Shown here: positions 1-41,336 of the stretch, piece after piece
How positions within the stretch are numbered: the first letter of the stretch is position 1
How the letters are laid out: every line of letters begins with the position of its first letter
Source: an uncultured Pseudothermotoga sp.
GTDB taxonomy: Bacteria; Thermotogota; Thermotogae; Thermotogales; DSM-5069
Reading direction: 5' to 3'
Length of the DNA: 41,336 nucleotides
Assembly (NCBI GenBank): GCA_937995655.1
Contig: CALKJI010000003.1
Location: 1 to 41,336, forward strand
The notes under the pieces: generated by a model
Databases searched by the model: none
Told to the model about the DNA's origin: nothing
The model's input: the letters and a program-made list of their open reading frames with translations, nothing else
Program-made: the position numbers and the translations under genes

Positions 1-785
1 TCGTATTCTGGATGACTTTCCATAAAATTCTTTACATACTCTCCATACTCATCTTCAACTACACTACCACCTATCCATACAAATGCTACATCCTCCGCTT
101 GTTTTAACACCTTATCTGCTATATTCAAAAACCTTATGGGATTTTTTGGTCTATCTAATCGTGCTACATTGCCAACTATTTTTACATTTTCAGAAATGCT
201 TAATTCTTTTCTTAATTTGCCTTTTTCAATACCTTTTGGCGGAATTATCGCGTTTGGAATCAATACGTACTGATTCTCTTTTCCTATCTTCCACCCTTTA
301 GCCTTTTTGAGATCGCTTGTGGCTAACAGAACAATCTTGTCACAAAATTTTGATGCAAATCTTTCTGCCCATATGAATAGTTTCCTTTTTAAGCCGCTGT
401 ACTGTTCGATCGCCCACCAACCATGGATGGTGTAAATGATTTTCTTGACCCTACAACTTCTTGCAGCAAGCCTTCCAACGATACCTGCCTTTGAAGAGTG
501 AAGATGAACTATGTCATATCTGCCAAGCTTTATGATTCTTCTTAGTTCAAAAAACGCCTTAAAATCCTTAAGTGGAGATATCTCTCTGACAAGGTTTTTT
601 ACTAGATGTACTTTGACATTTATTCTGTCAAGCTCTGGTATCAACATACTATTATGTGGGCCACAGGCAACCTCTATATGATATTCAGCCCCGTAGAATT
701 CTTTTAAACCACGCACAATACTGTAAAGAACTTTTTGTCCACCTGCCCAATCCGATCTTGTGATCACATGCAGAACTTTTTTCAT
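1..785 (-). CDS. Glycosyltransferase family 4, partial (C-terminus off the window)
   Basis: The minus strand is open from an ATG at 785 to the left edge, about 261 residues. The protein begins MKKVLHVITRSDWAGGQKVL, the typical start of GT-B fold GT4 enzymes, with the glycine-rich donor/acceptor loop. A VHLHSSKAGIVGRLAA segment (about residues 95-110) and an IPNAI segment (about 195) are further GT4 hallmarks. These enzymes move a sugar from a nucleotide-sugar onto a lipid-linked glycan at the inner face of the membrane. The start overlaps the stop of the upstream sugar transferase by one base (TAATG), so the two are translationally coupled in one surface-polysaccharide operon. The C-terminal nucleotide-sugar-binding half is only partly visible, so donor and acceptor cannot be given. 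Confidence 0.9.
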   Translation of the reverse strand, partial: MKKVLHVITRSDWAGGQKVLYSIVRGLKEFYGAEYHIEVACGPHNSMLIPELDRINVKVHLVKNLVREISPLKDFKAFFELRRIIKLGRYDIVHLHSSKAGIVGRLAARSCRVKKIIYTIHGWWAIEQYSGLKRKLFIWAERFASKFCDKIVLLATSDLKKAKGWKIGKENQYVLIPNAIIPPKGIEKGKLRKELSISENVKIVGNVARLDRPKNPIRFLNIADKVLKQAEDVAFVWIGGSVVEDEYGEYVKNFMESHPEY

Positions 786-1966
786 TACTGTGCTCCTTTT
801 CCAAAGATCATCGTCTCCAATGTGTAAAGTATAATCTTTATATCTGTCCAAATACCGCCATTCTTCACATACCAAAGGTCGTACTCAATTTTTTTCTTAT
901 ACTCCTCAAGGCTGGAACTATATTTGTAATTTACCTGTGCCCAGCCTGTGATACCAGGTTTAACCATCAGTCTGTGATCGAAAAAGGGAATCTTTTCTGA
1001 AAGGTCTTTGTGAAAATTAGGCTGTTCGGGCCTTGGTCCAACGACGCTCATATCGCCCCTCAAAACATTTATAAACTGTGGGATTTCATCGATACGCCTT
1101 TTACGAATGAACCTGCCTACCTTTGTTATTCTATCTTCCTCTTGATTGGCAAAGCGTGGGGTTGATATATCCTCATCTCTCATACTGCGAAATTTGTACA
1201 CGGTGAACTTTTTGCCATCTTTGCCAACTCTCGTTTGTTTAAAGATAATAGGCCTACCATCTTCAAAGTATATGGCAATGGCTGTGACAAGCATCACAGG
1301 AGAAAGAATCACCAAGGCAAGGACTGCAATGATTATGTCTAAAATTCTTTTTGTGATCTTGTCTTGCTTTTTCTTAAAGGCTTGTTTGTAATAATTCGGA
1401 TAAGCCTCTATAAGCTCAACAGGAATTCTTTTAAGTTCTTTCTCCACAAACTTTGGTAAAAGCGGGGGTTGAGAAAGCTTTCCATCGAATAGTTTCATTG
1501 TTGCTTCTGATTCAAAAAAAACCTTCCGTGAACCTTTGGGCAAGTTCCGAATTATTTCGATGGTTACATTAGGATTTTCCTCTTGAATTTCTTTAACAAA
1601 ACTAAGATTGGCAGAGTCTTGGCAAACCAAATAATACTTTTGTTTCTTAAAACAAAGAGCCCTCAAAGCTGCTATTCTAAAGGGAACAAGGACAAAAAGA
1701 CAAAAGAGAAGGTTGGACAAGACAAATTTCCATGAAAAGTTATAGTCAAATATTGGTTTAAAAACTAAGTAGACGATGATGGATAAAAAAAATGCCATGG
1801 CACTTCGAAGAAGCTGGTTTAAAAATCTGTTTTGTTTTCTGTCGTAAACACGCATTGAATAGAGAAATACACAGATCAAAGTAACAAGCCAAAAACTTTG
1901 CCAAAAGCTGTGATTACTATAAAAGCTCCATGCTGCAAGTACCAGCACATCAATGAGAAAGATCAC
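785..1966 (-). CDS. Polyprenyl-phosphate sugar phosphotransferase (exopolysaccharide initiation)
   Basis: This is a WcaJ/WbaP-type initiating transferase, which moves a sugar-1-phosphate from a nucleotide-sugar to undecaprenyl phosphate in the cytoplasmic membrane. The N-terminal third holds several hydrophobic helices and a degenerate nucleotide-binding-like domain. The C-terminal catalytic domain starts near KRILDIIIAVLALVILSP (membrane re-entrant helix) and continues with KFRSM, RRIDEIPQFINVLRGDMS, VGPRPE and PGITGWAQVNY, all family signatures. About 393 residues is usual for the family. The frame is open to a GTG at 1975, but GAGGAG abuts that codon. The GTG at 1966 has the same Shine-Dalgarno 8 bases away and is the better start. 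The gene is coupled to the following GT4 gene. Confidence 0.93.
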   Translation of the reverse strand: MIFLIDVLVLAAWSFYSNHSFWQSFWLVTLICVFLYSMRVYDRKQNRFLNQLLRSAMAFFLSIIVYLVFKPIFDYNFSWKFVLSNLLFCLFVLVPFRIAALRALCFKKQKYYLVCQDSANLSFVKEIQEENPNVTIEIIRNLPKGSRKVFFESEATMKLFDGKLSQPPLLPKFVEKELKRIPVELIEAYPNYYKQAFKKKQDKITKRILDIIIAVLALVILSPVMLVTAIAIYFEDGRPIIFKQTRVGKDGKKFTVYKFRSMRDEDISTPRFANQEEDRITKVGRFIRKRRIDEIPQFINVLRGDMSVVGPRPEQPNFHKDLSEKIPFFDHRLMVKPGITGWAQVNYKYSSSLEEYKKKIEYDLWYVKNGGIWTDIKIILYTLETMIFGKGAQ

Positions 1967-1975
1967 CCAAAACAC

Positions 1976-2900
1976 TCCTCAAATATATTGTTAAACAAGT
2001 TTTAGTCCATAAATTTTGTGAACGTTCCTGGTAAGTTCTAAAAAAATTCATTGGAAGATATAGTTCCTGTTTGAATAAACTTACACCATCACAATCGTTC
2101 AAAGACGTAAATAGCCGCCCTCTTTTTACCGCCGAAGTATCTTCACACAAACCCATGGCTAGTTCCTCGCCTTTGAGAGGTAACCAACGAAAATTGTATT
2201 TTTGTGAAGAAAAAAAGTACCTTTGGCAAAGATTCTTCGTGCCATATAGATTGCAATCTTCAGTTGATTCTTACCAATGGCGTATAAAGGACAAACTAGG
2301 ATAACAAGTGCCGAAAATGACATTAATTTTTCATGCAAATTCCATCACCTTGGGCAAATTCATAATAATCGCTCGCCCCAAATATTCTAAAATAGCTGAG
2401 TACATCTTTGAAGACTTCATTCAGATTTTATCACTTCAATTATAAAACACATCTTGCCGCCCAAGAAAGATTTTAGCAAAAAGGTCAAAAAAGAAAAGAT
2501 AGCAGATTCAAATACATGTTTTGTGTCAAGAATGATTCTAAACCTTGCTTGGATCACTTTTTTATAAAGTAGGTTACTAAGAAATACTTTGTATGCTTAA
2601 TGACAACCATTACATGGAGTACGCCTTTATCACATCTAATTGTTGTATATATTATTTTTTCAATCTAAATTGTATAATCTGTCTTTTATTTTCTGACACA
2701 ACTTTGAGTACCAAAATATTATTTTAAATACAACTATCGCAATCTGCCCAAAGCCAATGATTTAGACCAAAGGAAAACACAAACTATACCAGTCTTAGAT
2801 AGGAAGCTTTTCTATTTGTAAGATAATTTGCAAAGAAGCTCTGATCTTAGTCAATGGGGAGAGTTTTATCAATCTTATGGCTTTCTACAGACATTGTAGC
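1976..2900. other. Long intergenic region upstream of the exopolysaccharide operon
   Basis: About 925 bases hold no gene I can support; short open frames at 1950-2304 lack family features and ribosome binding sites. The part from about 2300 to 2900 is AT-rich. A TTGACA hexamer on the minus strand at about 2529-2534 could be a -35 box for the exopolysaccharide operon, but no good -10 box follows at 17 bases. The part at 2080-2190 is less AT-rich and has nested inverted repeats (see the separate entry). No clear intrinsic terminator is visible after the xylanase gene, whose stop is at 2901. Confidence 0.6.
2105..2185 (-). ncRNA. Candidate structured leader RNA of the exopolysaccharide operon
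   Basis: Three inverted repeats are nested or adjacent. TAGCC (2112-2116) pairs with GGCTA (2157-2161). GAAG-TAT-CTTC (2134-2144) lies inside that pair. CCTC (2165-2168) pairs with GAGG (2177-2180) next to it. A minus-strand transcript leading to the sugar transferase gene would carry these about 120-220 bases before the start codon, where a cis-regulatory RNA would sit. I could not match the conserved core of any riboswitch class, including the c-di-GMP, c-di-AMP or cobalamin families. The call rests only on structure potential and position. Confidence 0.25.
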
Positions 2901-3977
2901 CTAATTCTCAGAGACTATCGTCCAGAAGGCAGGTTTTGGTTGATACTTTTCGTCAAAAAGCAGAGGCCAGTTGTTCCTTCTAACGGGAAAGCCTCTTAGC
3001 CATGAATAATCATCTTTCAGTCCCCAGAAGGTGACGTTGTTTATGATATGGCTGTATCTTTTGTAAACCTGAAAGAGCCTTTGGTAGAAGTCTGCTTGTT
3101 GGCGCAGTAATTCAGCGGGTACTGTCTGGTATTTGGTCACATTGTCTGTGTAAATGTCCACATCGAGTTCAGTAATCTCGATTATTATCCCTGGTATGGT
3201 GGCAAACAGGGCTATTGCCTGCTCGATTTGTTCTATATTCCTTGCAAGGTTCAGATGTTGCTGCATTCCTATGCCATGAATCGGTATGCCCCTTTCTTTA
3301 AGGTCTTTCACCAAATTGTATATGATATCGCGCTTTCGGGGTTCAAATTCGTTGTAGTCGTTGTAGAAAAGTAACGCTTGAGGGTCTGCCTCGTGGGCAA
3401 AGTTGAAGGCAAATTCTAAGTAATCGGATCCTATTGTTTGATACCACAAACTTTTTCTCAATCCATCTGGTTGGCTCGGGTCAACTGCTTCGTTCACCAC
3501 ATCCCATGCATATACCTTGCCTTTGAAATGTCCTACCACCGTATAGATGTATTCTTTCATTCTCTCTATCATCTCTTCTCTGCCCAGTAAATTCCCTGAA
3601 TTGTCTTTAAAGAACCAGTCCGGTGTCTGGCTGTGCCAAATCAACGTGTGCCCTCTGACAACAAATCCATATTGCTGAGCAAACTTTATGTATCGATCTG
3701 CCATTGTGAAATCATAGAAGATCTTGCCATCAATTCCCCTTCTCAATATACTCTCTGGTTTCATTTCATTCTCTGCAGTTATGCTGTTGAAATGTTTTGT
3801 TACAAGCTGCACATCAAGAGGGTTACTAAAGGCTCTCACAGGCAAGGCAACACCTATTTTAAAGTACTCAGAAAAGACTTCTTTCAGAGATGGTACCTCC
3901 CTCCCTTGCGATGGATTTGCATAACAAAGGCCCAAAAACAAAATCACCGTTAAAAGGATTAAAACAAAGGTTTTCAC
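2901..3977 (-). CDS. xynB: Secreted GH10 endo-1,4-beta-xylanase
   Basis: The protein hydrolyses internal beta-1,4 bonds of xylan outside the cytoplasm. GH10 motifs appear in order: ITAENEMKPE near the N-terminus, RGHTLIWHSQTPDWFF, YAWDVVNEAVDP (the acid/base Glu in the WDVVNE segment), LLFYNDYNE, HGIGMQQHLN, and IIEITELDVD (the nucleophile Glu in TELD). The frame extends to 4103, but the GTG at 3977 has GGGGG eight bases upstream and begins directly with a signal peptide (VKTFVLILLTVILFLGLCYA), giving about 358 residues, close to T. maritima XynB. There is no carbohydrate-binding module. It lies 217 bases downstream of xylB on the same strand and may be co-transcribed with the xylose genes. 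The symbol is by resemblance to the Thermotoga enzyme. Confidence 0.95.
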   Translation of the reverse strand: MKTFVLILLTVILFLGLCYANPSQGREVPSLKEVFSEYFKIGVALPVRAFSNPLDVQLVTKHFNSITAENEMKPESILRRGIDGKIFYDFTMADRYIKFAQQYGFVVRGHTLIWHSQTPDWFFKDNSGNLLGREEMIERMKEYIYTVVGHFKGKVYAWDVVNEAVDPSQPDGLRKSLWYQTIGSDYLEFAFNFAHEADPQALLFYNDYNEFEPRKRDIIYNLVKDLKERGIPIHGIGMQQHLNLARNIEQIEQAIALFATIPGIIIEITELDVDIYTDNVTKYQTVPAELLRQQADFYQRLFQVYKRYSHIINNVTFWGLKDDYSWLRGFPVRRNNWPLLFDEKYQPKPAFWTIVSEN

Positions 3978-4194
3978 TTTGAACACCCCCGATAAACCCA
4001 AATGTATTTGGTCCTTTCTTTTGATCTTCTCTGCCTTCGTAACAAAACTCTGTTCCTTTGATTGTTCAACTAACTCGAAAGGCTTTAATCTTCCTCTATT
4101 CAAATCTCTTTGTTTTGAGTTGGCTACGGTGTATTCACTATGACCTTAGAAGGAAAGTTATCACCATTGTCCAAAACATTTCTGCCCTTCAAAT

Positions 4195-5658
4195 CTAGCT
4201 TTCAAATCTTCTTGTTTCTGCCATGAGTTGCTCCAAAGATGAATAAAGCTTCCTATAATAAACGATGGCTTGGTCATAAACCTTTGACCAATCGGGATCT
4301 GGTATGAAGGTCTTCTCAACTTGGTTCCACCTTTCAACGGGCGCTTTGTCTGCCATCCCCGCAAGCATCGCTGCACCTATTGAGGCCCCCTCATTTTGAA
4401 CTAATTGCTCAAGTTGTATGTTTAAAGCGCTGGCAACGATCTTTGCCCACAATTCGCTTCTGGAACCACCACCTGTTACTTTTGCCACCCTTGGAACAAC
4501 GACCAATCTTTCTATAGCGTCTTTACAGTCTCTAAGCGCAAAAGCCACACCTTCTAAGATAGATCGAGTCAAGGTCTTTTTGTCTGAGCTTGCGGAAAAC
4601 CCAAAGATCACGCCACGAGCGTTGGGGTTCCTGTGTGGAGTTCTTTCTCCGCTCAAGTAAGGTAAGAAAAAGACTCCGCCTTGGCATGGCTCTGTGTTTT
4701 GTAACTGATTTATGAGGGTTCCTACATCTTGGTGACTGATCAGCCTGGAAAACCAATCGAGTGAAAAGGTTGCAGACAGAACTACCCCCATGTGATAAAA
4801 CATATCTTTGAGGACGTGTCTAAAGGTATGCACTCTACCTGTTAAATCGGGGATGTACCGTTTACTGGTGAGTATGACTGTGCCACTGGTTCCAATACTG
4901 ATGACCATAACGTTTTCAGTGAAGGCGTTCATGCCAAGTGAAGCGCATGCGTTGTCAGCCCCACCGGCGACGATAAGAGGTCGGGATCCAAACCCGACCT
5001 CCTTTGCCACATCCCCCAACATGGTCCCGACCACGGCTTGTGACGGAATAACCTCTGGCGGTTCTATGTGCGAATCAGAAAGGATCTTCAATGCCTCTTC
5101 ATCCCAATTGTTTTCTTTCACCGAGAAAAGGGATGTGCCTGAGGCATCGCTCGGTTCAGTACAAAGTTCACCCGTCAATTTCCAGGCTATGAAATCCTTG
5201 GGGAGCAAAAATGTGCTGGCTTTTTTGTAAATTTCAGGTTCGTGATTCTTCACCCACAGCAGCTTTGGTGCCGTGAAACCAGTGAGTACTGGATTTCCAA
5301 GTCGCTCAATCACAGCCTCTTCGCCACCAAGAAGTTCTGTAATAATCTTGGTTTCTTGATAACAGCGCTGATCGTTCCACAGAATAGCGGGCCTTAAAAC
5401 ATTACCCTTTTTGTCCAGCAAGACCAATGAATGCATCTGTCCGGTGAGTCCTATGATCTTTGGTTCCATACCAGTTTTTGAAAGTTTGGAAAGCAATCTT
5501 TTCACGGCCGACCACCAATCTTGGGGATTTTGCTGGTACCAACCAGGCTTTGGAGAACTTATGGAAAGTTCCTGTGAATCTTTGAAAACTATCTTTCCTT
5601 CATGATCTAAAAGTATCAACTTTACCGAAGTTGTTCCAACATCTATCCCAGCATACAT
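4195..5658 (-). CDS. xylB: Xylulokinase
   Basis: This FGGY-family kinase phosphorylates D-xylulose with ATP to xylulose 5-phosphate, the entry point to the pentose phosphate pathway. The N-terminus MYAGIDVGTTSVKLILLD is the phosphate-1 loop. GLTGQMHSLVLLD follows at about residue 76, the substrate-loop region typical of XylB. A GGADNACASLGM segment lies at about 240 and GTSGTV at about 265. The C-terminal ATP-binding TGGGSRSELWAKIVASAL segment is near residue 405. The length of 487 residues is normal. It is the third gene of the galM-xylA-xylB order, 15 bases after xylA. The adjacent isomerase makes xylulose the expected substrate over other FGGY sugars. Confidence 0.96.
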   Translation of the reverse strand: MYAGIDVGTTSVKLILLDHEGKIVFKDSQELSISSPKPGWYQQNPQDWWSAVKRLLSKLSKTGMEPKIIGLTGQMHSLVLLDKKGNVLRPAILWNDQRCYQETKIITELLGGEEAVIERLGNPVLTGFTAPKLLWVKNHEPEIYKKASTFLLPKDFIAWKLTGELCTEPSDASGTSLFSVKENNWDEEALKILSDSHIEPPEVIPSQAVVGTMLGDVAKEVGFGSRPLIVAGGADNACASLGMNAFTENVMVISIGTSGTVILTSKRYIPDLTGRVHTFRHVLKDMFYHMGVVLSATFSLDWFSRLISHQDVGTLINQLQNTEPCQGGVFFLPYLSGERTPHRNPNARGVIFGFSASSDKKTLTRSILEGVAFALRDCKDAIERLVVVPRVAKVTGGGSRSELWAKIVASALNIQLEQLVQNEGASIGAAMLAGMADKAPVERWNQVEKTFIPDPDWSKVYDQAIVYYRKLYSSLEQLMAETRRFES

Positions 5659-5673
5659 TCAGATCATCCCCGA

Positions 5674-6996
5674 TCAGCTTAGAGTCGTGAGAATATAATA
5701 ATTCAACATGGCCTCAAGTTCTTCTTGCTTTCCAGAGTCTGGCATACTGACCTCTTTGTCTAAAATGTATTGCTCAAGTTCTTCGAAGCTAATCTGGTTA
5801 TTTTTTATTTTCAAGCCTATACCATCGTTGTAACTTGAGTATCTTTGTTCAAGTGTTTTGTCCAACGTGCCTTCTTTGATTATTCTGTGAGCAACTTTGA
5901 AACCCAGGGCGAAACTGTCCATTGCTACGATGTGGCCTATGATCAAATCACGAAGAGTGTGTGAGGCTCTTCTTGGCTTTGCATCGAAGTTCAAGCCACC
6001 TGTTGTAAAACCACCTGCTTTGATCACTTCGTACATGGCAAGCGTTGTTTCGTAAATGTTGGTTGGGTATTGATCTGTGTCCCATCCAAGCATCAAATCG
6101 CCTTGGTTTGCATCTATACTGTGAAATTTATCGTTGATCCTGGCATATCTCAGTTCATGTGCAAAGGTATGTCCAGCCAAGGTTGCATGGTTAGCCTCGA
6201 TATTGAATTTGAAGTAGTCATCTAAACCATAGTTTTTCAAAAATGCCAAACAGTGCGCTGAGTCAAAGTCATATTGATGCTTTGTGGGCTCCATTGGTTT
6301 TGGTTCGATCATGAACTGGCCTTTGAAACCTATTTTCTTTGCATACTCAACTGCCATGTTCAGAAATCTTGCTAAATTGTCAAGCTCCAATTTCATATCC
6401 GTATTCAAAAGGGTTTCATACCCTTCCCTACCGCCCCAGAAAACATAACCTTGGCCACCGAGTTCCTTGGTTACTTCAATTGCTTTCTTCACCTGTGCAG
6501 CGGCATAGGTAAAGACTTCTGCCGATGGCGAGGTTGCCGCACCTTGGCAATACCTGGGATGGGAAAACAGGTTTGCCGTTCCCCACAAGAGCTTCAGGTT
6601 GGTTCCTTGCAATCTCTCTTTGAGGTAAAAGACGACTTTGTCAAAGATTTGATTTGTTTGGCGCAGGGTCCTTCCCTCTGGTGCTATGTCGCGATCGTGA
6701 AAACAGAAGTATTCAATTCCAAGTTTTTCGGCAAATTCTGCAAGGGCATCGATTCTCGCATAGGCTCTATCCAAAGGATCGGTCAAGGTATTCCATGGTC
6801 TGTGGAAAACAGCTTCTCCGAACATATCGTTACCTGTCCCAACAAAGGTATGCCAAAAGGCAACGGAGAATCTTAAATGATCTTTCAGAGGCTTGCCGTC
6901 GATGATCTCCTTTGGGTTGTAGTATTTGAAACTCAAAGGATTTGTACTTACTGGTCCCTCGTACTCAATTTTCGGAAACTCTTTGAAAAATTCCAT
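5674..6996 (-). CDS. xylA: Xylose isomerase
   Basis: Converts D-xylose to D-xylulose with two divalent metal ions. Conserved active-site segments are present: [12 protein letters not shown] (catalytic His and Asp, about residue 100), [24 protein letters not shown] (metal ligands), [15 protein letters not shown] and [10 protein letters not shown]. About 440 residues puts it in the long class II type found in Thermotoga. I chose the ATG at 6996, which follows AGGAGTGAG by about eight bases and gives [14 protein letters not shown], matching the family start. An in-frame GTG at 7005 would add three residues. It starts five bases after the galM stop, so both are in one operon. Confidence 0.97.
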
Positions 6997-7001
6997 GTGG
7001 C

Positions 7002-7985
7002 TCACTCCTCTCGCCTGTCACAAACTGATAATCCTCTGGTGTTAGAGAATTTATAAACTGTCCTGTGATTGTAAAGTTGCCCAGGTAAAAGCAAAGCTGA
7101 TGGAAAGTTTTTGTGATTTGGCGAATCTGGGAAGTTTTGAGTTTCCAAACATACACCAGCATAATTGTTGTAAATCCTACCTCCCTTGCCATGAACATTT
7201 GAAAGGTAATTGCCAGTGTAAAGTTGTAGACCTGGTTGTGTCGTATAAATTTTCAAGTCTATACCTGTTTGCTCATGAAACAACTGCGCTGCAAATTTTG
7301 TCTCGCCTGTCTCACCGTTCAAGACGAAATCTTGGTCATAGCCCGTCAAGCCTGTATGGAAAAGTTGCTTCAGTGCCTCACCAATCCTTCTTGGTTTTCT
7401 AAGATCAAAAGGACCGCCTTCTATAGGTTTTATCTCACCCGTTGGGATCAGGTATTCATCCACTTCTACCGACAACTGTGAATTGGCAGGCCTGTAAATG
7501 ACTGCGACATCGAGGTTCCCTGGGAAACCCTCTTCACCATCTTTACTTGTGTATTTTAGAATCAATGACACAGTATCTGAACCAAATTCGTCCAAGAAAG
7601 CATCAAAAACTTTTGTGTGAAAACCCCTTGGACCTCCGTGAAGGGTATTTGGTCTATCCTTGTCATTAATAGGTAAGTGATAGGTCCTTCCTTTTATAGT
7701 GATCGTTCCCTTCGCGATCCTGTTGGCATACCTACCAATTATGCTCCCAAAATAATAGTTATAGTTTTGTTCCTCGTATTCTTCAAGGGTGTCAAATCCA
7801 AGAACCACATCGATTAGTTCCCCTTTTTTGTCTGGTACCCATAGTTCCCTGATTACTGCCCCGTAGTTGATCACCCTACAGATCATGCCACTTTCTGATT
7901 CAAGAGTGAACTGATAAACTGGCGTTCCCTCCTTAGTGAAGCCAAAGAGTTCTTTTTGAATCAAATGATTTTGTGATCTTCTCAA
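7002..7985 (-). CDS. galM: Aldose 1-epimerase (mutarotase)
   Basis: Interconverts alpha and beta anomers of aldoses, supplying the anomer used by xylose isomerase. Family motifs are RYANRIAKG, a catalytic His in [16 protein letters not shown] (about residue 118), YTGNYLSN, and the catalytic Glu region [14 protein letters not shown] near residue 280. The length of 327 residues is usual for GalM. The start is TTG at 7985, preceded by GGAGGG about nine bases away; an ATG at 7993 is out of frame and runs into a stop. As first gene of the galM-xylA-xylB set, its upstream region (7986-8100) should hold the operon promoter. A CACA-GTAT-TGTG inverted repeat at 8035-8046 is the only candidate operator I see there. 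Confidence 0.93.
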
Positions 7986-8460
7986 GTTTTCATTCCCTCC
8001 AAAAACTTACATGGGAATATCTTGATTTTAAGGTCACAGTATTGTGCAAAAGTATTTTTTATAAATCCAAAACTTCAAACTTTGCGTACTCCCTTAGGCT
8101 AAAATTATCAGCCGGTGAATTTAGACAATAATTGAGCCATCAGAAGCATCATCGTAGTTAGAAGAACTCTGAATGTAAACAAATGCGTCGACCATCTGGC
8201 AGTTACTGTAGTTCCTAATCAGTTTCATTGTATTTATACAGTTACACCAAATAGAAAGTCAAAGAGCAAAATCGTTAGATAAAAGCGAAGAGCTATCGTT
8301 AAACCAAATTAACTTAGAAATCTTTCTCTTTGCTCTTGATTGCTTCCAAAATCTTTCTCTTTCTTTTCAGAATATTTTCTTCTTTCTGAGAATATTCATT
8401 TTTCCCATCTCTTACGGCTTGAACAAAATTTATCCAAAAGAATTCATACTTTGCCAATAT

Positions 8461-8549
8461 CTATCAGGGCATTCTGTGAAAGATACAAACGAGAGCGAGG
8501 GTTTCATCAACTGGGCTCTTTATTTTCCTATCAGGGCATTCTGTGAAAG
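8461..8549. repeat. 22-bp direct repeat pair, 67-base period
   Basis: CTATCAGGGCATTCTGTGAAAG occurs exactly at 8461-8482 and 8528-8549. The similarity extends eight bases further with three mismatches, giving about 27 of 30 identities. A 30-base unit with a 37-base spacer is the geometry of Thermotoga CRISPR arrays, and the Cas operon starts 0.5 kb away. Only two copies exist, and one lies inside a protein-like minus-strand frame where it encodes PFTECPDR, so a coding-sequence duplication is the more likely origin. Confidence 0.7.
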
Positions 8550-8727
8550 GTGCAAAGACTTTATACTTCAAGTGAAAGCCGTTGGAATCCAATTTCATCA
8601 CTGTTGATTTCATCGCAAATTGTGGATTCTTGACTGGAAACACAGGGTTTTTGTTAAAGTCCTCGTAGTTGGCATATCCTTCGCAATACTTTATTGGAAT
8701 ATTATGTAACTTTGTTGGTGATCTGTG
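8464..8727 (-). pseudogene. Decayed protein-coding fragment, family not recognised
   Basis: The minus strand is open for 87 codons between a TAG just after an eight-T run and a TGA at 8464. It has no start codon until residue 39 and no ribosome binding site. The amino acid pattern looks like real protein, for example IPIKYCEGYANYEDF, FPVKNPQFAMK and KVFAPFTECPDRK. Just past its end, another frame reads SFTECPDRYWQS, a second copy of the TECPDR segment, coming from the direct repeat. The fragment is therefore a truncated, frame-shifted remnant. It could be a mobile-element protein left at the edge of the defence island, but I do not recognise the family. Confidence 0.35.
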
Positions 8728-9033
8728 CTAAAAAAAACCCAACCAATAGGGGAAATGGCAAAAGACACTGCAAAGTCTTTTGCATGTCGCTCGAATATTT
8801 CATTATTTCAATCGAGTCTATAAAATTTCTTTAGCCCCGAGTCCGATTGTAAGCCAATCATTATTTTTTGAGCCTTCTAAAGCATTAACATACTCAACAA
8901 TCAGGCATAATCAAGATCAGTTCTTTTTGCAACAAATGGTAAATTTATACCACTTAAAAGGTTAGAATTATAACGTGATAATTTTGAAACTACAGTGTAA
9001 TCTAATAATCGGTGGGAACAAAGGGGGTAAGTA

Positions 9034-9939
9034 TTGGTGAAAAAGGGTAAAAAAGACCAAAGGAAAAGTGAAGTGCAAAAACGGCAGACAGAGGTACTTT
9101 TGGCAACTTTGGGCACAGAACCACAAGTAGTTACTATCACTCTTGATGAACTTGCAAAAAGAGGCTACTCAGTCAACAAAGTTGTTTTGGTATTCACCAA
9201 AAGTCCTGCGACAATCGAGGCTGTAGAAATGCTCAAAGAGGAGTTTTCCAAACAGCAAAGTCAAATCGAGGTTGTTGAGTGCCCTGTTGAATCAAATGGA
9301 AAGGCTGTGGAAGACTTTCTCACACAAGAAACCTTAAAAGCTTTAATGGTTACCCTGTACTCACAGATTCGAGAGCTGAGAGAAAAGAATTTCATAATCC
9401 ACCTACTAATCTCTGGTGGTCGCAAAATAATGGGAATAATGGCTATGTTGATTGCTCAACTTCTCTTTGGAGAAGAAGACCACATATGGTACTTGATAAC
9501 GGAAGGCTGGAAACCCGGTGATAATCGAAAACTTCATCTTTCTGAACAAGAACGCGCCTGGGTTGTTGAAATTCCTGTGATACATTGGTCTGAAGCCTCA
9601 ACTTTAATTCGCACAGTAGCTCAGATCAGTACACCTGAGGATGTGGCAATGTGGTACAGGAAATTGAATAAAAATGCACAATTAAGGAGAAAAAAGGAAT
9701 TTGTGGAACGTTGGCTAACGCCAGCGGAGAAGGAGTTGGTTAAAGTGGTCTGCCAAGGGTATGACAACGAACATATATCTAAAATCCTGTGCAAGAGAGA
9801 GCAAACTATCGCTAATCAACTGCAAAACATATACGAAAAGCTCAGACAATGGATGGATTATCCAGACAGGCGGGTGGATAGAAACCTTTTGATTGCCGAA
9901 TTTGCACCTTATTTTTCCCTGAATGAAGAAAAGACTTGA
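9034..9939 (+). CDS. CARF protein of the Cas_NE0113 type fused to a LuxR-type HTH
   Basis: Residues about 20-200 match the CRISPR-associated NE0113 family: VLLATLGTEPQVVTITLDEL at the ligand-binding strand-loop, and HLLISGGRKIMGIMAMLIAQ at about residue 127, the second conserved CARF loop. Members are predicted ring nucleases or sensors of cyclic oligoadenylate. Residues about 225-290 are a separate domain: LTPAEKELVKVVCQGYDNEH, then ISKILCKREQTIANQLQNIY, which follows the GerE/LuxR HTH pattern (LTxxExxVLxLxxxGxxNxxIAxxL, then the recognition helix). There is no HEPN or other nuclease motif. It is the first gene of the cmr operon. The start is TTG at 9034 or GTG at 9037, both behind AAGGGGG. 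Inference: a cyclic-nucleotide-responsive regulator that may also degrade the signal. Confidence 0.82.
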   Translation: MVKKGKKDQRKSEVQKRQTEVLLATLGTEPQVVTITLDELAKRGYSVNKVVLVFTKSPATIEAVEMLKEEFSKQQSQIEVVECPVESNGKAVEDFLTQETLKALMVTLYSQIRELREKNFIIHLLISGGRKIMGIMAMLIAQLLFGEEDHIWYLITEGWKPGDNRKLHLSEQERAWVVEIPVIHWSEASTLIRTVAQISTPEDVAMWYRKLNKNAQLRRKKEFVERWLTPAEKELVKVVCQGYDNEHISKILCKREQTIANQLQNIYEKLRQWMDYPDRRVDRNLLIAEFAPYFSLNEEKT

Positions 9940-9953
9940 TCGGAGGTGAAAAA

Positions 9954-10334
9954 ATGATCGTCCTAAACTTTTCCCACTATTTAACGGATAAAATTATAAA
10001 ACAATTGGAAGAAAAGTTGGGTAACACCATTCAAAAGATAATAGATTTGGACGCAAAGATTGACATGGAAAGACCTTTGGCACCACAAATATCAACGATC
10101 GCTGACAGAGTTGGTTTCAGTTCCTACGAATGGCAAAGCCTTCGGTTCATTGTAAATCCACCTTCGTTGAACGTGAGCGCCGTGACTCTCTTAGCAGAGC
10201 TTCACGGAAGATGTGGCTTTTTCCCGCCCATCATAAGGCTCAAACCGTTGCAGGACAGTGCAACAGTGAAATTTGAAATGGCGGAGATCATCAACCTGCA
10301 AAAGGTTAGAAACGAAGCCAGGTTGAAAAGATAA
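9954..10334 (+). CDS. csx15: CRISPR-associated protein Csx15
   Basis: A small protein of about 126 residues. MIVLNFSHYLTDKIIKQLEE at the N-terminus, then EWQSLRFIVNPPSLNVSA, LLAELHGRCGFFPPIIRLKP, and FEMAEIINLQKVRNEAR at the C-terminus fit my memory of the Csx15 family of type III loci. The family is thought to be CARF-related and to bind cyclic oligoadenylate, acting as a signal damper or sponge; I treat that role as provisional. The ATG at 9954 follows GGAGGTG by five bases and is preferred over an in-frame TTG at 9936. It lies 14 bases after the CARF-HTH gene and 25 before the CARF-HEPN gene, so all three signalling genes form one unit. Confidence 0.8.
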   Translation: MIVLNFSHYLTDKIIKQLEEKLGNTIQKIIDLDAKIDMERPLAPQISTIADRVGFSSYEWQSLRFIVNPPSLNVSAVTLLAELHGRCGFFPPIIRLKPLQDSATVKFEMAEIINLQKVRNEARLKR

Positions 10335-10359
10335 CAGATCTCGGAAAGGGGGATCGGGT

Positions 10360-11655
10360 TTGAAAAAACTCATAAGCTTCTTGGGAAAAGGAGAATACAA
10401 TACAGTTACATATTTCTACCAGGAACAAGAGGTCACAACGAATCTGTTTGTAGAAGCCGCTGTGAAAATCTTCAAACCAGATATGTTGATACTTTTATTG
10501 ACAGAGTCGTCATTGGAGACAGGTCAACGATCGGAGGGTCAAGATAATTCACCTGAGCTAGAGCACGTTGAAAAACTGAAAAAAGAGTTGAGGGACATCG
10601 TTGATATTGAATATGGCAAAATTCCCGAAGGTAAATCAAAAAAAGAAATCTGGGAGATCTTTGAAATTTGCTCCCGTTATGTGGAAAGGGATGACAAATT
10701 ACTCATCGATATAACTCACGGCTTTCGTTCCCTTCCATTGATAGTTTTTGTGTCGATGGTCTATCTTCAGAGGTTCAAACATGCAGAGATTGAGGCTATT
10801 TTGTACGGAGCTTACGAAGCAAAAAATGATGGCAGAGCGCCCATATTTGACCTTAGGGAACTGCTCGATCTCTTTGAATGGATGGTAGGTGTGGAGTTTT
10901 TAAAGAAATCGGGCGATGCCGATTTGGTTGCACAAGCTTTACGTAGAACCCAAGACAGAGTTTGGAAAGAACAAAGCAATAGTGAACAAAAGCCGAAAAA
11001 ATTGCAGAACTTGGGTAGCAGGCTCAAAGATCTATCAGACAAATTCAAATCTGTGAACCCTTTAGAAGTGATGAAGCAAGCTAAGGAAGTACTAAAACAG
11101 ATTGAGGAAGTTCATGACGAAGTTAAAAATTGGGCAAAGCCTTTCGGCGCCATCTTGGATGATCTAAAGGAAGAAATTCAGCAAATTGCGTACGACAATG
11201 ATATCTCATATCTAACAGAAGAAAACTTGAAAAAACAGTTGGCAGTCATTGAATACTACAAGGCAAAGGGAAGATTTCACGAGGCAATTCTATGCTTAAG
11301 AGAATGGATCGTTGACTACGTGGCACTGGGCTGTTCAAAAGATAAATGGCTTGAAAGAGAGTACAGATCGATGATCGAGGGAAGAATTAACGAACGTGTA
11401 AAAGAGACTTTAAGCAAAGAAAGAGGCATAGCCAACGAATGCCAGTCTGTGAGCTTAACCGAAGAGCAACGCCAGATATCTCAGTACCTTGACAAGATCA
11501 AAGAGAACAAAAAGGACCTGACCAGTATATGGAATAACATTAAAGGCATTCGTAACAGCATAGCACATTGTGGCAAACCCAGAAAAACACAAAAAGATTT
11601 ACAAAAGTATGCAGAGGAAAAAATAGGGGAATTAAAGGAACTCTTGGAGCAATAA
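10360..11655 (+). CDS. CARF-HEPN ribonuclease, TM1812/Csx2 type (TIGR02221-like)
   Basis: The N-terminal CARF domain (residues 1 to about 165) opens MKKLISFLGKGEYNTVTYFY and carries DITHGFRSLPL at about residue 112, the family hallmark. A charged, helical and probably coiled-coil linker follows (about 190-270). The C-terminal helical domain ends with RNSIAH near residue 398, an R-X4-H HEPN ribonuclease motif. Proteins of this type (Csx1 in a broad sense) are activated by cyclic oligoadenylate made by Cas10 and cut RNA without sequence specificity, causing dormancy or abortive defence. The start is TTG at 10360 behind AAAGGGGG. It is followed 26 bases later by cmr1. This is the only recognisable toxic effector in the island and must serve one or both Cas10 proteins. 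Confidence 0.9.
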   Translation: MKKLISFLGKGEYNTVTYFYQEQEVTTNLFVEAAVKIFKPDMLILLLTESSLETGQRSEGQDNSPELEHVEKLKKELRDIVDIEYGKIPEGKSKKEIWEIFEICSRYVERDDKLLIDITHGFRSLPLIVFVSMVYLQRFKHAEIEAILYGAYEAKNDGRAPIFDLRELLDLFEWMVGVEFLKKSGDADLVAQALRRTQDRVWKEQSNSEQKPKKLQNLGSRLKDLSDKFKSVNPLEVMKQAKEVLKQIEEVHDEVKNWAKPFGAILDDLKEEIQQIAYDNDISYLTEENLKKQLAVIEYYKAKGRFHEAILCLREWIVDYVALGCSKDKWLEREYRSMIEGRINERVKETLSKERGIANECQSVSLTEEQRQISQYLDKIKENKKDLTSIWNNIKGIRNSIAHCGKPRKTQKDLQKYAEEKIGELKELLEQ

Positions 11656-11681
11656 AAGCTGACCGAAGGAGGTGAAGGCAC

Positions 11682-12728
11682 TTGAAAATCGAGGCGATTT
11701 ACGAAATTAGCTCTCCGCTTTTTATGAGGGGTGCAGATCCATCGGGCTCGCTTGAACTTAGACCCGCAAGTTTCAAAGGATTGCTTCGCTTCTGGTTTCG
11801 AGCTGTAGCATTTTGTAGACTCGGCTCGGTGAAAGGGGTCCTTGAAGAGGAGAACAAACTTTTTGGAAGCAAAAGTGGGCAGAGTCGGGTTTCCTTAACC
11901 ATCAATCCTATCAATGTTTCCCTTGGAAACCTAGGCAAACTTGATTTTGGCCTTAGATATTTAGGGTACGGTTTGTTAAGCAAATCACAAAAAAACCAGG
12001 CAATTAAACATGGAACACGAGTGAAACTCATACTGAATATAAAAGATCTTGTGGGTAAGGAAGAGTTGTCTTTACTGGAAAAATCGCTGTGTGCCCTTGG
12101 TACCTTTGGTGGAGCTGGTGCTCGCAGTAGACGAGGATTTGGCTCTTTAACGCTGGTGTATTTAATCATCGATGGCAAAAAATATAAATCTGGCAAAGAA
12201 TATAAATCTAAGGAAGATTTGAAAAATTTTATTTGCAAGTTCCTAAAAGCTGTGATCGGAAAGAACAATAACACCTTACCACCCTACACAGCTTTCAGTG
12301 GCAAAACTCAGGTTTTCATAGGAGAGGCGAGTGATAACCCAATCGAGCTCTTGGAAAAAATAGGACAAGAATTAAAACAATATCGAATGTCATTTAAAAA
12401 TAAAGAAATCGTTGAAAAAGTCAAAAAGAAGGTTATTTTCGGACTTTCTTCTCCCTATAAGTTAGGGGAGTCAACCGTTAAGATTGTTTCGGAATCTTCT
12501 GGCAATAGAAGGGCAAGCCCACTTTTTATTCACATACACAAAGTTCAAGATAATAAATACGTCCCAGTTTTCACAGTCTTCCCAGCACAGTTTCTCCCTC
12601 GCGGGGCATGGTTGCAGATAGATAATCAAAGGGAAAGAATCACTATCAATGAACAAGACTTTAAAGTAATTTCTGAATTTCTCAGATCCGATTCACTAAA
12701 TGCCCAGGAGGTGTGCAAGAATGAGTAA
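11682..12728 (+). CDS. cmr1: Type III-B RAMP subunit Cmr1
   Basis: Cmr1 is a double-RRM RAMP protein at the head end of the Cmr backbone, where it binds the 3' end of the crRNA-target duplex. The sequence shows the Cmr1 start IYEISSPLFMRGADPSGSLE and the signature LRPASFKGLLRFWFRA, followed by LFGSKSGQSRV. A glycine-rich loop GGAGARSRRGFGSL near residue 145 is the typical RAMP G-loop. The length of 348 residues is usual. It starts with TTG at 11682 after GGAGGTG. Its stop overlaps the start of the cas10 gene by eight bases, so the operon is translationally coupled. Confidence 0.93.
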   Translation: MKIEAIYEISSPLFMRGADPSGSLELRPASFKGLLRFWFRAVAFCRLGSVKGVLEEENKLFGSKSGQSRVSLTINPINVSLGNLGKLDFGLRYLGYGLLSKSQKNQAIKHGTRVKLILNIKDLVGKEELSLLEKSLCALGTFGGAGARSRRGFGSLTLVYLIIDGKKYKSGKEYKSKEDLKNFICKFLKAVIGKNNNTLPPYTAFSGKTQVFIGEASDNPIELLEKIGQELKQYRMSFKNKEIVEKVKKKVIFGLSSPYKLGESTVKIVSESSGNRRASPLFIHIHKVQDNKYVPVFTVFPAQFLPRGAWLQIDNQRERITINEQDFKVISEFLRSDSLNAQEVCKNE

Positions 12729-14661
12729 TGTAATCTTACATTTTTCCATAGGACCTGTTAAGGATTTTGTTGCTCAAGCAAGGCGAACTCGTGATTTCTG
12801 GGCGGGGTCGTTCTTGCTTTCCTATCTATCGGCGTTGGCAATGCTGGAAATTTTAGAGAATGGTGGGGAGATTGTCTATCCCATCGTTGCAACGAATGGC
12901 AAAATTTTAGACCCACTATTGAAGGCTATAAAAGATGTCAAAGAAACCAAGACAACCCAAGAAAATCCAAGCATAGCTACATTACCTAATCGCTTTATGG
13001 CACGTGTACCTATGGACTTCGATGCCAAAAGATGTGTAGAGGCTGTTAAAAACGGGTGGAACAAGATAGCTCAAAGCCTTTGGCAAAGGTATGTCATGCC
13101 TGTAGCCTCGAAAGGTAAAGGGACGGACGTAATTTGGAAGCGCCAGGTCGAGAGTTTTTGGGAGATCAATTGGGCTATGGGAGGTGAAGGACAAACCAAT
13201 CTTTTGGAACTTAGAAAGAACTGGCGCACTCACTTATTACCCGACGAGCCAGGGGATAAGTGCACACTCATGGGGCTGTTTCAGGAAATCTCAGGATACA
13301 CTCGCACAAGGGAGAGAAACAAACAAGAGGAATTCTGGAAGGCTTTAAGAGAAAGGGTGGGTGAATACCAGCTGGATGAAAAAGAAAGACTTTCAGCAAT
13401 AGGTCTGATAAAAAGGCTGTTCCCCCTTGTAGCTAAAGATGCTATAGGTTGGGATCCTAAACAAAGAAACTACCCATCGACACCTTATCTGGCGGCACTA
13501 CCCTGGATTGTTGAAGTCATCACAGATCATAAACAAGCAGCTTTAGAATATGCTCAACTCTTTTCTAATCTTCCTGAAGTCAACAATACAGAAAATTACG
13601 AAATCTTTCCAGAACTAAAAGAGATTGCAACCCAAAACCCTGATCTATCTAAATTTCTTTCACTCAGTGGAAATTGCTTTCATAAAAGTGCTTTGGAAAA
13701 TCCCAACCTGTGGAACATTCAAGACGTTGAAAGGCAAAAAGAATTCAAAAAAAAGACAAAAGAGGCTTTGGAAAACATAGAACGTAAAGTAGGTCAAAAA
13801 CCATCGCCCTTTTATGCACTTTTGTTGTTCGATGGAGACAATATGGGAAAACTCTTGAGAGAATGCAACCCCCAAGAGGTTAGTTTAGCACTTAAAAATT
13901 TTTCAGCCAAGGTTGACAACGTCGTGAGCAAGTATAGAGGTGTTTTAGTCTATGCCGGTGGGGATGACGTTCTAGCGCTCAGTAGCTTAGAGAACGCTTT
14001 GGATTTAGCCATTGACATTCGCAAAACCTACACCCACTCATTTGAAGAAGTCTTTAAACAAAACTTTGCAGATGTGAGTAAAAGTGGTGGTGGAACAATC
14101 TCTGGGGCGATCGTCTATGCCCACTACAATCTACCGTTCACAGCGATCGTAAGACAAGCTCACCACCTTCTCGACGATGTGGCAAAGGATAAAACTGGAA
14201 GGGACAGCCTGGCGATAACCGTTTGGAAGGGTTCGGGACAAACTCTCGTCTGGTCGGCTCCTTGGGACTTTCTGATTACAGAAAACGGAAACATCTTTAA
14301 GGAACTGATGGGAATGTTAAACCCCAAAGGTGATGACAGGCAGTTCAGCTTTTCTTTCTTTTACAATTTGAAAACTTTAGTTGAGTCTCTGTTTTCAGGC
14401 GACAAAGAGAAACGCCCAAAACTGAGCCATGAGGATCTTTTGGACCTTTTGGCTGCCGAGTATAGAAAAAGCAAGAGGTTCGAGGTGGATTGGACGACGG
14501 CGAAGAAAAATGTGGAAAACATTGTCAAGATCTGTAGAAAGGTAAAAAGAGAAAGTTCTTCAAAAAAGGGAGGTTACCTTACCAAAGTCGATGAAGATTC
14601 TTTCGTTACCGATGGGCTCATGTTGATCAAATTTCTAACTCAAAGGGGACTGGGAGCATGA
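12721..14661 (+). CDS. cmr2: Type III-B Cas10/Cmr2, cyclase-competent, no HD domain
   Basis: The large subunit of the Cmr complex. It opens ILHFSIGPVKDFVAQARRTR, the segment that in longer Cmr2 proteins comes after the N-terminal HD domain. At about 646 residues it lacks that domain and has no HD dyad near the N-terminus, so ssDNA cleavage is not expected. The palm domain keeps LLLFDGDNMGKLL (about residue 375) and AGGDDVLAL with GGDD at about 413-416, so it should make cyclic oligoadenylate on target RNA binding. The ATG at 12721 follows AGGAGGTG; an in-frame upstream start at 12700 lies inside cmr1 and is less likely. Upstream CARF genes fit the signalling role. Confidence 0.95.
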   Translation: MSNVILHFSIGPVKDFVAQARRTRDFWAGSFLLSYLSALAMLEILENGGEIVYPIVATNGKILDPLLKAIKDVKETKTTQENPSIATLPNRFMARVPMDFDAKRCVEAVKNGWNKIAQSLWQRYVMPVASKGKGTDVIWKRQVESFWEINWAMGGEGQTNLLELRKNWRTHLLPDEPGDKCTLMGLFQEISGYTRTRERNKQEEFWKALRERVGEYQLDEKERLSAIGLIKRLFPLVAKDAIGWDPKQRNYPSTPYLAALPWIVEVITDHKQAALEYAQLFSNLPEVNNTENYEIFPELKEIATQNPDLSKFLSLSGNCFHKSALENPNLWNIQDVERQKEFKKKTKEALENIERKVGQKPSPFYALLLFDGDNMGKLLRECNPQEVSLALKNFSAKVDNVVSKYRGVLVYAGGDDVLALSSLENALDLAIDIRKTYTHSFEEVFKQNFADVSKSGGGTISGAIVYAHYNLPFTAIVRQAHHLLDDVAKDKTGRDSLAITVWKGSGQTLVWSAPWDFLITENGNIFKELMGMLNPKGDDRQFSFSFFYNLKTLVESLFSGDKEKRPKLSHEDLLDLLAAEYRKSKRFEVDWTTAKKNVENIVKICRKVKRESSSKKGGYLTKVDEDSFVTDGLMLIKFLTQRGLGA

Positions 14662-15770
14662 GTTGGTCAAAATGGGTTTTTCAAGCAGTTGATTCCTTTT
14701 TCTTTCGAGGCCCTGTTTCCTTCCATGCGACAGAAGGGGGATACACGGTTGTAAGAAGTATCTTTCCACCCTTTGTAACCACCCTTCAAGGGGCTATTAG
14801 ATATGCCTTGGCGACCGCCATGGGATGGGTCCCTGATAGAGAAAAGACTCTACCTCGTGAACTGGGTGATGAAAACAACTTGGGAGCGCTCAGCTTTAGA
14901 GGACCCTACGTGGAGTACAAAAATTCGGTCTATTTCCCCGTTCCTTCTTTGCTTCTAAAGGCTGGTGAAAATTACGTAAGGCTAAAGCCTGGCCCGAAGG
15001 TAAAGACCGACTTGGGTGAAGTACATCTTCCAGTTGTCCCAGAGCAGTACATAGGAGCTTTGAAAGAATTGAGAGACAGTTACATCTCCTATGACAATCT
15101 TGCAATGATTCTTCAAGGTTTTCTACCAAAAGATCAAGATCTTCTTACTCCAAAGGATCTCTACTCAATCGAAGAGCGTGTGGGCATAGGGAGGTCTCCC
15201 AAAAAACACACGGCCATGGAAGGCTACCTATACTACATAGACCATGTAAGGCTCTATCCTTGGGTGGCACTGACGGTCTACGTTTCTGGGATACCAGACC
15301 AGGTAGACCTATCAAAGATCAAGACCGTTCCACTTGGCGGCGAGGGAAGGCTTGCTACGGTTGTAATCAATGAGTGCGATGTAGTTAGAATAATTCCTCC
15401 TTTCCCCACATTGGATTGTGACAAAGATGGAAAACTCAGATTTTTTGTGATGCTTTTAACACCCGGATGGTTTGAAGATCCATGGAAAGTTATCTTAAAG
15501 GGCCCCTCAGAACTCGCAGCTGAGAAAGATGTACAGGTCGTATCTGCTTGTATTGGAAAGAGCATGTACATGGGAGGTTGGGACTTAAAGAATGGAGAAC
15601 CAAGGGCCTCGCACCCAATAATTCCACCAGGAAGCCTGTGGTTCTACGAGGCTAAAGAAAGTAAAGAGCTAAAAACAAAGTTGGAAAAGTTGCATGGTGA
15701 ATGTCTCGATATCAAAAAGGAGTTTGGTTTTAGCCAAATTTTGATAGGAAGATGGGAGGGTCTCGAATGA
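14658..15770 (+). CDS. cmr3: Type III-B RAMP subunit Cmr3
   Basis: Cmr3 binds the 5' repeat-derived tag of the crRNA and contacts Cmr2, like Csm4 in type III-A. Family features are the N-terminal QAVDSFFFRGPVSFHATEGG, followed by the SIFPPFVTTLQGAIRYAL helix, a central LSFRGPYV segment, and the C-terminal GKSMYMGGWDLKNGEPRASH region with PPGSLWFYEA. The length of 370 residues is normal. The ATG overlaps the stop of cmr2 by four bases (ATGA). Confidence 0.93.
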   Translation: MSWSKWVFQAVDSFFFRGPVSFHATEGGYTVVRSIFPPFVTTLQGAIRYALATAMGWVPDREKTLPRELGDENNLGALSFRGPYVEYKNSVYFPVPSLLLKAGENYVRLKPGPKVKTDLGEVHLPVVPEQYIGALKELRDSYISYDNLAMILQGFLPKDQDLLTPKDLYSIEERVGIGRSPKKHTAMEGYLYYIDHVRLYPWVALTVYVSGIPDQVDLSKIKTVPLGGEGRLATVVINECDVVRIIPPFPTLDCDKDGKLRFFVMLLTPGWFEDPWKVILKGPSELAAEKDVQVVSACIGKSMYMGGWDLKNGEPRASHPIIPPGSLWFYEAKESKELKTKLEKLHGECLDIKKEFGFSQILIGRWEGLE

Positions 15771-16624
15771 ACGGTACCGTTCTGTCGCTCTTTGCAGAAA
15801 CAAGTTTACACCCTGGCATTGGTCAAATAGTGGGAGCCGTAGACTTGCCTGTGGCTCGTGAAAGGGCAACAGGTTATCCCGTCATCTTTGGCTCAAGTCT
15901 AAAGGGTGCTTTGAGAGAAAAGTGTGAAAAAAAATTGATCAAAGAACAAAATGAAGGTAAAGACGGAGCTATAGCTCGGATTTTCGGCCAAGCCGAACAA
16001 GCGGGCTCGTTGTTGATATCAGATGCTCGCATCCTTTTGCTACCTGTCAGGTCTATTCCAGGTCCCTTCAGATGGATCACCTGCCCTCACATATTAGAAC
16101 GTTTGAAGAGGGATTTAGCGCTTGTAGGTATTACAAAGGACTTTCAAATTCCCAATGTCCAAGATCGAGCTTTCGTGCATAATTCATCAAAAGATTCACA
16201 AGTTTTCTTGGAAGAGATTGTGACAGATGTACAAAAGGACGATTCTATTGAGAAAATAGTCGAAGTCTTGGAAAATTTTATTCCTCATGATTTCGTTAAA
16301 AAACGTTTCAAAAAACAGTTCATGATCATTGACGATGAGGAATTTCAATACTTTGCTCAATATGGACTTCAAGTTAACGCACGAAATGTTTTGGACGAGA
16401 AAAAAATCAGTCTAAACCTGTGGTACGAAGAGCTCATCCCACACGATACATTGTTCTATTCTTTGATTTTTGAAAGAAAACTTTCTGAAAATCAAAACGA
16501 TATAGAGGTTCTAAAACGTATTTTTACAGAAGACAAATACCTTCAGATCGGTGGCAACGAGACTATAGGCCAAGGATGGTGCACAGTAACCTTTGTTAAC
16601 CTCGGTGGAGGTGAAAAGAAATGA
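15767..16624 (+). CDS. cmr4: Type III-B backbone RAMP and target-RNA nuclease Cmr4
   Basis: Cmr4 forms the repeated helical backbone and cuts target RNA at six-base intervals. The N-terminus LFAETSLHPGIGQIVGAVDL places an Asp at residue 26, matching the catalytic Asp of characterised Cmr4 proteins, followed by RERATGYPVIFGSSLKGALR, the family signature. The C-terminus has LQIGGNETIGQGWC, the glycine-rich RAMP loop. I chose the ATG at 15767, which overlaps the cmr3 stop in ATGA and follows GGGAGGG; this gives 285 residues and D26. An in-frame GTG-type start 15 bases upstream is less likely. Confidence 0.95.
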   Translation: MNGTVLSLFAETSLHPGIGQIVGAVDLPVARERATGYPVIFGSSLKGALREKCEKKLIKEQNEGKDGAIARIFGQAEQAGSLLISDARILLLPVRSIPGPFRWITCPHILERLKRDLALVGITKDFQIPNVQDRAFVHNSSKDSQVFLEEIVTDVQKDDSIEKIVEVLENFIPHDFVKKRFKKQFMIIDDEEFQYFAQYGLQVNARNVLDEKKISLNLWYEELIPHDTLFYSLIFERKLSENQNDIEVLKRIFTEDKYLQIGGNETIGQGWCTVTFVNLGGGEKK

Positions 16625-17034
16625 AAAAATCCATCAACCAGCAAAGGGCTAAAAACGCTTTCGAGCAAGTGAAGAAGCTGCAGGAAAATAATAATGACTC
16701 AGCCACTAGATCCAATTATGTGTCTTACGTAGAAAACCTACCCACAATGATTTTGATAAATGGACTGGGCCAAGCAATGGCAACACTTCTGGCACAAGTC
16801 GAAAATGATGAAACAGATCCTCACTATTTGCTTTACGACCATGTGCAAAAATGGCTTTGTAGGGATGACCAAAGTGCACCATTTCGTGGTAAAAAGGACC
16901 TCATGGAAGCTATAGTTAGTTCTAGTAGGGAGGAATATATCAAAGCTCAGGCAGAGGCTCTTGCCTATTTAGAATGGCTCAAGAAATTCGCCGTTGCCTT
17001 TTTGAAACCCCGCGACGGCAAAGGGGAGGAGTGA
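16621..17034 (+). CDS. cmr5: Type III-B small subunit Cmr5
   Basis: Cmr5 is the small all-helical subunit that runs along the Cmr4 filament. At 137 residues it has the expected size, and it carries the family pattern SINQQRAKNAFEQVKKLQ at the N-terminus, YVSYVENLPTMILINGLGQA in the middle, and a C-terminal helix rich in Lys and Glu with AQAEALAYLEWLKKFAVAFL. The ATG overlaps the end of cmr4 by four bases, and its stop lies two bases before the cmr6 ATG. Confidence 0.92.
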   Translation: MKKSINQQRAKNAFEQVKKLQENNNDSATRSNYVSYVENLPTMILINGLGQAMATLLAQVENDETDPHYLLYDHVQKWLCRDDQSAPFRGKKDLMEAIVSSSREEYIKAQAEALAYLEWLKKFAVAFLKPRDGKGEE

Positions 17035-17036
17035 TC

Positions 17037-17843
17037 ATGCTCCCCATGTATAAAATAATTGCACATGAAAATATTCTTTCGCGTTCAGGCAAAAACTTTA
17101 ATGCGGGACTTATCTTTGCAAAGTTTTTCGACCGTTGGGATGATAGTAAAAGGTGGTCTTTTCAGAAAAATTCGAAGCAAGAATGGTTAAAGAAATTCAT
17201 TAGCGCTTACAAAGCTATGGACAATGATTTAATTTCCCAGCAACTGGAGGAGTATTCCTATCGTCTAAAGAGACTTGTCAATGCTTTAGGCGGAACAGTA
17301 ATGTTGTACAAAACGAAGTGGAGGTTTGTTGCTGGCTTAGGATTGAAAAATCCAACGGAGATTGGATTTTCTTGGCATCATACTTTGGGGGTACCGTACC
17401 TGCCTGGCAGTTCTTTCAAAGGTCTAGTCCGTTCATGGGTGGAAAACTTCCAAAAACGTGACCCTGAAGAAATCAAAAGAATCTTTGGATCTATGGACAA
17501 ACAAAAGTCTGATATGGTGGGGAGCGTTATCTTTTTCGACGTGCTACCTTCTCGAAAGGTTGAACTGGAACTGGACGTGATGACACCTCACTACAGTCCC
17601 TACTATATGCAAAAAGATGATCGTTCGGAAGATCCAGGCGACTGGTTTGACCCGGTGCCTATTCATTTCCTGACGGTCGCTCACGATCAACCCTTTGTCT
17701 TTTGCGTGGCACCACGAACGAAAGAGCACGTGCAAGACATGGAAAAGGTGAAAGGATGGATACACGAAGCACTCACTCAGAAGGGCGCAGGTGCAAAAAC
17801 AAACGTTGGGTATGGGAGGTTTGAGCAGATTACTGAAGCATAA
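17037..17843 (+). CDS. cmr6: Type III-B RAMP subunit Cmr6
   Basis: Cmr6 is the terminal RAMP subunit, capping the backbone with Cmr1. The signature HTLGVPYLPGSSFKGLVRSW is at about residue 115, followed by GSVIFFDVLPSRKVELELDV and TPHYSPYY, all typical. A C-terminal GAGAKTNVGYGRF glycine-rich loop completes the fold. The ATG at 17037 follows GGGGAGGA by six bases, giving 268 residues; the frame is open to 16974 inside cmr5, but that part is not family-like. It is the last gene of the plus-strand operon. Confidence 0.94.
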   Translation: MLPMYKIIAHENILSRSGKNFNAGLIFAKFFDRWDDSKRWSFQKNSKQEWLKKFISAYKAMDNDLISQQLEEYSYRLKRLVNALGGTVMLYKTKWRFVAGLGLKNPTEIGFSWHHTLGVPYLPGSSFKGLVRSWVENFQKRDPEEIKRIFGSMDKQKSDMVGSVIFFDVLPSRKVELELDVMTPHYSPYYMQKDDRSEDPGDWFDPVPIHFLTVAHDQPFVFCVAPRTKEHVQDMEKVKGWIHEALTQKGAGAKTNVGYGRFEQITEA

Positions 17844-18113
17844 ATCAAAATCAAGAATCTCTCGTTGAGGTATTGTAAAATCTAAATTTGGTGAGCTGTG
17901 TAGGTGGCTTAAGTTAGAACAAACTTAGGTGTAAATTACATCGGAGATTTCAAATTTTCATCACCTTGTGCCTTTGGTAAAAGGGTAGATCAAAATATTT
18001 ACCATTTCTGGATCTCAAAGATTCACAATTATCTGTGAAAATAAACTTGTCTGAAGCCAAATTTACCATTAGAAAAACCAAGCCGTTAGAAAGAAATAGA
18101 CCGAAAGAACAAC
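17844..18113. other. Gap between the convergent Cmr and Csm operons
   Basis: These 270 AT-rich bases separate two operons that converge here. A TTCACA-ATTATC-TGTGAA stem-loop lies at 18022-18039 but has no T-tract, so it is at best a weak or factor-dependent stop. No CRISPR repeat, gene or mobile-element end is visible. Confidence 0.5.
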
Positions 18114-18770
18114 TCAAAACTTAGATTTAGACAACATACCAAAGCCCTCTTCGTTTTTGTCACCTATTCCCAAGCAGTTTGCCAAGTAGATGATCTCTTC
18201 TGATCCATACAGTTTGAACTTCAATCTTTGGGAGGTCCTTTTCTCTGTGCCTTCCTTTTGTTTTTGCTCAAAAGGTACAATGAAAAAAGAATTGTTCTTT
18301 GGAAAGCTTCCAAAGATTTCTACATATTTTTTCACAAGCTTATTTCTTATGAGAGAGCTGTACAAAACAGGGTTCTCATTCCAAGCCACATCCTTTTTGT
18401 TTTCATCCATGACAATCACTGGGGACGAGGGATGACATTCATCAAAGTAATCCACTATGGTAACATCAAGACGTATGTTCCTTGCCGTTCCGTAGGTGAA
18501 TTTTAGACCACGTGATGCCAGACGGCTTAACACTTTATAGAACTGCACAGAATACAACGTTGAAAAGGCAAATTTTGCTTCGCCAATTGCATAGAAACCT
18601 TCCTTCATCGCTTTGATTTTCTTTCCAAAGATATCGGAAAAGGTAAAGTACTTTAAACCAAACTCTTTAAGACTGTCGCTGATGAAAAGCTTGTAATCTC
18701 TATCAAAGTAGAATGGTTCAGTAAAGATCATCTTTAAGTTAACCCGTACACCCTTGAACTCTAATTTCAT
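18114..18770 (-). CDS. Cas6-like RAMP protein
   Basis: A 218-residue protein at the end of the csm operon, overlapping csm5 by four bases. The N-terminal half has YFTFSDIFG (about residue 40), like the FtFS segment of Cas6. The C-terminus has GIGDKNEEGFGML, the glycine-rich RNA-binding loop that closes Cas6 proteins. Cas6 processes CRISPR precursor RNA into crRNA that can load both Csm and Cmr complexes. However, the N-terminal 110 residues have no histidine where canonical Cas6 enzymes carry the catalytic His; the only His is in DECHPSSP near residue 113. It may be a non-canonical or inactive Cas6, or another RAMP. It is the only crRNA-processing candidate in the window. Confidence 0.72.
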   Translation of the reverse strand: MKLEFKGVRVNLKMIFTEPFYFDRDYKLFISDSLKEFGLKYFTFSDIFGKKIKAMKEGFYAIGEAKFAFSTLYSVQFYKVLSRLASRGLKFTYGTARNIRLDVTIVDYFDECHPSSPVIVMDENKKDVAWNENPVLYSSLIRNKLVKKYVEIFGSFPKNNSFFIVPFEQKQKEGTEKRTSQRLKFKLYGSEEIIYLANCLGIGDKNEEGFGMLSKSKF

Positions 18771-19915
18771 TGTTCACCTAAAGTAAACTTAACCCAACCC
18801 AATGGTTCTGCTGGCCTGTTATTTCTAATGACTAACTTCCTTGTTTTTGGAAAGATATAGTCATTGATCATTCTAACTTTTCCAAGGCTTTTCAGTCTTT
18901 GGATGAATGCTTTATCTATATTTGTTATAACACTCTTAGATTTGTAACCGGTAGAAAAGCCTAACTGTATCAGAAATTGCCTATCTGACAGTTTCATTCT
19001 TTGGAGATTTTGGTAGAAATTTATCGGTCCATTCAGTATGCCTTTTTCGTTGTACTTTTTGTAAAATTCTATCTCAGAATTTATGTACATCGATGTTTGA
19101 CCACGTATTTTTGATATGAATTCTAATATCATATCCAAGTTTTTGAACTCTGCAAATTCTTGTGTCGTGAAGTATTCTATAAACCCCATGCCCAGTGTAC
19201 CTTTAATTTTTGTCCCCTTTTTTATAGTTTCTACTACGATATATAAAGAGTGCTGAAGCCTGTCTTCGTTTCTCCTTCCTTTCCATTTTAGTTTACCATT
19301 GCATATGTTCAGGATCCTTACTTCAGATGCTTCCAAGTTTGAAAACGGAATGAGTTCACTGTCGGAAATCATCAGAAATCGGAAGGGGGAATAATTTGGT
19401 GTGCCAAAAAGGTTTTTTTCCGCCTTTTCATCACATTCAGCCTTTTTGTGCGACCTTTGATTATCTTTATTACTTCGCCGCTTGATGAAATCTTCTAAGC
19501 TCTCTAAGTAGTATTTTTCTTTATTTAATGATCTTGTAATGGCAGTTCTAATAGCACCCTTTATGGAACTCCCCGGAATATAGGGTCTGCCAGCCGTTTT
19601 TACTATTTCGTATATTTCTTTTTTGTATATTTCTGATGGATCTACTGAAGATGTGTACTCAAGTTTGTACTTGATGTATTTTTTGTAATCAATTTCCAAC
19701 CTCTTAAGTTCTTCAACAATATTGGTGTCAAGATGACCTTTCTCCAGGTAACTCAAAGCCCTTTCATTTTCTCTGGCCATCTTCATGATATCCAGAATAT
19801 ACAAATCTTTTCCTTCTAAAACAAATTCAAAGGAAGAAATTCTACTCGGTTGTGTTACGGTAGTGGGCGATAGAACCTCTATCTCATAATCCATAGTAAT
19901 GTATTTATTTTCCAT
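18767..19915 (-). CDS. csm5: Type III-A RAMP subunit Csm5
   Basis: Csm5 caps the 3' end of the crRNA in the Csm complex and helps recruit trimming nucleases. The N-terminal YEIEVLSPTTVTQPSRISSF fits the family, and RPYIPGSSIKGAIRTAITRS (about residue 130) is the RAMP signature shared with Csm3. About 382 residues is normal for Csm5. The frame is open to a GTG at 19924, but the GAGGGG Shine-Dalgarno touches that codon; the ATG at 19915 has it eight bases away and is preferred. It follows csm4 closely and overlaps the Cas6-like gene. Confidence 0.9.
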   Translation of the reverse strand: MENKYITMDYEIEVLSPTTVTQPSRISSFEFVLEGKDLYILDIMKMARENERALSYLEKGHLDTNIVEELKRLEIDYKKYIKYKLEYTSSVDPSEIYKKEIYEIVKTAGRPYIPGSSIKGAIRTAITRSLNKEKYYLESLEDFIKRRSNKDNQRSHKKAECDEKAEKNLFGTPNYSPFRFLMISDSELIPFSNLEASEVRILNICNGKLKWKGRRNEDRLQHSLYIVVETIKKGTKIKGTLGMGFIEYFTTQEFAEFKNLDMILEFISKIRGQTSMYINSEIEFYKKYNEKGILNGPINFYQNLQRMKLSDRQFLIQLGFSTGYKSKSVITNIDKAFIQRLKSLGKVRMINDYIFPKTRKLVIRNNRPAEPLGWVKFTLGEQ

Positions 19916-19927
19916 CTTTTCCACCCC

Positions 19928-20833
19928 TCAAGCATAGGGAACTAAGAATGCCCTACCATACTTAAAGGTTTTGTGTACCTCAAAACCTTTAGGTGTGTCA
20001 TCGAAGATATCGCCTTGGACTACCCCTTGAACCACACTTCCCTCTTCAAACATCCTGTAAACCTTATGCTTTTTTGTCCTTTCGTAGGGCGAGAAAATAT
20101 AACCAGTTCTTTCAACGATTTGGTATCCCACGAACTTTTTCCATTCGTCGTCTTTTGGCAAAAATAGAGACAATAAGAGATTTACTTCCTTCAAGTTTTC
20201 TATATCTTCTTCCCAAGATTCAAGTTCAAAGCTCCCGTATCCATAGGTTCTCATTCCACCTAAACCTTCATCACCCAAGAGCCTAAGGGCTGCAAAAACG
20301 TCATCAACTATCTCTTCGTCTACGTCCATATAGAACCACAGACCGCTGTTCTCGCTAAATCTGCAGCAAGCAGTGTAATATATGTTCGATTCGCTGGTCC
20401 ATCGATCCACTGTAACCCTTGGCCTTTCCTCGATTTTGTATATGAATCCTCGGACTTCTTTGCTCAAAAGAGCATTTTGCAAGATGTACCCTTGATCACT
20501 TTCCTTTTTCAAGATCTTTTCACTCACATACTTAATCCTTTTGTTTTTTTTGTAGTCCATGTAGCAATTGTTAACCAAGGGCTTTGGGAAAAGAAATTCG
20601 TCTCCAATGTAATAGAAAGCCGATGAGACAAAAAACTTGCCTTCAAAAACCTTGGTGAGAAACTCTTGGGTTTTCTCTTTTCCAAATAAAAGGGCGTAGC
20701 AATTTGTAATGCCAGAGAATAGCGTATCTGAATGCACGATTGTTTCGGTGATGTTGTAGATACCTTCCTTGTACCCCAAGTGAATAGGTGTCTTAAACTT
20801 GAGTTTGATTCTATGCCTCTTCATTGTTCTCAT
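19928..20833 (-). CDS. csm4: Type III-A RAMP subunit Csm4
   Basis: Csm4 binds the 5' crRNA tag and anchors Cas10. The sequence IKLKFKTPIHLGYKEG followed by VHSDTLFSGITNCYALLFG is the Csm4 N-terminal pattern, FLFPKPLVNN follows, and the glycine-rich GDEGLGGMRTYGYGSFEL lies near residue 192. The length of 301 residues is normal. The ATG at 20833 lies one base after the csm3 stop. An ATG at 20824, giving MKRHRIKLKF and spaced nine bases from AGG, is an equally good start. Confidence 0.92.
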   Translation of the reverse strand: MRTMKRHRIKLKFKTPIHLGYKEGIYNITETIVHSDTLFSGITNCYALLFGKEKTQEFLTKVFEGKFFVSSAFYYIGDEFLFPKPLVNNCYMDYKKNKRIKYVSEKILKKESDQGYILQNALLSKEVRGFIYKIEERPRVTVDRWTSESNIYYTACCRFSENSGLWFYMDVDEEIVDDVFAALRLLGDEGLGGMRTYGYGSFELESWEEDIENLKEVNLLLSLFLPKDDEWKKFVGYQIVERTGYIFSPYERTKKHKVYRMFEEGSVVQGVVQGDIFDDTPKGFEVHKTFKYGRAFLVPYA

Positions 20834-20834
20834 C

Positions 20835-21665
20835 CTACTCGATTTTGAGCTGATCCAATTCTATTTTACAAAGAGATTCTGCATTTATTTTTTTCTTTTC
20901 GTCAGTGCCTTTGCCAGAGTAATAATCTTTATCTCTATACTCTATCTCTATTCCTTCAAACTTGACTCGACCGTATCCCCTACTGCCTTGCCCTCCTAGA
21001 TAATCGTCTTCCAACAATTTCATAGCCTCAATAAGAGTCTCAAGATACTTCTTCTTATCATCGTTAAATACATTCACTACAAAATTGCATTCAAAAGCGG
21101 CATTGGCTGGTACCCTCTCCGTTTGCCTTGGATTTGCTGCCGATGTAATTCTATCAAGAGAGTTTTCAAATTTCACTTCCGTGTATTCTAGATCCATGTT
21201 ATCTTTCATTTCTTCAGTGATGCTCTCGTCGATCAAGTGAGCATCTCGTACGATCAACCTGGTTGGTACGATACTCTCATCGAACGATTTACCAACACTT
21301 TCTTTTTGGTCATTTTTTTCAATAACTTCGTGGTTCCCATGATTTCGCCCAAAGAGTCCACAAACAAGGCAGTTTTCTTCACCGCACATATGCATCCTTA
21401 TCGAGCCGTCATCATTACTTTGCTTCGTGTACACAACAGAACCTGGTTTTAACAAGCCAAAGTAAAATTCCGCAAGGCACCTAAGTTTGCCCTTTAAGCT
21501 GCTACCAGGAATGTACGGCTTGCCGTAAGAATCCTTTATAACTGGGTTATCAACGCCACCTATGTCCAAAGTATTCCCAGAGGTACCAATGTGTAAACCT
21601 GTCAGAAGCCTTAGTTTCGCCTTTATAATGAACTTACCCTTTAATTCGATTGCCTTAAAACCCAC
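20835..21665 (-). CDS. csm3: Type III-A backbone RAMP and target-RNA nuclease Csm3
   Basis: Csm3 forms the helical backbone and cuts target RNA. The N-terminal region has LTGLHIGTSG, then IGGVDNPVIKD, where the Asp (about residue 39) aligns with the known catalytic Asp of Csm3, followed by KPYIPGSSLKGKLRCLAEF. CGEENCLVCGLFGRNHGNH near residue 100 is the family's Cys/His zinc-site region. The C-terminus has GGQGSRGYGRVKF. I chose the GTG at 21665, five bases after GGAGGAG; the ATG at 21683 overlaps the csm2 stop but would place that Shine-Dalgarno inside the gene. Confidence 0.93.
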   Translation of the reverse strand: MGFKAIELKGKFIIKAKLRLLTGLHIGTSGNTLDIGGVDNPVIKDSYGKPYIPGSSLKGKLRCLAEFYFGLLKPGSVVYTKQSNDDGSIRMHMCGEENCLVCGLFGRNHGNHEVIEKNDQKESVGKSFDESIVPTRLIVRDAHLIDESITEEMKDNMDLEYTEVKFENSLDRITSAANPRQTERVPANAAFECNFVVNVFNDDKKKYLETLIEAMKLLEDDYLGGQGSRGYGRVKFEGIEIEYRDKDYYSGKGTDEKKKINAESLCKIELDQLKIE

Positions 21666-21679
21666 AGAGACTCCTCCTT

Positions 21680-22105
21680 TCATGAATTTTTATTCCTTTT
21701 ACTTCCCTCAGCTGACTTGTGATAGGCAATGACTGCCTCGAAGAAATCTTTTAACCTTTTCAGTTGTTCTTCCTTACCATCGAGTGTTACATCAATAATT
21801 TCGTTCAAGGTATTTATTAGAAACTTTAATTTTTCAAAGCGCCCTGCTGTATAGGCAATGCGTGCTTTTACTAATCTCAGTCTGTACTTGTACTTACCAT
21901 CATTATCGTAATTAATCCTCTTCAGCTCCGTATAGATTTTTCTTATCTGATGGACGGTTACCTCTTCAGATTTAAGCTTTTCCCCAAGTTGTTGTGCCTT
22001 TTGGAACAATACTTGCCCATGTGGATCTTGGTCTGGATTAATGATTTTGCGCGCTTCTTCTTTGTCTAGAACAACCTGTTCTGTTTTTCCCGCGTCATTG
22101 CTCAT
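21680..22105 (-). CDS. csm2: Type III-A small subunit Csm2
   Basis: Csm2 is the small helical subunit lining the Csm3 filament. About 141 residues, mostly charged helices, with VTVHQIRKIYTELKRI and the KYKYRLRLVKARIAYTAGR segment that is characteristic of Csm2, and a final LKDFFEAVIAYHK helix. The ATG at 22105 follows GGGAGGTG and lies two bases after the cas10 stop; the frame is open 15 bases further upstream without a better start. Confidence 0.92.
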   Translation of the reverse strand: MSNDAGKTEQVVLDKEEARKIINPDQDPHGQVLFQKAQQLGEKLKSEEVTVHQIRKIYTELKRINYDNDGKYKYRLRLVKARIAYTAGRFEKLKFLINTLNEIIDVTLDGKEEQLKRLKDFFEAVIAYHKSAEGSKRNKNS

Positions 22106-22107
22106 CT

Positions 22108-24324
22108 TTACACCTCCCACTTTCTGGTTTCCATATCAGCCCAAACTGTCGATGTTAAAATCCTGTTGTAAAGCTTATTATCATCGCTAAGTACGTTGTT
22201 CAAGAAGCTTTTTATATCTTCTTTGGCATCTGAATAACGTTCTTCAAGGCGCGAGAAATAATAAATCACACGCCAAGCTTTAAAAAGTTCTCTTTCCTTT
22301 ATACTTCTTTCGTACTGACTCACTGCAGCATATATGATTTGGAATATGTTCCTTGTAACTCCCTTTGCAGTCACTAAGTCTTTAAGTAGATTCTTGATGG
22401 AGCGAACTTTTTCAAACTCTTCCCAGCCCAGAGTACTTTGCAAAAAGAAGATGGCATCCTTCGTCTTTCCGTTCCTCTCGTAAGACTTTGCCATTTCTAA
22501 ACTTTCACCAGCGTCTTTTGCAACTCTGTACACTGGAAATTTCACATCAGGTCCAATCTCAATAGCCATGGAGATTGTCAGATCTTGGTTGTTTCCAGTG
22601 TAGTCTTGGAACTTTTTCCTGATATCGTAAGCCAAGTGTGGAAGAAGATGCCATGGACCGATTATGAAGAAATCATCTCCACCAGAGTATATAATCATGC
22701 AGTTTTTGTAATTTTCTCTGACTAAGTCTTCAAGGAATTTACCAAAAAACATCTCGATTTCCAGGGACAGCGTTGCAACTCTTGATAAAGTCTTGTTTTC
22801 TCCTAAACCTCTGAGGAATATTTCTCCAAGGTTGTCTAAGTCACCTCTCAGTATTCCCCAACGTTTTATACCCTGAGCCTCTTTTGAAATGTCATCAAGA
22901 CTCGCTATGTTTCCATCTTTGTCGTTGTACATGTAAGTCGCACTTTTTACATACCCAGCCATCGTCTTAAGATCTATTCCTGTCTTTTCAATCTTGTAGG
23001 AATCTTTAGTTGGTTGGTCAAGGAAATCTAAATCATATCCAAAGGACTTAAAGACATCTCGAACACCGTTGATCTTTCCCTCAAAGTCATCAACTCTTCT
23101 CAAAAGAAGAAACTTTTTCTTGTTGAGCATATTAGCCAGCTCAACAAAGGAGTCACAAAATGTACAACTATTTCCCGAAACCTCTTTTTTGCAATATGGG
23201 CAAATGTTCTCGTTATCTTTCGGGACGAAGAAGTCATTGTTCATTATGGATTTGAATTTTCTCAGCTTTTCCTCAGATACTCTTTGTCCAACCCTATGTA
23301 GAATCTCTGGAAAGTTGCCTTTGTCCAATTCAGCAGCACTGAATGTAACACTGGATAAAAGCACGGTCAAATCTAAACCGTGCGCTTGTAACATCACTTT
23401 TTGAATCTTTTCTCTGTAGTGATCTAAGTTTTTTTCGCTCTTTGATGGGGCTAATATGTAAAAATGTCCACCACCACAGTACAGGATATTACTAAGAGTG
23501 AGGCCTTCTTTGTCGACTATGTATCTTGCGACAATTTCGGCAAGGTAACTTACGTAGAAAGACCGAGCCTTGAGATTTTTGACAGCGTTATCCATATCTA
23601 TGTTGTAGATGAAGTTCTGTATACCTGACACATCACCTTTTATCAAGCAAAAGATTTGTTCGGTCTGTGCGTGGCTCTTGGAAGATACATCTTTATAAAG
23701 TTTTGTGATTTTATCATGATTTCCCGACAAAATCTCATCCTTGAACTGAAGATATAGACAGACAGCGATGGCAGCCGTACTCTTAAGGTGTGAAAACAAC
23801 GATATGTCAGGTTTCGAGTAATAATAAGCCGAAGGAACGTTCGATGTGTACTCCCTTAGTATGTAGTAGATGCGGTCGGTGTTAGTCTCATCTTTTATGA
23901 TTTCAAAAAATTCGTCCCAAAGCTCTTTGTAACCTGAAGAAACCTTCTCTTGCGGTGCTTCAAGTAGCTCGTTATAATCAGATAATTTTGAAATCTTCTT
24001 ATACTTTGCTACTTTATCGGTGCCATTTAAACTTACCAAACTTAGTATAGAAATCAAGTTTTTGCTTTCTTTTTCAGACTCATCACGCTCTTCTCTTTCA
24101 CCTGCCGATAGCTTGTCTGCTAAGGCTATTATCTCTTCATAGACATCGGTCGGTTCGTGATGTTTTTCTACAAGCTTTCTTATGAGATCTCTGTTAGGAA
24201 GCTTTAACCTGCTGCAAAATTCCCCGCTGAGAATTTGGTGCTTCATCTTTTCCGTGACTGTTCGTTGAGCAAATTTGCCTATGTCGTGGAGCAAAGCTGC
24301 AGCATAAAGGTCCTCGACATTCAC
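22108..24324 (-). CDS. csm1: Type III-A Cas10/Csm1 with HD and GGDD domains
   Basis: The large subunit of the Csm complex, 738 residues. The N-terminal HD domain starts LYAAALLHDIGKFAQRT (His and Asp at 13-14), with a further KHHEPTDVY segment, so ssDNA cleavage is expected. A four-Cys zinc site lies at about 380-395 (CPYCKKEVSGNSCTFC). The second palm domain has YSGGDDFFIIG with GGDD at about 548-551, so it should make cyclic oligoadenylate. A helical C-terminal domain follows. The start is GTG at 24324 behind GGGGGTGAT. It is first in the csm operon. No csm6 accompanies it, so its signal could only act on the CARF proteins of the neighbouring Cmr operon or on proteins elsewhere. Confidence 0.96.
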   Translation of the reverse strand: MNVEDLYAAALLHDIGKFAQRTVTEKMKHQILSGEFCSRLKLPNRDLIRKLVEKHHEPTDVYEEIIALADKLSAGEREERDESEKESKNLISILSLVSLNGTDKVAKYKKISKLSDYNELLEAPQEKVSSGYKELWDEFFEIIKDETNTDRIYYILREYTSNVPSAYYYSKPDISLFSHLKSTAAIAVCLYLQFKDEILSGNHDKITKLYKDVSSKSHAQTEQIFCLIKGDVSGIQNFIYNIDMDNAVKNLKARSFYVSYLAEIVARYIVDKEGLTLSNILYCGGGHFYILAPSKSEKNLDHYREKIQKVMLQAHGLDLTVLLSSVTFSAAELDKGNFPEILHRVGQRVSEEKLRKFKSIMNNDFFVPKDNENICPYCKKEVSGNSCTFCDSFVELANMLNKKKFLLLRRVDDFEGKINGVRDVFKSFGYDLDFLDQPTKDSYKIEKTGIDLKTMAGYVKSATYMYNDKDGNIASLDDISKEAQGIKRWGILRGDLDNLGEIFLRGLGENKTLSRVATLSLEIEMFFGKFLEDLVRENYKNCMIIYSGGDDFFIIGPWHLLPHLAYDIRKKFQDYTGNNQDLTISMAIEIGPDVKFPVYRVAKDAGESLEMAKSYERNGKTKDAIFFLQSTLGWEEFEKVRSIKNLLKDLVTAKGVTRNIFQIIYAAVSQYERSIKERELFKAWRVIYYFSRLEERYSDAKEDIKSFLNNVLSDDNKLYNRILTSTVWADMETRKWEV

Positions 24325-25396
24325 TGCATCACCCCCTTATGAGATCTTGTACATTCAAACCTTTCTTTCAAGAAAAATTCCCTTTGCACCAACTCTGTTA
24401 TAGTGAAATTGAAAGATTTCTTTCGGTTCTCAAAAATTGTAAAATCCTTACTTTCTTTAAATATTAAATAATATTGTCAAAATAGACTTCATATGGCCTC
24501 AGGAGTTTTTTCAGCATAAATGAAAACTTAAAAGGTGAAATTGTATTTTTAGACAAAACGGCTTGAGAAACATCTGGTATATTCTCTATTTTCATAAAAC
24601 ACCCCACGACTTGCTAAAGTACTTTACAACCAATAGAACAAAGATCTATTAGCACACTGGCACAACTATAATATAACATACTTTTGCCATATATTAAAAT
24701 ATCTGTCAAGGTGATCTTTCAAAACATATCTTCACGAGATTGTTGAAAAAACAATGTTCAAGCTTGTTCTTGGACGTAATATCAACACCAATATACCCGA
24801 TGGTTTGTATCACAGAGCGTTAACAGTCTTTAGCCCTGCCAATTATGTCCAAAGTACGAATCTTTCAACAGATTTTTCTTATACTTTCTCATAAAATTAT
24901 ACAACACCACAAATCTCAAACCCTTTGATGAAAGAGGTTTACATGATCACCAAATTTCCCTGAAAGGGTTCATGCAATTTTGAAAGCTCTATCGTACTCT
25001 CAACTGCCAAGATGCCTCGATGTAAAATTCTATGGATGTATCCAGTCAGGTCACACAAAAAATGGTTTGTGAACATCAACTTCACAATAGGATATTGGGG
25101 CAGCTTACTTAATCTAGAAGAGGGTTTGTAAAACATCTTCACGTTAGATCTTTCGTAGGTGTGAATGAAAGGTTGGACAGTTGTAGTTTACTTTTCTGCA
25201 CATTAATTATTTTTCAGAAAGAAAAAATGCGAAATTCAAAGAAAATGGTAAATTTTAAAAGATTTGTGGAGTTTTGTTCAAAAAAAGTCACGATTTTTCC
25301 TGGCAAAAAAGAATAACCATGGTTAATTGAATTTGCCTTCTTAGGTCATGAAAGAATACAATAAAGAAGATCTCCCTTGGAAAGGAGTGAGTAGGT
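24325..25396. other. Intergenic region between the csm operon and the xylo-oligosaccharide transporter
   Basis: About 1,070 AT-rich bases between divergent operons. On the csm side, a minus-strand TTGACA lies at 24475-24480, without a clear -10 box at 17 bases, and a GAAAGA-TT-TCTTTC palindrome lies at 24411-24424. In the middle, a 67-codon minus-strand frame (24939-25142) ends in a protein-like stretch but has no convincing ribosome binding site or family; I leave it uncalled. On the transporter side is a perfect palindrome and a possible promoter (separate entry). No CRISPR array or insertion sequence is seen. Confidence 0.55.
25314..25362 (+). promoter_or_regulatory. Candidate promoter and operator of the xylo-oligosaccharide operon
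   Basis: TAACCATGGTTA at 25314-25325 is a perfect 12-bp palindrome. It is followed by a plausible promoter, TTGCCT at 25333-25338 and TACAAT at 25357-25362, with an 18-base spacer. The start codon of the binding-protein gene is 35 bases further, behind GGAGTGAG. The ROK repressor gene downstream of this operon makes a sugar-responsive operator likely. The match to a specific regulator is inference. Confidence 0.4.
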
Positions 25397-27268
25397 ATGA
25401 GAAAGTTTCTCACGATCCTGTTATTTGTATCCTTAACTTTAATAGCCTTCGCTCAACTCACTGTCCCAAGGAATGAGACACTCATAGTGAACCAGCTAAC
25501 GGGACGCGTTGGAACACCTGGGAACTTCAACCTTTGGGTCGGTTGGAAATGGTTTGATAGGGGATTGCACAACCTGTTGCTCGAGCCTTTGTGGTGTGTC
25601 GAGTATGCAACCGGTGAAATCATCAACGCATTGGCTGCAGAACCACCAATCTACAACAAGGACTTCACCCAGTTAACTATCAAGCTCAGAAAAGGTGTTT
25701 ACTGGAGTGATGGAGTACCATTTACAGCCGATGATGTAGTCTACATGATTGAACTGTCGAAAAACACAGCAGGCTTTGCGTACAATTCACAGATGCAAGA
25801 AGTCAAGGAAGTGAAAAAACTTGATGACTACACAGTCCAAGTCGAATTGGTTAAACCGAACTCCAGGTTCCACACATACTTCCTCGACAGATGGGGAGGA
25901 TTCAGACCTTTGCCGAAGCATATTTTCGAAAAAGTTAGTGACCCGTTGACCTTTGAGTTCAATCCACCCGTTGGAACTGGCCCATATGTGCTCCACAGTT
26001 TCGACTCTGGTGGATACTGGACTGTGTGGCAGAGAAGAGAAGATTGGCAGAGAACGCCAACGGGAATGCTTTACGGCATGCCACAACCGAAGTACGTTGC
26101 AGTGATCACCTACGGCGGCCCTGATAAACAAGTTCTTGCCATGGCTCAGCATCAGCTCGATGCCGCAGACCTCACCATGGAAGCTTTGAGGGCTGTTCTG
26201 ATGAGAGTTAGCACCGCCAGAGCCTGGAGAAAGGATTATCCCTGGACTGTTAACATCGACCCATGTGTCACCGGTATTACACTCAACAACATGGTAGAGC
26301 CTTTCAACAACAAGGATGTAAGATGGGCACTGACGTTAGCCATAGATATAGTCGAATATGCTGGCAACGCCTTTGATGGAGCTGTAACGATAAGCCCAAT
26401 TCACATACCACTGACCAAAGCATACATGGACACATATTTTGCAAAAATTGAGGACTGGTTGAAGAATTTCGAGATCGACATTGGCGATGGGCAGAAGTTC
26501 AAACCCTACGATCCAAACGCTGGGCTAAGACTTGCTGATTATGCTAGAAAAAGAGGTTATCCAGTTCCAAAGGATCCAAATGAAATAAAGTACATTTTTG
26601 GACCTGGTTGGTGGAAATACGCACCAGAAGTAGCAGAAAAACTGCTGATCAAGAACGGGTTCAAAAGAGATCCAAGGACACGTGGTTGGTTGTTACCTAG
26701 CGGTGAACCATGGAAGATAACCGTTTATTGCACTAACACAAACCCCGCTCATCCAGCGTACAGAAATGCCTTTGCCGTGGCACAAGAATGGAGAAAATTC
26801 GGCATCGATGTGGATGTTGTAGTCTTCGATACCCCGACCGTTGTCCAGCAGGGTAACTTTGAAGTAAGTTCAGATTGGCCAGCCGCTGAACCTTGGGGCG
26901 GTCACCCAGACCTATACCGTGTTCTTGACCCATTCCACTCGTCATACATGGTGGCAATAGGTGAAAATGCTGCATGGGGTAACTATTCAAGATGGATGAA
27001 CCCCCAAATCGACAAAGTCATAGAATCTCTGAGGCTTACGGACTGGAACGATACGGACAACATCGTAAAACTTGGCTTGGAAGGTCTTAAACTCATTGTT
27101 GAAGATATGCCGTCCATTCCAACTTTCAACTACCCTGGTGTTGTAGCTTGGGACGAGTATTACTGGACAAACTATCCTGGTGCCGAAAACATGTATTCGC
27201 AGCCGTATCATCACTGGCCTAATCTCAAATACATGCTCCCGTTCCTTAAACCAACCGGTAGGAAATGA
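25397..27268 (+). CDS. ABC transporter substrate-binding protein, family 5, probably xylo-oligosaccharide
   Basis: A 623-residue secreted binding protein. Residues 1-19 are a signal peptide (MRKFLTILLFVSLTLIAFAQ) without a lipobox Cys. The SBP_bac_5 fold is shown by LLEPLWCVEYATGEIINALA, FTQLTIKLRKGVYWSDGVPF, TADDVVYMIE, and NKDVRWALTLAIDI around residue 300. Family 5 proteins are often annotated as peptide binders, but in Thermotoga many bind oligosaccharides. The order binding protein, two permeases, two ATPases, GH3 matches the T. maritima XloE cluster (TM0071-TM0076), so xylo-oligosaccharides are the likely ligand. A strong hairpin directly follows the gene. Confidence 0.9.
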   Translation: MRKFLTILLFVSLTLIAFAQLTVPRNETLIVNQLTGRVGTPGNFNLWVGWKWFDRGLHNLLLEPLWCVEYATGEIINALAAEPPIYNKDFTQLTIKLRKGVYWSDGVPFTADDVVYMIELSKNTAGFAYNSQMQEVKEVKKLDDYTVQVELVKPNSRFHTYFLDRWGGFRPLPKHIFEKVSDPLTFEFNPPVGTGPYVLHSFDSGGYWTVWQRREDWQRTPTGMLYGMPQPKYVAVITYGGPDKQVLAMAQHQLDAADLTMEALRAVLMRVSTARAWRKDYPWTVNIDPCVTGITLNNMVEPFNNKDVRWALTLAIDIVEYAGNAFDGAVTISPIHIPLTKAYMDTYFAKIEDWLKNFEIDIGDGQKFKPYDPNAGLRLADYARKRGYPVPKDPNEIKYIFGPGWWKYAPEVAEKLLIKNGFKRDPRTRGWLLPSGEPWKITVYCTNTNPAHPAYRNAFAVAQEWRKFGIDVDVVVFDTPTVVQQGNFEVSSDWPAAEPWGGHPDLYRVLDPFHSSYMVAIGENAAWGNYSRWMNPQIDKVIESLRLTDWNDTDNIVKLGLEGLKLIVEDMPSIPTFNYPGVVAWDEYYWTNYPGAENMYSQPYHHWPNLKYMLPFLKPTGRK

Positions 27269-27283
27269 TCATTTCACCAACTG

Positions 27284-27314
27284 CCAAAGCCGGGGTATAG
27301 GTCCCCGGCTTTGG
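27284..27314 (+). promoter_or_regulatory. Strong stem-loop between binding protein and permease genes
   Basis: CCAAAGCCGGGG and CCCCGGCTTTGG form a perfect 12-bp stem with a seven-base loop, 15 bases after the binding-protein stop. It is followed by TTAAACAA rather than a T-tract, so complete termination is unlikely. Such hairpins commonly protect the upstream mRNA from 3' decay and let the binding protein be made in excess over the membrane subunits. The permease gene starts 50 bases later. Confidence 0.75.
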
Positions 27315-27364
27315 TTAAACAACAATTGCATTGAGGGAAAATATAATCGAGGAGGTTAAGAATT

Positions 27365-28372
27365 TTGAACTTCGTTAAAAGATATCTTCTTCCAAGGCTG
27401 ATAATTTATTTCCTGGTGATTTTCATTGGTATAACAACGGTTTTCATTATACCACGTCTTCTGCCAACAGACCCTGTTTTGCAAACCATTACGCGTTTGA
27501 GGGCACAGGGAGCCTATATGGATCCAGAATCAACACAGAGAACTATCGAAACGCTTCAGGAACTCTTTGGTCTGAAGGGAAGTCTTTCAGATCAGTACCT
27601 GAGATTTTGGCAGAGGTTATTCAAAGGAGATTTTGGTCCATCTTTCTTTCAGTTTCCAACCCCAGTGATCACTTTGATAAAGCAATCGTTGCCATGGACT
27701 GCTGCTTTACTGTTGACTACAACTTTGGTGTCGTGGTTCTTGGGAAATATTTTGGGTGGCTTTGCAGGCTATTTCTCAAATCAAAGATGGGGAAGGTTTC
27801 TGGACTACTTTGCCATGGTAATAAGGCCCATGCCTTATTATATTCTTGCCCTGGGGCTTCTCATATTGCTTGCCTACATTTTTCCGATCTTTCCACTGGG
27901 CGGTGGATACACAATCGGAATGCGACTGACTTGGAGTTTAAATACGCTTCTAACTTTATTAAGACACGCTTTTTTACCTGCTCTTTCGTTGCTTCTCATA
28001 GGTACTTTTGTATGGTTTCAAGCTATGAAACTGGTTGTCCAGAGTGTGAAAAATGATGATTTTGTGAAATATGCAGAAGCAGGTGGCATAAGGCTCAACA
28101 AAATTGCCACAAAGTACGTTATAAAAAATGCGATGTTGCCTCAAATAACAGGACTGGCACTTTCCCTTGGTCAGATTTTCAGCGGTGCATTGATCACCGA
28201 AATAGTTTTCTCTTACCCTGGTCTTGGAACACTGCTTTACAACGCCATCTTCACGGGAGATTACAACCTGCTTATGGGAATAACAGCCATTTCAATCCTT
28301 GTGGTCACGACAAGTATTTTGGTAATAGACCTACTCTATCCGTTGTTTGACCCAAGGGTTAGATACAAATAA
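27365..28372 (+). CDS. ABC transporter permease (DppB/OppB type)
   Basis: An inner-membrane subunit of the oligosaccharide importer, 335 residues with about six membrane helices. The first helix is at residues 10-30, and the N-terminal extracytoplasmic loop has LPTDPVLQTITRL. The cytoplasmic coupling EAA loop is EAGGIRLNKIATKYVIKNAM near residue 238, followed by FSYPGLGTLLYNAI, a hallmark of DppB-type permeases. The start is TTG at 27365 behind GGAGG. It forms a heterodimer with the next gene product. Confidence 0.93.
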   Translation: MNFVKRYLLPRLIIYFLVIFIGITTVFIIPRLLPTDPVLQTITRLRAQGAYMDPESTQRTIETLQELFGLKGSLSDQYLRFWQRLFKGDFGPSFFQFPTPVITLIKQSLPWTAALLLTTTLVSWFLGNILGGFAGYFSNQRWGRFLDYFAMVIRPMPYYILALGLLILLAYIFPIFPLGGGYTIGMRLTWSLNTLLTLLRHAFLPALSLLLIGTFVWFQAMKLVVQSVKNDDFVKYAEAGGIRLNKIATKYVIKNAMLPQITGLALSLGQIFSGALITEIVFSYPGLGTLLYNAIFTGDYNLLMGITAISILVVTTSILVIDLLYPLFDPRVRYK

Positions 28373-28383
28373 GGAGTGAGAAA

Positions 28384-29238
28384 ATGAAAGTATTGAAAGA
28401 CTTGCTGAGGGATGGCAAATTTGCCTTTGGATTTTTTGTTTTGATTTTCTTGATCTTTCTCGCCATTTTGTCTTTTTTTTCACCCTATGATCCCTACAGA
28501 TGGAATCTTGTCCCAAGAGATATGCCCCCATCGCTGTCACACATTCTTGGGACAACTTCAAGAGGTCAGGATGTGTTTTGGGAATTGTGTTTTGCAGTGA
28601 GAAACTCTCTCATCATGTCTCTGATAGCTGGTGTCCTTTCCAGAATCATAGCCATCCTAGTTGGAATGATAGCTGGTTACAAAGGTGGAATGGCAGACAG
28701 ATTTCTCATGTTTGTCAGTGATTCCTTTCTGGTACTGCCTCTTTTCTTGATAATCGTACTGATTGGTTCGATGGCGAAAGCTCGTTTGAACTTGGTCTCT
28801 TTAGGACTTCTACTGGGTGTCTTTGGTTGGGCATGGGACGCACGGGTTATCAGATCACAAGTTCTCAGTCTTCGCGAAAGGGATTTCACTTATACTTCGC
28901 TTCTAAGTGGCTCACGAACAATGTCGCTGATTTTTAAAGAGTACATGCCCTTTTTGACACCATTAGTCTTCGCAACCTTCATTGGAAACGTGTCATGGGC
29001 CATAGGCATGGAGATAACTTTGGCTATACTCAACGTCTTGAGAATTGAGACTCCAAGCCTTGGAACGATGCTTCAATGGGCTCTGAACTACCAAGCACTG
29101 CTGCTGGGTTACTGGTGGTGGATTGGAACACCCGTTGTGACATCAATCATGCTGTTCATAGCTCTTTATTTACTTTCCATCAGCGTAAGCGAGTACTTAG
29201 ACCCGCGTATGAGGGTACAAAGAATAGGTAAAGCATGA
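28384..29238 (+). CDS. ABC transporter permease (DppC/OppC type)
   Basis: The second membrane subunit, 284 residues. An N-terminal helix (about 17-37) is followed by FFSPYDPYRWN and the DppC-type HILGTTSRGQDVFWELCFAV segment, then five more helices. The EAA-loop equivalent is around LSGSRTMSLIFKEYMPFLTP near residue 175. The C-terminal EYLDPRMR is typical. It starts 11 bases after the first permease with an ATG behind AAGGAGTGAG and ends one base before the ATPase frame, in a tight operon. Confidence 0.92.
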   Translation: MKVLKDLLRDGKFAFGFFVLIFLIFLAILSFFSPYDPYRWNLVPRDMPPSLSHILGTTSRGQDVFWELCFAVRNSLIMSLIAGVLSRIIAILVGMIAGYKGGMADRFLMFVSDSFLVLPLFLIIVLIGSMAKARLNLVSLGLLLGVFGWAWDARVIRSQVLSLRERDFTYTSLLSGSRTMSLIFKEYMPFLTPLVFATFIGNVSWAIGMEITLAILNVLRIETPSLGTMLQWALNYQALLLGYWWWIGTPVVTSIMLFIALYLLSISVSEYLDPRMRVQRIGKA

Positions 29239-29239
29239 G

Positions 29240-30235
29240 GTGATGAGATTGCAAATGGTTATTTCTACAAGGGAATTGAAATCTTATTACGTTCTTGATG
29301 TCTTCGGGAAAGGAAAGGTGATAAAGGCTGTCGACGATGTAAACATAGACGTGCGCGAAAATGAGATATACGGTATAGCTGGTGAGAGCGGCTGTGGAAA
29401 ATCAACCCTGTTGAAAGCCATCTTTGGAATCATGGATCCTCCTCTTCGACTGACGGCTGGAAAGGTCCTGTACTTCCACAAAGAACAGGTCTATGATCTT
29501 TATTCTTTGAATTCAGAAGCTCGTCGTAATTTGAGATGGAAATTCATTTCCTACGTGCCGCAAGGTTCTATGAACGTGTTAAATCCTGTTGTTAAGATAA
29601 AAGAAACCTTCAAAGACTTTTTGGACAGTCACCTAAAGGGAAAAACAAAGAGTCAATATTACGAAATGGCAAAAGAGCACCTAGCAAGTTTAGGGCTCCC
29701 TCCAAAGATACTTGAAGCATATCCTCATCAATTGTCGGGCGGTATGAGACAAAGAGTTACCATAGCCTTGGCAACACTCTTAAATCCAAAGATTATCATA
29801 GCCGATGAACCAACAACTGCCCTTGATGTGGTGACACAGAGAGGCGTAATCCAACTTCTGAGAGATATTCAGTCAACTCTGATGAATACAATCGTCTTGG
29901 TGACCCATGATATGGGTGTCCAAGCGACGATGTCCACTCGCATAGCGGTCATGTACGCTGGAAGAATCATTGAAGAAGCACCAACCAAAAAACTTTTTCA
30001 AGATCCAAAACATCCTTACACGGGATATCTCATACACTCTCTGCCGAAGTTTGGTGACAAGTCCAGGCGAGATAGTGCCCCTGGCAGCCCGCCATCGCTG
30101 GCGGCACTTCCACTTGGATGCGCTTTTCATCCAAGATGTCCATATGCCTTTGAAAGGTGTAAGAGCCAAACTCCAACACTGAAGAGCTACGAACCTGACC
30201 ACAAGGTCGCTTGCTGGCTGATGGAGGAAAGATAA
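29240..30235 (+). CDS. ABC transporter ATP-binding protein (DppD/OppD type)
   Basis: Cytoplasmic ATPase of the importer, 331 residues. Walker A is GESGCGKSTLLK at about residue 50, the ABC signature LSGGMRQRVTIALA at about 165, Walker B IIIADEPTTALD at about 187, and the H-loop LVTHDMG at about 220. The C-terminal oligopeptide-transporter extension carries CAFHPRCPYAFERC, a Cys/His cluster common in this subfamily. The start is uncertain: GTG 29240, ATG 29243, TTG 29249 and ATG 29255 are all in frame near the only Shine-Dalgarno, GAGGTGA, and TTG 29249 or ATG 29255 have better spacing. Confidence 0.93.
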   Translation: MMRLQMVISTRELKSYYVLDVFGKGKVIKAVDDVNIDVRENEIYGIAGESGCGKSTLLKAIFGIMDPPLRLTAGKVLYFHKEQVYDLYSLNSEARRNLRWKFISYVPQGSMNVLNPVVKIKETFKDFLDSHLKGKTKSQYYEMAKEHLASLGLPPKILEAYPHQLSGGMRQRVTIALATLLNPKIIIADEPTTALDVVTQRGVIQLLRDIQSTLMNTIVLVTHDMGVQATMSTRIAVMYAGRIIEEAPTKKLFQDPKHPYTGYLIHSLPKFGDKSRRDSAPGSPPSLAALPLGCAFHPRCPYAFERCKSQTPTLKSYEPDHKVACWLMEER

Positions 30236-30236
30236 T

Positions 30237-31196
30237 ATGAAAAAACTCCTAAAAATACAAAACCTTACGAAGATCTACTCCATGGGAAGCATCTTCTCCA
30301 GAATTAAGATAACGGCGGTAGAAGATGTTAGTTTCACTGTGAATGAGCCAGAGATATTCACCTTAGCCGGAGAAAGTGGCTGTGGAAAAACTACGACGGC
30401 AAAAATCATCCTTGGTTTTGAAGAGCAAACCTCCGGGGTGATCTTATACAAAGATGAACCTATGAACAAGTTGAGACTCAAGGACAGAACTAAAACTCTC
30501 AGGGAAATCCAGGCGGTCTTTCAAAATCCATTCTCAACCTTCAACCCATTGAGGACTGTCGATAGTTATTTCTACGAGACACTGATCAATCTGAGAATTG
30601 TTTCAACCAAGAAAGAAGCCCAAAAGGAAATTTCCCAGAAGCTTCAAGCTGTAGGTTTGTCCTTTGAAGAATTCACGCAACGATATCCAAGCGAATTTTC
30701 CGGAGGACAGTTGCAAAGACTTTCTATAGCAAGGGCATTGCTGACAGATCCTTCATTGATAATTGCCGATGAACCAGTTTCGATGGTTGACGCATCTTTG
30801 AGAATGTCCATAGTCAATTTGTTCAAAGATCTGAAAGAAAAATACGGCGTCAGTGTCATCTATATAACCCACGATCTAACCACCGCCTATTACATAAGTG
30901 ATAGAATGGCTATAATGTTTCGCGGAAATATAGTTGAAATGGGTCCTGCCGAAGAAGTCCTAACAAATCCAAAACATCCCTACACATGTCTTCTCAGAGA
31001 ATCTGTTCCAGAACCAGATCCGGAGAAAGAATGGACTACAAGGGTTTATCTTGCTGAAAGTGAGCAAGAAGAGTATCTTCGAACTGGCTGTAAATTCGTT
31101 GCAAGATGTCCATCAGCGATGGAGAAATGCAGAAAATTCAACCCGCCATATTTTGAAGTTAACGGTACAGATGTCAAATGCTTTCTTTATGAATAA
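30237..31196 (+). CDS. ABC transporter ATP-binding protein (DppF/OppF type)
   Basis: The second ATPase of the importer, 319 residues, forming a heterodimer with the previous product. Walker A is GESGCGKTTTAK (about residue 45), the Q-loop is AVFQNPFSTFNPL, the signature FSGGQLQRLSIARALL (about 150), Walker B LIIADEPVSMVDAS, and the H-loop YITHDLT. The C-terminal extension has CKFVARCPSAMEKC. The ATG lies one base after the previous stop, so both are translated together. The GH3 gene follows after a 20-base gap. Confidence 0.93.
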   Translation: MKKLLKIQNLTKIYSMGSIFSRIKITAVEDVSFTVNEPEIFTLAGESGCGKTTTAKIILGFEEQTSGVILYKDEPMNKLRLKDRTKTLREIQAVFQNPFSTFNPLRTVDSYFYETLINLRIVSTKKEAQKEISQKLQAVGLSFEEFTQRYPSEFSGGQLQRLSIARALLTDPSLIIADEPVSMVDASLRMSIVNLFKDLKEKYGVSVIYITHDLTTAYYISDRMAIMFRGNIVEMGPAEEVLTNPKHPYTCLLRESVPEPDPEKEWTTRVYLAESEQEEYLRTGCKFVARCPSAMEKCRKFNPPYFEVNGTDVKCFLYE

Positions 31197-31216
31197 TTCC
31201 AGAAAGGGGGATCATT

Positions 31217-33538
31217 GTGGATCTGTACAGAGATTCATCTCTATCGCCAAAGTTAAGGGCAAAAGACCTATTGTCCAAGATGACGTTGGATGAAAAAATA
31301 GCCCAGCTGGGATCCGTATGGAGTTACGAATTGCTCACTGAGGACGGAAAACTCTCTTTACAGAAAGCAAATTTGCTTTTGAAACACGGTGTTGGGCAGA
31401 TTACACGTCCAGGTGGTGCAACAAACTACGAACCACCAGAGGTGGCAAGGTTGGTCAATGAAATTCAAAAGTTTTTGGTGGAAAATACTCGCCTTGGCAT
31501 TCCTGCGATGATGCACGAGGAATGCTTGGCAGGGTATATGGGTTTGGGCGCAGCGATCTTCCCACAACCAATAGGGATGGCAAGCACCTGGGACCCAGAA
31601 CTAATCCAAAGAATCACATCTGCCATCAGGGAAGATCTTAGAAAACTTGGTATCACTCAGGGTCTTGCACCAGTTTTGGACGTAGCAAGAGATCCAAGAT
31701 GGGGTAGAACGGAAGAGACATTTGGAGAATCTCCCTACCTTGTTGCAAAAATGGGAGTAGCCTATGTGAAAGGGTTACAGGGTGAAGATGCCAAGAAAAA
31801 AGTTGCAGCAACACCAAAACACTTTGCCGGCTACAGTGCGTCTGAGGGCGGTAAGAACTGGGCACCGACGAACATCCCGCCAAGAGAATTGAGAGAGGTT
31901 TTCCTGTACCCCTTTGAAGCAGCTGTAAAGGAAGCAAATGCATTATCGATTATGAATTCCTACAGTGAAATCGATGGAATTCCCTGCGCTTCCTCTCGAG
32001 AACTTCTGACCGATATTTTGAGAAAACAATGGGCCTTTGAAGGCATAGTGGTTTCAGATTACTTTGCCATAGACATGATCAGAGGCTATCACAAAATTGC
32101 AAACGACAAAGCCCAAGCGGCAAAATACGCCTTGGAGGCAGGAATAGATGTAGAACTACCAAAAACAGATTGTTATTTGCATCTGAAAGATTTGGTCGAA
32201 AAGGGGATTATCAGTGAGGGGCTTATAGATGAAGCCGTTCTGAGAGTTTTGACCATGAAATTCATGCTTGGCCTTTTTGAAAATCCTTACGCAGAGACAG
32301 AAAGTCATCTTTCCAACCACAGAGAGATCGCCTTAGAGGTAGCAAGAAAATCGGTAGTTTTGCTCAAGAACAATGGCGTTCTGCCTTTGAAAGCCGACAT
32401 CAAAATAGCCTTGGTAGGACCTACTGCAAATGAAGTGAGAAATCTGCTGGGCGATTACTCATATTTAGTACATATTAAAACACTCTTGGCGAATGTAAAT
32501 CAGACCTTCGATGCTCCAAAGTTCAATCTGAAAAGAGTTGAGGAGCTCGTTGAGGAGCATCTGAAAAGAATACCAAGCATACTTGCTGAATTTGCTAAGA
32601 GAGCTGAAAAAGTCTATTACGCAAGAGGTTGTGATGTAACCGATCCTTCAAAGGATGGATTTAGAGAAGCCATAGAAACCGCCAAGAAAGCCGATGTTGT
32701 TGTTGCGGTTGTTGGAGATCGTTCAGGACTCACCATTGAATGCACAAGTGGTGAATCGAGAGACATGGCAAATTTGAAACTGCCGGGTGTTCAAGAGGAA
32801 TTCATACTAGAACTAACAAAAGTGGGCAAACCAGTCATCGTGGTCTTGGTAACTGGAAGACCTTACTCTTTGAAAGCTTTCGTCGACAAAGTGGACGCTA
32901 TCGTTGAACTGTGGCTGCCAGGTGAAATGGGTGCTCAATCGCTCGCAGAAGTAATCTTTGGAGAGATAAATCCAAGCGGAAAACTTCCCATTAGCTTCCC
33001 TGCCAGTGCTGGTCAAATGCCGGTGTTTCATTACGTTAAACCATCGGGCGGTCGATCCTGTTGGCATGGAAACTATGTGGATGAGAGTGTAAAACCCCTC
33101 TTTCCCTTTGGCTATGGACTTTCTTACACAAACTTTTCTTATTTTGATCTTCATGTTGATCAGCAAGTTCCCGTTGCTGGCACAGTAAAGATCAAAGTCG
33201 ACGTACAAAACGTTGGTAAGGTCTACGGAGAAGAGGTCGTTCAACTCTATGTATCAAGAGAATTCGCAAGTGTCACAAGACCCCTAAAGGAACTCAAAGG
33301 TTTTCAAAGAATTGGTTTGAAACCTGGTGAAAAGAAAACTGTAACCTTTCAAATACACACTGACATCTTGGCTTACTACGACAGGGATATGAAACTGGTA
33401 GTTGAACCAGGTGTTTACAAGATAATGATTGGCAGTTCTTCAGAGGACATAAGATGTGAAGGATCTTTCCAAGTCTTAGGCGAGAAGAGATTAGTTCAAG
33501 ATAACAGAATTTTCTTCACAACTTCAGATGTCATATGA
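31217..33538 (+). CDS. xyl3: GH3 beta-xylosidase/beta-glucosidase
   Basis: A cytoplasmic exo-glycosidase of 773 residues without a signal peptide; it would release monosaccharides from imported xylo-oligosaccharides. GH3 features are the (alpha/beta)8 domain with GLAPVLDVARDPRWGRTEET, the KHFAGY segment, and GIVVSDYFAID, whose Asp is the expected nucleophile. The second domain has VVAVVGDRSG and SGESRDMANLKLPG, and a C-terminal fibronectin-III-like domain carries GEEVVQLYVSRE. By memory it is very close to T. maritima TM0076 (Xyl3), with the same upstream transporter. The GTG at 31217 is six bases after AAAGGGGG. Activity on xylose versus glucose cannot be settled from sequence alone. Confidence 0.93.
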   Translation: MDLYRDSSLSPKLRAKDLLSKMTLDEKIAQLGSVWSYELLTEDGKLSLQKANLLLKHGVGQITRPGGATNYEPPEVARLVNEIQKFLVENTRLGIPAMMHEECLAGYMGLGAAIFPQPIGMASTWDPELIQRITSAIREDLRKLGITQGLAPVLDVARDPRWGRTEETFGESPYLVAKMGVAYVKGLQGEDAKKKVAATPKHFAGYSASEGGKNWAPTNIPPRELREVFLYPFEAAVKEANALSIMNSYSEIDGIPCASSRELLTDILRKQWAFEGIVVSDYFAIDMIRGYHKIANDKAQAAKYALEAGIDVELPKTDCYLHLKDLVEKGIISEGLIDEAVLRVLTMKFMLGLFENPYAETESHLSNHREIALEVARKSVVLLKNNGVLPLKADIKIALVGPTANEVRNLLGDYSYLVHIKTLLANVNQTFDAPKFNLKRVEELVEEHLKRIPSILAEFAKRAEKVYYARGCDVTDPSKDGFREAIETAKKADVVVAVVGDRSGLTIECTSGESRDMANLKLPGVQEEFILELTKVGKPVIVVLVTGRPYSLKAFVDKVDAIVELWLPGEMGAQSLAEVIFGEINPSGKLPISFPASAGQMPVFHYVKPSGGRSCWHGNYVDESVKPLFPFGYGLSYTNFSYFDLHVDQQVPVAGTVKIKVDVQNVGKVYGEEVVQLYVSREFASVTRPLKELKGFQRIGLKPGEKKTVTFQIHTDILAYYDRDMKLVVEPGVYKIMIGSSSEDIRCEGSFQVLGEKRLVQDNRIFFTTSDVI

Positions 33539-33540
33539 GA

Positions 33541-33566
33541 AAAAGCGGGACTCATGCCCCGCTTTT
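33541..33566. terminator. Bidirectional intrinsic terminator
   Basis: AAAAGCGGG (33541-33549) and CCCGCTTTT (33558-33566) form a nine-bp stem with an eight-base loop. The stem is A-rich on one side and T-rich on the other, so it can work in both directions. It sits between the convergent GH3 gene and ROK gene, and the ROK stop codon overlaps its right arm. Confidence 0.85.
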
Positions 33567-34722
33567 AATGATCCGTATTGATGACTCTGTCTAAATATCT
33601 TTCGATTGCATACACGGCTGCCCCAACTAAATTGCTCGATGGTTCAGTAAAAATCGTCGGTCTTATCTTCAGATCTCTCGTTGCCATTTTCAGCGCTCTG
33701 CTTTTGACTACTTCATTCACCCTTGTAAAATACCAGTCTGGTGCTGATGAGAGAGAACCACCGACTATCACAAATTCAGGGTTCAAACCGTTCACAATGT
33801 TTGTTATGCCAACAGCCACATTGTAAGCATGATTTTCAAGAATCGACTTTGCCCTTTCATCACCTAACTTTGCCATGCTCAGAAGCTCTTCAAACTTGTC
33901 AATGTGGTTGTTTCCGTTGAGCAAGCCATATCTCTGGTTGGCCCATCTGATACTGGCATACAGTTCCCAGCATCCTTTGTTTCCACAATGACAGGACTGT
34001 TCAGAATCGATAGATACAACCATGTGACCAAACTCTCCCACTGAAAAACTGTTACCTCTTGTGACCTTTCCAGCTATCATTACACCCGTTCCGACTCCTT
34101 CTCTGACAATTACGAATACTGCGTTACTCACGTCCGTTAAATCCTTTGCGTATCTTGCCTCGGCAAGCATCGAAAGATTGGCTTCATTATCGGCGAGTAT
34201 GTCAAAACTTCCATTGAACAGTTCGTCTACCTTAACGTTGTACCACCCTAAGTTAGGTGCCAAAACGATTTCTTTTTTTTCACAATTCACAATTCCTGGT
34301 ACCGAGAAAGATACCATCTGAAAATCGTAAACGGTCCTCATGATATTGACCTTTTCCTTTGCCAATCTGAAAAAGTCTTGAGGGGTCTCTGGAGTGTTGA
34401 AACAAGAAACTGAGTCTACCTTACCGTTCAAAAAAGCCACTCCTAAAGAAGTTTTTGTCACGCCTATGTCAAAGATAGCTGCAATAGGTTTTTCACTCAA
34501 ACTCAGGACTTCGCCTTTGCGGCCTGGTTCAGACTTTTCCTCGAATTGGATGACAGAGATGATCCCATCCTCCATTAGTTCACGAATCAATCTAGTAACA
34601 GCACTCGGTGCCAAGCCCGATTCGCGTGATAGACTTGCCCTAGTTCGAGGACCACTTGCCATGAGAAGCTCTATCAAATTTCTTTTGTTCCCAATTTTCA
34701 TCGTGATATGATCATGTTTCAT
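33565..34722 (-). CDS. xylR: ROK-family transcriptional repressor, probably of xylose/xylan genes
   Basis: The N-terminal winged HTH (residues about 10-70) reads LIELLMASGPRTRASLSRES, then SAVTRLIRELMEDGIIS. The ROK sugar-binding domain follows: AAIFDIGVTKTSLGVAFLNG, DNEANLSMLAEARY, and the zinc site CHCGNKGCWELYAS at about residue 240. ROK repressors of this shape bind operators without sugar and release them on binding the inducer. Position directly after the xylo-oligosaccharide operon suggests XylR; the symbol is inferred from context. The ATG at 34722 is the only start that includes the full HTH. A palindrome at 34783-34800 lies in its own upstream region, suggesting self-control. Confidence 0.85.
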   Translation of the reverse strand: MKHDHITMKIGNKRNLIELLMASGPRTRASLSRESGLAPSAVTRLIRELMEDGIISVIQFEEKSEPGRKGEVLSLSEKPIAAIFDIGVTKTSLGVAFLNGKVDSVSCFNTPETPQDFFRLAKEKVNIMRTVYDFQMVSFSVPGIVNCEKKEIVLAPNLGWYNVKVDELFNGSFDILADNEANLSMLAEARYAKDLTDVSNAVFVIVREGVGTGVMIAGKVTRGNSFSVGEFGHMVVSIDSEQSCHCGNKGCWELYASIRWANQRYGLLNGNNHIDKFEELLSMAKLGDERAKSILENHAYNVAVGITNIVNGLNPEFVIVGGSLSSAPDWYFTRVNEVVKSRALKMATRDLKIRPTIFTEPSSNLVGAAVYAIERYLDRVINTDH

Positions 34723-35099
34723 CAGATCGCCTCGCTCATCTTTATCTTCATCACAATTTTAGAACAAAATCGGCAAATGCAGTAAAACCAATTGGTATTA
34801 TTTCCAAGAAAGAATCATTACAAATCACTGCCAAGAAGATTTGACTAAAGTGAAAATATAGCAACAAACCCGTATTGAAGAGAATAAATTGAAGTTTTCC
34901 ATCTCCAAAGGATCACCATTATTTTTCCCAATAATTTGATTCTAATACTTTCTAAGGTAGATACCAAATTCTCACGTTAAACCTTCAAAAGTACTGTCGA
35001 TTAAGAGGATATTTTATCTTTTGATCACGAACAAGTTTTGTAGTACACTGTAAAATGTGAGGACATTTTCACTACATTTTCAAGACGGAGGTATTTTGA
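34723..35099. other. Intergenic region between the ROK repressor and antiporter genes
   Basis: These 377 AT-rich bases separate divergent genes and should hold both promoters. On the repressor side is the palindrome described separately, overlapping a TTTACT...TAAAAT pair spaced 19 bases on the minus strand. On the antiporter side, TAAAAT at 35051-35056 could be a -10 box, but TTGATC at 35021-35026 is 24 bases away, too far for a normal promoter. Nothing else is seen. Confidence 0.5.
34783..34800. promoter_or_regulatory. Candidate operator upstream of the ROK repressor
   Basis: TAAAACCAATTGGTATTA is an 18-bp palindrome with a single mismatched pair, centred on AATT. It lies about 60-80 bases before the repressor ATG. 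Its ACCA...TGGT half-sites resemble those of TAACCATGGTTA in front of the transporter operon, but with two more central bases. An autoregulatory ROK site is the likely reading; it is inferred from position and symmetry only. Confidence 0.4.
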
Positions 35100-35576
35100 T
35101 TGTTTTCTTTGTATATCGGTCTACTTACGATATTTTGGCTACTTCTAAATGAAGAACTCAGAGTTTTGCAGGTCATAATGGGTTTGGGTGGAGGTACAAT
35201 CGCTTTGATGTTCGTAGAGAGATATTTGTTGAGCAAAGAATACAGGGTTTTTTACACTATTCCTTTCACAAACTTCCTTGGATACCTTTTGGTTTTAATT
35301 TTCCAAATTTATGTTTCAGGACTTAAGGCAATATATTATATCTTCTCCAAGGGAGTTAAGGTTGAGATAGCCAAATATGAAAGTGATTTGGAGAATGACT
35401 TTTTCCTTTGTTTGCTTGCTATTTCCATCACATTGACGCCGGGCACTGTTGCCGTCGACAAGTCGGGGAGAAATCTGCAAATTTTGCATCTGTATCATGA
35501 GAAAGAGAAAGGAAATCGGTGGCAAAAGGATATTCGGGAGAAGTTGGAAAACCCATTGAAGGGAGGCAGAGGATGA
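35100..35576 (+). CDS. mrpE: Mrp-type cation/proton antiporter subunit E (MnhE/MbhA-like)
   Basis: A 158-residue membrane protein. Two or three helices fill residues 1-75, and the C-terminal half has AISITLTPGTVAVDKSGRNL, the conserved segment of the MrpE/MnhE family. The start is TTG at 35100 behind CGGAGG. It heads a six-gene operon with the order E, F, G, B, C, D, the same as mbhA-H of membrane-bound hydrogenases. E subunits are small structural parts of the Na+/H+ antiporter module. Confidence 0.9.
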   Translation: MFSLYIGLLTIFWLLLNEELRVLQVIMGLGGGTIALMFVERYLLSKEYRVFYTIPFTNFLGYLLVLIFQIYVSGLKAIYYIFSKGVKVEIAKYESDLENDFFLCLLAISITLTPGTVAVDKSGRNLQILHLYHEKEKGNRWQKDIREKLENPLKGGRG

Positions 35577-35827
35577 TTTTTGAACAAGTGATCTTATGGG
35601 TTTTAGCTATCTTAGCGGTGGCTTTGACCTTGAGAGCTGTCTTAGGACCTACGCCATGGGATAGAATTTTAGGATTCAATCTTCTCTCGGCCAAGATTGT
35701 CATGATTATTGCAATATGTGCCTTTATACTTAAAAAATCATATCTTCTTGATGTTGCACTGATTTACTCTCTCTTCAGTTTTGTTGGAACAGTAATAATA
35801 GCCAGATTTGTAGAAAAGCGGGATTGA
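35573..35827 (+). CDS. mrpF: Mrp-type antiporter subunit F (MnhF/MbhB-like)
   Basis: A three-helix membrane protein of 84 residues. AVLGPTPWDRILGFNLLSAK is the MrpF signature after the first helix, and the rest is hydrophobic (ALIYSLFSFVGTVIIARFV). The ATG at 35573 overlaps the mrpE stop in ATGA and follows GGGAGG; an upstream in-frame ATG at 35519 lies inside mrpE and is not family-like. It sits between E and G as in Mrp operons. Confidence 0.9.
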   Translation: MIFEQVILWVLAILAVALTLRAVLGPTPWDRILGFNLLSAKIVMIIAICAFILKKSYLLDVALIYSLFSFVGTVIIARFVEKRD

Positions 35828-36129
35828 CCATGAGTGAACTGGTTGGGAACGTTTTGATGGGCGTTGCTTTGGTGTTTATGACCTGTGGAGTATATGGTAT
35901 TTTTCGCTTTAGACATTTTTATCTTCGCATTTTAATTTCTTCCAAAGTAGACACCGTAGGCTTTATCACCTTGACGGCAGGAATAATGGTGAAATCGGGT
36001 TTGAATTTTTTCACCCTGAAGGTGCTGATAATCGTAGTTTTCTTCGTGCTTACCAACCCTCTTGCTACCCATTCTATTGCTCGATCAGCCTACAAAAGTC
36101 AATATCCACTGCCAGAGGATGATGTTTGA
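35824..36129 (+). CDS. mrpG: Mrp-type antiporter subunit G (MnhG/MbhC-like)
   Basis: About 100 residues with three helices. GVYGIFRFRHFYLRILISSK is the conserved G-subunit pattern after helix one (usual form RFPDxYTRLHAATK), followed by VLTNPLATHSIARSAY at the C-terminus, also typical. The TTG at 35824 overlaps the mrpF stop; an ATG at 35830 is an equally possible start. The usual Pro-Asp of the first motif is replaced here by Arg-His. Confidence 0.88.
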   Translation: MTMSELVGNVLMGVALVFMTCGVYGIFRFRHFYLRILISSKVDTVGFITLTAGIMVKSGLNFFTLKVLIIVVFFVLTNPLATHSIARSAYKSQYPLPEDDV

Positions 36130-37101
36130 GTGCCAGTTACGATTGTTTTTCTTTTAGCAATGGTCGTTTTGGCGGTCGCATCGATTCAAGTAAGGAAGGC
36201 AGAAATAGCGGTAATTTATCTTGGCATCTTTTCGCTATTTAACGCTATATTTTATCTTTTCTACAGTGCCCCCGATCTGTCTTTGGCTGAAGCTGTAATA
36301 GGAAGCGCTTTAGCAACTGCTCTTTTCTTGGTTGCCATAAAGGGGTATACTTTGCGAAGAACTCAAATAAAAAGCGAATATAGATCTCCCAAAATGCGTC
36401 TTGCTCTTTTTGGAGAATTATTTTGGGGTGTTGTATTCCTCACCATAGGTTTTATAGTTATATCCTTCTATTTTGGCACGGTACAAGACGTTGGTAAGCC
36501 TGCATGGTATCACTACGTCAGATCTTTCATTTCCGACACAGGAGCGCGCAACGCGGTAACGGCAATTTACCTAAACTATCGAGTTTTCGATACGCTCTTT
36601 GAGGCTTTGCTTCTTTTAGTTGGTATCCTTGCAACGGCCTATTTCTTGGAATGGCCAGAGGGAAAGGAACCAGAGGAAGAAATAGCTACCAAACCTGATT
36701 CCGAGATTGTGGCACGCATAAGTGGTTTGCTATATCCATTCATTCTTCTTTACGGCTTTTACATCATTGTCAACGGTCACTTGACTCCTGGGGGAGGATT
36801 TCAGGGTGGAGCAATTTTGGCGTCGGTCTTTATAATTCGCTATTTTGCGCAACGACGTCTTGGTATAAATATCTTTATCTTGCAGCGCCTTGAAAAGAGT
36901 TTTTTCTTAGGAATTATAGCTTTGTCGATGCTTTTACTGCTGCCAGAATTTATGAACAGTGATTTCAAGGTCTTTCACCTTGTCCTTATGAATATCCTCA
37001 TCGGCTTCAAGGTTTGTTGTGGTTTGGCAATCCTTTTCTTTTGCTTCATCTTTCAACAAACCAAGGTTGAGGACACAAAGGGGCGGTCCGAGCGTGGCTG
37101 A
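36130..37101 (+). CDS. Fused antiporter subunit: MbhD/E-like (DUF4040) plus MrpB domain
   Basis: A 323-residue membrane protein that joins parts often encoded by separate genes. Residues 1-75 match the DUF4040/MbhD domain, which corresponds to the C-terminal part of MrpA (FYLFYSAPDLSLAEAVIGSA). The middle (about 95-185) resembles MbhE. Residues about 200-310 are an MnhB domain with GFYIIVNGHLTPGGGFQGGA, the B-subunit signature. So it equals MbhD-E-F in one chain. The start is GTG at 36130, directly after the mrpG stop. The large MrpA NuoL-like domain is missing here and nearby. Confidence 0.85.
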   Translation: MPVTIVFLLAMVVLAVASIQVRKAEIAVIYLGIFSLFNAIFYLFYSAPDLSLAEAVIGSALATALFLVAIKGYTLRRTQIKSEYRSPKMRLALFGELFWGVVFLTIGFIVISFYFGTVQDVGKPAWYHYVRSFISDTGARNAVTAIYLNYRVFDTLFEALLLLVGILATAYFLEWPEGKEPEEEIATKPDSEIVARISGLLYPFILLYGFYIIVNGHLTPGGGFQGGAILASVFIIRYFAQRRLGINIFILQRLEKSFFLGIIALSMLLLLPEFMNSDFKVFHLVLMNILIGFKVCCGLAILFFCFIFQQTKVEDTKGRSERG

Positions 37102-37435
37102 GCTGGTGAGTTTCATAATTTTCTTCCTTGGCTTGTACGCTTTGGTAGTTAAGAGGAGTGTAATTAAATCTATAATAGCTCTGGTCCTTATGGAAACAGC
37201 AGTCATTCTCTATTTTGTTTCCGGAGGCTTCGAAGAAGGGAAGCTTCCACCTATTAGTGACGCGTTGCCCGAGCAGATGGTTGATCCTCTGCCTCAGGCG
37301 CTTATGATCACTGCCATCGTGATTGGGATAAGCTCGACGGCAGTTGCACTTGCCATGTACAGCCAACTTCATCGAAAATACGGTACCGATGATTGGAAAA
37401 AACTCATGAAGATTCGACTTGAGGAGGACGCATGA
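37094..37435 (+). CDS. mrpC: Mrp-type antiporter subunit C (NuoK-like)
   Basis: A three-helix, NuoK-like membrane protein of 113 residues. FLGLYALVVKRSVIKSIIAL is followed by LMETAVILYFVS, carrying the conserved Glu of NuoK/MrpC, and DPLPQALMITAIVIGISSTA, the family signature. I chose the GTG at 37094, about nine bases after GGGGCGG and overlapping the previous stop by eight bases. The frame is open to 37019, but the extra residues lie inside the upstream gene and are not hydrophobic. Confidence 0.9.
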   Translation: MAELVSFIIFFLGLYALVVKRSVIKSIIALVLMETAVILYFVSGGFEEGKLPPISDALPEQMVDPLPQALMITAIVIGISSTAVALAMYSQLHRKYGTDDWKKLMKIRLEEDA

Positions 37436-39051
37436 TACCAGGATATCTTTTTGTTCTCGTACCGATCGCTTTTGGTACACTGCTCTTTTTCACAAACTCT
37501 CGGCAGGCAAAACGAGGTGTAATCATTTTTCAGCTTGCACTCATTCTTGCTTCTTTATACAACCTCACAAAACTGAGGTTCTTGGAGTCTCACGTCTCCA
37601 TAGAAACCTTTGCTGGGTGGGATAGAATCATTGGTATCAGCCTGAAATGGGACCTTGTCTCTTCCTTATTCGTAATGCTCACCGCAGGGCTATTTTTCTT
37701 TCTCTTTCTTTTTGACTATCGTGGTGATCACGTTGATCAACTCTTTTTGATGCTCCTTTGCACCATACAAGGTTTGATCATCGGTATTTTCTTAGCCCAT
37801 GACTTTTTCAACGTGTTCATTTTATATGAAGTGGCGACTATTTTGGTAAGTATCCTCATCATGTTTCGAAAGGACAAACAGTCTGTTTATGACGGTATAT
37901 TCTACCTTTTGACCAATCTTGTGGCTATGACTTTCTTTCTCTTTGGCATAGCGCTCCTTTATAGGATGCTTGGCGTGCTGGATTTTGCCCTAACAAGAGA
38001 ACAGATGGCACTTCTTTCCGATAGACGGGCATTGATTTTACCCTATACTTTTCTCGTAACCGCTTTAAGTTTGAAAATTGCCATTCTTCCCCTCTTTAGC
38101 TGGCTCCCTAGGGCTCATGCTACACCCAGTGCGCCATCAACTGTTTCGGCTCTTCTCTCTGGTCTTTTTGTCAAAAGCAGTTTATACCTCTTTTTCAGGA
38201 TCAGGAACATCTTTGATCCTTTCTTAGAACTGACAGAACTTTTTCTGATCTTAGGGTGGCTTACAGCTCTTTTTGGAGCTCTGTTAGCATTGTCTCAAAA
38301 GGATATCAAGCTGATTTTAGCCTATTCCACAGTCTCTCAATTGGGACTCATTACATTCGGACTGAGTTTGAACCAAGATCTTGCCTTTTGGGGTGCTGTT
38401 TATCACATAATCAATCATGCCATCTTTAAATCTACTCTCTTTCTCTCGGCTGGTATCATCAGTGAGATCTATCGTACGAGGGACATTGAGAGAATCAGAG
38501 GGGTCGGAAAAGGAATGCCCCTTGTGGCAGCAGGAACGATCTTTGCCATCCTAGGGGTCACTGGCGCGCCCTTTTTCAGCGGAAGTATGTCAAAATACTG
38601 GATTGTGGCTAGTGCAAAAGATAATCTGACCACCTTGGGAATCTATCTTGCCAACTTTGGAACTATTACTTGCTTTATTCGTTACAGCAGGATCTTCTTT
38701 GGTGTTCAGAAGAACTCAGAAAACTCTTCCTGTTCTCTTTGGAAGATGCAACATATTGTTGTCTTTGTGATGGGTCTTTTTTCTCTTTTTGGCGGATTAT
38801 TTGCCAGAGAATTGATTATCCTGTTTTTTGCTAAACAGCTCCCCGTTGATCCCCTTTCATACTTTCAAAAGATAATGATTTTCTTTGCAAGTCTTATTGG
38901 GGGCTTTTTTGTATTAAGGGTAATAGAACGAACGGGTATCCTCAAAAAAATCAGAGAATTAGATCTTTCTTTCAACAGCGTTGCAGCTTTCATGTTTCTT
39001 TTCTTCTCTATGAGCTTTCTGTATCTGAGTTTGAAATACGCTCCTCAGTGA
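37432..39051 (+). CDS. mrpD: Mrp-type antiporter subunit D (NuoM-like proton channel)
   Basis: The large ion-translocating subunit, 539 residues with about 14 membrane helices. FNVFILYEVATILVSILIMF carries the helix-5 Glu, and LSLKIAILPLFSWLPRAHAT carries the helix-7 Lys and the LPxAHxxAPSxxSxxLSG signature of NuoL/M/N-like subunits. IKLILAYSTVSQLGLI (helix 9-10) and YHIINHAIFKSTLFLSAG (channel Lys/His residues) follow. The ATG overlaps the mrpC stop by four bases. It is the last gene; no hydrogenase or oxidoreductase subunits follow. Confidence 0.93.
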   Translation: MIPGYLFVLVPIAFGTLLFFTNSRQAKRGVIIFQLALILASLYNLTKLRFLESHVSIETFAGWDRIIGISLKWDLVSSLFVMLTAGLFFFLFLFDYRGDHVDQLFLMLLCTIQGLIIGIFLAHDFFNVFILYEVATILVSILIMFRKDKQSVYDGIFYLLTNLVAMTFFLFGIALLYRMLGVLDFALTREQMALLSDRRALILPYTFLVTALSLKIAILPLFSWLPRAHATPSAPSTVSALLSGLFVKSSLYLFFRIRNIFDPFLELTELFLILGWLTALFGALLALSQKDIKLILAYSTVSQLGLITFGLSLNQDLAFWGAVYHIINHAIFKSTLFLSAGIISEIYRTRDIERIRGVGKGMPLVAAGTIFAILGVTGAPFFSGSMSKYWIVASAKDNLTTLGIYLANFGTITCFIRYSRIFFGVQKNSENSSCSLWKMQHIVVFVMGLFSLFGGLFARELIILFFAKQLPVDPLSYFQKIMIFFASLIGGFFVLRVIERTGILKKIRELDLSFNSVAAFMFLFFSMSFLYLSLKYAPQ

Positions 39052-39187
39052 TAGTTGGAAGTCTTTGCTTTCATCTTATTAGCTTCTTGTCTTTGGACCT
39101 TGGAATCTTTGATTCGTTAGATTACAAGATTTCATAAACAACTCTTGACCTTTGTGATATGATAATAATGTAAAAAGTGAATATGGA

Positions 39188-39277
39188 AGATAGGGGAGCT
39201 CCTAATCTGGGGCTGAGAGGAAGGTAGAACCTTCGACCCTTAGAACCTGATCCGGGTAATGCCGGCGTAGGGAATCT
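39188..39277 (+). ncRNA. TPP riboswitch (THI element)
   Basis: The conserved core is clear: GGGGAGCTCC at 39193-39202, GGCTGAGAGG at 39211-39220, ACCCTTAGAACCTGATCC at 39236-39253, and GGGTAATGCCGGCGTAGGGA across 39254-39273. A P3a insert GAAGGT-AGA-ACCTTC (39220-39234) is present, as in many THI elements. AGA (39188-39190) can pair with TCT (39275-39277) as P1. It precedes a terminator and a thiamine-type gene set, so thiamine pyrophosphate should switch expression off. The promoter is not clear: TTGACC at 39145-39150 has AT-rich -10 candidates only at irregular spacing. Confidence 0.97.
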
Positions 39278-39288
39278 GAAGATAGACG

Positions 39289-39316
39289 ACCTGCCGGCAT
39301 GGCAGGTTTTCTTTTT
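39289..39316 (+). terminator. Riboswitch-controlled intrinsic terminator
   Basis: ACCTGCC (39289-39295) and GGCAGGT (39301-39307) form a seven-bp stem with a GGCAT loop, followed by TTTCTTTTT. It lies 12 bases after the TPP aptamer and 15 before the first gene. GCCGGCAT at 39293-39300 is the exact reverse complement of ATGCCGGC at 39259-39266 in the aptamer, so ligand-free RNA can form an alternative eight-bp antiterminator helix. Confidence 0.92.
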
Positions 39317-39330
39317 GGGAGGGGTTTTTT

Positions 39331-39618
39331 ATGGCAAAGATTACTTGTTCGATCAAGTTTCTACCACTTGTGGCGAGCGGTACAACAGTTCATGCGCTTG
39401 TTGACAAAGCGATCGAAATCATCAAGAACTCTGGCTTCAGATACCTTGTTGGACCAAGTGAGACAACGGTGGAAGGTGAGTTCGAAGAAATAGTGGAATT
39501 ACTTAAAAAGATAGGGATCCAGATGAAGGAACATTGCCCAAGATTCGTTCTTCAATCATCTTTCGATGTGGCAAGGGATGGTGTCACAATCGATGAAAAG
39601 ATCAAGCATTATCGTTGA
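39331..39618 (+). CDS. Thiamine-binding family protein (MTH1187/YkoF type)
   Basis: A 95-residue protein of the Thiamine_BP (PF01910, DUF77) family. The pattern SIKFLPLVASGTTVHALVDK followed by SGFRYLVGPSETTVEGEFEE and QSSFDVARDG is typical; the fold is a ferredoxin-like dimer that binds thiamine or its pyrimidine part (HMP). It resembles T. maritima TM0486, which also precedes a thiamine-type transporter. Being the first gene after the TPP riboswitch supports a thiamine-salvage role. It is cytoplasmic (no signal peptide). The ATG at 39331 follows GGGAGGGG, and its end overlaps the permease gene. Confidence 0.93.
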   Translation: MAKITCSIKFLPLVASGTTVHALVDKAIEIIKNSGFRYLVGPSETTVEGEFEEIVELLKKIGIQMKEHCPRFVLQSSFDVARDGVTIDEKIKHYR

Positions 39619-40348
39619 ACTTATCTTTGCAGTCATTCTGGTGATTTTTTGGCAACTGGCACCTTTTCCTAGCTATATACTTCCAAAACCTACACGCTTG
39701 GTGAGCGAGTTCTTGACTCAAAGAACAGTGATCACGAATCATCTCAAAATCACGCTTTACGAAGCTTTCACAGGTTTTGCTTTAGCATTGATCATTGGCG
39801 TACTGTTAGCAGTAACAATGTACCTTGTTAAGATCGTCGCAAGAGTTCTCCTTCCCATGATTGTTTTAACGCAAACCATACCTATTACTGTCGTTGCACC
39901 ATTGATAGTCATCTGGTTTGGTTTTGGAATACAGGCAAAAGTTGGAACAGTGGCTTTTCTCTGCTTTTTCCCCATAGCGATAAACACTTACGAAGGTCTT
40001 AAGACCGTCGATCCACAAAAATTAGAACTCCTGAATGTCTACAAAGCCAAGTGGTACCAGAAACTACGGTTTTTGTACATCCCCCATACAGTTCCACACA
40101 TTTTTTCCGGCATGAAAATAGCCGTGACCTATGCCTTCACCGCCGCCATATTGGCTGAATGGATGGGTGCCCAAGCCGGACTGGGAGTCTACACAATAAG
40201 GGCACTGAACAGTTTTCGGATTGACAGAGTTTTCGTCGTTGTGGTCTTGACAATAATCATAACGTTGGCCTGGTTTTTCCTCATAAATTGGCTCTCAAGG
40301 AAAATAGCTCCGTGGGCTTACAGAGGTGAAGGAGGTGCTGGAAGGTGA
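39593..40348 (+). CDS. thiX: ABC transporter permease for thiamine precursor (ThiX-like)
   Basis: An inner-membrane permease of about 251 residues with six helices, of the SsuC/TauC/ThiX type. AFTGFALALIIGVLLAVTMY follows helix one, and the coupling loop is LNVYKAKWYQKLRFLYIPHT near residue 142, then AVTYAFTAAILAEWMGAQAG. It would import thiamine-degradation pyrimidines (formyl-aminopyrimidine or HMP). The ATG at 39593 begins MKRSSIIVELIFAVILV and overlaps the previous gene by 26 bases; the frame is open to 39566 but those residues are not membrane-like. The symbol is by context with the riboswitch. Confidence 0.88.
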   Translation: MKRSSIIVELIFAVILVIFWQLAPFPSYILPKPTRLVSEFLTQRTVITNHLKITLYEAFTGFALALIIGVLLAVTMYLVKIVARVLLPMIVLTQTIPITVVAPLIVIWFGFGIQAKVGTVAFLCFFPIAINTYEGLKTVDPQKLELLNVYKAKWYQKLRFLYIPHTVPHIFSGMKIAVTYAFTAAILAEWMGAQAGLGVYTIRALNSFRIDRVFVVVVLTIIITLAWFFLINWLSRKIAPWAYRGEGGAGR

Positions 40349-41286
40349 AAAAGTTTTTCGTAGTTTTACTGCTGGTTTTTTTAGTGGCAGTTTTTGCTCA
40401 AAAAATTACTTTGGTGCTCGACTGGTATCCAAATACGAACCACACTGGCTTGTACGTGGCGATCGAAAAGGGATTTTTCAAAGAAGAAGGTTTGGAGATC
40501 TCAATAGTCCAACCAATAAAACTTAGCACGGAACAGCTTGTAGCGACTGGAAACGGTGAATTTGGCATTAGTTTCCAGGAGTACGTTACCTACGCAAGGG
40601 CAGAAGGTATACCCATAGTCTCCATCGCAGCGATCATCCCGCACAACACCAGTGGTTTTGCATGGCTCAAGGGAACAATGCAGTCACCAAGAGATTGGGA
40701 AAACAAGACCTACGGTGGCTGGGGGACGGAATTAGAAGAGGCTGTGTTGAAAACCATAGCAAAAAGATATGGGATAGATTACGGAAAAATCAAGATTCAG
40801 GACGTTGGCCAAATAGATTTTGTCACCGGTTTAAGACAAAGGATCTTTGACTTCCAATGGGTGTTCTACGGCTGGTCGGTGATCGGTGCTAAACTTCAAG
40901 GATTAGATGTCGATTTCATATACATGACCGATATCGATGAAGTTTTCGATTATTACACACCAGTGATCATCACAAGTGAAAAAATCATAAGAGAATCACC
41001 AGAACTTGTGAAAAAGTTTTTAAGAGCCTCGTCGAGAGGTTATCTGTATGCTGTCGAGCACCCGGAGGAATCTGCCAGAATCTTGCTCAAGCACGCACCA
41101 GAGTTGGACGAAAAAGTAGTTTTAGAATCGCAGAAATATCTTTCCACAAAATACATGGAAGGGACGACCAAGTGGGGCTATCAAGATCCAAAGATTTGGA
41201 GGAGGTTCTACGAGTGGATGAAAGAGAACGGGTTAGTCGGGGAGCTGGATATAAACAAAGCCTTCACGAACGAGTTTTTGCCCTGA
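40345..41286 (+). CDS. thiY: NMT1/THI5-like substrate-binding protein (ThiY-like)
   Basis: A secreted binding protein of 313 residues. Residues 1-18 are a signal peptide (MKKFFVVLLLVFLVAVFA). ITLVLDWYPNTNHTGLYVAI is the NMT1/THI5 signature, with the WxPNxxHxG motif used for pyrimidine binding, followed by KGFFKEEGLEISIVQP. KTYGGWGTELEEA and QWVFYGWSVIGAKLQG continue the periplasmic fold. The GTG at 40345 lies seven bases after GGAGGTG and overlaps thiX by four bases. Thiamine control by the upstream riboswitch makes a thiamine precursor the likely ligand. Confidence 0.92.
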   Translation: MKKFFVVLLLVFLVAVFAQKITLVLDWYPNTNHTGLYVAIEKGFFKEEGLEISIVQPIKLSTEQLVATGNGEFGISFQEYVTYARAEGIPIVSIAAIIPHNTSGFAWLKGTMQSPRDWENKTYGGWGTELEEAVLKTIAKRYGIDYGKIKIQDVGQIDFVTGLRQRIFDFQWVFYGWSVIGAKLQGLDVDFIYMTDIDEVFDYYTPVIITSEKIIRESPELVKKFLRASSRGYLYAVEHPEESARILLKHAPELDEKVVLESQKYLSTKYMEGTTKWGYQDPKIWRRFYEWMKENGLVGELDINKAFTNEFLP

Positions 41287-41336
41287 AGGTAGAAAACCTT
41301 TCAGTATCTTACAACGGGCTTTTGGCGGTTGAAAAG
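41214..41336 (+). CDS. thiZ: ABC transporter ATP-binding protein (ThiZ-like), partial
   Basis: The window ends at the start of an ATPase gene. From 41283 the frame reads LKVENLSVSYNGLLAVEK, the usual N-terminal strand of ABC ATPases just before Walker A. It is the expected partner of ThiX and ThiY. The start is odd: no ATG, GTG or TTG is available between 41217 and 41283, so translation begins either at GTG 41214, seven bases after GGAGGAGG but 73 bases inside thiY, or at CTG 41283, which has no good Shine-Dalgarno. The rest lies outside the window. Confidence 0.7.
   Translation, partial: MDERERVSRGAGYKQSLHERVFALKVENLSVSYNGLLAVEK

Follow-up and report, generated by a model that had tools for sequence, protein, structure and literature searches.

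A Csx14-family CARF protein with a LuxR/GerE-type DNA-binding domain is a candidate cyclic oligoadenylate-sensing regulator of a type III-B CRISPR operon

The first gene of a type III-B CRISPR operon in an uncultured Pseudothermotoga sp. encodes a CARF domain joined to a LuxR/GerE-type helix-turn-helix (HTH). We refer to this gene and its product as csx14-HTH, and to the whole stretch of DNA that was analysed (41,336 nucleotides) as the window. Our results suggest that csx14-HTH is a dimeric regulator that senses cyclic oligoadenylate (cOA) and controls its own operon through a perfect dyad located upstream of the gene, and that it is a sensor of the signal rather than its eraser. We place the probability of this reading at roughly two in three. 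It draws on a domain architecture that is conserved across the family, on the loss of the motif-I hydroxyl residue, on the conserved position as first gene and on the dyad, which is conserved in a sister species.

Domain architecture and genomic setting

The CARF domain was recognized by Pfam Cas_NE0113 (PF09623; E=1.9e-48, 165.5 bits against a cut-off of 23, residues 29-212) and by NCBIfam TIGR03642 Csx14 (116.6 bits, cut-off 90.35). The PADLOC profile PDLC01851 'CARF3--CARF' matched the protein over its full length (residues 19-298, E=3.4e-113). Linkage to class 1 CRISPR loci, as expected of the Csx14/NE0113 family, was also found, and csx14-HTH is a member of the Csx14/PDLC01851 family. Foldseek matches of the CARF model included Sis0455, Sso2081, Cad1 and Csa3, and both Csa3 profiles remained under their cut-offs (TIGR01884, 19.7 vs 60.2; Csa3_N, 20.7 vs 27).

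Taken singly, the C-terminal domain of csx14-HTH is a marginal match to Pfam GerE (E=6.3e-5, residues 228-271), its 23.0 bits lying 0.5 bits under the cut-off of 23.5. In a genome-wide search it scored 25.5 bits and was the sole GerE match of the whole 2.1-Mb genome. Judged by profile comparison, the GerE/LuxR assignment is firm at the level of the family: GerE was matched by 27 of 38 homologues (best E-value 2.9e-12), and the C-terminal family profile matched the solved structures of GerE (2.9e-9), NarL (2.3e-8) and sigma-H (5e-7). Sigma-70 region 4 scored as well but came under GerE/NarL for the family, and this assignment was rejected. The AF2 model of the HTH fragment (pLDDT 90) presented helices at 26-35, 41-48, 52-70 and 79-96 in fragment numbering, which is a four-helix NarL-like fold and not a winged HTH. 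LuxR/NarL-type proteins filled the top Foldseek matches of this model, and the NarL-DNA complex 1je8 was matched with a target TM of 0.84 and an E-value of 0.07, such E-values being weak for a short domain. The fusion of an NE0113-type CARF to a LuxR-type HTH in a promoter-proximal gene, which an earlier note had proposed from the sequence, is borne out by these searches.

Table 1. Features of the window discussed in the text
Feature	Position	Strand	Basis or remark
Candidate operator, perfect dyad TGGTA-AATTTA-TACCA (TGGTAAATTTATACCA)	8937..8952	+	82 bp 5' of TTG start
Promoter-like TTAAAA-17-GATAAT directly after the dyad	8954..8982	+	number found not above chance
csx14-HTH: NE0113/Csx14 CARF and LuxR/GerE-type HTH	9034..9939	+	301 aa; profile matches, homologue set
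CARF domain, about residues 20-185	9091..9588	+	Pfam/NCBIfam; AF2 mean pLDDT 90; Foldseek
CARF motif I GTEP, residues 27-30; E29 at the place of Sso2081 S11	9112..9123	+	alignment with Sso2081
D94, equivalent to Sso2081 D75 (adenine contact)	9313..9315	+	alignment; PMC10018336
CARF motif II GGRK, residues 128-131, equivalent to Sso2081 G103-G104-R105-K106 (cA4 binding)	9415..9426	+	alignment; PMC10018336
LuxR/GerE-type HTH, residues 222-275 (Pfam core 228-271)	9697..9858	+	Pfam, family profile, AF2, Foldseek
csx15, cA4-binding sponge/ring nuclease family	9954..10334	+	NF040560 E=1.4e-42
TM1812-type CARF-HEPN (Csx1-like), DITHG and HEPN RNSIAH	10360..11655	+	TIGR02221, PADLOC CARF2-HEPN, motifs
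cmr1, cas10/cmr2 (GGDD at residue 420), cmr3, cmr4, cmr5, cmr6	11682..17843	+	profile matches, motifs
Facing csm operon: csm1 (HD and GGDD), csm2-csm5, cas6	18114..24324	-	profile matches, motifs

The open reading frame starts with TTG, with an alternative GTG start at 9037, and is preceded by the Shine-Dalgarno-like AAAGGGGGT. Pfam and NCBIfam matches place it as gene 1 of csx14-csx15-csx1-cmr1-6; the next longer open reading frame on its 5' side (7002-7985) lies about 1 kb away on the opposite strand. GGDD is present in both Cas10 proteins of the window and RxxxxH is kept in the CARF-HEPN protein, so that the signal and one effector are expected to be functional.

Several further elements were observed. 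Upstream of the operon, two near-identical 29-nt copies (8461-8489 and 8528-8556; 22 nt identical, 67 nt apart) are possibly a two-repeat CRISPR remnant or a small duplication, and no further copy was found in the genome at up to 3 mismatches. A TPP riboswitch is located at 39182-39290 (Rfam RF00059, 79 bits). The palindrome around TAACCATGGTTA (25302-25337), located 5' of a solute-binding-protein operon, is possibly the operator of the ROK regulator whose gene (33565-34722) lies near that operon. The genome contains a second CARF gene (L002, G000:C4 near 304298), which is of the CARF-RelE type by PADLOC.

A scan of the genome collection with the single protein found nothing. An alignment-based scan of 84,980 species genomes with the pattern GTEPQVVT, which is biased to Glu at motif I, yielded 62 loci, mostly from Chloroflexota and also from Bipolaricaulota, Rhodothermota, Latescibacterota, Bacillota and others. 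Within the phylum of the window, three of the 103 genomes searched were carriers, and the viral contigs searched contained no relatives of csx14-HTH. In the CARF tree, the 69 LuxR-fused members form one side of a single branch (support 94/84). Of the 48 LuxR-fused loci whose downstream flank spans 1.5 kb or more, 27 or more have a csm1, cmr1 or cas10 gene that begins no further than 1.6 kb downstream in the same orientation, the count being a lower bound from single-query tblastn. On plasmid pRMAR01 of Rhodothermus marinus, csx14-HTH is likewise followed by csm1-csm5. In the sister species (G006, L184/L186), csx14-HTH heads a type I-B operon (CARF-RelE, cas6, cas7/Cst2, cas5, cas3, cas4, cas1) that sits between two CRISPR arrays, and two type III cas10 genes lie within about 30 kb of the locus. 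The sister locus also carries a 444-aa open reading frame (L186:13137-14471) with an N-terminal Cmr1 and a C-terminal MntA-like nucleotidyltransferase match. A second LuxR-fused clade was found in Chloroflexota (L119-L146), with GGQPQ at motif I and GGRR, not GGRK, at motif II; it also adjoins type III loci where checked and may sense another cOA.

Motif I and signal degradation

In the Crn1 ring nuclease Sso2081, Ser11 is required for full cleavage and D75, R105 and K106 touch cA4 (PMC10018336). The motif I sequence GTS has been proposed as a mark of degrading CARFs (PMC10018336), and the missing GxS/T has been put forward as one explanation for the lack of cleavage by Csa3 (PMC8844856). Alignment of csx14-HTH with Sso2081 pairs G27/T28/E29 with G9/T10/S11, D94 with D75 and G129/R130/K131 with G104/R105/K106. 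Motif I thus reads GTE in place of the GxS/T of Crn1, and the motif-II R/K and the Asp for cA4 binding are present as R130, K131 and D94.

This pattern extends to the family. Across 102 aligned CARFs, Ser or Thr was found at motif I in 1/69 LuxR-fused members vs 32/33 unfused ones; the other fused members carry Glu (36), Gln (24), Arg (4), Lys (3) or Asn (1). The ligand residues are retained in the same 69 proteins: D94 in 67, R130 in 68 and K131, as Lys or Arg, in all. We redid the sampling by profile on 350 Chloroflexota and 398 Pseudomonadota genomes to counter the bias of the GTEPQVVT pattern, and found motif-I Ser or Thr in none of the 23 readable fused loci and in 24 of the 25 readable unfused loci. 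A single change in the tree suffices for the fusion. The loss of motif I and the fusion therefore represent one coupled event rather than many independent ones, and we set aside as evidence the Fisher p-value for their association. The sole LuxR-fused member with a motif-I Ser (L048, GLSPQ) has a degenerate HTH and a cmr operon on the other strand, and may have reverted to being a ring nuclease.

With Glu standing in for the Crn1 motif-I hydroxyl and the ligand-contact residues kept, csx14-HTH is better read as a sensor than as an eraser. These residues suggest that members of the fused lineage are most likely no longer ring nucleases, and they speak against the possibility, raised in the earlier note, that the same protein degrades cOA. 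The product of the next gene, Csx15, is a better candidate for signal removal. Members of its family sequester or slowly cleave cA4 (PMC13148439). The window's Csx15 has two histidines, H8 and H84, which by position and spacing probably correspond to the His pair of CliCsx15. They lie 76 apart; the pair in CliCsx15 (H13/H90) lies 77 apart and that in PfCsx15 (H11/H82), which does not cleave, 71 apart (PMC13148439), so that the window's protein may be a sponge or an enzyme.

Two alternatives would retain an enzymatic role. It is conceivable, but unlikely, that csx14-HTH acts mainly as a ring nuclease that switches the signal off in the manner of Crn1, and that its HTH serves as an appendage with a structural or inhibitory role, as has been proposed for the wHTH of Sis0811. 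In Hoikkala 2025, Csx14 falls within the Crn1 group of ring nucleases (PMC12409355), the CARF fold is nearest to Sis0455/Sso2081, and Sis0811/Sso1393 provide a precedent of CARF-wHTH proteins that degrade cA4. A Rhodothermus homologue is also annotated as a 'CRISPR-associated ring nuclease', but it carries GEQPQ at motif I. The near-universal absence of motif-I Ser or Thr from the fused members (68/69) and the neighbouring Csx15 both count against this possibility. Alternatively, csx14-HTH might regulate and also slowly degrade cOA, as a self-limiting sensor that uses residues other than the motif-I Ser. Sis0455 is active without Ser11, the Ser thus being dispensable in at least one Crn1 (PMC10018336), so that weak ring nuclease activity of csx14-HTH is possible; the motif-II Lys is also kept. 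However, the loss of Ser or Thr is family-wide, and Csa3, which likewise lacks GxS/T, is inactive, which makes a combined role improbable.

Candidate operator and proposed mechanism

The sister species presents the same dyad (TGGTAAAAATTTACCA) 61 bp 5' of its csx14-HTH copy, where it is the longest dyad. TGGTAN6TACCA is the only 5-bp-arm dyad common to both 250-bp upstream regions; in dinucleotide shuffles, any common 5-bp-arm dyad occurred with P=0.008, and one whose arms each hold two or more G/C in 0 of 2000. Perfect matches number one in the window, four in the 2.1-Mb genome and three in the sister genome. Among 16 perfect sites with fetched context from six genomes, just the two upstream of csx14-HTH fall outside open reading frames. 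The operons behind the two dyads differ (III-B vs I-B), which indicates that the dyad goes with the regulator gene, as autoregulation predicts. The support for the operator comes from these two genomes: other family members shared no common dyad upstream, and a generic palindrome search 5' of 40 family members showed no enrichment relative to shuffles. Matches with 2 mismatches in the CRISPR leaders of the sister species were rejected as operators, being the leader's own -10-like region GATATAAT.

The earlier note had considered both the protein's own operon and the facing csm operon as targets. The candidate dyad favours the former; before csm (24325-25396), no operator-like site was found at up to 2 mismatches. 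It could also be that csx14-HTH targets distant or global genes, such as other CRISPR loci or stress genes, and that the common dyad is a coincidence. Csa3a controls adaptation and repair genes, and an operator backed by two genomes only leaves some room for this view. Yet the first-gene position is kept across many phyla and the dyad lies 5' of the gene in both closest relatives despite their III-B and I-B operons, and we consider such distant targets very improbable.

Autoregulation by a cOA sensor could proceed as follows. Upon target recognition, the local Cas10 proteins would make cOA, either cyclic tetra-adenylate or another species. The CARF domains of a csx14-HTH dimer would bind it across the dimer and reposition the two HTHs, altering DNA binding. 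The paired LuxR/NarL-type HTHs at the dyad would then change state, and with them the transcription of csx14-csx15-csx1-cmr1-6; removal of the signal would be left to Csx15. The dyad adjoins a weak -35 element, a position compatible with either an activator or a repressor. A transcriptional readout of cOA, as the earlier note had suggested, is the best reading that we can infer.

Comparison with known systems

Type III signalling has been studied almost wholly as the activation of toxic effectors, and among CARF transcription factors that respond to cOA, the archaeal Csa3 is the main one known. The CARF families were reportedly defined by Makarova and colleagues in 2020. The CARF-LuxR family is widespread and already catalogued (Csx14; PADLOC CARF3). 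The earlier note left open whether the fusion had been described: the full-length PDLC01851 match and NCBIfam Csx14 show that it is catalogued, but our literature search found no paper describing a CARF-LuxR fusion or testing a Csx14 protein. The Csx14, PDLC01851 and NE0113 entries hold the CARF part only, or a ring nuclease label, and the LuxR-type HTH, the loss of motif I and the operator are absent from them. Our reading contradicts this usual label and agrees with Makarova 2014, in which NE0113 and Csa3 proteins were predicted to be transcription regulators (PMC4012209). The family would provide a bacterial, widespread and testable case of cOA-to-transcription signalling with a 16-bp candidate operator. 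It further suggests that some CARFs carry the ring nuclease label despite lacking the catalytic signature; if so, per-locus counts of ring nucleases need revising.

Regulators of the NarL/GerE/VpsT type have their C-terminal DNA-binding domain in common with csx14-HTH; their sensor is a receiver or other domain, whereas that of csx14-HTH is a CARF. One of these regulators, VpsT, is under the control of the cyclic nucleotide c-di-GMP. Sso2081/Sis0455 (Crn1) is the nearest solved CARF by profile (E=1.6e-12) and by fold, but it has Ser11 where csx14-HTH has Glu and a helical lid instead of the HTH. Sso1393/Sis0811 (Crn1 with a wHTH) likewise combines a CARF of related fold (7pq3) with a DNA-binding-type domain; unlike csx14-HTH as we read it, it degrades cA4, and its extra domain is a wHTH. 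Csa3 (Csa3a/Csa3b of Sulfolobales) is alike in joining a CARF to a C-terminal HTH. It is a cA4 sensor without ring nuclease activity that ties the transcription of cas genes to type III signalling (PMC8844856, PMC8699464), and its specific DNA binding in vitro is independent of cA4 (PMC8844856). The design of csx14-HTH is nevertheless distinct, as the earlier note had anticipated: Csa3 is archaeal and I-A-associated and has a winged HTH and a CARF of another family, whereas the csx14-HTH family is bacterial, stands mostly at the head of type III operons and carries a LuxR/NarL HTH of four helices. By its profile scores and the type of its HTH, csx14-HTH is not a Csa3, although it would work like one.
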